Positions 1 through 64,000 of a stretch of DNA of 64,000 bases are shown piece after piece. The stretch spans positions 31,313,375-31,377,374 of the forward strand of contig CAIIXF020000005.1 in assembly GCA_903813345.2 (NCBI GenBank). The letters run 5' to 3'. Within the stretch, counting starts at the first letter, position 1; each line of letters begins with the position of its first letter. A program made the translations under genes and the position numbers. The notes under the pieces are model-generated. The model was not told the DNA's origin. It did no database searches and saw nothing but the letters and a program-made list of their open reading frames with translations. This DNA comes from Owenia fusiformis. Lineage: Eukaryota; Annelida; Polychaeta; Sabellida; Oweniidae.

Positions 1-453
1 CATCTGAGAACCCTGCTGGGTTTGTGTCAAAGACTGAATAGGTAAATTGCAGTTTTCTGCTTATTTGAGTAAATTATTTTGGGGACCCAAGAACACTGGG
101 CTCAATCTATCAGTGACCTGCTTGTATTGTTGGCAAGAGAGTGAGAGATAGAGGGTGAGAAGATGGTGGAAAGGGTTGGGTTCCTTTATCCATTACATTG
201 TACCAGAAGTCTTGACATATTGTTATCATCTATAACCTTTTGTTGATGGTATTTTGGCGGTTGGTGTCCTGCATTTTGCATGTGAATGAATTGCATTGTT
301 CACATTTGTGGATGTAACAGTGGTACTGAAAAAATATTCACATTGACACATTGATTGATGTATGATAAAGAGGTGTTCAGATCCACAATAGCTACAAGTT
401 TTACTGAATATTGAAAAGTTGATAAGTAAGAGAGCTTATATATTACATTGTAG

Positions 454-3266
<2,813 letters not shown>

Positions 3267-3522
3267 TGTACCAGAATTTAGGAAATCTACAATATCTCAA
3301 TTTGAATTATGATACGCATTTATGATTTCACATGGATCACAAGGAGAGGACAGGACTGAGATGTTCAAACTTCAAATCAGGAACAGAAAAGAAATCTAAC
3401 AAATTACATTGTTGTTCTATTTATAAAACACAAACTCATATCATATTTTGAAACTAAAATATTTCATCAAATATGGTTTATTTGCTTAGGATTGCTTTGT
3501 ATTTACTTACTGAAAAGTTTAA

Positions 3523-3605
3523 GATTACAATTTGATCCCCAGTGAAAAAACATTACAATTTGATCCCCAGTGAAAAAACATTACAATTTAATCCCCAGTG
3601 AAAAA
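3523..3605. repeat. Three-copy tandem repeat, about 28-29 bp
   Basis: A unit reading ATTACAATTTGATCCCCAGT followed by GAAAAAAC occurs three times in a row, with one G-to-A change in the third copy. It lies in the probable AHCYL 3' UTR. Confidence 0.9.
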
Positions 3606-4927
3606 CACAATAGATTCAGAGATTCTGAATGGAATCCCATAGATTATTGAATCAATTTTGGTCTTTATAAATATTTGAAAATTGGAGAGTTGTTGTTAAA
3701 ATGGATGGAATTATTCCAACTAGAAAAGTATCGAACATGTAAGATATGATAAACGAGCTGAATGGCTGACAGCTTTGATGGTAGTGAGACGCCATCTATC
3801 CACAATTGCAGTAACTAACTGATCAAAAATGGTTTGAATTTGTTGTTATCTTAAATACATGTACAAGCTGTAACCATGGTGAATGTGTTGTTTAATTATT
3901 TTGATGAATTTGATGATTTTCAAAATGCTCAAATCCTAAAATATTGAGTAGCATTAAGGTTACAGTGGTAACAGTGCATGATTTAAAATAAAACTGACTC
4001 TCTGAATGAATTAATGTGAGTTGAAAGATGTTTTGGAGGACACCAGTCGTTAGATTCTTTACAGTATAAATCTGTAGTTTTGGTAGAACTAGGGAGATAT
4101 TTTATGTAGAAATTTACATAGAGATAAATGTAAGAGATTTTCAACTTAATTGAATCTGCTCTACTACCACTATAAGACACGAATCAAGTTTCTTTGCATC
4201 TTCCTCAAGTGAGTCACAACCAGCCTAGTCATGCCTGGTAATCGGTAAAAGTGAATGGAGGGAGAGTAGCCGATTTCTGCTAGAAAATTAAACAAATCTG
4301 AAAGATTTTTTTTTTTGACAAGAAAGTTTAAGTTTAAATCACTCAATGGGTTACGATTTTTCTTAACTGATACGCTTCTAGGATGTGAGATCTATTTAAT
4401 AAGGTGCAACATCACCAAATTGAAAGTCTTATTACCAGGCGTGAATGTAAGGGAACCAGCTATCAGTATTGTTATATGTACATATAATGGTAGTGCAGTG
4501 GATACTTTGATTCTCTTTTTCTCCTAAGAAAACTATAGTATAAAGTCAGTATAAAGTCTGTATATATTAACAACATTTGATGAGTTTTGAGTCACTTCAA
4601 AATAGTGCCATTTGACAGTTAACATTTAGAGGAATTAATTGCAATAGAGGATTGTTTTTCAGTCCTTATTAAGATGTAGAATTTATTATCATTTTGATCA
4701 GTTGCTTTCTACTATTTATTGGCACAACTGTACATAAATATTAATGCTGTTTCGAGGTGTATAAATCAGCTCTGCTTTGCCGGGATTTTCTCAAACTAAC
4801 AATTAACTTATGAAAATAATTTGCTTATGCTGCTTTGGAATTAAAAGATTTGCAAATTTAAGACTAGGAACTAGTAATGTACAAAAATACCCCCTTTATA
4901 CAGGACTGTAAAGATTTTTTGTCGACA

Positions 4928-5086
4928 CAGTAAAACCTGTCTTAGTGAACACCCCTTTTTTTAGTGAACCACAACACACATTTTACATTGACTTCTTTAT
5001 AAAATCCCCTCTTTGTAGTGAATACCTACCAACCGTGAACACTTTTTTGAGGCTCCATAGGTGTTCACTATATACAGGTTTTACTG
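4928..5086. mobile_element. Short palindromic MITE-like element
   Basis: The left end reads CAGTAAAACCTGTCTTAGTG and the right end is its near complement, ending ACAGGTTTTACTG. Inside, the phrase 'TAGTGAAC' and its complement 'GTTCAC' recur. The element is about 159 bp, non-coding, and has long imperfect terminal inverted repeats. A clear target-site duplication was not found, so the superfamily is open. A diverged relative is at 15223-15360. Confidence 0.7.
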
Positions 5087-5965
5087 TAGTTGTTCTAGCG
5101 GAATGTTACTTGTTAGTACTATATAGTGTCAGTTCAAACTCAGGTCAATTGCAGATGTTATTTCATTCCATGTTACTTTAGTATTTTGGAAAACGGTACA
5201 AGGTATGATGGTTTGTAAGTTTCTCTAAATTGTTGTCCATAAATATCTTCCAAAATAGAGTAGAAATCCATACCATATTGACAAAAGTATGTTAGGAGAT
5301 GTTGAGCTCATGAAAATGCAAAAAAGGTCAATTAGGTTAAGTGGACTGCTTTCCAAAAATGGAGAAAATGTATTTCAACTGTACATGTACATGTAATTTT
5401 CTTAATTAATGATACATGTGTGTTTCATATAAAAAATATATGGTTAATGGGCCTCAACTTCATCATGAATGATTGGTCTATATGGGCTATTTAACAACCC
5501 ATTCACATTTAAACCATTTCAAAAGTCTGCCATGTTTTGTTTATTTTGATTAAAATTATACAAATATGCAAAATCTCAAACGAGTGATATGAAAAACTGA
5601 CATGACTGACTTTGGATATTCTCATTTCATCCTATGAATGAAAAAAATGTATTTAGTTTAACTCAGTGTAAAGATGATGCAGTGTCTATTAACTGAAGCA
5701 TGATCCTAGTTTATCCAACTACCAGTCAATGGACTGCATCCAGGGTGCCGTTAGTCTGGTAGAGATGTTCATTGCGTAGGACTGAATGGTGTAAAAATAG
5801 GAAGTTAAGCATTAGGCATTATGTATAGCAGAGACATATAAATTGTGTCTCTGTGCATAGCAATAATTCATCTAATTGAAAATAATGTGAACATTGTGTA
5901 TATAAATATATTGTATCAGATGTATATGTGCAGATTAAATAAAATAAATGTAATTAAATAAAATA

Positions 5966-6989
5966 TATCTTATTTGTCTCTTTTATTTCAAATCAAATTA
6001 AAAGCATATCAACAGCATAATAATAACTATTCCTGCTTTCCTTATGACATACATTTTCAATGATATTTTCATTTAATTTCATAACGGGGAAAAAAGTAAT
6101 ATTGTAGTAATATCGTTCAAATATTTCATGTTACTCATGAACAACTTGTTTGATACAAAACATGAGAAAAATGTCTCTCCAAAAAAACAAAATAACTGTT
6201 TATTCTATGAGTGAAGTAAGAATTGGAAACCATTTATTTCAACCATTACATTTCAACTAAGTCAAAAATACTCCAACATATCATTTTAGTGAGGATAAAT
6301 CCTCTGGTATTCTATAATAGGAATGTGAATATGTGCACTTGCTGCACATAATGTTTGAGGTTGGAGTGCATTTATCAGAAGGGAGTTGATTGGCTGAGAC
6401 AGGCTTGGCATATTTGAATCAGCAATGATGCACTGAAATTATCACCTCTGCCCTAATGCACTCAGCCTACTGATTCCCCAATGAGGTCTGCATTCATATG
6501 TAAGGGACATTTTATTTACAAAAATAAAATTTTCAAATACATAACGACTTCACATGTGCAAGTAACATGGTGTTAAATCAACACCAAAGCATATATGCTA
6601 GTCTTTTTACAAGTACATATGCAATGCAAAACATGAATATGGCACATTTATTAAACTTATTTTATTTAGGCAATTTAAACAGAACATTTTTCAAAATGTG
6701 GTGCAAGGTATAGTAGAGTACCATATCCAAAATTGCAAAATTCATAATAAAGCTTCCATTACACCAGTATTTTAGACAGGTCTTGTTCAAGTTCATAATT
6801 CGTCTATTATCGCCCATTTAATTCCTAAATCGAAATATTACAATTCCTTTCCTTTTAAGTTGCCATTTCTGTTTCAGAATCAGTAATCAGTATTAATCGG
6901 GAAATACATAGCCTCAGTGACCAACTTCCCATATTTGATATCTGATTATCAAGCAGCTGGTTTTACAATAAACTCATGCTTATGTATGC
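5966..6989. other. Intergenic / convergent 3' flank, no gene seen
   Basis: AT-rich DNA between the AHCYL transcript end and the minisatellite. It has several TTTATT hexamers (for example 6507-6512 and in 6640-6670), which read AATAAA on the minus strand and could end the MYND-gene transcript. No exon or structural RNA was recognised. Confidence 0.5.
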
Positions 6990-8816
6990 CCCATACGGTA
7001 CTTGATGTCCTTAGTCAACTATTTCAACAATACAATTCTTGGCTCAATATTTTATGTTATTCAATCCACTTATTCAATAATACGATTCCATACTCCATAT
7101 TTGATGTCATTCAGTCCACTTGTTCATCAATACGATTACATACTCCATATTTGATGTAATTCAGTCCACTAGTTCAACAATACGATTCCATACTCCATAT
7201 TTGATGTAATTAAGTCCACAAGTTCAACAATATGATTCCATACTCCATATTTGATGTAATTCAGTCCACTTGTTCAACAATATGATTCAACTCCATATTT
7301 GATGTTATTCAGTCCACTAGTTCAACAATACAATTCCATACTCCATATTTGATGTTATTCAGTCCACTTGTTCAACAATATGATTCCATACTCCATATTT
7401 GATGTTATTCAGTCCACTAGTTGAACAATACTACTCCATACTCCATATTTGATGTTATTCAGTCCACTTGTTCAACAATATGATTCCATACTCCATATTT
7501 GATGTTATTCAGTCCACTAGTTCAACAATACAATTCCATACTCCATATTTGATGTTATTCAGTCCATTAGTTCAACAATATGATTCCATACGCCATATTT
7601 GATGTTATTCAGTCCATCAGTTTAACAATATGATTCCATACGCCATATTTGATTTAATTCAGTCCACTTGTTTAACAATATGATTCGACTCCATATTTGA
7701 TGTTATTCAGTCCATTAGTTCAACAATATGATTCCATACGCCATATATGATGTAATTCAGTCCACTTGTTTAACAATATGATTCCATACTCCATATTTGA
7801 TTAATTCAGTCCACTAGTTCAACAATATGATTCCATACGCCATATTTGATGTAATTTAGTCCACTTGTTTAACAATATGATTCGAGTCCATATTTGATGT
7901 TATTCAGTCCATTAGTTCAACAATATGATTCCATACGCCATATATGATGTAATTCAGTCCACTTGTTTAACAATATGATTCCATACTCCATATTTGATTA
8001 ATTCAGTCCATTAGTTCAACAATACGATTCCATACTCCATATTTGATGTAATTCAGTCCACTTGTTTAACAATATGATTCGACTCCATATTTGATGTAAT
8101 TCAGTCCATTAGTTCAACAATACGATTCCATACTCCATATTTGATGTAATTCAGTCCACTTGTTCAACAATATGATTCGACTCCATATTTGATGTTATTC
8201 AGTCCACTTGTTCAACAATACAATTCCATACTCCATATTTGATGTAATTAAGTCCACAAGTTCAACAATATGATTCCATACTCCATATTTGATGTAATTC
8301 AGTCCACTTGTTCAACAATATGATTCCATACTCCATATTTGATGTTATTCAGTCCACTAGTTCAACAATACAATTCCATACTCCATATTTGATGTTATTC
8401 AGTCCACTAGTTCAACAATATGATTCCATACGCCATATTTGATTTAATTTAGTCCACTTGTTTAACAATATGATTCGACTCCATATTTGATTAATTCAGT
8501 CCATTAGTTCAACAATATGATTCCATACTCCATATTTGATTAATTCAGTCCACTAGTTGAACAATACTACTCCATATTTGATGTTATTCAGTCCATTAGT
8601 TCAACAATATGATTCCATACGCCATATATGATGTAATTCAGTCCACTTGTTTAACAATATGATTCCATACTCCATATTTGATTAATTCAGTCCATTAGTT
8701 CAACAATATGATTCCATACTCCATATTTGATGTTATTCAGTCCACTTGTTCAACAATATGATTCGATACTCCATATGTGATGCTATTCAGTCCACTAGTT
8801 CAACAATACGATTCAT
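6990..8816. repeat. 50-bp minisatellite, about 36 copies
   Basis: Units of about 50 bp with core TTCAGTCCACTTGTTCAACA, then an ATATGATTCCATACTCCATA-like half and TTTGATGTTA, run head to tail. For example, CTCCATATTT starts at 7441 and again at 7491. Recurrent variants are CACTAG/CACTTG/CATTAG, a C-to-G change giving ACGCCATA, and short units that lack about 4 bp (ATTCGACTCC). The left edge is diverged from about 6925 on. The right edge runs into the last exon of the minus-strand MYND gene and supplies its last codons and stop. The unit length is not a multiple of three and all frames close often, so it is not itself coding. Confidence 0.97.
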
Positions 8817-11800
8817 GTTTCTGTGCTCCATCTTGTGCCTCTCCCCCCAGTCAGCCACCTGGCACCCACGGGTACAATAATACTTGGCATTCTTTACCCC
8901 CTCACTCTTGCACCTGAAATAAATAAAAAATGTGATATAAAACTAATCTTCTCAAACACGTCACATAAAGTTTTGAATCATTTTGATCATCCTACATGTA
9001 TTTTGTGAATAGATTAAAATAAGCATCATTGCTTCAAAATCACTATATTTGTCATTTTTGGAATAATTAGTTTAAACCACAAAAAATTCAACTTATATTA
9101 CTTTTTAAAGAAACAAAACTGTTGATTTATGTCTGTGTAAATGTCAAATATTTGTCACTTACTTTGAACACTTTTTAAATGATTTTGTCACTTACTTTGA
9201 ACACTTTTTAAATGATTTTGGTCTTGCTTCTCTCATGTTGCACTTTGAACACTTTCTCAGATTATTCCGTTCTGCCTCAATCTTAGCCTGGTCCAACTTG
9301 TCTTTATGATATTTAATATCTACGACATTTTCATCCGCCAATTTAGGCCAAGTATTAGAATCGTGAATATCAAGTCCGGGAGTCTTCTCTATTGGTTGAA
9401 TGTATAGAGAGTTATCCTCTCGTACTTTAACTCCAAGTATGAGTTGTGTCTTAGAGTCATCATTGACCGCATTAGGGTTATGGTATAAGGAGGTGACTGG
9501 TCCCATCGTACGCTCATGTGGCAGCGGACTCCTTGCAGGGTTTTTATTTGGTGTCATGTTAATCTCAACCCTTGGTGGAGATGTTAAAAGTCTATCGCTG
9601 TAAGCCTCATGTAGCATGGCAGATAGGGGCTCGTGTAAAGGATGCTTTGGTTCAGCATTACTCGGTTCGGGTCTCTTACAGTCGCTACATTGACAGTTCA
9701 TCACTTCCGCAACCTTCTGATCTTTCTTTTTCTTGGCACATTCTTCATCACCAGCATGCAGATTTATGAGATAGTCTGCAGTCTGTCTGTTCTCATTAAG
9801 TAGGTCAGGATTCTTTTTCAGAAACTCCTTTTCTTTGTGCATCTCATGGAGTCTTTTTGCAGTCCGGCACCAGGGCAGAATAGGCTCTACAAATATGAGA
9901 GTACATATTAATGGTTTATCCCAAGTTTATTGTGTTATGATAACAACAAGTGATATTTCTGATAATATGGATGTCCATGCGATATTTTTCAAAAATCGTT
10001 TATCAGTCCAATACGCGGCTGATATCATTTATATCCGAATGATAACAAATTTGAATTTTTTTTATTATAATAAAGAGATTAAAATAAAACCAATCAAATG
10101 ATTTCTCATGATATCATTTTATCGCTCACTCCTATTGATAGATGAACCCATCAATAAAAATGATATCACTCAAAACAATATTCTGTATACATTCAAGGTG
10201 GGTGAAATGTTGTAGCTATAATTTAATATTCCTAAGCAAAATACCATCGTCTGTTCCTTCTTGAGCTTCTTGAGAAGCTCTGACACCAGAGGCCTTTGAG
10301 CAGTCAGAGTAGATATGATGAGGTGCATATTGTGCTGCTAGCTCATGATCTTTTTTATGCAACTTGTGAAGGGCAACCATTCGCTTCATCCTGAATATGA
10401 AAACAATTCATAGGGTTGATGTTTTGGTAAACATACACAAACTGAGATTTTGTTTAAATGAAAAACATATTTCGACCACAATGGCTTGAAATTCAAAAAT
10501 ATCAAATGATTATGTCAAACTTTTTTAACTTTTCCACATTCAAATACTTATATTTAGTAAAATGAATACTCCACTTTGAAATATTCTTCAACCAGTAAAA
10601 CAATTGATCTATTATCTGACTATACATACGTTTCCTCATCAGGCAACTCGTCATCTTTAGGTAAATGATGATGTCCGTTACATGCATGGCCACAAGTGTG
10701 GTACTGGGGCCTGTCTTTATGGGTACATATGGGAGGACTGCTAGCACAGGGCTGTTCCTCTTTTGGCAGATATTCAGCTACCTTCTCTCTGTCTTCCTTT
10801 TCTGTCTTCTTAAGCAGTTCCATGTACTTATCAATATCTATAGTCAGAGTAGGGACTGGTACTTCTGTATTGTTCGCTCTTGGTGTTTTCAAAAGCTCAA
10901 CATATTTTTGGCGGTCATCGTCAAGCTTTTCGAACATTTTCTTCATTTCAGTTTTTTGTTTCTGCTTTTCAAATTCCATGTCTCGTTTTTGTTTTTCCCG
11001 CTCAGCTTGTCTGCGTTTCCGTTGTTTACCCTCGAGGTATTCAATCTCCCGTCTTTGTTTTTCCATCGTAGCATGCGCATTTTCCTTCACTCTTTTCTCC
11101 ATACCTCGCTCTGCACGTTTTATCTTCTTCACTTCCTCAGGATCCATATGAGGGGGGATGGTAGGCTTCTTTGGATTGGTGTAGCTCTGCATCTCTGGGC
11201 CCTTATCTTTGCCTGAATCCTAAAAGACAAAGGCATCAGAATCAACATAAGGTTTCTTGCGTCCATATTTGGAAAAATGAAGGACTTTTCATGGCTGGTG
11301 TAGCTCTGCATCAAATAAGACTTAATTCTTATAATATTTCTAATTGCTTAAACTAAGAATTTAAAATAAACTCGCATTTCCTCAATTCTTACCCTTTGTT
11401 TTTCGTAAAGTTTCTTCCTGAGCCGCTCTCTAATCGTGTACTTATTATTGTCTTGGTTGAGTTTGTTAAGGACATCTTTAGGCAGATTTACCTGGGGCTC
11501 CCTTGTGTTGTTGTTGTAGATCTCTTGCACTTCTGAAATATTATATAACAATGAATTAAGGTTGGCATACTTGTGCGAACGGTGGGAGGGGGATAAAAGA
11601 TTGAGTACAGTCAGCTCAGTCTTTGGCAGTCTATTTGTTGTATATTTGAATGTACGAATGTATTTAACAGGAACAAAAAAAGGTCAGTCTAAAGGAATTA
11701 TAAGAGTCCTATCCATGTATTATTGTCCAGTAGAAGCCTGTACATGTAATTTGAAATCTGTTTTACCCTACCCTATTTATCATTCAAAGTACACTCTATG

Positions 11801-14800
11801 ATGAGTTGTAATTATGTCATAAACTTCATTAGTGTTTTCATCAATTATGAGCGCTTTACCTTTGGTGAAATTCTGCCTATCCTCTGCTCCTTCATGGTCA
11901 TCTGTCAGTTGTATATTCAGATTGACGTTGCATTTGGAACATTTACTGTGCTTCTTTTTCTTGTTCTCATCAGTTGAAAAAGATGCCACATTTCGACGCT
12001 TGGTTTCATCCCCAAAATCGAAATTATCTGGCAAGCTGAAAAGTTCAGTATATCAGTAACAATTATTTTAGAGCCTCATACATGTGTGCATTATTTCCAA
12101 TATTTGAAATATCATACCATGTGAAATGGTCGTATATGAAATTCTAAGTTCCTTAAACATCGCATTTAATTTTCTAAAATTTGATTTTCTCATTCAATTT
12201 CATCAGACAGTAGCTCATTTGTAGCTCATCCTTACAATGTCACTTCAGAAGGTACTTACTTTGCAATCAAATTCCTAGCAACATCCTCTTTGAGGCCAAG
12301 ATCCTTTGCTTCTCGTACCATGTCTTCATTCCTTTCACTCTTGCTCTCCCATTTATCTCTGTGCTCACTGGGCTTGTAATAGAACTCCCTGGGTCCCAAT
12401 TTGTGGTCCCCACAGAAACATGGCCCGAGAGTGGTGACATCTTTAAACTTCTGACTGTAGGGATGCCATTGCTTGATGACTATGTCAAATTTCTAAAAAG
12501 CAATTTCTAAGTAATATCAAACTGTAAATCATTATGCTAATCTCTGTTATGTTCTTCCGTTTTAATACAAACAAGACACAGGGTGAACAATATTGTACCT
12601 AAAACATAGCAGTGTGGAATCGATATGACAAAATTTATTTAAAAACTTCCAAGATGGCCGCTGAAAAGTTAATCAGCTTTAGAACTTTTTAACAAGTAAC
12701 ATGTGTGAAATTCGAAGCAAATCCGTGAGGTGGTTTTCCTGGAATTGAGATGACAAGATTCATCTAAAAACTTCAAAGATGGCTGCCAGAATGCAAGATG
12801 GCCCCTGAAAAGTCAATCAATTCTAGAACTTCTTACAACATGTGTAAAAAGAACAGGTCCATTTAACAGACTATTGGTCCACTTAGACTTTTTCTAAAAA
12901 ACTCATTCTTCCATTTACTTTTAAAACCGATTGCAAGTTGTAGATAAACCTTTCTTCTTGAGATGTGCAATTTCAAAAAGTGGCATAAGTTCTCCGTTTC
13001 TTTGAAAAATTGGCAGTAAGAACCCCTATCACAAGGCTGTCTGAATATGGGTACACATTATGTTTACCATCAAAATAATATCAAAACTTATCATTATATA
13101 GAATTTAATATATTGAACATATGGCATACAAGTATTCGGAGAAGAAAATTGACAAAATCAAGCGATTTATGTAGTTTACCTATGCAAATCTAGAAAACAT
13201 TGTCATTTTTCGTTCACTTTGTTATCAAGTTTTAGCATGGTGCTCATTCCCTTTCATTGAAAAGTTAACCGTCAGCCCACACTCCCACAAAAAAATATTG
13301 AAACTGTATAATGCAGTAACTTCTCTGCAAATATCATTTTTGTGGGAGTTTGGTCTCACCACTAAAACTTAACTTTTGTGATGAAAATAAGCCTGACTGG
13401 TTTATGTTTTCAATATGGCTGCTAACCTGGGCATACATGTACAGTGTACACTACATAACTGCATGTACAGATTAGGCCATCCAAAATTAATTATATGTTG
13501 GCATTCTGATGAAGAGCCTAATATTAAAAACTACAAAACCTTCATTTATTTAAAGGGTTTTATATATCATTTAAGAGTGAAAATGCAATAACACATTGTG
13601 CCAAAGCAAGTAACACACCTCTTGAGTTCAGATGACCTTGTTAATGAAGTTTATATACAAGTAGTTTTTAATCAATCTTGGAACTCATTTCGCTACAATA
13701 TAATCCAAGATCACAATTCCCTTTTTCATTTATTTACATTACAAGTAGAGAGTAAATGGGGACATTTTGTTTTTTCTGAAAACATAGAATTTAGTGACAT
13801 TATTATAAGAAAATATTTGAATGGCCTAAGTGTTTTTCTAAATAGGGAATAAGTAGAAATTATTTTAGGCAATCGTTTGAGTGTCATGCCATTCATACAT
13901 GATGCTGCCTTATATTTTATGATATATTGAGAGAGGATTTCTCTGAATTATTTGTGTTTCAAATATGGGAACTGCAAATTGGCAAATAACTTTAAAAGTA
14001 AGTGTACATTCAAACATTTTAATTTCAAATGCCAAATAAAATGCCAAATGCCAATGGGCGTTTAGTAAAAGTGACCCTGTAACTATTTAGGATATGGCAA
14101 ACATGTTTAGAAAACTGGTGAGAAGCAATTGAAATAAGAAAATCCATTCTTTTTGAAGTGCCCTTGTGAGCATTTAATTTCAGTCATTTTATCCTAATTG
14201 CCCATGGGCATTTAAAATAATAATCACATCTCAACTCTTAAAACATGCTTAGGATACTGTTATAGTCTCAAAAGGCAACAAGAACAATCATTTTTGAAAC
14301 AAGAAAATTTAGTCCCCCTAAAAATGCCCTTATCGGTATTTATTCTCATTTCATTTCTATTCACATGTCTTTTTATCAGTCACAATCAAAATAAAGCCAA
14401 TTGCTCTCATTTCTTGGATTAGAAACAGTAAAATTTTGACAAAAATAGCAACTCTCAAAGTTGACCTTTAAACCAACCTAGTGTCAAGGTCAAATGTCAA
14501 AACTCTCAGAAATCACATTTTAAGTAATGAGTCATACTTCCTCTTCAATTCTATGTCAATATATACTTGTTTTGTAGGGGGGCTAAAAGAGGGGTTTACC
14601 GCCACCTGTCCTTTGAAGTGAATCTATTAAGTGGTTTTCCTTGAATTGCAATGACAAGATTTTTATCTAAAAAAACTTCCAAGATGGCCGCCAGAGTGTA
14701 AGATGGCCACCGAAAAGTTAATCAGCTCTAGAACTTCTTACCATGTAACATGTGTTAATATCTGAAATAAATCCGTTAAGTGGTTTTCCTACAATCGCGA

Positions 14801-17800
14801 TGACAAGAAATTGAGACGCCACGCGCCCGCTGGGTATCCATGCAATCCATCTATATTAACAATGTAATCTGTTTTTGAGATTTTAGAAGTAAAATTTACA
14901 TTATGTTTAAATGTTATAGATTAACCAATTAAATTTTATGCCACCTTTGAATGTCTCTGACTATATTGAGAGGTTACAATATTAGGGATTTATTGGGACT
15001 CCAGGCTTTGGGAATAGCATCAGACTGAGTTTTATATACATGCATATTTATCCAGACTAGTATAAGTTTGGACTTGCCTTATCACGTCTTATAAAGCCGT
15101 CATGGCCTTTCTCCTCCAGCCTTAGTTCCATAATGCCATCTTCCGCCTCAAAGTGCATCACATTCAGATAACAATTTTCATCTGTCTCAAATGGGAAGAT
15201 CTCTGAAACAGAATTTCATCAGTTAAACCTGTCTCAGTGGAACACCTTTGGTACCTTTAGAAAAGTGTTCCATTTGGTGTTTCACTTAAAGAGGTTAATT
15301 TAAAATAAAGTCAGTTGGTCTTGGGAGACTGTTCCATTAGCAGAGGTGTTCCATTTCCCAAACTAAAAGATGGCCCTATGAATGACTTGTTTTTTCTCTT
15401 CCATAAACAGACTGCTTCTCCAAATTACAAGTATATTTAACCTTACACATATACGACATACACGAACATGGCCGTTATACATATATCTCACCAAGAAATT
15501 TAGACACATGTCCATAAATCAATCAGAAATGAAATGGGAAAGACAACATAAAAAGGATAACAGAGACAGGTTGATAGAATTAAATAGATAAAATACAGAG
15601 GTACATAGAATCATTGCTTGTATGTAGCGCACAATATCACTACAGTTTGGATCATACATAAATGAGTAGTGGATTCGCTGAAGTGAGGATTTCCCATGTT
15701 AAAAATAAGAGAATTTTCAAGAGGCAATACATCAGTGGATGTGAATATACAAAATGTAAAATATACAAATTTTAGGGGATAATTGCATCTGGACAATATT
15801 GGAAACTATGGGCTTTAAAAAAACCATGGTTTTGAAATGGTGCTAGAAAATCGACTGCTCAGTTATTTATGGTCCAAACTGTATACAAGCAATGAAATTT
15901 ACCTGAGGGTTCAATTATCATCTTATTTTTCAACGGACTCTCTTCATCTGCCTTTAACCTCTCTTCAGTTGCTTTGTTAGCCTCTGTACTGTTAGGGGTC
16001 CCATCACTGTTTTTAGGTACAAGGTGGTCAAACAAACACTTGTCTCGTTTAGTGCGATCATAGACCCCTGGTGTCCCTATATCCAATAAAGGAGAATAGT
16101 CACAATCAGTTACAGAGCTCTCGGTCTCACTTTCAGTTCTCTGCTTTTTTTTACGCTTCCGTTTTTTCTTCTTCGATTTAGTCTTATCCTGATCCTGCAT
16201 ATTGCTATCATTATCCTTTTTATTAGCTCCTCCCTTTGTATCTGGACTGCTTTCCATTGAATCACTGCTACTTTCTTTTGGCTCATTTGACTCAGCATTA
16301 TCAGGGGTATTTTCTCTCGAGTCGCTACTACTGTTTCCTGTGCCATTACAAGCTGTACTCTCATTAGAGAGTGAAACATTTATTTCATCATTGCTGGTTT
16401 CCTTGCTTTCATTTTCCACAGTTAAGGCAGCCTGTGGGCTTTTAACATCCTCAGACACAATAGTTTGTGTGCTTTTAACATCCTCTGGCACATTAGCTTC
16501 TGTGCTTTTAACATCCTCTGACACATTAGCTTCTGTGCTTTTAACATCCTCTGACACATCAGCTTCTGTACTTTTAACATCCTCTGACACATAAGCTTCT
16601 TTGCTTTTAACATCCTCCGACACATTAGCTTCTGTGCTTTTAACATCCTCTGACACATTAGCTTCTGTGCTTTTAACATCCTCTGACACATTAGCTTCTG
16701 TACTTTTAACATCCTCTGACACATTAGCTTCTGTGCTTTTAACATCCTCTGACACACTAGCTTCTGTGCTTTTAACATCCTCTGACACATTAGCCTGCAT
16801 TAGCTTTTGATTCTCCTCCAGAGTTTTAGGCTTCCTATTCTGATTGCCATCTTCCAAACTAGATTCTTTAGATTTGATGTTCTCACTGACATTTACATCC
16901 ATGCTTTTGTCTGACTGTTCTGTATATTTGGATTTACCCTCAACTGCTTGTGTTTTCATGCTACACTCTTTCTTTGATAAAGGAGTGCGTTTAGGGTCCC
17001 GATCCACCTTTTGGTATTCTTTCCATGCCTCTTTTTCCCCTTTTGTTTCAAGCGTCTCAATCAACTGGGGCAAGTCATAATAATTTATGTGAACTAAACA
17101 GTCATATAATTTTTCAGCAATAAAATCTTCCATTGGTTTCAATTCTTTTAGATGTCTATTTGGACGATATCCTATCATTCTCATGCTGCCGTTTGTCAGA
17201 AAGCATAGATTACAGTAGTTATATGAGCCAATGAAATTGACAGGATAATCCTCAAGTTTTTTATTTATGGCACTGTTTTTAAGCTCTCCATAATCCTTAT
17301 ATATTTGTTCGATGATGTGCAAGCTGCGGCTATCACTTATATGCAAATATAGTTCATGAATATCAGGTATGCCAAGCCAGTGTAAAGGCTGCTTTCCAAG
17401 AGCTTTCATATAGCAGAGGAATTGTCTGTATTTCCACAAATCTACATCCTGATACCAAGGTTCTGTAGGGTTTGCAAAAACATCAAATAAAGGATTGAGC
17501 GGGTCATTGAATCGGGGATCTCCAAATCCATAACTGGGTAAAAACACTGGACCTCTTGGATCACCATTAAATTTTTCATTGAGGTACAACTGAAGCTGCA
17601 TCTGACTTGCAATTGAGGATGTATCCTTCTTGAGTTCCTCAATGTCAACGAGTTGGAGGCTTGTACCCCTAACAGCTGCATTGCGCACTCGTTCAATATT
17701 CTCAGGAAGTGTCATTGGCATTGCTGCCATATGTAACTCAAGTTCCATTTTTTTCATTCGCCTCAGTCTTGCTTTCCTTGTAGCTTCCATTTCAGCTTTC

Positions 17801-20800
17801 CTACGAGCTTCACTGATAGCATCAGCCTTCGAGTCTGTATCTTTATCTTTAGTGGAGTTACCTTTGCTCTTGGCGTCCCAATATGTTTCATCGGATGAGT
17901 CTTGATCACTTGCACTCATCCAACGTCGTAAAATTCTCGCAACACTTCCGCCAAATTTTAAGTAGACGGGAATAAGTAAATATGTCTGAAAAATAACAAT
18001 TAGAAAATATAAGTGCATGAACAGTATACAAAAGCAGTGCTCGAGCCTTTATCCTTTTTAATTTATATCAAAGACCTTATTAATTTACATTCTAAACTAG
18101 GTTAATGGTCATAAAACTTCACTATTTATGAGATTTAACACTCTCAAGATTATGCATCGTTGTGCAAAGTTGACATTGATAAACTTATGCATTATGTACA
18201 AAAAGAAAGTTTAAAGCTTCAAAAAACAGAAGTTAAGGTGAGTGATCACCTTGCCTTTAACCAGGAAGTTTGCATGATAAACCCATGAAAATAATTCTTA
18301 AGTCATTCCTCAAGACCTTCCTTAAATCAAACAATTAACTACAACATGATAAAAACCAAGCTTCAAAATTATCATTGATACTTTTTCTATAAATATTGGT
18401 AAATTGGGTTCTATCCACTTACTTTCATATAAGAAGACTTCTTGTCCTTAGGCCCAAACAACCTTCTAAATACATCTCTCGTTTCACGGTTGTAAAATGG
18501 ATCTTTCGCTGCAATATGAATAAGAAAGTGTGGTACACTATTGCACAACCAAAGTTAAGTTAGTCTAATAAGAGTATATGACACCATAAAAAGATATGTT
18601 GTTATGACTCTCAAAGTTGAATTTTAGCGATAAAGACCCTTAGAATGCAATTCAGGCTGATCAAAGTTCAAAATGTATTATTAATTTATAACTAAAATGG
18701 GTGACATCAAAAAATGCATGCCACAAATGAAAAGGCCTGTTTACTTCAAATCTCATTGTGGAAAAACAACAACTGCTTTCAATAAACCCGCAATCAGTAG
18801 GCGAAAATTATTTGTTTCACCAATACTTTGCATTGCATCAGCAGGTTCTGCATACAAGAAGGGGTGCAATGGATGCGATCGCACCCCCCCCCCCCACAAC
18901 TGAAAGCTGCCTACGCCCCTGTACTGTCTGTACAACAACTGTAGTATGAAAGAAACCTAGAAATAACTGAGTAATAACAAAATTTCTCAGTAACTTTACA
19001 ACAATACAAGTGAGATCATGGCCAAAAATAGAAAATGCTTTTGTAACAAATCTGTCATTACTTGGTGCTATCTATCTAAGTATGTTACTGTTTAACACCC
19101 AACATTTTCAACTGAATAAGACAATGAATATATGAACGTAAATTTTGAGGTCTGTTTTAATTACAGTTCTACTATTTTGTACAACTTTGGGTTAAACGGA
19201 AGTCTAATACAATCTTAAGCAACTTACTCCACTATAGAACAAATAGCAGAAGAATTCCAAGATGTGAGTTACAGTATTTGGCCATGATATAAAAGATATA
19301 TATTAATATATAAGGTGATCAAAAAAGGAACTATACACTTTTGATTTCCTCTCATTCATTTATTTGTTGACCCGCTGAATAATTAATATTCCATTTATTA
19401 AAAAGCAAAAGTAAGCAGTGATACCCACATGCCAAGCTGATTAATAGTTGAAACACACTTTCCAATCTACAGAGTATATCCTGACTGCACAACTGTTCAA
19501 TCAATTGCATTAAAGTTAATAAACAAATCAAGCTTCACATAAAGTAACTAACAAGGCATTGACACGCAAAATGTCATATGTTACAGACGCAGAGCGCCAA
19601 CTGCCCTACACCAACCACAGAACACCACTGTCCACAAAATGTTGGAGACTATAACAATATGTCACCAAAGTGGTGAAATCATAACTATAACTCACCGTAT
19701 GATTTAGACTCCAGATATTGCAGCATATGACGTTTCTGAGCTACAGACACAATATCTATCACAATATTCTTGGCAGCATTAGCTTTTCCTGAAAATAAAA
19801 AATGACATATAACGCGTTCTAAGAAACAATAAACAGTTTTAAGTTTGTACTGATTAAAAGAAAATGTTGGCACTCAAGCAAAACAGCCATTTTATCTGAG
19901 GCTACAAGAACATCAACCATTAAAGTCAAAGTAAATGAACATTAATTTTGTACAGTACAGTGTTCTCTACCTATTTACAACTGACTTATTTCTACCAATT
20001 CAGGGTTCCTCCATAATTCAAAACAGTTATCCTGGATGTGAGGTTAAACTCTGCTACTGAACAGTAACGAAACCAGATCAGAAACCAAGACTGCATGGTT
20101 TCAGTTTCATATTCAGTGCGAGAGCATAAACATTGATTTACCTTGTTATACTCAACTATTGTGTGTCAGAGACAACAAAGGTTTTTATTATTAGAATATT
20201 AAGAAGGTTGTCGCAAAATTCCAACATTGCTAAAATCTCAGTCAGTTTGATAAAAAATATAGCTTTTTTTATTTCAATTTTTCCTAGAAATCCTTGGAGC
20301 TACATGTATAATTCACATATATTCTGTTAGATATATAACTGTTAAGATGTATGTAAGCTTAAAGTATTAAGATGAAAAAATGATCATTATTAAATTTTTA
20401 ATAGACTTTTTCATAGCATAGCTTCATGCATTACCTAGAACTTAAGTTAAAAGTTAACAGGAAAACTATTAAAACATAATACATATATCCACATACATTC
20501 AAATGTAAACAATTGGAGTATATCAGAAAACCTCACATTGAACAACTTGAAGACTTGTGCAGTAACTTTAAAAACATGAATGAACATCAAAAGACAATTT
20601 TTCTATTGACGAGTGAGGGGAACATATTAAAAGAATCTTTTGACATGATAAATTATCTAATGATTGGTAGAGACAGGATTCTTATATCAAAGTAATATTT
20701 TATATGTCATTTGAAGAATATAATCCTATTTTCTTTACTTTATTGCTATTTTTTACTGTTATTGAAAATTGTATGTTGGATGTATGTTTGGCCCTAAAAT

Positions 20801-22274
20801 AAATCCTATCATATATATATATACTGAAAATTATAAATGGATACTTATTATTTACTCAAAAAGCTATCAATCAATGCTATCCAAAAAAATTCATCATGAT
20901 CATTCAAAACAAAATGTACTTTATCCCATTCCTGTTACTCATCTACAGTATTACCTAATATGTTTTGTCTTTCCTGAGAAAGTTAAAACTCCAGTCTATT
21001 TCAACAGTTAAAATGTCCTTAACATAAATAGATATATACAATTGTAGTTAAAAACTCAAAGTCCAAGTATTGAATACAGGTAGGTTAAAGAAATAATGCA
21101 CTACATTATCAGATAAAACTTACTTCTTTAAAGAGTAGAATTTATTGGTTTACTATTAGTATGTCTGTATGTAGAATATGCCAGAAAGTTTCATTTGTAA
21201 ATATTTGATTCAAATGATTTCAAAAAATCAATATTTAAAGAATTTTTGACAATGTTCAACATGAAAGTCTTTGTATAAAGCTTTAACAATTTTTTAAAGT
21301 CATTATGGTTTTTTGCATGTCATGGGTTTTCCATTCTAGAGACCTTAGAAACAACATGGTAAAGCCAATGGTGAAAGCCTGTGTTTTTCCAACAAGGAAA
21401 AAATTCAATTTTTCATGAAGAAATTCTAGTTAGTAAAGAAAGATGATCATATGAAGTATAATTATGACATGCTTTAACAGTAATATTACATCTGAGCATG
21501 TATTTTATTAACATTGTTAAAAGTTAAAACATGTGTTTTATTAACATTGGTAAAAGTGAAAACATGTGTTTTATTAACATTGTTAAAAACATTCATAACT
21601 TCTCTAACTCAAGGTAATTCTAGCCTTTTTCATTGAACCAAAGTGAATAGGTTTTATATTTTGCATGTTATTTGACAAAATGTAGAACATAAAATAATTC
21701 ATTGGATGAGAAAGGGATTGTCTCCAAATCCAAGATAATTTCAATATGGGGAGAGGTTAAGTGTTGATTTTTGACCCAGGGAATATAAAACAAATCAATA
21801 TTTTTACAATTTGTTATGTTAGACGGGACGGGGTTGGGGGTTGAAAAATAGCAAAATTTATCTTTTCAACATTTGGATACAACCCCTCATTGAACTCATA
21901 ATATCTAAATAGAATAGTGTGCAGAGCAAAGTGCCCTTTTAGATATAGTATAAAAGGGACCTTAATACGCCTTTCTATTTGTGTTTTAATTTTTTTATGT
22001 ACCAACCTTCTACAAAAGTAGTATGCAGCAACTCAAAAGCTTCGCCAATATATTCCTCATACTGATCCGTTTTACCAGGAAAATCCTTCAGCATACCATG
22101 TTTGGTTGTATATATCTTGAACGCTTCCACAAATCTTGACCAAAATTTCTTTCCTTGGTCTGTCCACATACGCTTGAATGTATCGCGATGTTTTTGGAAG
22201 AAGTCAAACTGTGGCCCAGATATGTCTTCTCCAAATAGATCGTAGTCGTTTCCAGACAGTCGTATCTTCCTCAT
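8787..22274 (-). CDS. MYND zinc-finger protein of unknown family, 1585 aa, 12 exons
   Basis: Exons in transcript order: 22274-22007, 19788-19696, 18508-18423, 17985-15903, 15202-15078, 12492-12260, 12035-11860, 11532-11393, 11219-10630, 10390-10245, 9886-9196 and 8913-8787. Phases match throughout and the total is 4758 nt. The start is the ATG in MRKIRLSGNDYDLFGED. Seen in order: a basic N-terminal region (IPVYLKFGGSVARILRRW near residue 160); a globular-looking segment (NFIGSYNYCNLCFLTNGSMR); eleven 11-residue repeats (VSEDVKSTEAN); a K/R-rich tract; a conserved-looking part (GPCFCGDHKLGPREFYYKP); CxxC pairs (KCSKCNV, NCQCSDCKRP); a long charged coiled-coil-like stretch (about 1085-1190); and a C-terminal MYND finger. 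The finger ligands are C1526, C1529, C1542, C1545, C1557, C1561, H1570 and H1574, with YYCTRGCQVADW. The last ligand is His rather than the usual Cys. MYND fingers generally bind proteins. The function is unknown and I do not recognise the family. Confidence 0.85.
9154..9219. repeat. 33-bp perfect tandem duplication over an exon end and its splice donor
   Basis: The 33 bp at 9154-9186 recur exactly at 9187-9219. Each copy holds the last codons of the MYND-gene exon (KSFKKCSK) and a donor that reads AAA|GTAAGT on the minus strand. The upstream donor (9195-9190) keeps the frame into the last exon. Use of the second donor (9162-9157) would read an in-frame stop (TAA) shortly after the first. Confidence 0.95.
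12640..12840. repeat. Dispersed repeat copy A (AAGATGGCCGC family)
   Basis: The phrase 'AACTTCCAAGATGGCCGC' followed by a GAAAAGTTAATCAGCT-like part occurs here and again at about 14670-14810 (14681 and on). Both stretches also share an 'AGTGGTTTTCCT' / 'ATGACAAGAT' phrase. Both lie in the 2.6-kb intron 12493-15077 of the MYND gene. No ends or target duplication were defined. Confidence 0.6.
14620..14815. repeat. Dispersed repeat copy B (AAGATGGCCGC family)
   Basis: Second copy of the repeat at 12640-12840, in the same orientation and the same intron. It shares AGTGGTTTTCC, ATGACAAGATT, CTTCCAAGATGGCCGCCAGA and GAAAAGTTAATCAGCT. Confidence 0.6.
15223..15360. repeat. Diverged relative of the 4928-5086 palindromic MITE
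   Basis: AAACCTGTCTCAGTGGAACA here matches the left end at 4928 (AAACCTGTCTTAGTGAACAC) with a few changes. The rest keeps GTTCCAT/ATGGAAC-like inverted phrases. It lies just upstream, in transcript sense, of the MYND-gene exon 15202-15078. Confidence 0.5.
15645..15790 (-). repeat. Dispersed repeat, matches 24885-25015 in inverse orientation
   Basis: AGTGAGGATTTCCCATGTTA, then AAAATAAGAGAATTTTC and ACATCAGTGGATG, appear here. Their complement (TAACATGGGAAATCCTCACT and CATCCACTGATGTATG) is at 24885-25015. This is one repeat family in opposite orientations, about 9 kb apart. Confidence 0.8.
16435..16797 (-). repeat. Coding 33-bp tandem repeat, 11 copies of an 11-residue unit
   Basis: Inside the large MYND-gene exon, the minus strand encodes eleven units of VSEDVKSTEAN. 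Variants are STEAS, SKEAY, STEAD, a VPED unit and diverged last units STQTI and SPQAA. The unit is 33 bp, a multiple of three, so copy-number change keeps the frame. Each unit is acidic with a single lysine, which predicts a disordered spacer. The same periodicity keeps other frames open on both strands, which explains several long shadow reading frames here. Confidence 0.97.
19565..19680 (+). repeat. Dispersed repeat, first of two copies
   Basis: GACACGCAAAATGTCATATG, then TTACAGACGC, GCCAACTGCC, ACACCACTGTCCACAAAATG and TTGGAGACTATAACAAT, match a stretch at 40702-40830 in the same orientation. It lies in a MYND-gene intron. Confidence 0.75.
21496..21595. repeat. Three-copy tandem repeat, about 36 bp
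   Basis: A unit reading CATGTGTTTTATTAACATTG followed by (G/T)TAAAAGT(T/G)AAAA occurs three times in a row in a MYND-gene intron (19789-22006). Confidence 0.85.
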
Positions 22275-22352
22275 CTTTGTGTTTTGGATTGTACACAGTT
22301 CTATAGATAAATTTTTCCAACAAGGATTGTCTCACTTAGATGCAACACCTAC
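22275..22352 (-). promoter_or_regulatory. Probable 5' UTR exon part of the MYND gene
   Basis: Upstream of the chosen ATG (22274) the minus strand runs back to TTTTCAG|GTAGG at 22352-22355, a good splice acceptor. The coding exon probably starts at 22352, with a further non-coding exon upstream. No in-frame ATG intervenes that would extend the protein. Confidence 0.5.
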
Positions 22353-22612
22353 CTGAAAATACACCAGAATAGTAAATGTTAGAGAATATTGAAAGATATC
22401 ATTTCAATTTCGTATTTCTCTTTCAAATTAGATATTTAGGGAGGAGGTTGATTCATATCAATTTATATATCATTATCAATCAACTATTACAAAATTAATA
22501 GACTAGATGTATCTATAAATCTTGTTTTCTGAAAATATTGCTTTGAGGTTTGAAAACAGTCATCACCTGATCGATTTTTGAATATCATTATGAATGAAAT
22601 ATTTTAGGGCTA

Positions 22613-23134
22613 ACACACACCCCGGAATAGCCTGACAACGGTAAAGTCAGATACCGTTGTCACAAATGGCGGACATAACCATCGCTTCAATTAGATTTTC
22701 ATGAACTGTATGTTTAATAGAGCACCTAGACTAAGTTCCTTAGGAACAACTTGTCTTTATACTCATTGTACAGTTAATAATGTTCTATCATCGAAATAAA
22801 GTCTTTAATTTAACCGATCAAAATGAGATAATGGACAACGGACACTGTTATTACCATATGCTGTTGTCTTTCTAAATTACTCAAATTCCGATGCTGTTGT
22901 AATTGACGATATAGAACACGCTAAATTGTGGCAATTCACGACCCAATATGATCAAAAATGGGATTTCATATGATACATTATCACATGAGCTTAATGCATG
23001 CACAGAATTAGCGCCGATAAAATCCCATGAAATAATGAGGACCAACTGATTAAACAATTGAAGCGATAGTTATGTCCGCCATTTGTGAAAATGGTTTCTG
23101 ACTTTACCATAGTCAGGCTATTCCGGTGTGACAC
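22613..23134. mobile_element. Palindromic MITE with TIRs of about 85 bp
   Basis: The left arm starts CACACCCCGGAATAGCCTGA and continues through GGTAAAGTCAGATACCG and AAATGGCGGACATAACCATC to CGCTTCAATT. The right arm is its near complement: AATTGAAGCGATAGTTATGT, CCGCCATTTGTG, CTGACTTTACCATAGTCAGG, CTATTCCGGTGTG. It is about 520 bp with no coding sequence. The flanks share at most 3 bp (ACA), so the superfamily is uncertain. It sits 0.3 kb upstream of the MYND-gene start. Confidence 0.9.
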
Positions 23135-23329
23135 AGTCACTTGAAAAAAATACCAAAAAAGATTTTGAATAACCTCATAGTTCTTGTTGTTATATATAAT
23201 TTGTCACAAGTTATAATTTAAAGGTACATGTAGTATTAGATCTAGTGAGCAACCTTAACAAAAAAATTTCAATTTTAAAATATTTGCTCCCAGAATGCAA
23301 CATCGATATTCTTGCCATATATGGTGTTC

Positions 23330-23405
23330 AAAATTCAAAATCAAAAAGTCCGCCATTTTTTCACTTCAAAATTTGAATTGCGAGTTTTGGTCTTATTTCC
23401 GAACA
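23330..23405 (+). repeat. Dispersed repeat, also at 47165-47220 inverted
   Basis: AATTTGAATTGCGAGTTTTG and GTCTTATTTCC, preceded by GCCATTTTTTCAC, are seen here. The reverse complement of 47165-47220 reads nearly the same. Confidence 0.6.
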
Positions 23406-24287
23406 AAAAAATCAAAGCAAACAAGAAACGATCAGAATATAAAGTTCAAATCTTTGGGATTGCTGAGTTCATAGTCAGTTAAAATATAGAATCAATGTTG
23501 TCATCGATCAAGGTCAAGATCGAATATCGAGTTGGGACCCTAGGAGCCAATCCTCCTTGGGCTTATATCATTTCTTGTCTGTCTTGTATTTCTAATTATT
23601 TCAATTATACATCCTTAATTTGAGAAAAACTGAATAAGTTCATTTCTACTATATATGTGGTTACAACATTTATTATTAAAGAGAATTTACACATTTTGGG
23701 CAATTTGAGCGCAATTTAAAAATATCTTAGACTCATATAACTTCTTGTCATGTATATTTTCTGAATATTTCCATAATGCATTCTCTATCTGAGGAATTTA
23801 TGAAGAAGTACTTGGATATTGTGCAGATGCTCAAGTCAATGTGCTGATATCTATATACATATTGGCACATTGCACGTATCTAGTTACCAGTGTGTAACAT
23901 GTACTAAACCCCCCTTTGTACACTTGTTTACATTGTAAAATTCAATTTTCAATTTATGTTCGCTTTTTTCAAGGCTATTTGTTTATTGGTAGAATTTAAG
24001 TGGCCTTGTTATTGTAACGCACAATTCCAGGTCCTTTTGGATCAAAGGGTCTGCCAAATACTCAAAAACATAAAGATCACTCTGAAATGTTTTTGCTATA
24101 AATCGGGCAACAATGGTCTACACAACCTGTAATAAATAGGTATAAGGGACATAATTATCACAATACTAATGACATTGCAAGTGAATGAAATTAAAATAAC
24201 CCACTTCAATGTGCTCTGATCCGTGATTGGCTGCCTGGGGTCAATATCCGGGCAACTGATTGTATTTGCCAAGACTGATGACGGGAA

Positions 24288-24772
24288 GTTCATACTAGTG
24301 TTGTCGCGATTAATCGATACATCGCGATATACATCGCCAAAGCTGATTCTGGCGATGCATCGATGTCTGAAACAAAACATCGATGTTTTTAAAAAAATTT
24401 AATTTGCTAAAAATCACCCTTTCTTGTCTTATTTTGACGCAAATCGCTTACCTTTCTCATGTCTTATTTCATTTTCCAATGTTTTCTGATATTATTTCGC
24501 TTTTAAACTGTTTTAGCTAGTCGAAATGAACCATTAATCTAAAAAAAATACTTTACTTTCATTTCACCGTTACTAGAGGTTCCCGGATGTACCAGCGTAC
24601 TCTTATTAATCTGTTCTGTTCGGTATTTTAGTGCATTAGCGTTCGGTATTTCAGTGCACTTTTCTCGGACTTTTTCTCGATGTACATCGCGATGTGCATC
24701 GATGTTTACTACTGAAAATTGCCGATGCATCGATGTATGATTATGGCACATCGCGACAACACTAGTTCATAC
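24288..24772. mobile_element. hAT-like MITE, copy 1, with perfect 8-bp target duplication
   Basis: The element is 24296-24764 (469 bp). It begins TAGTGTTGTCGCGATTAATC and ends with the complement CGCGACAACACTA. The flanking 8 bp GTTCATAC (24288-24295 and 24765-24772) are identical. An 8-bp duplication with TAGTGTTG-type ends is the hAT hallmark. The interior is rich in ATCGATG/CATCGATGCATCG. One frame of about 70 codons on the minus strand (MCHNHTSMHRQFSVVN...) is also open in the second copy at 55248-55719. No transposase domain is recognisable. It lies between the divergent MYND and NRF1 genes. Confidence 0.95.
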
Positions 24773-24884
24773 TCAATAAAACATCATCATTTATTAATTC
24801 AGATGAAAAAACTTCCAAAAAACATACATTTCAACAATATCAGTCATATACATTGATCATTTTGAAATAAAAGAAGCACACTTA

Positions 24885-25015
24885 TCCCTAAAATTTGTAT
24901 ATTCTACAATTTGTATACTGTACTGTCATCCACTGATGTATGACCTTTTGAAAATTCTCTTATTTTTAACATGGGAAATCCTCACTTCAGCAAATCCCAT
25001 TCCATTTCAGGGGGG
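24885..25015 (+). repeat. Dispersed repeat, inverse copy of 15645-15790
   Basis: CATCCACTGATGTATG, AAAATTCTCTTATTTTTAAC and ATGGGAAATCCTCACTTCAG match the complement of 15645-15790. Confidence 0.8.
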
Positions 25016-25049
25016 GGATTTCCCAGAGATGACCTTTCATATTGGCATG

Positions 25050-26289
25050 TTCGAAAAAAAAATTTATGAACAGGCTTCATTTGCCATTGAACTGAATCTC
25101 CCAATGTTCGCTGTAGTTTTATGAGTATTCTCTACAACTTTGGATTGAGTAACTTCAATAGTATTAGCGAAGGTTAAAATGATGATATTGAACTGGTGTT
25201 AACGCAACTTCCAAGATTTCAAATTTTACTTTGTGCATGTGCAGCCCTGAGAGAGCATGTGCTCATGCTTGTTGATGTGATCGCATCCTGCAATTTGATT
25301 GGAGATGATGCGGGAGATGACGTAATGGGGAATCCCCGAATACGATAGAATATGAAAGAATTATGGGAGCTACTCACTTCTTCTGATCCATGTCTCATTA
25401 TTTTTGTTCCAAAATTGAAACTGTATCAGAGTGGTGAGACCATGGTGAGGTAGGCAACTTCCCATATTTCATACATAAACATTGCCATGGGTTTTCAAAA
25501 TTGGAGAATGTACACATTCCAAGAAAATCTTATTTTGTACTTTTTATTGATGATTAAAAGAAATAACTCAAAATAAAAACATGATCTTCTACATACATCT
25601 TGATAATTTAATAAAAATTGGAATTCATCATAATTATGACAATACAGAAAGTGAACATTCTCCCACAAATTATGTTTTTATTGGAATGTGTTCTTGAATA
25701 ATTACCCACAATGCAATATTCAAAGAGAACACCTTGACAACTCTTATTCTTATTGGTCTCTTTTGTTTACTTTTATATGATATTGAATATATTTTATGCT
25801 TAAATCATATTAAAAATTGATTTTTATTTAAAATAATACTAAAACATATACATTTATCTTATACTTTTTGAAATATTGCCATAAAAGTGAAGCATGTCAT
25901 TGCTCATTTTGAAGGTCTCATGTTATTGAGATTGAGAAGAAAAAAATTATGCATTTTCTGTTCTCAAGTCAAAAAATGTTGGATTTCCTATATTGTCTAA
26001 TTTATATAAAATTAATTGACTTACTTTTTATAGAGAATGCGATACTCTGTATGCTGAAAAAAGGACTGAAAGTGAAACTGAGAAACTGTTTTGCGTGTGT
26101 ATTTTTAACCGGAAGTAGTCTATAAATTGCAAACGTACATTACATTACAAAACGAAACAATTTTGAAGAAGATAAAAATACACAATCAAATATCAAAAGT
26201 GAAAATAGGTAAAATAATAATGATGATTGTCGACTTTCAATTTTTGATAATTGTGTTGCTACTTTGTTTAATAAATGTGTTTTGAATTT
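25050..26289. other. Intergenic DNA upstream of NRF1, no gene seen
   Basis: AT-rich DNA with short frames only. No repeat, RNA or splice structure was recognised. Confidence 0.5.
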
Positions 26290-26437
26290 CCCGCGAATTT
26301 TTATAGATGGCGGGACAATAGGAGACACCCCTCTCGGAACAATTGCCTGTGCTCAGACCGTCGCCATTTTTTAACGTTTCCGCGCATTGTGTTTTGAAAA
26401 GTTCATACATTTTGCAGACTGATTTAGCTAATGCAGA
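26290..26437 (+). promoter_or_regulatory. NRF1: Probable NRF1 core promoter and non-coding first exon
   Basis: CpG density rises here above the AT-rich surroundings. Seen: ATGGCGGG at 26307-26314, GTCGCCATTTTTTAACG near 26350-26375 (GCCATTT is the complement of the YY1-type AAATGGC), and CCGCGCATTGTG, which holds GCGCA, half of the NRF1 binding palindrome. A consensus donor A|GTGAGT follows at 26438. It would join a non-coding first exon to the acceptor at 27434 in front of the ATG. The transcription start itself is inferred. Confidence 0.5.
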
Positions 26438-27442
26438 GTGAGTATATATTTGTTTTCTTTATGTTGTATGGTAGTCTGTAGCTTTACCAATGATTTAGTG
26501 GCTGAATATATTTGCATTATTGCGTATTTTCAAAGATACAGCCTATGAAATTGGGCAGGGGTCTAGAAAAAATGTTCGAGTGCGCAGCCGCAATGGTGCT
26601 AAAATGATAGTTTGAAAGATTTGAATCAACATTACTCCCATAATACATTATATGTTGCATATGTAAAGGACAGTGCTATGTGCATGGATGTATGGACTAC
26701 AATATGACAGTAAATTGAAGGTAAACAGAGCTGGATATCCATAGATATCTTCACTTCTGTGATGGTTATATTTTAGCAGACAACGGTCGACCGCGCACAC
26801 TCTGGCGCAGTCGCACACACACATATTTCATTTCATGTTCTGTTTTCCTGGTGTTGGTACTGAAATGACTTGTCCAGCATGATGTGTCAGTTAGGAAGTC
26901 ATTTCACCAACGAACCGGCGAGAAGAATGAACTTGCTTATTTAAAAGTGTGTCAATGTTTCTTCTGATTCAATTTTGAACTTGGAATTGAGTTATCATGA
27001 GTTTTGTTGACTTGAATTTTTTATTCAAAAATTCAAATCACACAAATGGAAGTATGCAGGTCCAGTGAACTTCAGGCATGATCACAAGGCTTTCACTCTT
27101 GTGTCAGTGTGTAGTAAGTCCATGTAATTTCAAAATGTCCACCGTCAACTTCAGATATACATCCTGAATAGATTTATGAATGCCACCGACATGAGTGTCC
27201 AATCATCCATCTTAGTCTTTGGGATACCTACATGCCGCACTGCCGCAGGCATCAGAAAATCTTAGGGCTGATCTGGACTCCTGTTCACTTTGACTGACAT
27301 ACAAAATTATTTAATGTGTTGCTGTTAAATATCGCATGCAAGATGTGATTTCAAGATGTCTCTGTCAATGATCTCTGGCTACCCTAGACCACAAACTGTC
27401 ATTGACTTATAAATCGTTTCTTGTCTTGTTTCAGTGCAAACC

Positions 27443-30400
27443 ATGTCTCTTGGTGGTACATTGACAGTGAACACTTCTATACCCTCTGGTACAGTACAAG
27501 CAGGGGGCACCATCCAGCACGCAATGCATCATACTGCCTACAATGATGGGATGGACAGCGACCCAAGCTCTCCAGATAGTACATATGACGAGAGTGATCT
27601 GTTGCATTCCTCAATGCAGGATGATGTAGCTGCACAATTAGCTGCAGCAGGTTGGTACTCTTTTTCCTAATAAGTTCCAATTATTTTCTAATCCATATCA
27701 CATAGATCTATAGACACATTATTGCTTTTAACAAATGGATTTATCATATACACATGCGAAGTATGATTTCTGTTAGAGAAAGTAAAGAAGGTTATTGCTC
27801 AAGTTATGAACAGCCCTTACTTGTAATTTACAGTTAACACATACAAAAATTGTATTTTGTGAAAATAAAAGAGATAGATCCACAGGTGGTAAAATTCACC
27901 ACCCTTCCATCTACATCTAAAGTAAAAAAAAATCAGTCTCCATCATCATTGCTTGTACTTTAAGCCTAGCAGCATCTCCACCTCTTTCGCTGAATCTCCT
28001 TTTCCTCAGTACCATGAACAAAATCACTGGAGGAAGTAAAATTGGCTCAAAAAGGGGGTGCATTCACCCAGTGCACCCCACCCCTTGTGTAAGCTCATGC
28101 CTCTCACCTCCGAATGGAATCACTAATAAACATTACTTCTTAATATTCTAGGTCCTATAGGGGTAGCAGCTGCTGCATGTATTGCTACTGGGAAGAAGCG
28201 TAAACGCCCACATTCCTTTGAAACAAACCCTTCTATAAGGAAAAGACAACAGACAAGACTCATACGGTAAGTAGAAGCTTTTGAAGATATTTGTATAGTC
28301 CAGTTTTTTATTTTTAGTAGTTTCTATTAACTGTACTTATAAATCCAATAGAACTCTTTGTCTGACTACAGACTAATTTTAATTTATATACGCAAAACTG
28401 AAGTATCGAGGAATAACATAACAAACCTATTTTGTAATGAATTGAGATTCTTTCTTGGTCATTGCTAGGAAGTTGCGTAACACAATAGATGAGTATACAA
28501 CTAGGGTTGGACAACAAGCCATTGTGTTAACATGTACCCCTGGGAAACCATCACAGTCTAACACTCCATTCAAGGTGTTTGGGAGCCAGCCATTAGAATC
28601 TGTTGTAAGTAATAGCTGTTCCTCAGTATTCACTGTAACTCTTTGACCCAAATTTAGGGACAAAGTTAAGTTAATTTACATATTATGATTAATACACTTT
28701 TCAGATTGACATGCTCTTCCAATGCTCTTAATAAATATTAAAACAAATTAAGGTATTTGAGTTAAATGTTTGTGGACATAAATCAATATTAATCTTGTCC
28801 TTGAATAAGACTCAAATGTTTCATTTATTTAACCTCTCGACTACCGATAGTGACGAGATTTCTTGTCAACTCAGAAATGACCTTGAAACCCAGAGTGACG
28901 AGAAAATCTGTCACAAAAATTATTCACTAAGGTTGCTCTTATTTGAACAATTTTCATCCAATTTACACAAAAATTGTTTTGCAATGTGTGAAAATGAGCT
29001 ATGCCGTCTTATTTTACTAAGTTGAGCTTCTGAAGTTGTATAGGTAAAATAAAATGTCAAAAGGTGTCAAAAATGAAATATTCTCTGGTTTCAACCGATT
29101 TTAGAGCCTGGGATTCAAGAGGTTAAGTTAAATAAATAGAGAACAACTTCTGCATTGTATTAAGTATTTATCAAGTTTATTGTTTTGAACATTTTTGTCA
29201 ATAAAAATATTGCCATATAAATGTATAAAGAGTTTAAACCATAGAAAGCAAAAATAGGCACTTAATCATAAGTTTCATAGTAAAGTTACCCTGTTATTGC
29301 AGGTTAGAAATTCTCGTAATAACATCATGAATGAACTAGAAAGTGCATTAGCAGCTCAGGCCCCTCTTGCCAATCCAGATAATACTTCAATGCATGAACT
29401 TCCACCCCTCAACATAGATGGCCTCCCAACACCAGTTGATAAGATGACGCAGGTGAGCTACTATAATGTGCAATTTCATATGTATAAATTAACTGATGGG
29501 TTCGTACCAATCAGTATTAAAAGTTCTCTTATCATTAGCCTATGTCTTAATTTACTTTTCTTACATATTATCTTATCAACTTTTGATTCTAATACTATAG
29601 TGCAGTCAGAATGTGGGTTTCGGCGTGCGTTCAGAGGGATTTTATGGGACATAATTTTTCATGTTACTACTATGATTATACATATTTGTATGGATTATTA
29701 GATCTTAGTTTTTCAGCTTTTGGATTTTGTGGCCATTTTACCCCCCATGGGCTAAAATTTGGACCCCTACTATATAATTGGGCAAGAACTCAAAAAATAC
29801 TCAGTGGAATGTTTCCAAATTACTAAGTCATATTGGTATAGGCTAATTGAATATATGATAAAATTTTCATGTCACATGGTTAACTGGTTGCCATGGAAAT
29901 GGATAAAACATGCCCTTCGGGTGTCAATTTTCAGGCCAATTTTTCAGGACTGACAGAGTCATTTCATGCATATTTTGTCACCAATGTGTTAGGAAGGGTT
30001 AAAATGTCAATAGAAAACTTCTATAATATATAAGCAACAATTGTATGTAAAGATCAGTCCAGAAAACCTCAGATTTTGGCCTTGTATTGGTCCATGACTT
30101 ATACAGGGGTCTATTTCATAGACTCGAGCTCCCACATTGGATGGATGCTATAACTTTTGAAATAATGGAGATACAGGTCTCATTTTTTTCAGATCTTCAT
30201 AAATGGTTAGTTTTAAGTATTCTATTTTACTTTGGGAGCTGACATGTGATTGGTTGCCATGGTAACCAGGGTTTTAGGGAAATTCCGACCCCCACATTGG
30301 ATGGATGCTATAACTTTTGAAATAAGGGAGATACAGATCTCATTTCTTCAGATCTTCATAAATGGTTGGTTTTAAGTATTTTAATATACATTTGGAGCTG

Positions 30401-33400
30401 GTATATGATTGGTTGCCATGGTAACCAGGGTTTTAAGGAAATCCTGACCCCGACATTGGATGGATGTTATAACTTTTGAAATAAGGGAGATTCATGTCTC
30501 ATTTTTTCAGATTTTTGACAATGATTGATTTAAAGTATTGATTTAGACTTTGGGAGCTAAAATTTGATTGGTTACCATGGAAATCAGGGTTTTGTTGAAA
30601 TTCAGACCTCCACAATTGATGAACACTATAACTCTTAAATACAGCCAGATAAGATAATCTTTTCAGATGTAAGATAATAATAATATGTGTGTATTGTATT
30701 AGACTTTGGAAGCTAGGATTTATTTGTCTGCCATGGTAACCATGTTTAATTGTCATGGTAACTGCTGTTTTCATTTTCAGATTCACCTTTATTCTAGATA
30801 GGTCAATACATGACATAAAATACCAAATTGCTCAAAGTTACCATTTTATTCTTAATTTTTTATTTTTTTCTATTTTATATGATTTACATGCTCATGACTC
30901 AATAATACTAGAGATGCAAACATTGTTTGGCTCATAAAATATCAAATACTAGTAAACAATACATGTATGTCTGACAATATTGCCTTATTCCATACGACTA
31001 GTTCTTACAAAAGTTCTGACTCCTAATTTGTTCATTATGAACTCATCATTACTGTTTTAGCACAATTTCCTCTTAACATCAATTTCTGTTGGAATGAAGG
31101 ATTGTTTTGACCATTCTGGAGATGAGGATCCTCAGGAGATATAGTCCATTCATGTAGTATTGGACTTGGCAGAATGGGTTAAGACTGGTCCCTGTGGTTT
31201 CACTGTATATAAAATTGGCTGGGGTCCAAGGCTGAACCCTCAGATATCAATATGTTCCCATCCAATCTGTCAAATTTGAATGTGTTCCGATATCAACCAA
31301 AATAATGCCCAAAAGCCATACCAAATGCCCAAATATATGACCAGTGCCATACCAAATATCCAGATATGAAAACATGGCCATTCAAAATTTCTAATGCCTC
31401 GAGAAGAAGGCAGATCATTGAGGAAAACAACCAAAAACAACCTCACATTAAGGATATACTAGATCAATGCCATACATGTGCAACAAGTGAGGGGCAACAT
31501 ATTTTTCACAACCAATCCAAATCCGACCATTGCTATACCTCTCAAGTCATAATTTTGAGAGCATTCTCATACCAGATCCTTAAATTTGGGTCCATTGCCA
31601 TATCAAATGTCAAAAGTACCCCACCTGAGCTGAGGATCCCCTCAAGGTTTATATACAGTGAACTCCTGGGAAACGGGGGGTAATGTTTCCACTTCCAAAT
31701 ATAAGTTTTATCTTCCATCCTCTTCAAATGTTATAATGAGCAATCATTACAAGATGGAAGAGTTCATCATTTAATTCATTGCATTATATTAGCTGCTATG
31801 AAAGCAGTCAAGGACCAATCTTGAAAGATGGGAAGAGTTGAAATGGGTAGTACTGTTCTGTTTTGGAGAATCTCTTATGTGAAACAGCTCATATTGTTAT
31901 CTATTGATGTAAGTTACAAATATATTTTTGTTATTCTGCTGTACTTTCACTGGTGAACAATTCAACTTTGGATTTTATTGTGTCAGGAATTTCTATATTG
32001 ATTCCTATTATGAAGAAAATAACCTTAAGAACCTCAACTGATGTGAACTCTGTCCCATTAGATGTCAGAAGCTCAACCCAACCCCTGTAGCTGCAAACCT
32101 AGGACCAAGTCCTGTGTGAAGCTATATTAGCCTTCAATGCGTTTACTGGATCAGATTCCTCCAGTGCAGAAAAACAACAAAACAGCAGAAATAGAAAAAT
32201 AACTGCCACTAATAGATTACGAGATGAGCTGTTTCCCATGAGATACAGAAAAAAATAGAACAGTGCTGCCCTCACTTATGAAGGTGTTGACATTTTCTTT
32301 CACATTTGAAGAGGGTAAATTATCAAACCTATGTATGGACACATTCCCACTAGCCTAAACCCAGCTCTACCATTATGCCCAACACTGCATGAATGAACTG
32401 TGAATTCCCTGACGAATCTTTAACACAAGAATGGTCAAAAGAATCCTTCTTTCCAATATAAATTGTTGATATTTTTAATTAAGAGGCAATTGTGGAAGAT
32501 GAAAACGATAATGATGAGTAAAAACAAGTTGGGAGTCTGAATATGTGTGAGAACTAGTGGAATGGAATGAGGCTATACTGTCAGACATACAGGATAAATT
32601 GCTGAAATAAAGAGCAAAATGATAATTTTGAGCATTTTGGTATAACATGTTGTGAATTGACCATTCTCAAATGAAGGTAAGACTGAAATAAAAAATTAGG
32701 GGTACCATGACGACGAAACATGGTTACCATGGCAATCAAGTAAATGCTAAGCTACAAAGTCTAATTCAATACACAAATCTAATTAATTTTTAAGATCTGA
32801 AATGATGATATCTGTATCTGCTTGAATTCAAACATTAAAGCATTTATCAATAGGTCCAAATTTCAATAAAACTCTAGTTACCATGGTAACCAATCAAATT
32901 TCAGCCCCCAAAGTCTAATTTAATATTTATAATCAATCATTGTCTAAGATCTGAAATAATGAGACATGTATCTCCCTTATTTCAAAAGTTATAGCATCCA
33001 TCCAATGTGGGGGTCGGAATTTCCCTAAAACCCTGGTTACCATGGCAACCAATCACATGTCAGCTCCCAAAGTAAAATAGAATACTTAAAACTAACCATT
33101 TATGAAGATCTGAAAAAATGAGACCTGTATCTCCATTATTTCAAAAGTTATAGCATCCATCCAATGTGGGAGCTCGAGTCTATGAAATAGACCCCTGTAT
33201 AAGTCATGGACCAATACAAGGCCAAAATCTGAGGTTTTTTGGACTGATCTTTACATACAATTGTTGCTTATATATTATAGAAGTTTTCTATTGACATTTT
33301 AACCCTTCCTAACACATTGGTGACAAAATATGCATGAAATGACTCTGTCAGTCCTGAAAAATTGGCCTGAAAATTGACACCCGAAGGGCATGTTTTATCC

Positions 33401-36256
33401 ATTTCCATGGCAACCAGTTAACCATGTGACATGAAAATTTTATCATATATTCAATTAGCCTATACCAATATAACTTAATAATTTGGAAACATTCCACTGA
33501 GTACTTTTTGAGTTCTTGCCCAATTATAAAGTAGGGGTCCAAATTTTAGCCCATGGGGGGTAAAATGGCCACAAAATCCAAAAGCTGAAAAACTAAGATC
33601 TAATAATCCATACAAATATGTATAATCATAGTAGTAACATGAAAAATTATGTCCCATAAAATCCCTCTGAACGCACGCCGAAACCCACATTCTGACTGCA
33701 CTACTAATGCTATATACGCATAACAATGTTGATGTGGAGAAGTCAGTTGGCTCCATAGCTCTGGGGTAAAGCAATCGTCTGGAAAGCGAGGGGTCATCAG
33801 TGCAATCCCCACAACGGTGGACTGACTTTTTCATATCAGCCCTTAGCACAGAATTTCATTCTGTGTTTCCATTAACCAAAAGAACTCAACTTTTCATATG
33901 ACACTGTTATACATGTTTCATCCACAGTTACAGCGATGGATTTAGGAATTCTACAAAATTTCTGTTAATGACTCTCTTTATATGTCCATGTAGGCTCAAC
34001 TGAGGGCATTTATACCAGAGATGTTGAAGTATTCCACTGGTAGAAGCAAACCAGGCTGGGGAAAGCCAGAATGCAGACCCATTTGGTGGCCTGAAGATGT
34101 CCCATGGGCAAATGTTCGTAGCGATGTAAGAACAGAGGAAATGAAAAAACGGGTGAGAATATGTAATTGTTTAGTGAAAAATGTAACTGGATCTCATATC
34201 AAGAATGTGAATTCCCTATCAGTACAATTACAGCCTTAAAGTCATTTTACAAAGTAAATTAGACACTAGAAATTACAATGGATGAACTCGTGTATGGGCA
34301 GTTATATTCTATATATTCAATCCCAAAAATACAGAGTATCTATCGTTATCCTGTGCTATATGCACAATTGCCCTTTGTATCTGGAAATCCAGAACAACTT
34401 GGCAGTCGTTAGATACCTCGGAATACTTTGCAAATTCCTGCTATCAAAGTTAAGATTTAAAAAATAATAATCAATGCCCTTTTAAATCTATTTTCTGAGC
34501 ATCATCACCTTTACAAATTTATATGCAAAATGTGTGCAAAGAAATTTTCTTTTTAAAAGCGTCTCTTGATGATATTGATGATATTTATCTTGAATCCCTA
34601 ACATTTGAATATTTTTTTAAATTGTATTCTGTTGGACAAAATACACTAATGCAGAGTGTTAATCATCACTTACCTTTTTGTTCCAGGTGTCATGGACGCA
34701 TGCTTTGAGGACCATTGTCAAGAACTGTTACAAGCATCATGGAAGAGATGACCTTCTGCCAGAATTTGAGGACTCTGGTCACCAGGGAGCAGGTGTACAC
34801 TCATTCTCTGGGGGCCCTCATACTATGGTAGGTTTAAGTCACATAGATATATAAGTTTCAAATGGAAAACTGAAGTGAGAAGTGTTAAAACGTCAAAGTT
34901 AAAACTTAAGTTTAACTCCTTGGATTCTAATGAAATATCAGCTTTTTTACTGTACACAGTGAATTTTGAATACTATATCACACTTGCAAAACGCTTAAAT
35001 TAGTAAAACAATATTTATGATTTTGAAAACCTTTTGGTTTCATCATTTGAGAAAACATATCTATTTCAGGTTCAGACTATTAGTAACCCTGATGGTACAG
35101 TGTCCATCATCCAGATAGACACCAGTCAGATCCCAGCTGATGCTGCCAACACTGCTGTTGTCACACTCAATGAGGGAGGGGGCAGTCATATTGTACATAC
35201 TGTTGGGCCCAACCAATATTTAGTAAGTCCTATAGTTAGTTAGTTAGCCACTATATATTTTCTACGTATCATGTATTCTTAATATGCTGGTATCGGTAAA
35301 ACAACCGGTGAAAAATTCCTGCTGCTAATGAAACCTTTGAGATCAGTAAAACATTTTTTTGGGGCTTTTTTAATACAGTGCAAACTTTTCATAAGTCCTA
35401 GTTAATGAGGTGAATACATGTGCATCTTGAGTGCATATGAGTTAACATATATATTACTTTGTGTGTTCAGATTCCAACAACAACGACACATGGGGAAGCC
35501 AACCAGGCAGTGCAGACTCTGGCAGAGGTGGCTACAACCCAACAAGATCTCACTCAAATGGGGCACCCAATCAGTGTCCAGATTAACCAGGATGAGCAGG
35601 GTAACACTGTTGCACATATACAACAAGATGGACAGATCATCATTGGTGATGCCAACACTATGGCCGGTGGAGGGGATAACCAAGGTAAGGCAATATTGTC
35701 AACTCATATGTAGCTTTAGAACTATCTGGTCCTGGTCATACTTTTACACAATGGACAGTTGGTAAGGTAGAGATGATGGAAGGGGTGTAATATTGACTAA
35801 ATTATTGTGGTCTGTTCTAATGTTTCTGCAAATTTTTTCATTGATTTGAACATCTGGCCCGACATCAGCCAATTAGTGTGCAGTTTCCACTGTATGATGA
35901 AATTATATGAACGGTATGTAGTAGCTCATCTGGTCAGTGTATGTATACATTTTAACACATACATTTTACTTTCAGGGAGTAACCTAGTAACTATCCCCGT
36001 GTCAATGTACCAAGGTGTAGTCACAAACCTACAACAGATCACATCCTCAGTGTCTGAGAACTCTCAACAGTTAGATAATAGTCAAGTAGAACAACAGCCA
36101 CTAGAAGAGAATACTATGGAGGTGAATGAACAGAGTCAGTCTATAGAGACATCCACTATAGATAACACTGAGATTATGGAGGAAAGTAAAGTTGAGATTG
36201 TTCCTGATGCTACTCATGCTGTAGAGGTTATGACAGTTGATACATCATCACAATAG
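27443..36256 (+). CDS. NRF1: Nuclear respiratory factor 1, complete, 518 aa
   Basis: Coding exons: 27443-27650, 28152-28266, 28469-28604, 29303-29452, 33994-34152, 34687-34827, 35070-35222, 35471-35684 and 35976-36256. They total 1557 nt with matching phases. The 5' UTR part of the first listed exon begins at 27435. The protein has the acidic DSDPSSPDSTYDES segment, AAAGPIGVAAAACIATG, the nuclear signal KKRKRP (84-89), and the NRF1/EWG/P3A2 DNA-binding and dimer region (about 84-275). That region shows NPSIRKRQQTRLIRKLR, DEYTTRVGQQAIVL, AQLRAFIPEMLKYSTGR, KPIWWPED-like RPIWWPEDVPWANVRSDVRT and WTHALRTIVKNCYKHHGR. The C-terminal half is Q/T-rich activation sequence (VQTISNPDGTVSIIQI, IPVSMYQGVVTNL). 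NRF1 binds GCGC palindromes as a homodimer and drives genes for mitochondrial respiration and growth. Human NRF1 is 503 aa, so the length fits. The 4.5-kb intron 29453-33993 holds a large transposon. Confidence 0.97.
29589..33712. mobile_element. 4.1-kb long-TIR element (Mutator-like) in an NRF1 intron
   Basis: The element is 29598-33703. The left arm (29598 to about 30765) and right arm (about 32695 to 33703) are inverted copies, starting TAGTGCAGTCAGAATGTGGG and ending with its complement. The outer 0.5 kb is nearly identical between arms. The flanks CTAATACTA (29589-29597) and CTAATGCTA (33704-33712) match at 8 of 9 positions, a 9-bp target duplication typical of Mutator-like elements. The inner arms are made of units of about 160 bp (GGATGGATGCTATAACTTTT ... 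TTGGTTGCCATGGTAACCAG). The left arm has one unit more than the right. The central 1.9 kb has no recognisable transposase, so it is non-autonomous or decayed. Confidence 0.88.
30138..30765. repeat. Tandem units of about 160 bp in the left TIR arm
   Basis: GGATGGATGCTATAACTTTT recurs at about 30138, 30299 and 30459 with a diverged unit from about 30618. Each unit includes TTGGTTGCCATGGTAACCAG or a close variant. The right arm carries inverted relatives in 32695-33170. Confidence 0.85.
33742..33870 (+). mobile_element. tRNA-derived SINE head / tRNA pseudogene
   Basis: TAGCTCTGGGGTA is a near-consensus Pol III A box and GTGCAATCC a near-consensus B box. Between them CTGGAAA is a tRNA-like anticodon loop (GGA, as in tRNA-Ser), with TCGT/GCGA able to pair around it. 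GTCAGT at 33742 and ACTGAC at 33821-33826 can pair, and TTTTT follows, a Pol III stop. The T-arm pairing is poor, so a working tRNA is unlikely. A small hairpin CACAGAAT/ATTCTGTG follows at about 33848-33866. It lies 30 bp outside the Mutator-like element. Confidence 0.65.
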
Positions 36257-37135
36257 ATTGATATAAAGTGTGAATCTCAGTTTTACGAAGATAATCCACC
36301 ATCATCATCATCATCATATGTTATCATGGAATTATTGTTTTCAACTTTTTACTGTAAATACTGTATGATCAGTTCATTTGGATTTCACCCCAGGATATGG
36401 AACTATCAATGGATGTTGCTGTCAACATAGTGAGACATTAGATACATGATTCACGGAATACCTTCAAGAAATGGAATTCTGGCTAATTTGACCTAAATTT
36501 AGTGATACATTACAGTTTAATTGTTAGTAAGCGCATGAGCTCTTACTGCAATTGAAGTGTGACAGGAGTTCTGAAGGGAATCTTGATTTTCAAAATTAAA
36601 AAATCAATGAGCAAGATCTCATTACAAATCAATTAGAAGTTACAAATGTATTGGCTATTTGTCTTCCAAAATCAGGGCTTTCATGAATTTTCAACCAGTG
36701 TTGTAAAACCTCCTGTTACCTGCTTAATTCTACACAAGACCAGTTTTGTTCAGTTGGCAGTATGAGGTCAGTCATGGAACTAATAATGAGTGAATGATTA
36801 ATAAAGTAGCTTATCAGAAAGGATATTTTGATGACTAAAGCGTGTGAGTGGTCTGTAGAATTTTAGCATTTGTAAAGATTTTCAGGCAACCTCTAACTTG
36901 CAAATGAGTAGATGAGGTGAATTTATTATGTTCTTTGTTTTTGTCCATATCTGGAGTCTGTGTGTATGGAGTTATGAACTCACTTCAATTTTTTAATTTT
37001 GAATAATTTATGTAAATAAACAAATAACATAATTGTGAAATGTTTTAGTTTATTTTTGATATATTTGTAAATAATTGCATAGATTCTTATAATATTATAT
37101 TATAGATTTAATCATTGATTCAAAATAAATGATTG
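36257..37135 (+). promoter_or_regulatory. NRF1: NRF1 3' UTR with poly(A) signals
   Basis: AATAAA occurs at 37015-37020 and 37124-37129. The nearby (CATCAT)n at about 36300-36318 is a short simple repeat. The UTR end near 37035-37150 is inferred from the signals. Confidence 0.55.
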
Positions 37136-37139
37136 TTTG

Positions 37140-38493
37140 TTGATACATTTTGTATGTTTACACTGCAGTATTTAGGTAGAAAAATAGTAGAATGTGCTCA
37201 TATTTTATTACATTGTAATTGTTGCAAAATACATAATCAAAATGCTCTTTTTTGAAAGGGCCTGCATCTCTTCTGCATGTATGTAGCTTTAAAATACTTG
37301 TTAGGCACAGATATTTAGTAGTCATTTCTTGAAAGAAGAAATGTTTTAAGGATTTAAGCCCTGGACCATGAAAGTGTTGTTTCCAAACCTTTGCACGACC
37401 GCGCAGCGGGAATGCACAGTTAAGGAAACAATGCCCGAGTGGAATGAAGCAGCTACAATGCATTGAGTTTTGGGCTTAAATTTTTTTCACACATTGCAAT
37501 TTTTCTACAAAATCATCTAAAAGGAATGAAATCATTAAAAGAACACATTTTCAATGTATTTTCTTGCAAGGGTCAAGTTGGCAAGTCATCAAATCCAATG
37601 TGAAAAGTCTATTCATCACCATGACAACTGTTTAACTAGTGACCTTGCATGTGTTATTGATATTTCACACACTGTTCTATATGTGAAATACTGGGTTCGG
37701 ATTGGCTGGAATCGGACACACCTCGCCAAGCTATGTGTGAATTATGATTGATGAATTCAATTATGTTATTTCAATTGGATTCATGAATCTGAGCAATAAA
37801 CCAAAGCATACTTTTACATAGATAGCCCTACATATAAATGGTAAGAAATATAGAAATGAATTATATAATTTCCACTTCAAACTGACTACAATAGTGTTAA
37901 AGGACAATGGATAGATAAATCAATATTTGTATAGATGTGTGTAAAATACTGTACAATAAAGATAAATATTTATATCCAAATTATGTGTGCCTCCTTATTC
38001 CTGATCCTTGTAGATGACAGCTTTAAAGTAAATTGAATGGTGCAATATAAATACATTTGTAGTATATAAATACTGAATCTGAACAGCATTGAGATCAATT
38101 AGTGATATACAGAAACTTGAAACTTACACTGCTATCCTTCATTGATTAAAAATATAGATATCGGGAGTCAGTTATTGATTAAAATAAAGTTAGAGCTGAA
38201 GTGAATGCAATATTATCAATTTGAACATGGCTATTCTCACCTTCTACAAACTGAACAAACTCAATATCTCACCCAGTATTTATTTGTCGGCTGGCTGTAG
38301 TAATGGCGCACCATAATGAATATTCGATAAAAAATTAGTTTTCATGTTCGAATTGTAATATAGGCGTCAGATCAGATAAGGGGTACAGAAAATGTTTGTG
38401 CAGAGCCCTTCGGTATTTATTCGGATATAATACCTGCTCTTCAGTCTATATATCTAAATTCAAACTTCCTAGATGCCTCCTAAGCACTAAGCT
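37140..38493. other. Convergent intergenic stretch, NRF1/THNSL1
   Basis: AT-rich, with no coding exon seen. TTTATT at 38279-38284 and at 38493-38498 (overlapping the stop) reads AATAAA on the minus strand and could end the THNSL1 transcript. A plus-strand AATAAA also occurs near 37957. Confidence 0.45.
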
Positions 38494-41400
38494 TTATTTT
38501 GATATGAACTTTCTAATTTCCTTCATAATTTCATTGATATTTGGTTGCAATATGGTGTTATGAGTGCTCTCCAATTCAATTTGGGATTCAAGGTCCCTGT
38601 GCATAACAGGTCTAGTATTTAAAGCCCTTAGTTTTGTGTACCATTGTTTTGGTGAAAGGTTGTCACGCTCAATATTGAGGGCATCGAGAACAGAGTCTGC
38701 AAATTTGGCGAAGTGAGCAGTACTTGAGATGATCATTGGAAGGTTGCTGCTATGACGATCAGCAACAACTTTAGCAACAGCTGTGTGAGGATCAAGCATG
38801 TACCCTGAAATAAAGATTTATCGTTTTTTTCAATTACTGATTCATAAAGAATTCTTTGGGTGGGCTGGGTCAATTCTATACATCTAACAAAAAATCAATC
38901 AATTTGCAGAAGATAGTAGAGGTAGTAATGAGCGTAATGATAATTTTAAAACAATTGTACTATTTTAATAATGAAGGACCCACGGTCCTGTGCTCACACA
39001 GTTTGGAACCTTCAGAGGAATTTATATCCTGACTTTCAAACAAAAATATTGACTTGGATTTGTGGTCTCGAACTTTGAGAAACTTAGATAGCATAGTTGT
39101 GTGACCTAGTTTGATGACCTTTGACCTTGAAAATTTTACTTATTCAGAGCTCAGTAAGGTCTTTTGTGATTAAGCTGACCAAAATTTACATCCAAAACTC
39201 AATTTGAAAAATCAACTTTTTGGACCTTTCGAAGGTCACTGAAGGTCAAGTAAAGGTCAAATCCTAAAACTAATGTCAGACTTGAACTCCTGGCAACTTG
39301 TAGATGATTTTCAAAAAAGAATTTGGTCAAATTGAAGCAAGTTGAAAAATAACTTATTTTTACTGTTTTTTGACGTCAAATATCTCAAAAACGGTAAAAA
39401 TTTGATGCTGACATATATTGAGAAATATGTAGGGAATGCTTAAATCTATTAATGATGTAATTTATTGCAGGAAATGATCAAGTATAAGGCAAACTTTAAG
39501 AATCTTGTCAATCACAAAACCTGCCATTGACTTTATACATGAGAAAGTTTATAGAGTAAACACCAAAAACCATAATTCCAAGAGCTTTGAAATCTTCAGA
39601 GGACATAAGTTGCATATACACCAACTACTAAAAGTTTTTGAAAGTTCTACTTCAACAAAGTGTCTAGTATTTACAGAAAATTTGACTTTTTGACGTCAAA
39701 ATCCGCAATTTCTCGGAAACCGGGCGAACTTGGGAAATGGCGATGATAGGTCAAATAGGCATTATGGATATGCATAAAATGAATGTGGATATGACTCAAT
39801 CCGAATAGCAGTTTTAATTTGTGCGGCCAATGTTGACGGAAGGAATGGATGGACGGACGGACCAACGGACGGACAGACGGACCAACGGACAGATGGACGC
39901 CTGGTCGATCCCATAGGCTCACTGTGTGAGCCAAAAATTAAGTCTAACAGGTATCTACTGGACCTTTAACTAAGTCATCATTATAATTATGAAAACAAAT
40001 GCAAAGGGAAACAATTGAAAAACACAAGCTGCTTGTGAACCATATGCAGTATAATAATAATGGCATTGGCGGGGCTTATATACCTGTCTGCTCCCAAGTT
40101 TCTTTGATGGCTTTGTGGCACTCTTCCTCTGTACAAGAGTCAGCAACAATCAGCTCATCAATCTTACTCTTCAACTGGAAGAGAATTCACATCTTGAATT
40201 ATGATATAACTTGAACCACTGGGAACTTGGTGAGATCATTCAGACCAGTGTTTTAGTGAAAGTAGTAGTTTTAAAGTGACGTTTAATGTGTACTGCAGCA
40301 AAGGCTCAATTTCATATACAACTTCTGTGTTTAGAATCATACTTGTTAGTCCAGAGCAGATTCTTCCTCTCCCAGTCTATCATTAGAGAGACTGGAATGG
40401 GAAATGGAACCATTCACTTGGAAGATTAGATAATTACCTCAGAAGGTACTTCAAAGCTGCCACTCTCAGCCAGGTTGTCATAGCAACTTTTCACAAATCC
40501 AGAATCACCCCCAGAGAGATGATAGAGAAATCTTTCCAGGTTGGATGATTTTAAGATATCAATTGCTGGAGAGGTAGTTTGTAGCAAGGTACGCTGGGAT
40601 AGGTCATACCTCCCCGTTTGGAAGAACTCTGTGAGGATGTTGTTTGCATTGGAGGCACATATCAGCCGGTTGAATGGAATACCCATCTCCTGAAAGAACA
40701 CGGACAAGGCAATAACATGCAAAATGTCACCACCTGCCATTTGCTACAGACGCCAACTGCCAAGTTGAACACCATCTACAAAACATTTGGAGACTGTAAC
40801 AATGTCACCACTCCTGCTGGTGGTGACATACAAAACAACTAAATTTATAAATCAGCATGGTAACTAATAGAATGCCAGTTAATCTGAAACATTGGATCAA
40901 ATGCTAGGGGCTGATGAAAAGTGAAAAGTCACTCAACCCTGGTGGGAACAGAATGCTAATTGTTACCCATAAAACCAAGAGGAAGTGAGAAATTGTTACA
41001 TCAAGAGATACAGATAATATCAGACATGGCAGAGAAATATAACAAGAGATCATTTCAAAGAAGGAGATGTTTGCAGTGTTGTAATGAATTGTATTGATAA
41101 ATAGGGATGCTTACTTTTAACGCGGTTGTAATTTACCAAACGCAAAAGTAGAAAAAATCCGAACATTTTCAACTGATTAAGATCTTTAAATTGTGAAGGT
41201 CTGAGTACCTTGACCTCTTAGAAAACATCCAAACATATCAAAAAGTGAAGATGGGTCAATTTGATTCTCGTTCTCCGAAGATATTAATAAAATAGTTAAA
41301 TGTTCGGAGTGTTTTTAATGCTGTAAATTGTTCACAATTCTAAATCAAGAAGTCGTATTTCTGTTGTATTTAGGAAATCATGTTGCCGAAAATCAGTGCA

Positions 41401-44400
41401 CAGTGTTCATGGTGTTGTTTTAAAATTGTGTATATGTCGTTTGAAACCCTCTCTAACGCAATTTTATTATAAACTAACACCTTAGGGTTAAAATTTTGCC
41501 CGAGGAATTAACTCATTTTCATCAATAAATATTAACCCATCAGGTTTTCTACTAGTAAACTAACGTTTAAACCTCACTCAATTGTCGTTATCACTTACTA
41601 CTAAACCCAAGTGAGATATGGCTCTTGCATCAGCACGAGCTAATAAGTAAAATGTTGACAAGCAGACCAATAGTTCTGCAGTCGAGCAAATTATATTTAC
41701 CTTTGCATAAAATGCTGCAAGAATGTTTCCAAAGTTTCCTGTGGGTATACATACATCTACCCTGTCCCCCAGGCTGATAATGCCCTGTTCAACCATGTCC
41801 AGATACCCAACAGCATGGTAGACCACCTGGGGAAGCAACCTACCCCAGTTAATACTGTTTGCTGCACTGGAATCAAGAAGCATGTTCAGTTTATACTTTT
41901 TGTGCATTGAAATGCAAAAAGCACCATAAAGGGACATGTTTGGTTTATACTGTTTGCTGCACTGTAATCAAGAAAAGCATCTTAAAGGGACATGTTGGGC
42001 TTTTACAGCTTGCAGCACTGGATTACATGAAGCATGTTCAGTTTATACACTTTTTGTGCACTGAAATACAAAAAGCACCTAAAAGGGACATGTTTGATTT
42101 ATACTGTTTGGCAGTGTTTGCTGCACTGAAACCAAGAAAAGCATCTTAAAGGGACATGTTGGGTTTATACAGCTTGCAGCACTGGACTACATGAAACATG
42201 GTCAGTTTGTACACTTTTTTGCACTGAAATACAAAAAGCAATGGACATGTTTGATTTATACTGTTTGCTGCACTACACTCAAGAAGCATCTTAAAGGGGT
42301 GTGTTCAGTTGATACACTTTTAGTGCACTGAAATGCAAAAAGCACCTAAAAGGGACATGTTTGGTTTATACTGTTTGCTGCACTGGAATACAAGAGCCAC
42401 CTTAAAGGGACATTCCCACTTAATACTGACTGAATACACCCTGGAATTACCATAAAGGGACAGTTCACATTTTACAAGAAGCATATTAAAGTGCACATCA
42501 CATAAAAGCACATCAGTCTATACTGTGCAGCACTGGAAAACAAGAAGCATCTTAAAGGGACATACAGTTTATACTTATTGTAGTAGTGGAATACAAGAAA
42601 TATCTTAAATAGCAACATGCCAAATTCATGGAGGATTTGTTAAATGATCAATTACACAATAAAATAATTTCCATAAAATGTTACCTAATTTGACAATTGT
42701 GTTTTTCATTAAGCTCTTCCCTGAAGCTGTCATTATTGAAGATAGACTTGATCGTTGACTGGCAGAAGTCAAAGTCGCTATCAACACCTACAACATGCAG
42801 ATTGTCACCCTGCATTGATGTCATCTGCTGTTGCTGGATTGAACTGATACCTTGTTGGGGATAGAGGACCATCACATCAATATTCGTAACATCTGAAATA
42901 TTATACATCATATTTAAAATGGAATCGTTTAGATCTTTTCAATCTGGTTTACATGTACAAGGTAATCCAAAGTAAAGCTGAAATGTCAATTACTTCCTTT
43001 CAGATGACACAGCTGCGATATAGATAAACAGAGTGCACAAGTCTGATTGCATGATACCTGCTAATAGGAGAGTAATGGTTGCTATGATACCGTAACAGTG
43101 AGGAAATTCAAAATGTTCAGAAAATCGAATGAATTTCAGAAGGTAATGAAACTTGTTGATAAAATAAACTTGTTGAAAAAATGAAAGGTATCACTGAATC
43201 TTTTATTATGTGTGAGTCCCATCTGCTAGACCTATGCCATATTCATTTACCTTTAAGCTTTCTGAAGCCATCTAGGACTGCTCCCCCTGTATCACCAGAT
43301 GTCGCCACAAGGATCAGGAACCTAGAAGATAGACTGGAATATCAGTGAAAAAAGTTTTATTATTTTTCAATAAAAAATGTCAAAATCTATAAATCTTGAA
43401 ATAGAAATATTAAGATCAATGATGGGTATGTATGTGAATTAGCTTTCACTTTCACAAGACCATTCATATTGGAAAGAAAATTGTGAGAAACATGATGCAT
43501 GTGTACAAGTTCATTATTATACTTCAATTGTATCATTATTCCAGAGAATCTAGCTCTAAATCCAGCATCAAATAAGCTCAAATTTTGAGGTTAAACTTTA
43601 CCTTGCTGATGTACTTTTACTAGCAGAACAGCTGTAAACAGCATGTTGGAATAGCTGAGGCATCAGTTGTAGTGCAAGATCTTTAAATGAAGCTGTTGGT
43701 CCATGAAACAACTCCTGTATATACTGTTTCCCTTGTAAATGAACCACAGGAGCTACCTTAAGACAATTAAAGCTGGAATATGCTTTCTTGATATATTCCT
43801 TTAAGTCTTGTTGAGACACACTACGGAAATCTAAAATCCATTGCTCTAATATTCTTACTGCTTTATCTTGGAATGTCAAACCAATTAGACGATTCCATTG
43901 TTTTAGAGATAATTCTGGGACTGTTCTGTCTGGGACAAAGAGTCCTCCATCAGGAGCCAAGCCTTTCAAAACAACATCATTGAAAGTGATGAATTGATTT
44001 GTATGATTATCAAGCTTTTCATTCCTTGTTGATATGTATGTATCAGCCTTAGATGCTTCAAGTGCCTTGACAATCTTCTTTGCAATATCATCTTGCGATT
44101 CAAACTGTTCACATATGACTCGGATATCATAACCCGCTTCATAAAATTGCTGCCGATACTGTAAGATATCTCTCATGTGAACTCCTGCCTCCTGGCCTAC
44201 AATTCTTGAAACTTTCATTTTTTCTAATCTTTGTACAATATCTTCATTCTGGACATCGATGAAAACAAATGTACCATAATTGCGTAAATGTTCCATAGCT
44301 GGTGCGTACATTGGATTGGAGCCTGTTAATGACACAACAGAATCAATTGGGGTGAATTCAAGTAGTGCTTTGCCTTCTTCCAATATGAAGTTGTCGCCTC

Positions 44401-45522
44401 CAACTTCATGAAGCTGAAATGCACCATAGTAAGAAAATAAGGGTCATAAGCAGCACTTTTTACTTTATATAATCGTGTATCAACTAAGTTCTGATGACTT
44501 CATTTGAAGTCAATGGTATATGTACCTATAACTAAAAATGTTACCTTTTGAGACACAGGTATTCCCCAGTGTGGTTCAAGGACATGGTCATCAATGTCTA
44601 TCACAGGCTTATTAAGTAAAGATCCAACTATACGTCCTATTGTTGTTTTACCAGAACCTGGGCTCCCCATCAAGAATATTGAATCCAACTGATATGAAAG
44701 TATAAAGAGGGGTTTCCACATTATATTGTACATTTACACTGTACATTTGACACAGTCCAACACATTTAATATTCTCCCTTATAATACCTTGTACAGTTAT
44801 AATAGCCACACTCATCACAAATATATTCAAAACATTGAATCACAAACATTGAAACACAAACATAAACTTTATGAAGAAAATAATGTTAAAACGTATCACA
44901 TCTGACCTACATCTGACCATACATGTATACTATGTATACACTGTCAAATTCTTGATAATCCTTCACAAATGCACTCTGTAATGTAAATACATGTAATACT
45001 GATAAATATATATATTAGATACACATGTAAGTTTACAGTAGTTCTCATCCTTTATCATTGGGTTTCGCTGCTGCCGCAGAATTCACAGACCCTAAGGCAG
45101 TACAAACCTCCGCATAGGCGCATTAATGCATCTCTTAGCCTTTATTTATATATCTGAGATTTGTCACTGGCCCAAAAACTTTGATAGTCAATAGGGGCAG
45201 GAAGTCCCTAACCCCACACCTCTATTCCCCAATGAATAATTAGTGCCTGTGGAATGAAGTGAAACAGACAATCCACCCTTCCAAAAAAGATGAATAGATC
45301 TACTATAGAATAATAGCACTTAAAACATATATTCACCTGTCGGGCTGTATGTTGAGAAGATGCTGGTCGTGATCTTTTTTCATGACGGTGATTTTCAAGA
45401 TTTTGATTTTTCAAACAAAATGTATTATGGAGGTAAGAACTAGGCGCATTGAAATGACAGTCACTTCTCAACAGTCTCAGAATAACTCCACTTGTTTTCA
45501 ACATCTTGATTGCACTTTGCAA
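38494..45522 (-). CDS. THNSL1: Threonine synthase-like 1, complete, 746 aa
   Basis: Exons in transcript order: 45522-45337, 44688-44545, 44413-43602, 43321-43251, 42892-42685, 41866-41701, 40689-40438, 40174-40084 and 38804-38494. They total 2241 nt with matching phases. The N-terminus is basic, with no acidic residue in the first 20 (MQSAIKMLKTSGVILRLLRS), suggesting a mitochondrial signal. A shikimate-kinase-like domain follows, with P-loop GSPGSGKT (70-77) and DIDDHVLE. The threonine-synthase-like PLP domain has GLAPDGGLFVP, HGPTASFKDLALQ with the PLP lysine near 354, VATSGDTGGAVLDGF, NSINWGRLLPQ and IPTGNFGNILAAFYAK. The C-terminal part has GYMLDPHTAVA and ISSTAHFAKF. Human THNSL1 is 743 aa. 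Animals lack threonine synthesis, so the true reaction is unclear; relatives act as phospho-lyases. Introns hold a GCTCACA-ended repeat and a tandem array. Confidence 0.97.
38992..39931. mobile_element. GCTCACACAG-ended element with (GGAC)n tract, in a THNSL1 intron
   Basis: The left end GCTCACACAG (38992-39001) and right end CTGTGTGAGC (39922-39931) are exact inverted repeats. A GGAC/GGACG-rich tract (39837-39900) sits next to the right end. Inside are nuclear-receptor-like half sites, including TGACCTTTGACCT at 39115-39127 and AGGTCA phrases near 39232-39262. There is no coding sequence. The layout mirrors the elements at 48408-49557 and 60514-62819 in inverse orientation. Confidence 0.7.
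40702..40830 (+). repeat. Dispersed repeat, second copy (see 19565-19680)
   Basis: GACAAGGCAATAACATGCAA, AATGTCACC, TACAGACGCCAACTGCC and ACATTTGGAGACTGTAACAA match 19565-19680 in the same orientation. It lies directly upstream, in transcript sense, of THNSL1 exon 40689-40438. Confidence 0.75.
41867..42600. repeat. Tandem array copying a THNSL1 intron-exon junction
   Basis: The phrase TACTGTTTGCTGCACTGGAA plus TCAAGAAGCA spans the real acceptor of exon 41866-41701. It recurs, diverged, near 41950, 42010, 42110, 42180, 42260, 42370 and 42530, joined by AAAGGGACATGTTTGGTTTA-like segments. On the minus strand several copies keep TTCCAG|TGCAGC-like acceptor sequence. Confidence 0.85.
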
Positions 45523-45670
45523 GGCTGAATTTCACTGCAATTAACAAAAACGTTAAGAATTTTAAATGTTTTCAAAATTTATCAAATTTCGCCATTTTAT
45601 GGTCATGTGACCGGTCCCATGGGACCAATTCTAAATCAAAACGAGATTAACTTGTTTCCGGAAAGTAAAA
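45523..45670 (-). promoter_or_regulatory. THNSL1: Probable THNSL1 5' flank / promoter
   Basis: Read on the minus strand, this stretch holds GTCACATGAC (E-box-like palindrome) and CATAAAATGGCGAAAT (a YY1-type AAAATGGCG) 60-80 bp before the ATG, and further out a palindromic ETS-like TTTCCGGAAA (45654-45663). These are recognisable motif matches only; the start site is inferred. Confidence 0.4.
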
Positions 45671-47300
45671 AATTACAAAAAGTATCCACATTTTGACGTT
45701 TATATGTCATTTATACGTGACTAGTAACTATGTAAGTTATGTTTTATACAATATTCAAACCTATTTCAAGTTTGAGAGGCATTTATTGAAGATTTATAGG
45801 GACATGTACTTTGAAAAATTATTTTTCAATCTCTGAATTTTTTTAGTTCAGATCACAGACACGGGAACAAGAGTTCATCCCCCTCCCACTCACTATGTAT
45901 TAGATAGAAAAAAGACTCATATCTCGGAAATCTAGGCCTCTACTCAAATTGCTCATATCTCCGTCACTGAGTTGTGTCATGCATTATCTTTTGTCCCAAT
46001 GCAAGGTTACAGGGCTGTCAACTTGGGACCACCTAATATGAGTGACTTCAAAATGTTGGACACCTAAGTCCAAATCTGAACACTTTTGTCCAAATTTTGA
46101 ACACCTTTGGCCAACTTTTAAACACCTTTGGCCAAAGTTTGAGCACCTTTGCCAAACTTTGAACACCTCAAATTTTTCGCGATCGCTAAGCTCGCGATAT
46201 TGTCAACGGGAGGGGGGGGGGGGGGGGGGGGGGTAGGTACGAAAAATTTTCAATGAACATGCGTGACACATACGGAATTCGCGTGACAAATCCGAACAAA
46301 TTGCGTTCGGTTTTTTCCGACGTTCGTATTTTTACCGTATCGTAAACATATTTCGAAAAAATTTCTACAGAAATATTTTTGCGTGACAATTGCCAGGTAA
46401 AATGCGTATTTTGCGTGACATTTTCTGTCACGCAAAAAAAACTGGCGTGACTTCAAATTCTTCAGCAAATGCGTGACAAATACGCAAATTGCGGGACAGT
46501 TGACAGGCCTGAGGTTAAAACCTTAAATCGTATTTATGGTAACTCACCATTTCTTAAATCAGAATAATTGTGCGAAGAACATTGGAAATGGGACGAAAAA
46601 ATGATCACTTTTGAAATCAAGACATTTCGATGTCCATAACTGCAACCTTTATAATATCCACGACGAGTGTCTCATTATTTTAAGAATTGTTTTTTATAAT
46701 TACGATTACAAATCTCAATTCTAGTATTCAGATATATCTGTGGTGATGCTATGAACTTATTATAGTAGTCTCGGTATATTTCAAATAGTATATCGTATAC
46801 TATTAGCTTTTTTTGATTTCTAAAAAAGAGGTAATTTCACTAGTAGTAGGTAATTTCATCTGGAATACTGTGAACTCCATTTGAAAAAAGCTGGCCGGCG
46901 TGTCATTTTATTGAATATTTTAAAAATCGCCAGATAAATCAATCATTAATTTAAATGGGACCGGCTTGGCTCCTTGATGAGATATTGCATGATTTCGTCA
47001 GGATTTCGTCTAAAATTAAATATAATGGCTCCAAGAAAAATGGTGATATTCGAAAACTGGACGAAATGTTGTTAATGTCGGATATAAGTAACTGGCTGTA
47101 AATTCTAAGTTTGCGATCCAGAAGATGTGAACTAATACATTGATCACTTCATGTGTGTTTTGGAATTTTTGGTGAGGATATAAGACCAAAACTCGCAATT
47201 CAAATTGTGATGTGGAAAAATGGCTCAAATCTCAAGGTCTGTCAACCTTGGGAGTGGGAACACCTAAAACGAGTGACTTACAATTGTTAAAAAGGAAGAG
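45671..47300. other. Intergenic repeats between the divergent THNSL1 and KIN genes
   Basis: No exon is recognised. It holds a phrase (GGCTGTCAACTTGGGACCAC, then ATGAGTGACTT) at 46012-46050 that recurs at 47230-47282. It also has AACACCTTTGGCCAAACTTT-like short repeats at 46080-46170, a G tract (46209-46232), and several GCGTGACA phrases from 46262 to 46490. Confidence 0.55.
46209..46232. repeat. Poly-G tract
   Basis: A run of more than 20 G, preceded by CGGGAGG. Its exact length is unreliable in sequencing. Such runs can form four-stranded DNA. Confidence 0.85.
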
Positions 47301-48059
47301 TGTGGGAAAATTTTTTATTAGACTCCAGATGAAATCTGTTTGTTTTTGCCAGTATTCTTCTTCTTTATTAGACTCCAGATGTCAATCTGGAGTCTATTGT
47401 TTTTGTCAGTATTCTTATTATTAGACTCCAGATGAAATCTGGAGTCTATTGTTTTCGTCAGTTTTCTTATTATTCTTTTTCTTCTTATTAGACTCCAGAT
47501 GTAAATCTGGAGTCTATTGTTTTCGTCAGTATTCTTATTCTTATTCTTATTATTCTTTGTTTATTATTCTTTCCCAGTTTTCTCGTTAACTAGAAGATAT
47601 TGAGTCAAGTCCTATATATGGTCCATTTAGGTCCTAGATCTAGTTTCTCGGAAATTGGGTCAAATTTTTATCTAGGTCAAAGGTCAAGAACTAGGTCAAA
47701 TCTTACATTTTCAACATTCTGTCATTTATCTTCTTCTTTGTTTATCGTAACTCCTAAATCTTTTTTTTAACATGTAGCTTAGAAAAAGCTAAAGCAAAGA
47801 TATGACATTAGATTTTTGATTACTCTTACCGATTTTTAAATATGGCGTCCAGAAAGTAGGTCACGACAAAAAATTCTCCAAATTCAATGTATGAGATATG
47901 AACTAAGGGTAGAATTTTCTCAGGAATCCGAATCTGCAAACCAAATTTCAATCCGACTTCCTGTTCAAAAGTTATGACGTTTTGAATTTTCAAAAAAATC
48001 AATATGATAGTAGCCTCATAGAAAGTCAAGAGTAGTTCAGACAATATTGAAAAATCCAT

Positions 48060-48330
48060 CTATCATATCCATCCATCCTATCCTATCCTATCCTTCTTTC
48101 CTATCCTTCCTATCCTTCCTATCCTTCCTTCTTATCCTATCCTATCCTTCCTATTCTGTCTATCTTATTCTTTCTTCCTATTTTATCGTATCCTATCCTA
48201 TCCTTCCTATCCTATCCTTCCTATTCTATCCCATCCTATCCTTCCTTCCTATTCTATCCTATCCTTCCTTCCTATTCTGTCCTATCCTTCCTATCAATCC
48301 ATCCATTCATCCATCCATCCGTCCGCTTAT
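48060..48330. repeat. (TATCC)n/(TTCC)n microsatellite, block 1
   Basis: Irregular runs of TATCC, TTCC and TATTC pass into (ATCC)n at the right. Similar blocks are at 49600-49985, 51565-51748, 52395-52950 and 54285-54435. Confidence 0.95.
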
Positions 48331-48410
48331 TATGGATGACTCGGCTTATTCTGGATGACTCAGCTTATTCTGGATGACTTTGCTTATTCTGGATGACTCA
48401 GCTTATTATC
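48330..48410. repeat. 19-bp minisatellite GGATGACTCGGCTTATTCT
   Basis: Several head-to-tail copies of TTATTCTGGATGACTCGGC with C/A variants. The same unit ends every block of the mosaic, at 49988-50090, 51745-51800, 52950-53145 and 54437-54480. Confidence 0.95.
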
Positions 48411-49557
48411 CCATCGAACGAAGTTCGGAGGGATATAGGGAACGCCTCCGTCCGTCCGTCCGTCCGTACGTCCGTCCGTCCGTCCGTCTGTCCGTCCGTC
48501 CGGGCAATAACTCAAATACCGTTGGCCCGATTTTGTTCATATTTTGTACACATATACCCTATTGGAGTAGAAGTTCTGCTCGAAAGCAGATTTTCAAAAT
48601 GGCCACTCATTTCAAAATGGCGGCCATTTTAGTGCCGATTTTACAGTAATTTAGGTGTAATATGTAAAACTGTAATAGCAATATGTTTTAAATGTAAAAG
48701 AATTATAAAGGACATTAATAATGCTACAAATGTAGATATTAAAGAAGCACATGGCAGCCATCTTGAAAAATGGCGGCCTTTACTCGTCATTTTACGATTT
48801 TTGCTATAACTCAAAAAATAGTGGAGCGATTTTGTTCATATTTGGTATGTGAATACTATAAGCATTGCACACTGTCTAAAGACACTTTTGGTAGAAGGGG
48901 GCCATTTTGAAAATTTTTTTGAAAAATGGCCGCCATTTTAATGTATTTTGCTATAACTCGAAAAGTAGTAGAGCAATTTTGTTCATATTTGGTATGTGAA
49001 TACTATAAGCATGGCACACTGTCCTATGACACTTTTGGTAGAAGGCGGCCATTTTGAAAAAAATTTTGAAAAATGGCCGCCATTTTAATGTATTTTACTA
49101 TAACTCGAAAAGTAGTGGAGTGATTTTGTTCATATTTGGTATGTGAATACTATAAGCATGGCACACTGTCTATTTCTAATGACACTTTTGGTAGACAGTG
49201 GCCATTTTGAAAAATGGCCGCCATTTTAACGTATTTTACTATAACTCGAAAAGTAGTGGAGCGATTTTGTTCATATTTGATATGTGAATACTTTAAGCAT
49301 GGCACATTGTCTAATAAAACTTTGGGGAGTAGTCGGCCATTTTGAAAAATGGCCACCATTTTTATGTGTGTTATTTTACAAGTACGTGTGCGATTTTTCA
49401 AAAATTTTAGAGGTGGCTACTTAAAAGCACATTATTTCTTCTGGTGACAACTTGGCTAGTGAGCAACCATTTTGAAAATGGTGGCCTTTCTGGTGTGTTG
49501 TTTTATGATATTTGCTATTCGTTTGTAAAAATGCCAGTCATTTCTGTTCGATGGGAT
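48408..49557. mobile_element. ATCCCATCGAAC-ended element with (CCGT)n and tandem core
   Basis: The ends ATCCCATCGAAC (48408-48419) and GTTCGATGGGAT (49546-49557) are exact 12-bp inverted repeats. A (CCGT)n tract follows the left end (about 48450-48500). The inside is three to four tandem units of about 141-147 bp with CTATAACTCGAAAAGTAGTG, TTTTGTTCATATTTGGTATG and AAAATGGCCGCCATTTTAA. It is non-coding and nested in the 47.3-54.5 kb mosaic. Confidence 0.8.
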
Positions 49558-49599
49558 TCGCTACGCTTTGGCGTTGCCGTTGTTCTGGTTCTGGATGAC

Positions 49600-49985
49600 T
49601 CGGCTATATCCATCCCACCTAGCCTATCCTATCCAATCCTATCCTTCTTTACTATCCTTCCTATCCTATCCGTCCTTCCTATCCTATACTATCCCATCCT
49701 TTCTTCCTATTCTATCCTATCCTTCCTTCCTATTCTGGAAGGAAGGATAGGATAGGAAGGATAGGATAGGATAAGAAGGATAGGAAAGAGGGATATGACT
49801 GGATGACTTGGCTTATTCTGGATGACTCGGCTATATCCATCCCATGTATCCTATCCAATCCTATCCTTCTTTCCCATCCTTCCTATCCTTTCCTATCCTT
49901 TCTTCCTATTCTATCCTATCCTTCCTATCCTTCCTTCCTATTCTGTCCTATCCTTCCTATCCTATCAATCCATCCATTTATCCAT
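49600..49985. repeat. (TATCC/TTCC)n block with internal inverted copy
   Basis: Microsatellite on the C-rich strand, interrupted at 49738-49795 by its own complement (GGAAGGATAGGATAGG). The pair can fold as a long hairpin. The same arrangement recurs at 52600-52682. Confidence 0.9.
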
Positions 49986-51564
49986 CCATCGGCTTATTCT
50001 GGATGACTCAGCTTATTCTGGATGACTCGGCTTATTCTGGATAACTCGGCTTATTCTGGATGACTCGGCTTATTCTAGATGACTCAGCGTAAACGAATCT
50101 GTCATCTGGAGTCTGAAATTGAACTTGTTCAATTTCCAAAGTCTAGTTATTATTCTAACCCAGTTTTCTCAATAACCATAAGGTTTTCAGTAAAGTCAGT
50201 CATTTGGTCAATTTAGGTCCAGAATCTAGTTCCTCGGAAATTGGGTCAAATTTTTATCTAGGTCAAAGGTCAAGAACTAGGTCAAATCCAGTACTTTGTC
50301 ACTTTTTTCGATTTTCTCGGTCGTCCTTCAATATTTTCGATCCGGGTTTTTTTCATTGTGTTCCTTATAAAAAAGTAGGAAACCTAGGGTCGATTTCGAG
50401 ATATCAGTGTCCGAAAACGAGGTCCAAAAAAAAGTTCTCCGAATCAAATGTCCAGGATATTAGTCTTATAGGAAATTTTCTCAGGATTCCGAATCTGAAA
50501 ACCAAATCCAAATCAGACTTTCGGTTCGGAAGTTATGGCGTTTTGAAAGCTCAAAAATCGCTAAATTTGGTGCCCATGTTAAGTCAATGGGAAAAAAGAT
50601 TTTTTTGAAGTGAAAAATACGAAATATAGACTGAGTTCAGCTAAATATAATGAAAGCTTTTAAAAGAATGGGACCTCAAAAGCCATCTAGCTTTAAAATT
50701 TGGACACCAAAATGCCTAGGTCAGAATCTAGGTCAAATTCAAAGTTTTTTCTTATTTTTGCGATTCTGACACTACAGATTGATTATATTCTTCGAAATTT
50801 TGTATACCTGTAGCCAAGAGTGTGCTAATAGTGTTAGCCTTTTGCCGTCAGAAAGTATTTTGCCCCACTTTTGAGATATGGTGTCCGAAAAGTAGGTCAA
50901 AATATAAAATTCTCCAAATTTGACGTTTGAGTTATGAATTAAGTATAGAATTTTCTCAGGAATCCGAATCTGTAAACCAAATTTCAATCCGACTTCTGGT
51001 TCGGAAGTTATGACATTTTGAAAGCTCAAAAATCGCTAAATTTGGTGCCCCATGTTATGTCAATGGGAAAAAAGATTTTTTTGAAGTGTAAAATACAAGA
51101 TATAGACTAATTACAGCTTAAAATAATGAAAGCCCATATAAGAAGGGAACCTCGAAGGCTACCTAATTTCAAAATTTGTACACCAAAATCCCTTGGTCAA
51201 AATCTAGGTCAAATTCATAGTTTATCCTTATTTTTGCGATTCTGACACTACACTTTAATTACATTCCTCGAGATTGTGTATACATGTAGCCAAGAGTGTG
51301 CTAGTAGTGTTAGCATTTTGCCGTCAGAAAGTATTTTGACCCACTTTTGAGATATGGTGTCCGAAAAGTAGGTCAAAATAAAAAAATCTCCAAATTTAAT
51401 GTATGAGTTATGAATTAGGTGTAGAATTTTGTCAGGAATCCGAATCTGCAATTCAAGTTTCGATCCGACTTCCGGTTCGGAAGTTATGGCGTTTTGAAAT
51501 TTCAAGAAAAATCGATCTGATGGTATCCTGATAGAAAGTCAAGAGTAGAGAAGAAAATATTGAA

Positions 51565-51748
51565 AAATGCATCCATCCTTTCTTTCTGATCCTATGCTAT
51601 CCTTACTATTCTATTCTATCCTTCATTCCTATTCTATCCTTCCTATTCTATTCTATCCTTCTTTCCTATTCTATCCTATCGTTCCTTCCTATTCTATCGT
51701 ATCCTTCCTTCCCTTTTCATCCATCCATCCATCCATCCATCTTTTTCT
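51565..51748. repeat. (TATCC/TTCC)n microsatellite, block 3
   Basis: Runs of TATTCTATCC and CTTCCT that pass into (ATCC)n. Confidence 0.95.
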
Positions 51749-52394
51749 GGATGACTTAGCTTATTTTGGATGACTTGGCTTATTCTGGATGACTGGGCTA
51801 AAAAAAGTCTAGATCTGGAGTCTGAAATTGAACTCGTTCAATTTCCAAAATCTAGTTATTCATTATTATTCTTTATTATTCTTTCTTATTATTCTTTCCC
51901 AGTTTTCTCAATAACCATAAGGCTTCCAATAAAGATCATTATTCAGTCAATTTATGGCCAGTATCTTGTTCCTCGGAAATTGGGTCAAATTTTTATCTAG
52001 GTCAAAGGTCAAGAACTAGGTCAAATCTTACATTTTCAACATTCTGTCATTTATCTTCGTCGTTGTTTATCGTAACTCCGAAATCTTTTTTTCATCATGT
52101 AGCTTAGAAAAAGCCAAAGCAAAGATATGACATTAGATTTTTGATTACGCTTACCGATTTTGAAATATGGCGTCCAGAAAGTAGGTCAAAATAAAAAGTT
52201 CTCCAAATTTAACATCTGAGTTATGAATTAAGGGTAGAAATTACTCAGGAATCCGAATCTGCAAACTAAATTTCGATCAGACTTCCGGTTCGAAAGTTAT
52301 GGCGTTTTGAAATCGATCTGAAATCGATCTGAAAATCGATCTGATGATATCCTTATAGAAAGTCAAGAGTAGCGAAGAAAATATAGAAAAAATC

Positions 52395-52950
52395 ATCCAT
52401 CCTTCCTTCCTATCCTGTCTGATCATATCCTTCCTATCTATCCTTCCTTCCTATCCTTTCCTTCCTATTCTATCCTTCCTTCCTATTCTATATCCTATCC
52501 TATATCCTATCGTATATCCTATCCAATCCTATCCTTCTTTCCTATCCTTCCTATCCTTCCTTCCTATCCTATACTATCCTAGCGTTTCTTCCTATTCTAT
52601 CCTATCCTTCCTTCCTATTCTGGAAGGAAGGATAGGATAGGATAGGAAGGAAGGATAGGATAAGAAGGATAGGAAAGAGGGATAGGACTGGACGACTTGG
52701 CTTATTCTGGACGACTCGGCTATATCCATCCCACCTATCCTATTCAATCCTATCCTTCTTTCCTATCCTTCCTATCCTATCCTTCCTTCCTTCCTATCCC
52801 ATCCTTCCTATTCTGTCCTATCTTATTCTTTCTTCGGATTCTATCATATCCTATTCTATCCTTCCTATCCTATACTATCCTATCCTTTCTTCCTATTCTG
52901 TCCTATCCTATGAATTCATCCATTCATCCATCAATCCATCCATCCATCGG
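52395..52950. repeat. (TATCC/TTCC)n microsatellite, block 4, with inverted copy
   Basis: Long irregular C-rich microsatellite with the inverted GGAAGGATAGGATAGG segment at 52622-52682. It ends in (ATCC)n before the 19-bp minisatellite. Confidence 0.95.
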
Positions 52951-54284
52951 CTTATTCTGGATGACTCGGCTTATTCTGGATGACTCTGCCTATTCTGGAT
53001 GACTTGGCTATTTTGGATGACTTTCCTATCAATCCATCCATTCATCCATCAGTCCAGCCATCCACCTGCTTATTCTGGATGACTCAGCTTATGCTGGATG
53101 ACTCAGCTTATTCTGGATGACTCGGCTTATTCTGGATGACTCGGCTAAAAAAGGTCTTAATCTGGAGTCTGAAATTGAACTTGTTCAATTTCCAAAGTCT
53201 AGTTATTATTATTCTTCTACCTACGTTTTCTCCTTAACTAGAAGACATTGAGTCAAGTCCTGTATATGGTCAATATAGGTTCAGAATCTAGTTCCTCGGA
53301 AATTGGGTCAAATTTTTATCTAGGTCAAAGGTCAAGAACTAGGTCAAATCCAGTACTTTGTCACTTTTTTCGATTTTCTCAGTCATCCTTCAATATTTTC
53401 GATCCGGGTTTTTTTCATTGTGTTATTTAATTTTTTGATATCTCAAACCGATTTCGAGATATCAGTGTCAGAAAACGAGGTCCAAAAAAAAGTTCTCCGA
53501 ATCAAATGTCCAGGATATTAGTGTTATAGGAAATTTTCTCAGGATTCCGAATCTGAAAACCAAATTCGAATCAGACTTCCGGTTCGGAAGTTATGGCGTT
53601 TTGAAAACTCAAAAATCGCTAAATTTGGTGCCCATGTTAAGTCAATGGGAAAAAAGAATTTTTTGAAGTGAAAAATACGGAATATAGACTGAGTTCAGCT
53701 TCATATAATCAAAGCCTTTAAAGGAAGGGGACCTCAAAAGCCATCTAGCTTGGAAATTTGGACACCAAAATGCCTAGGTCAAAATCTAGGTCAAATTCAT
53801 AGGTTTTCCTTATTTTTTCGATTCTGACACTACACTTTAATTATATTCTTCTTAATTGTGTATACATGTAGCCAAGAATATGCTAATAGTGCTAGCCTTT
53901 TGCCGTCAGAAAGTATTTTGACCCACTTTTGAGATATGGTGTCCGAAAAGTAGGTCAAAATAAAAAGTTCTCAAAATTTAATATATGAGTTAAGAATTAA
54001 GGGGAGAATTTTGTCAGGAATCTGAATCTGCAAACCAAATTTTGATCCGACTACCGGTTCGGAAGTTATGGCGTGTCCAAAAAGTAGGTCAAAATAAAAA
54101 ATCTCCAAATTTAACGTATGAGTTATGAATTAGGGGTAGAATTTTGTCAGGAATCCGAATCTGCAAACCAAATTTCGATCCGACTTCCGGTTCGAAAGTT
54201 ACGGCGTTTTGAAATTTCGAGAAAAATCGATCTGATGGTATCCTGATAGAAAGTCAAGAGTAGAGAAGAAAATATTGAAAAATT

Positions 54285-54435
54285 CATCCATCCTTCCTAT
54301 CTCATCCTATCCTATCCTTCCTATCTATCCTTCCTTCGTATCTTTTCCTTCCTATCTTTCCTATCCTATCCTTTCTTCCTATTCTATCCTATCCTTCTTT
54401 CTTATTCTATCCTATCGTTCTTTCCTATTCTATCC
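54285..54435. repeat. (TATCC/TTCC)n microsatellite, block 5
   Basis: Last block of the mosaic, with TTCCTATCTTTCC and TATTCTATCC runs, directly before two GGATGACTCGGCTTATTCT units. Confidence 0.9.
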
Positions 54436-54603
54436 TCAGCTTATTCTGGATGACTCGGCTTATTCTGGATGACTCGGCTAAAAAAAGTCTAGATCTGGAG
54501 TCTGAAATTGAACTTCGTTCAATTTCCAAAATCTAGTTATATTGTGTGATGTTCAAGTTGGATTATTATCTTGTTATTACTTGTGTAATTTATATGTTTT
54601 CAG

Positions 54604-54638
54604 AAGTTATCTAAGAAGTTTAAAAACTCCTGTTTACA
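54604..54638 (+). promoter_or_regulatory. KIN: KIN 5' UTR behind a splice acceptor
   Basis: TATATGTTTTCAG|AAGTTATC at 54591-54611 is a good acceptor just 36 bp before the ATG. This implies a non-coding first exon further left, beyond the repeat mosaic. The first exon could lie in the 45.6-47.3 kb stretch shared with THNSL1, but it was not identified. Confidence 0.5.
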
Positions 54639-57600
54639 ATGGGTAAGGCTGGTGGTGGGTTTCTCACCCCCAAGGCCATTGCCAATCGTATCAAGTCCAA
54701 AGGCTTACAGAAGTTACGCTGGTACTGCCAGATGTGTCAGAAACAATGCAGAGATGAGGTATTGCATATTTCACATTTCAGTTCATGTATCATTTATGCC
54801 CTGAAAAAGCTATCCAGCTAAAAAAAAAATTATTTTTATTTATTTATTATCATATTCATTTAGTATTACATTAAAAGTGTTGGCACTTGATAAAGTTTCT
54901 TATACAAAACACAGATGTATATTGGTATGAATTTATAGAACCATAACTCAGAAAAAAAGTAATGTTGAAGATTAAAATTAAATGATTTTTGTCATCATGT
55001 GATCTTTCTTCCAGAATGGCTTCAAGTGTCACCTGACATCAGAGTCCCACCAGCGTCAGCTGCTACTGTTTGCTGACAATCCCGATGAGTACATAGATAC
55101 TTTCTCGAGGTAAGTACATAGATAGCTTCTTGAGGAACAAGGAGAAACAAATGTTTGCTTTCAAAATTAAGACCTTTTTTGCTCACATTAAAATCGTCCA
55201 CTTTGAAATGGTCAATAAATCCACGACCTTTTTGCTGTCTGTCCATCTAGTGTTGTCGCGATGTGCCATAATCGTACATCGATGCATCGGCAATTTTCAG
55301 GAGTAAACATCGATGCACATTGCGATGTACATCGAGAAAAAGTCCGAGAAAAGTGCACTGAAATACCGAACGCTAATGCACTAAAATACCGAACAGAACA
55401 AATTAATAAGAGTACGCTGGTACATACGGGAACTTCTAGTAACGGTGAAATGAAAGTAAAAAGTAATTTTTTTAGATTAATGGTTCATTTCGACTAGCTA
55501 AAGCAGTTTTAAAGCGAAAGAATATCAGAAAACATTGGAAAATGAAATAAGTCATGAGAAAGGTAAGCGATTTGCGTCAAAATAAGATAAGAAAGGGTGA
55601 TTTTTAGCAAATTCAATTTTTTTTAAAAACATCGATGTTTTGTTTCAGACATCGATGCATCGCCAGAATCAGCTTTGGCGATGTATATCGCGATGTATCG
55701 ATTAATCGCGACAACACTATGTCCATCCATAATAAATGACAGTACACTTCTCTTTTGCATGGGCGTAGGTCGATATTTTGAGTTGGTATGCACACTCAGG
55801 GATGCCTCTCGCGCATCGCCGGTGTCCGGGGGTATGCTCCCCAGCGAAAATTTTTTTCAAGGATGTTATTTGATGGAATCTTAGCGTTTTTATCAACTTT
55901 AAATGTTGACAATGGTAAACATACAGATACGGTAGGAAGCATCAATAAATTTGCAAATAAATTAATGCATTTTAACACATTTTTAATTTTTTTCAAATTC
56001 ATTTGGTAGGCCTGTGCGTATTTTGCATAATAGGCGCTACGCCCATGTTTTGATTAATTAGACCATCACCATGAATTAGAGATTTGTTTGCAGAGACCCT
56101 GTATTAGTTCATATGGTGAGCTATCAAAATGAGTCTTGTATCAAGTCTTTGAACCCCACCCTAAAATCATTAACTTCCAAGTTGTCTTTCCATCCATCTG
56201 TTTGCTCTCTATCCATCCATATCACATTGGGTATTTGTTGAGATTTGTCGCCAATACAATTCTTTTATAACTTATTTTGGACCAATATCAAATTCCAATT
56301 TCTGGTTTAAAAGATCTTACATAATTTTATCAATTGTGTTTTATAAAAGAAGATAGAGCATTAGGCTCCAGAGGGGGAATAATACCAGAGTTCAAAGATG
56401 ACATACACTTATAATGTAAACCTGTATTGAGATGACATACATCCGTCATCAATGGCGGTTTCAAAATTTTCGAACTATGCTTTGAATAATATTATGTTCA
56501 TTTCTGGTGTGTTAACCAATATCATAGCTTCTCATTTCACATCAAGATAAAGAAAGGTGTACAGAATATGCCTATATCAATTAAAACATCCCATCGAAGT
56601 GTAGTATTTGATAACTAGCCGTTGAAAATTCGAACGAACAAAGGTGGTAAGCAAGAAACGTAATTTTGTCTGTCATCTTTTAACCCTGGGGCTTTCCCTC
56701 CTCTTATTAGGCTCTTAGTATTATCAATGCAATATTTATTTTGGATTTTTAAAAGCTACTGGCATGTTAATTTTTATTTACAGAGATTTCAAGGATGGTT
56801 ATTGTGAACTATTGAATCGTAGATTTGGTTCGAAACGTGTCCAGTGCAATGTTGTCTACCAAGAATACATACATGATAAGGATCATATACACATGAATTC
56901 TACACAATGGGAAACCCTCACTGAGTTCGTCAAGTGGCTTGGCAGAGAAGGTACTTTAACATTGCTTTTAGTACAAGGTGTAGATACAAAAATCATACAT
57001 TTAATTTATTTTATTGAAAATTGAAAAAACTAACATGTACACACATATAATAAAACAAGGATTAAAAGCACTATCTATAAAAGATCTGAAATATTTGTTT
57101 AATTTAATATTATTAGATGTTATATTTTTTCATATAAGATGATATATTTTAATGATAGGAATTGCAAAGGTGGATGAGACAGAGAAAGGTTGGTATGTCC
57201 AGTACATAGAGCGCACGCCCGAGGCTATTGAACGACAGAAAAATCAAGACAAGAAAGAGAAGATGACTTTAGATGATGAAGAGAAAACTGCAGCTTTTAT
57301 TGAGAAACAGATCCAGAAAGCTGCTGCAGAAGAGAAACTTAAACCACAAGTAGAGTATACGGAACTGCAGCGAGAGAATGAAGAAGATAAAGGTAAATCT
57401 AGTATAACTTGACTCCATTTATATCTGTTTGTGTGTCTGTTGCTGTGTCTGTTTGTGTCAATAAACCACTTTGAAAGACTTTTAAATTCTATTTTAAATC
57501 TGAGATTGGTATTTTATCTAAAGCCCTGGCGTATAATAATTTTCTTTTTTCTGTTGTTCAGAAATTACATTTATGTAAAACCTGCTAAAATGATAATTAT

Positions 57601-59219
57601 AATTTATTTCTGTTTCAGTGACATTGAAGTTAGGAATCACAAAGAAAAAGGAAGAGCCAGTGAAAAAGTAAGTTTTTTAGTTTCAATAACAAGTTTGTTC
57701 AGTATGGTACTATAAGACACAGAATTGCAATTTTTTTGAGAGAGCTTATCGATGAACATGTATTCTTCTATTGCATATACATGTACATTGCACAGGTATA
57801 CTCTCTTGTTTCCAGTCCACAAAACAATGCACTTGCAACATTTAAAGTTCCTGAAAGTCGCACAAAGGTAGATAAACTTGGCAGCTCAGCTGTGAAGAGG
57901 AAGTCTGCTCTTGAGGAAATAAGAGAGGTAGGTTAACATGTACATGTATGTACGAGAATATGTGAAATATGTGAATGTTAGGGAAAATGTGAAATATGTG
58001 AATATTTTGGATTATGTGAAAAATGTGAATGTTTGAGAACATGTTCTTGCCTATAATTTGATTTTCTCTGATATTGGAGAATCAGGGATATAAGAATTGT
58101 AAAAATATAACTTTGAATATTCTTTTTTAATTTCTTATCAACTTATTCAATTTTTTTATTTTCATTTTGTAATGCCAGATGGAAGAACAGAAAAAAGCCA
58201 AACTGGAGAAGGAAAAAGAAACAGTGTCCCATTGGCTACACAAGGACATAGTTGTGAAAATAATAACTAAAAAACTTGGTGATAAATATTATAAGAAAAA
58301 AGCATTTGTGAAAGAAGTTGTGGACAGATATGGAGCAGTTATAAAAGTAATAGACTCTGGTGCCAAACTGAAGGTTGACCAGGATCACTTGGAAACTGTT
58401 ATACCAGCTATAGGTGAGCGTTATAATATAATTCAATGGGAGTATTAGAATAAGGGAGTGGTGAATGATATAAAGAAATTCTTTGTAAAAGACTTTGAGT
58501 TGTTCACTGAAATGGGAAGGTCATTGTTGAAACTTATTGTTTAAAATGTATGTCCTAATAACTTTGAATGAAAAAAACAGAGAAACAACAGTTTAGATTA
58601 AAAATAATATTCAAGTACATGTCAGTCAGTTTTTGGGAATCGTGGTTTTCAGGCATACATGATTTTAAGTGATCAATTAGGAATCAAATAAAGACAGTAC
58701 CTCTTTAATAAAAACATACATGAATGTTCATTACAGGGAAACCAGTTTTACTGTTGAAGGGTGTCAAGAGAGGCTATGAGGGAGATTTAGTTGAGGTGAA
58801 TCAGAAAACATTCTCATGCAGTGTAAAACTCACTGAGGTAAGTCAATATTTAATCTTTTTTGTTGGGAATCAGTTAGTTATTTCATAACACTTGCATTTT
58901 CGGGGGCAAAGAAACAAATATGACTGAATCACTGAATCCTATTCTATTATGTTACCACCGATACACCATGCCCATTTCCCATTATGGACACCATTACCAT
59001 TCCTTTTATAGACTCTTGCTCAATTGTCCCCTTGTATTGTGTCCATTTACAAATAGTATTTTACAATTAGTTACAACGTTTATTTAAAATTCTTGTATCT
59101 TATCCTCTGAATGGCAATTTTTTAAAATGATGCAACTTTGCATTTTCCAGGGTCATTTGCGTGGTGAGACTCTTCACAATATTCCATATGAGGATGTGTC
59201 CAAGCTCTATGTACCTTGA
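54639..59219 (+). CDS. KIN: DNA/RNA-binding protein KIN17, complete, 393 aa
   Basis: Exons: 54639-54758, 55015-55109, 56784-56950, 57159-57392, 57619-57667, 57816-57927, 58179-58413, 58737-58837 and 59151-59219. They total 1182 nt with matching phases, 393 residues, the same length as human KIN. The start MGKAGGGFLTPKAIANRIKS is the conserved N-terminus. The zinc finger has C30, C33, H46 and H52 (WYCQMC ... KCHLTSESH). A winged-helix region follows (about 53-170: ELLNRRFGSKRV, HIHMNSTQWETLTEFVKWLG, KGWYVQYI), then a charged linker. Two C-terminal SH3-like/KOW units come next (WLHKDIVVKIITKKLGDKYY, KPVLLLKGVKRGYEGDLVEV). KIN17 is a nuclear protein tied to DNA replication, UV response and the spliceosome. 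The intron after the second exon holds the second hAT-like MITE. Confidence 0.97.
55240..55727. mobile_element. hAT-like MITE, copy 2, with perfect 8-bp target duplication
   Basis: The element is 55248-55719 (472 bp), in inverse orientation to copy 1 (24296-24764). The ends are TAGTGTTGTCGCGAT and ATCGCGACAACACTA. The flanking TGTCCATC (55240-55247 and 55720-55727) is a perfect 8-bp duplication. A frame of about 70 codons here (MCHNRTSMHRQFSGVN...) matches that of copy 1 with few changes. It sits in a KIN intron. Confidence 0.95.
57945..58040. repeat. Short tandem repeat in a KIN intron
   Basis: TATGTGAAATATGTGAATGT and close variants repeat three times at about 31-33 bp spacing. Confidence 0.8.
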
Positions 59220-60200
59220 TGAGGTTCCTGATGAACAGATTCCACTGTCTAGTCACAAAATGCTATTGGTATCTATTGTCAAATGGGTGAAATTCGCAAT
59301 TGTGCTGGATGGAAAGTACTGGAGTACCAATCCACAAGACAGGGAAGGGACCTGGATAGAACAGACCTGAAGGGAGGAACAGGGACTTATAGACAAGGGA
59401 GAAAGATGCAGAAATCTCCCCAAACAACAGACAATTGACATATACATGGATGAATGATTCTTGAGTATTGATATATTGACTCTTCTTTTTTTGACTTTTG
59501 TCAAAAATTGGTAAAAATATTCAGAATTTTGAATGTGAACACAGAAGGTCTGACAGTCTGAGGCAGATTACCACAAAAGACTTGATATAAACAGACTTCA
59601 TATGAGAAGTTTGTATGAAAAGACTTTGACGTAACAAAATTGGTTTGTCTTAATGAGTGGACTTGATGTTTTTCAGAGAGGGTTTGATAATTGGACTTCT
59701 ATATAGTTAAATTGATACACTCAGGCTAGCTGAACAAGAGAAGATTTTACGAAAAGTGCCTCATACAGTATACAATGTATACTGGAGAATGAGGCCTTAG
59801 CTGTTTTAAGGAACATTAAAAATATTTTTACAAGATTTATTGACTGGAACAGTTTAATATATTTTTATTCAATAAGACAATTATCATATCTTTATCTTTA
59901 GTAATGTTAGATTCTTCTCAAATATATGTAGCCTTGCATCAAGACAATTATGCATTTCCTTAAGTAAAATACAGTACAGATACTATACAAATAGTGAATA
60001 GAACAAGTCTGGGGAAGTGACCGCGACTTGATGCAGGTCTATCATATTCATAAGAATCTTTTTGGAGAGTCGATGCATGAGGTTGATATTAAAGAAATTC
60101 AGAGAGATTGGAATGGTGTTCATCACTGTCAATAGATGGCGAAAGTGTGTTCAAAATTTTGGAAAATTACCTACAAATAAAAATAATATACATTGACAGT
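59220..60200 (+). promoter_or_regulatory. KIN: KIN 3' UTR with poly(A) signal
   Basis: No exon follows the KIN stop. AATAAA at 60176-60181 is the clear downstream poly(A) signal, giving a 3' UTR of about 1 kb if it is used. Confidence 0.5.
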
Positions 60201-60513
60201 TCTTAAAACAATTTTTATTGAATGTGTAGAGGAATTGTTTTAATTTGATGACTAGAATTATAATGTGTATCTGTTTTGACATGCCATTCATACTAAATCT
60301 CAAATTCTTTTTTTAATGCAGCAATTATGTTGAAATAAACTGATAAAGGAAACATGAACTCATGAGACTTCACTGGCATATCCAGAATGGCATGTGGCCT
60401 GCATACATGCATGGCCTTCCCGTAGGATGAGCCCAGAAGAAAATTTCGGCCTTGCATTAAGACAAAAATTTGGTAGGGCCTCAATTACTTGCCCTTTTCG
60501 GGCCTTATTATTA

Positions 60514-62819
60514 GCTCACATGGTGAGCTATTGCAATCGCTCACTTGTCCGTCTGTCTGTCCGTCCGTCCGTCCGTCCGTCTGTCCGTCCGTCCGTCCGT
60601 CAACAATAGTGGCACGTTTTAAAACCTCTGTCGATAGGATTCCTGTTTTAAGTTATTTCTGTTCAACATCAATACAGAAAACCCCCCTATGACTCCTGGT
60701 TCAAAAGCTCGCCTATTTTCAAAATGGCCGTCACTTTTGTCTCGCGAAATTCACTTTTAGCCCATTTCCTAGCTAACCTCTGTCGATAGGATTCCTGTTT
60801 TAAGTTATTTCTGTTCAACATCAATACAGAAAACCCCCCTATGACTCCTGGTTCAAAAGCTTGCCTATTTTCAAAATGGCCGTCACTTTTGTCTCGCGAA
60901 ATTCACTTTTGGCTCATTTCCTAGCTTTACAAATAATTTCAGGTGTCCTACATTGTAAAAATCCATGTCAATGTAAAGATTAGATATATGAAATAATTTT
61001 GTTACAAAAAATCAGCGAAAAATTGTATCCATTTTTTTATTTTCAGCCATTTTAGTTAACATTGATTTGTCTATCTGACTCGCGAAATCCACTTTCTGTC
61101 AATAACAGTGGCACGTTTTAAAACCTCTGTCGATAGGATTCCTGTTTTAAGTTATTTCTGTTCAACATGAATTCAGAAAACTCCCCTATGACTCCTGGTT
61201 CAAAAGCTCGCCTATTTTCAAAATGGCCGCCATTTTTGTCTCGCGAAATTCACTTTTGACCCATTTCCTAGCTTTACAAATAATTTCAAGTGTCCTACAT
61301 TGTAGAAGTCCATTGCAAAGTAAAGAGTAGATGTATGAAATAATTTTGTTACGAAAAATCAGCGAAAAATTATATCCATTTATTTATTTTCAGCCATTTT
61401 AGTTAACATTGATTTGTCCATCTGTCTCGCAAAATTCACTTTTGGACCATTTACCTTTAATCCTCTGTCGATAGGATTCCCATTTTAAGTTATTTTTGTT
61501 CAACATCAATACAAAAAACTCTCCTATGACTCTTGGTTCAAAAGCTCGGCTATTTTCAAAATGGCCGTCACTTTTGTCTCGCGAAATTCACTTTTGACCC
61601 ATTTCCTAGCTTTACAAATAATTTCAGGTGTCCTACATTGTAAAAATCCATGTCAATGTAAAGGGTAGATATATGAAATAATTTTGTTACAAAAAGTCAG
61701 CGAAAAATTGTATCCATTTTTTTATTTTCAGCCATTTTAGTTAACATTGATTTGTCTATCTGACTCGCGAAATCCACTTTCTGTGGCACATTTTAAAACC
61801 TCTGTTGATAGGATTCCTGTTTTAAGTTTTTTCTGTTCAACATCAATTCAGAAAACTCCCCTATGACTCCTGGTTTAAAAGCTCGCCTATTTTCAAAATG
61901 GCCGCCATTTTTGTCTCGCGAAATTCACTTTTGACCCATTTCCTAGCTTTACAAATAATTTCAAGTGTCCTACATTGTAAAAATCCATGTCAATGTAAAG
62001 AGTAGATGTATGAAATAATTTTGTTACGAAAAATCAGCGAAAAATTATATCCATTTATTTATTTTCAGCAATTTTAGTTAACATTGATTTGTCCATCTGT
62101 CTCGCAAAATCCACTTTTGGACCATTTACCTTAAACCCTCTGTCGATAGGATTCCCATTTTAAGTTAATTTTGTTCAACATCAATACAAAAAACTCTCCT
62201 ATGACTCTTGGTTCAAAAGCTCGCCTATTTTCAAAATGGTTGCCATTCTTGTTTCGCGAAATTCACTTTTTGCCCATTTCCTAGCTTTACAAGTAATTTC
62301 AGCTGTCCTGCATTGTAAAAAGCCATGTCACTGTAAAAGGTAGTTGTATGAAATAATTTTGTTACAAAAACTCAGCAAAATATTATATCCGTTTTTTTTA
62401 TTTTCAGCCATTTTAGTTAACATTGATTTGTCCATCTGTCTCGCGAAATCCTCTTTTGGACCATTTGCTTAAAACCTCTGTCGATAGGATTCCAGTTTCA
62501 AGTTATTTTTGTTCAACATCAATACAAAAAACTCCCCTATGACTCCTGGTTCAAAAGCTTGCCTGATTTCAAAATGGTCGCCATTTTTGTCTCGCGAAAT
62601 TCAATTTTGGCCCATTTCCTAGCTTTACAAATAATTTCAGGTGTCTTGCATTGCAAAAAGCCATGTCACTGTAAAGAGTAGTTGTATGAAATAATTTTGT
62701 TACAAATTATTGGCAAAAAATTATATCCATTTTTTTTCAGCCATTTTAATTGACTGAGAGACAGATGGCTTTAAATAATTTTGTAACAAAAAATCAGCAA
62801 AAAATGTGACCATGTGAGC
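60514..62819. mobile_element. GCTCACATGG-ended element with (CCGT)n and 338-bp tandem core
   Basis: The ends GCTCACATGG (60514-60523) and CCATGTGAGC (62810-62819) are exact inverted repeats. A (CCGT)n tract lies at 60547-60600. The core is a tandem array. CCTCTGTCGATAGGATTCC or a close variant starts at 60625, 60777, 61124, 61462, 61799, 62137 and 62475, so the period is about 338 bp after a short first unit. Each unit has CAAAATGGCCG(C/T)CA, TCTCGCGAAATTCACTTTT, CATTTCCTAGCTTTACAAAT and CAGCCATTTTAGTTAACATT. It is non-coding and lies between the convergent KIN and glycosyltransferase genes. Confidence 0.88.
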
Positions 62820-63150
62820 CCAGTACCCATGGTACTAATTTTTTTTTAATCTTTGACCAAATTATCAAAAAATGGGCCTTAAATAAGCCCAATTTTTCGT
62901 TTCAGGGGGCATTTTTTCTAACTCGAAATGTGTCTTCCCCTTGTTAGCTTCTGAATCTGCCAGTGGACGTGTCAGATATCATTGTTTGAACAGCCATGAA
63001 TTTTATATGTAGATCAATCAGGAAGAGGTCACATTGACAAGGTCACTCTGACCTAATAAGCGTTGAGTATCTGGCTTTGAGATAAATGAATAAATAGCAA
63101 AAGCTAATTGGAGTTTGATATCTGATCATTAGTTTTATTGGTGATGTAGA
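62820..63150. other. 3' flank of the glycosyltransferase gene
   Basis: Nothing coding is recognised. TTTATT at 63134-63139 reads AATAAA on the minus strand, about 12 nt past the stop, and is a likely poly(A) signal. Confidence 0.45.
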
Positions 63151-64000
63151 CTATTTATTATGATCATACCAAAGTCCGAATTTTTTAAAACCAGCAATTT
63201 TATCTGTATGCTCCATGAGGAAATTATTGTGTATTATCACAACTTCAGGTGCAACTTTCTGCATTTGTTTAAGTACCAATCCAGGCACATATTTCTGTTT
63301 GTCTAAAATTTTAATTTTTAAGTCTGATTTTGTAGTTTTGCACAAAATTGGTTGTGCTACTATGTTAAGGTAATCTTGATCATTTCTTGAAAAGTTTCCT
63401 TTTATAGATAATGATCTGACCTTTGTGAATAATGAGATCGTTGGTTTGCTTGCTCTAAGGTACATAAAACCACTGTTGATTTCATCAGTTTTTGTATTTC
63501 TATGGAGACCGCTTTCCTTTAATAGTTGCCAGGGGAGACGCATACCATTACTCTGTACAGCTAGATCACAGTCGGGATAAACACAGTTTAAAGTCTCAAA
63601 TGGATCCCTGAGGAACACCACATCCCCATCAGTAAACAGGACATTGTACCCAAGTTTCAACACTTGAAGTAAATACGTAATCTTTTGGTTTGTTTTCCTA
63701 TTAAATTCCACTGTGCCAAATTTAGAAATGTTTACATTAGACTTTGAGTCATATCCAACTTCGAAATAAGTCGTTATGTTTTTATTTGTAAGTGCCTCAA
63801 AGGTAAAAATGTCTAGCGATATTGGCAGGAAACATTGTGTTAGTTTAACATTATGAAGAGATTTCCAGAGGTTCCAAAACATAGGGAGATACGCTCTATC
63901 AACAATTGTTAAGATTATGTTATTTTCACAAGCGGCTTTTGATAAAATACTAACAAGTTTATTTAGCCTGTGTTCATATGTCTTTTTTGCTGTAACTACT
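63151..64000 (-). CDS. Nucleotide-diphospho-sugar transferase (DxD glycosyltransferase), C-terminal part
   Basis: An open frame runs from the right edge of the window to TAA at 63151-63153, giving 282 residues without an intron. The 5' end, including any signal anchor, lies outside. An internal ATG at 63882 is not the true start, because the frame and family similarity continue upstream (VVTAKKTYEHRLN, NNIILTIVDRAYLPM). Seen: YLLQVLKLGYNVLFTDGDVV with the metal-binding DxD motif, FLRDPFE, then DEINSGFMYLRASKPT, NDQDYLNIV and a C-terminal VVIIHNNF. These fit the nucleotide-diphospho-sugar transferase domain (Pfam PF03407), whose members include plant rhamnogalacturonan-II xylosyltransferases and many invertebrate Golgi enzymes. 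The donor and acceptor sugars cannot be read from this part. Confidence 0.9.
   Translation of the reverse strand, partial: VVTAKKTYEHRLNKLVSILSKAACENNIILTIVDRAYLPMFWNLWKSLHNVKLTQCFLPISLDIFTFEALTNKNITTYFEVGYDSKSNVNISKFGTVEFNRKTNQKITYLLQVLKLGYNVLFTDGDVVFLRDPFETLNCVYPDCDLAVQSNGMRLPWQLLKESGLHRNTKTDEINSGFMYLRASKPTISLFTKVRSLSIKGNFSRNDQDYLNIVAQPILCKTTKSDLKIKILDKQKYVPGLVLKQMQKVAPEVVIIHNNFLMEHTDKIAGFKKFGLWYDHNK

Follow-up and report, generated by a model that had tools for sequence, protein, structure and literature searches.

A foldback-type DNA transposon with unequal arms in an NRF1 intron of Owenia fusiformis, with signs of out-of-register exchange between its arms

The NRF1 locus and its neighbours

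The DNA analysed here, referred to below as the window, is a stretch of 64,000 nucleotides from the annelid Owenia fusiformis, and all coordinates are positions within it. Two exons of NRF1 on the forward strand, 29303–29452 (150 nt) and 33994–34152 (159 nt), both in phase 0 and with splice sites placed by eye, bound an intron of 4541 nt (29453–33993). The upstream exon matches Pfam family PF10491 over 29312–29452 (E = 4.8e-9), and the downstream exon matches the same family (E = 4.8e-26) as well as solved NRF1 (E = 3.3e-30); both exon lengths are divisible by three. About 90% of the intron (4106 of 4541 nt) is taken up by a single 4106-bp element, 29598–33703, that lies entirely within it. 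The first-pass annotation had described a transposon with long terminal inverted repeats (TIRs) and unequal arms inside NRF1, and the inverted matches, the tandem units and the flanking NRF1 exons bear this description out.

The neighbouring genes were identified by scanning 9 of the 22 frames of at least 110 aa in the window. A reading frame resembling S-adenosylhomocysteine hydrolase (2277–2621) lies on one side of NRF1. On the other side is a frame (43598–44443), taken to be THNSL1-like, in which shikimate-kinase and threonine-synthase N-terminal domains are recognised. In human, AHCYL2 lies near NRF1, and the hydrolase-like frame beside the Owenia gene may represent old synteny. Close to the right end of the element, the segment 33745–33830 resembles by eye the head of a tRNA-derived SINE; ARAGORN found no tRNA in it and its best match elsewhere in the window has E = 0.10. 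Rfam, at gathering scores, and ARAGORN returned nothing in the window.

Ends of the element and target-site duplication

The element is flanked by CTAATACTA on the left (29589–29597) and CTAATGCTA on the right (33704–33712), both read on the forward strand, which agree at eight of nine positions. Among duplication lengths of 2–12 bp at these ends, only 3 bp (CTA, exact) and 9 bp give a good match; flanks of 8 bp agree at one position of eight and flanks of 7 bp at one of seven. Random pairs of 9-mers from the window reach 8/9 with a probability of 3.3e-4, although the real chance is higher because the length was not fixed beforehand, and the boundaries and duplication length are those of a single copy. 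The 16-base tip TAGTGCAGTCAGAATG occurs exactly twice in the window, in identical form at the two ends of the element, where 0.61 occurrences in all are expected at up to three mismatches. One further match to the tip, with three mismatches, is found at 19477–19492 on the reverse strand.

Comparison of 29301–34000 with the window by blastn aligns 29598–30586 with 33703–32721 in inverted orientation, with 92% identity over 992 columns. Continuation of the arms past 29598 and 33703 had been set in advance as grounds for rejecting these ends. The inverted matches stop there: blastn detected no inverted homology outside the two positions, and the 600 bp flanking the element on each side have nothing notable in common (best E = 0.15). 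Arms, ends and flanks thus agree with the earlier proposal of an element with inverted arms and a probable 9-bp target-site duplication (TSD) carrying one change.

Both ends of the element begin with TAGTG. We scanned the window for TAGTG...CACTA pairs (48 starts and 48 ends, at spacings of 80–6000 bp), accepting duplications of 7–8 bp if exact or of 9–10 bp with at most one mismatch. Three elements were returned, namely the 4106-bp element and two copies of a 469–472-bp element. The latter lie in opposite orientation at 24296–24764 and 55248–55719, are 96.6% identical and have 15-bp inverted ends, TAGTGTTGTCGCGAT, with exact 8-bp duplications, GTTCATAC and TGTCCATC. The end and unit patterns of the 4106-bp element gave no exact match in viral contigs or prokaryote genome contigs, where an animal transposon is not expected, so this search is uninformative on rarity.

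Architecture of the arms

The arms as first delimited, 29598–30765 and 32695–33703, are 1168 and 1009 bp long and differ by 159 bp. This is also the period of the tandem units within them, of which the Tandem Repeats Finder (TRF) counts 3.2 on the left and 2.0 on the right. The earlier observation that the arms differ by one internal unit of about 160 bp is thereby made precise, the left arm having one unit more. The left-arm units occupy 30131–30760 on the forward strand and comprise L1 (30131–30290), L2 (30291–30449), L3 (30450–30608) and a degenerate L4 (30609–30760). On the reverse strand, the outer right arm (32969–33703) includes unit R1, and the inner right arm (32161–32968) includes the 3′ part of R2 and a degenerate R3.

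An arm length of about 1.0–1.17 kb, as initially given, describes the better-conserved part of the arms; diverged homology goes on inward as far as 31942–31953 on the left and 32161–32174 on the right. The chain of inverted homology, at about 82% and then 77% identity, reaches almost to the centre and leaves an unpaired loop of 207–231 bp, placed at 31954–32160 (207 bp) or 31943–32173 (231 bp) by two alignment analyses. The innermost left arm (31679–31953, forward strand) is homologous to 32348–32161, with 135 of 176 aligned bases equal and a local score of 103.4, compared with 56.9 for the best of 500 dinucleotide shuffles. Judged from these alignments, and indels aside, the element is almost entirely an old palindrome. 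It has two structural features of foldback elements, in that its TIRs make up most of its length and contain tandem repeats that vary in number.

A 489-bp stretch (31190–31678, forward strand) is present in the left arm only. On the right, the two innermost blocks of homology abut (32349/32348); on the left, this stretch separates them. It carries an imperfect 29-bp inverted repeat of its own near its ends (31199–31227 and 31634–31662) and is probably a nested insertion; alternatively, the right arm has suffered a deletion.

An identity step within a tandem unit

The identity of the two arms is not uniform. Aligned with 33703–32969 over 736 columns, the outer left arm (29598–30333, 736 bp) shows five mismatches and a single indel, so that the outer ~735 bp are 99.3% identical, and identity then drops abruptly. 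At the step, 30333 on the left and 32969 on the right, 5 mismatches in 735 aligned columns outside give way to 65 in 353 inside (30493–30857 compared with 32968–32606; Fisher P = 5e-28). Farther in, still within the inner diverged left arm (30493–31189, forward strand), there are 38 mismatches in 209 columns (30959–31178).

The drop falls inside a 159-bp unit, at the point where the left arm has its extra copy. Unit R2 of the right arm is for the most part a hybrid of L2 and L3: it is identical to L2 at its start, and its remainder is likely the counterpart of L3. At the 33 sites that distinguish L2 from L3, R2 has the L2 base at 3/3 before the break, and the 30 sites after it divide into 20 that follow L3, seven that follow L2 and three that follow neither. 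The step and the hybrid unit, as aligned, seem to record one exchange between the arms that was one unit out of register. The proposal that tandem units change in number within a TIR is upheld, and the change is apparently tied to this exchange. Unit pairs are 99% (L1–R1), 87% (L3–R2) and 71% (L4–R3) identical, and these values suggest that the units are older than the exchange.

A single exchange producing a hybrid is the simplest account, and the 7/30 sites that follow L2 after the break count against it. In addition, four of the five mismatches in the outer arms fall within a span of 57 bp (P = 0.005, post hoc), and the homogenised tract may record more than a single event. The TSD differs at one base of nine and the outer arms at 5/735 (~0.7%; P = 0.07), which is mildly unexpected for an insertion as young as the identity of the arms would suggest. 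The TSD mismatch and the clustering hint that there was not just a single tract, or that the arms were homogenised when the element was already in place. As a single locus, the element illustrates clearly how long TIRs may change, since identity drops abruptly at the very base where the hybrid unit switches.

X-box sites in the units

The tandem units carry sites related to GTTRCCATGGYAAC, an X-box motif of a published RFX site type (PMC3414849). With up to two mismatches allowed, the motif has 12 matches in the window, 10 of them in the element, where 0.48 are expected in the window and none of 100 shuffles reached 12; the sites in the element are copies of one unit and hence not independent. 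Four are exact, at 30253–30266 (L1), 30412–30425 (L2), 32877–32890 (R2) and 33036–33049 (R1). Six more sites in the arms have one or two mismatches, and that of L3 has two. Conservation among six units is highest in a 14-column window that the X-box overlaps, although column permutation does not make this significant (P = 0.157). In the literature searched, the two papers listed for X-box, RFX and transposable elements together look unrelated.

Transposase and superfamily

Stop-to-stop frames of 40 aa or longer over 29500–33800, 43 in number, were all compared with Pfam. None matched a transposase, and the only frame to reach a curated cut-off was that of the NRF1 exon. Weak matches of frames in the element all fall below cut-off, for example a retroviral SH3-like match at 31634–31774 (E = 0.036; 14.4 bits against a cut-off of 27). 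The absence of a MULE transposase from this copy is expected if the element is non-autonomous and is compatible with mobilisation by a MULE.

Mutator-like elements are described as having TIRs of more than 100 bp and TSDs of 8–10 or 8–11 bp (PMC5225508, PMC6446971), often 9 bp. The long, nearly identical outer arms agree with the first feature, which is not exclusive to MULEs, and the flanks, with 8/9 at one locus only, would fit the second. A Mutator-like affiliation is the most likely one, if unproven, and we favour it somewhat, since no other duplication length fits as well as 9 bp. The suggestion of a Mutator-like element made in the first-pass annotation therefore stands in part: long TIRs and a probable 9-bp duplication fit published MULEs, but no transposase was found among the frames searched, the assignment is that of one copy, and the TIRs are longer than the 14–500 bp (up to 613 bp in the table) that the MULE survey gives for its elements (PMC6446971).

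Comparison with known foldback and Mutator-like elements

Two Drosophila elements offer the closest parallels. Tetris, a foldback element of D. virilis, was assigned to Mutator by its authors, and in their account it is, like the element here, non-autonomous, with tandem units of variable number inside its TIRs and no transposase found (PMC4079207). Its units are ~220 bp long, three or four in number depending on the allele, and its TSDs are 8–10 bp (PMC4079207). The unit in Owenia is 159 bp, and the likeness described here is one of structure. In Owenia, unit number differs between the arms within a single copy, and this difference falls at an identity step. Galileo belongs to the P superfamily (PMC3573991, PMC3688188). 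Its TIRs are reported to reach ~1.25 kb, with ~210-bp units that are unequal in number between the arms of one copy (PMC3573991), and its authors describe repeated transposase-binding sites in the units and propose exchange templated by the other arm (PMC3573991, PMC3688188). Unlike Galileo, which has a P-superfamily transposase, the Owenia element has a best TSD of 9 bp and no transposase was found in it. Its structure is very similar to those of Galileo and Tetris. Copies whose two arms hold different numbers of units are already known from Galileo, and changes in unit number from Tetris.

Mutator-like elements of other animals share some of these features. The Tm1 Mutator/Foldback family of Meloidogyne is described as having composite TIRs with tandem repeats, mostly 9-bp TSDs and non-autonomous copies, but its units are 13–15 bp, its elements are shorter (1080 and 2593 bp) and a Phantom-like transposase is known (PMC3169594). 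Among Muta1 and other MULEs of Aedes, 12 of 14 families are reported to have TIRs of more than 100 bp, 10 of these 12 have subterminal tandem repeats and TSDs are 8–9 bp; the units differ in being 9–15 bp, and the two elements described have TIRs of 145 and 151 bp (PMC5225508).

Origin of the element and alternative explanations

We consider it probable, at roughly 0.75, that the element is a non-autonomous foldback-type cut-and-paste DNA transposon whose tips were later homogenised by an out-of-register exchange between the arms. A transposase supplied in trans would recognise the TAGTGCAGTC ends and perhaps also sites repeated along the tandem units, as has been shown for Galileo, and the element would have been cut out and inserted with a 9-bp stagger, here in an NRF1 intron. 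The arms would be an old inverted duplication, diverged by ~18%. A later strand exchange, by gene conversion or by break repair templated by the other arm, would then have overwritten ~735 bp at the outer end of one arm. By ending within a tandem unit while paired one unit off, it would have made the tips alike and at the same time the arms unequal by 159 bp.

Long palindromes are a known class of assembly and sequencing artefacts, but in a fold-back artefact the arms should be nearly identical and the flank not duplicated; inner arms that differ by ~18%, with many indels and a one-sided 489-bp stretch, make this explanation scarcely credible. Host repair could instead have produced an inverted segmental duplication or a long palindrome, with no transposon involved; such an origin would agree with the near-complete palindrome and the lack of recognised coding sequence. 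It would leave unexplained the matching tips with an 8/9 duplication outside them, and the TAGTG...CACTA scan returned only two other elements, both evidently transposon-like, so that we regard it as very unlikely. A foldback element of another superfamily, hAT-like or P/Galileo-like, that has converged on long TIRs deserves more weight, and we treat it as a possible but less probable reading. The hAT end consensus is YARNG, and TAGTG at both ends fits it, which is weak evidence; the tips of the 469–472-bp element, which has exact 8-bp TSDs, share 10 of their first 15 bases with those of the 4106-bp element. That smaller element may be a hAT-type MITE, or a MULE-type element that, as Muta1 does, makes duplications of 8 or 9 bp. 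The authors of Galileo consider TIR length unreliable for classification (PMC3573991), which also leaves room for another superfamily. The TSD of Galileo is 7 bp. Against both affiliations, the flanks match at only 1/8 and 1/7 at the respective lengths compared with 8/9 at 9 bp, and by our reading an 8-bp duplication needs an insertion and a substitution where 9 bp needs one substitution.

The inequality of the arms could itself be the product of two events, with the tips converted in register and one unit gained or lost independently, an account that is compatible with either superfamily and that would resemble a single exchange. Unit number is reported to change alone in Tetris (PMC4079207) and in Galileo F (PMC3573991), and the 7/30 misfitting sites in R2 are awkward for a simple hybrid. 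Against it, the homogenised tract ends at 30333, where the unit count also breaks, and we regard the two-event account as possible but less probable. Less probable again is a version in which out-of-register conversion between the halves of a single palindrome homogenised the arms in situ, once the element was in NRF1, and in which spread of the element would seed RFX sites in introns through the X-boxes of the units. The identity of the arms would in that case give the age of the conversion rather than that of the insertion, and self-templated repair would keep the tips of foldback elements alike even when they do not transpose; TIR identity would be a poor clock for such elements if exchange occurs in situ.

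Predicted RNA hairpin in the NRF1 intron

The arms had been expected to pair as a hairpin in NRF1 pre-mRNA, and structure prediction agrees. In the predicted fold of the intron, 731 of the 736 bases of the outer left arm pair with the right arm, and the minimum energy is −2362 kcal/mol (both values without a shuffled control). The longest uninterrupted helix comprises 359 pairs, including a G-U pair because it runs across the G/A difference at 30062. Intronic double-stranded RNA is credible on this prediction, provided that the intron persists long enough, and the hairpin would be a candidate substrate for RNA editing by ADAR.

A proposed contribution to circular RNA or exon skipping fares poorly, both arms being within one intron. 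Pairing of repeats in the same intron is described as favouring canonical splicing, whereas pairing across flanking introns helps circles to form (PMC11263572), and circular RNA is for this reason not favoured here. The same source gives one human case in which an antisense Alu causes exon skipping that is partly reversed by within-intron pairing (PMC11263572).

Other features of the window

A frame at 32103–32258, in the loop and inner right arm, encodes a short stretch, LCEAILAFNAFTGSDSSSA, that we take to resemble an XPG-like motif (HAFTGCD...) of invertebrate mobile elements. The frame has no Pfam match at E up to 10. A degenerate pattern of the motif retrieved seven stretches of viral contigs, in open frames of 10–70 residues that are similar to the Owenia frame only around the motif (15.4–16.9 bits), and three XPG-like motif strings had no match in the literature searched. 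We dropped the idea of an XPG-like coding relic. Two further inverted repeat pairs are present in the window, 15671–15790 with 24872–24997 (87% identical over 127 aligned columns) and 23352–23457 with 47118–47224 (81% over 108).
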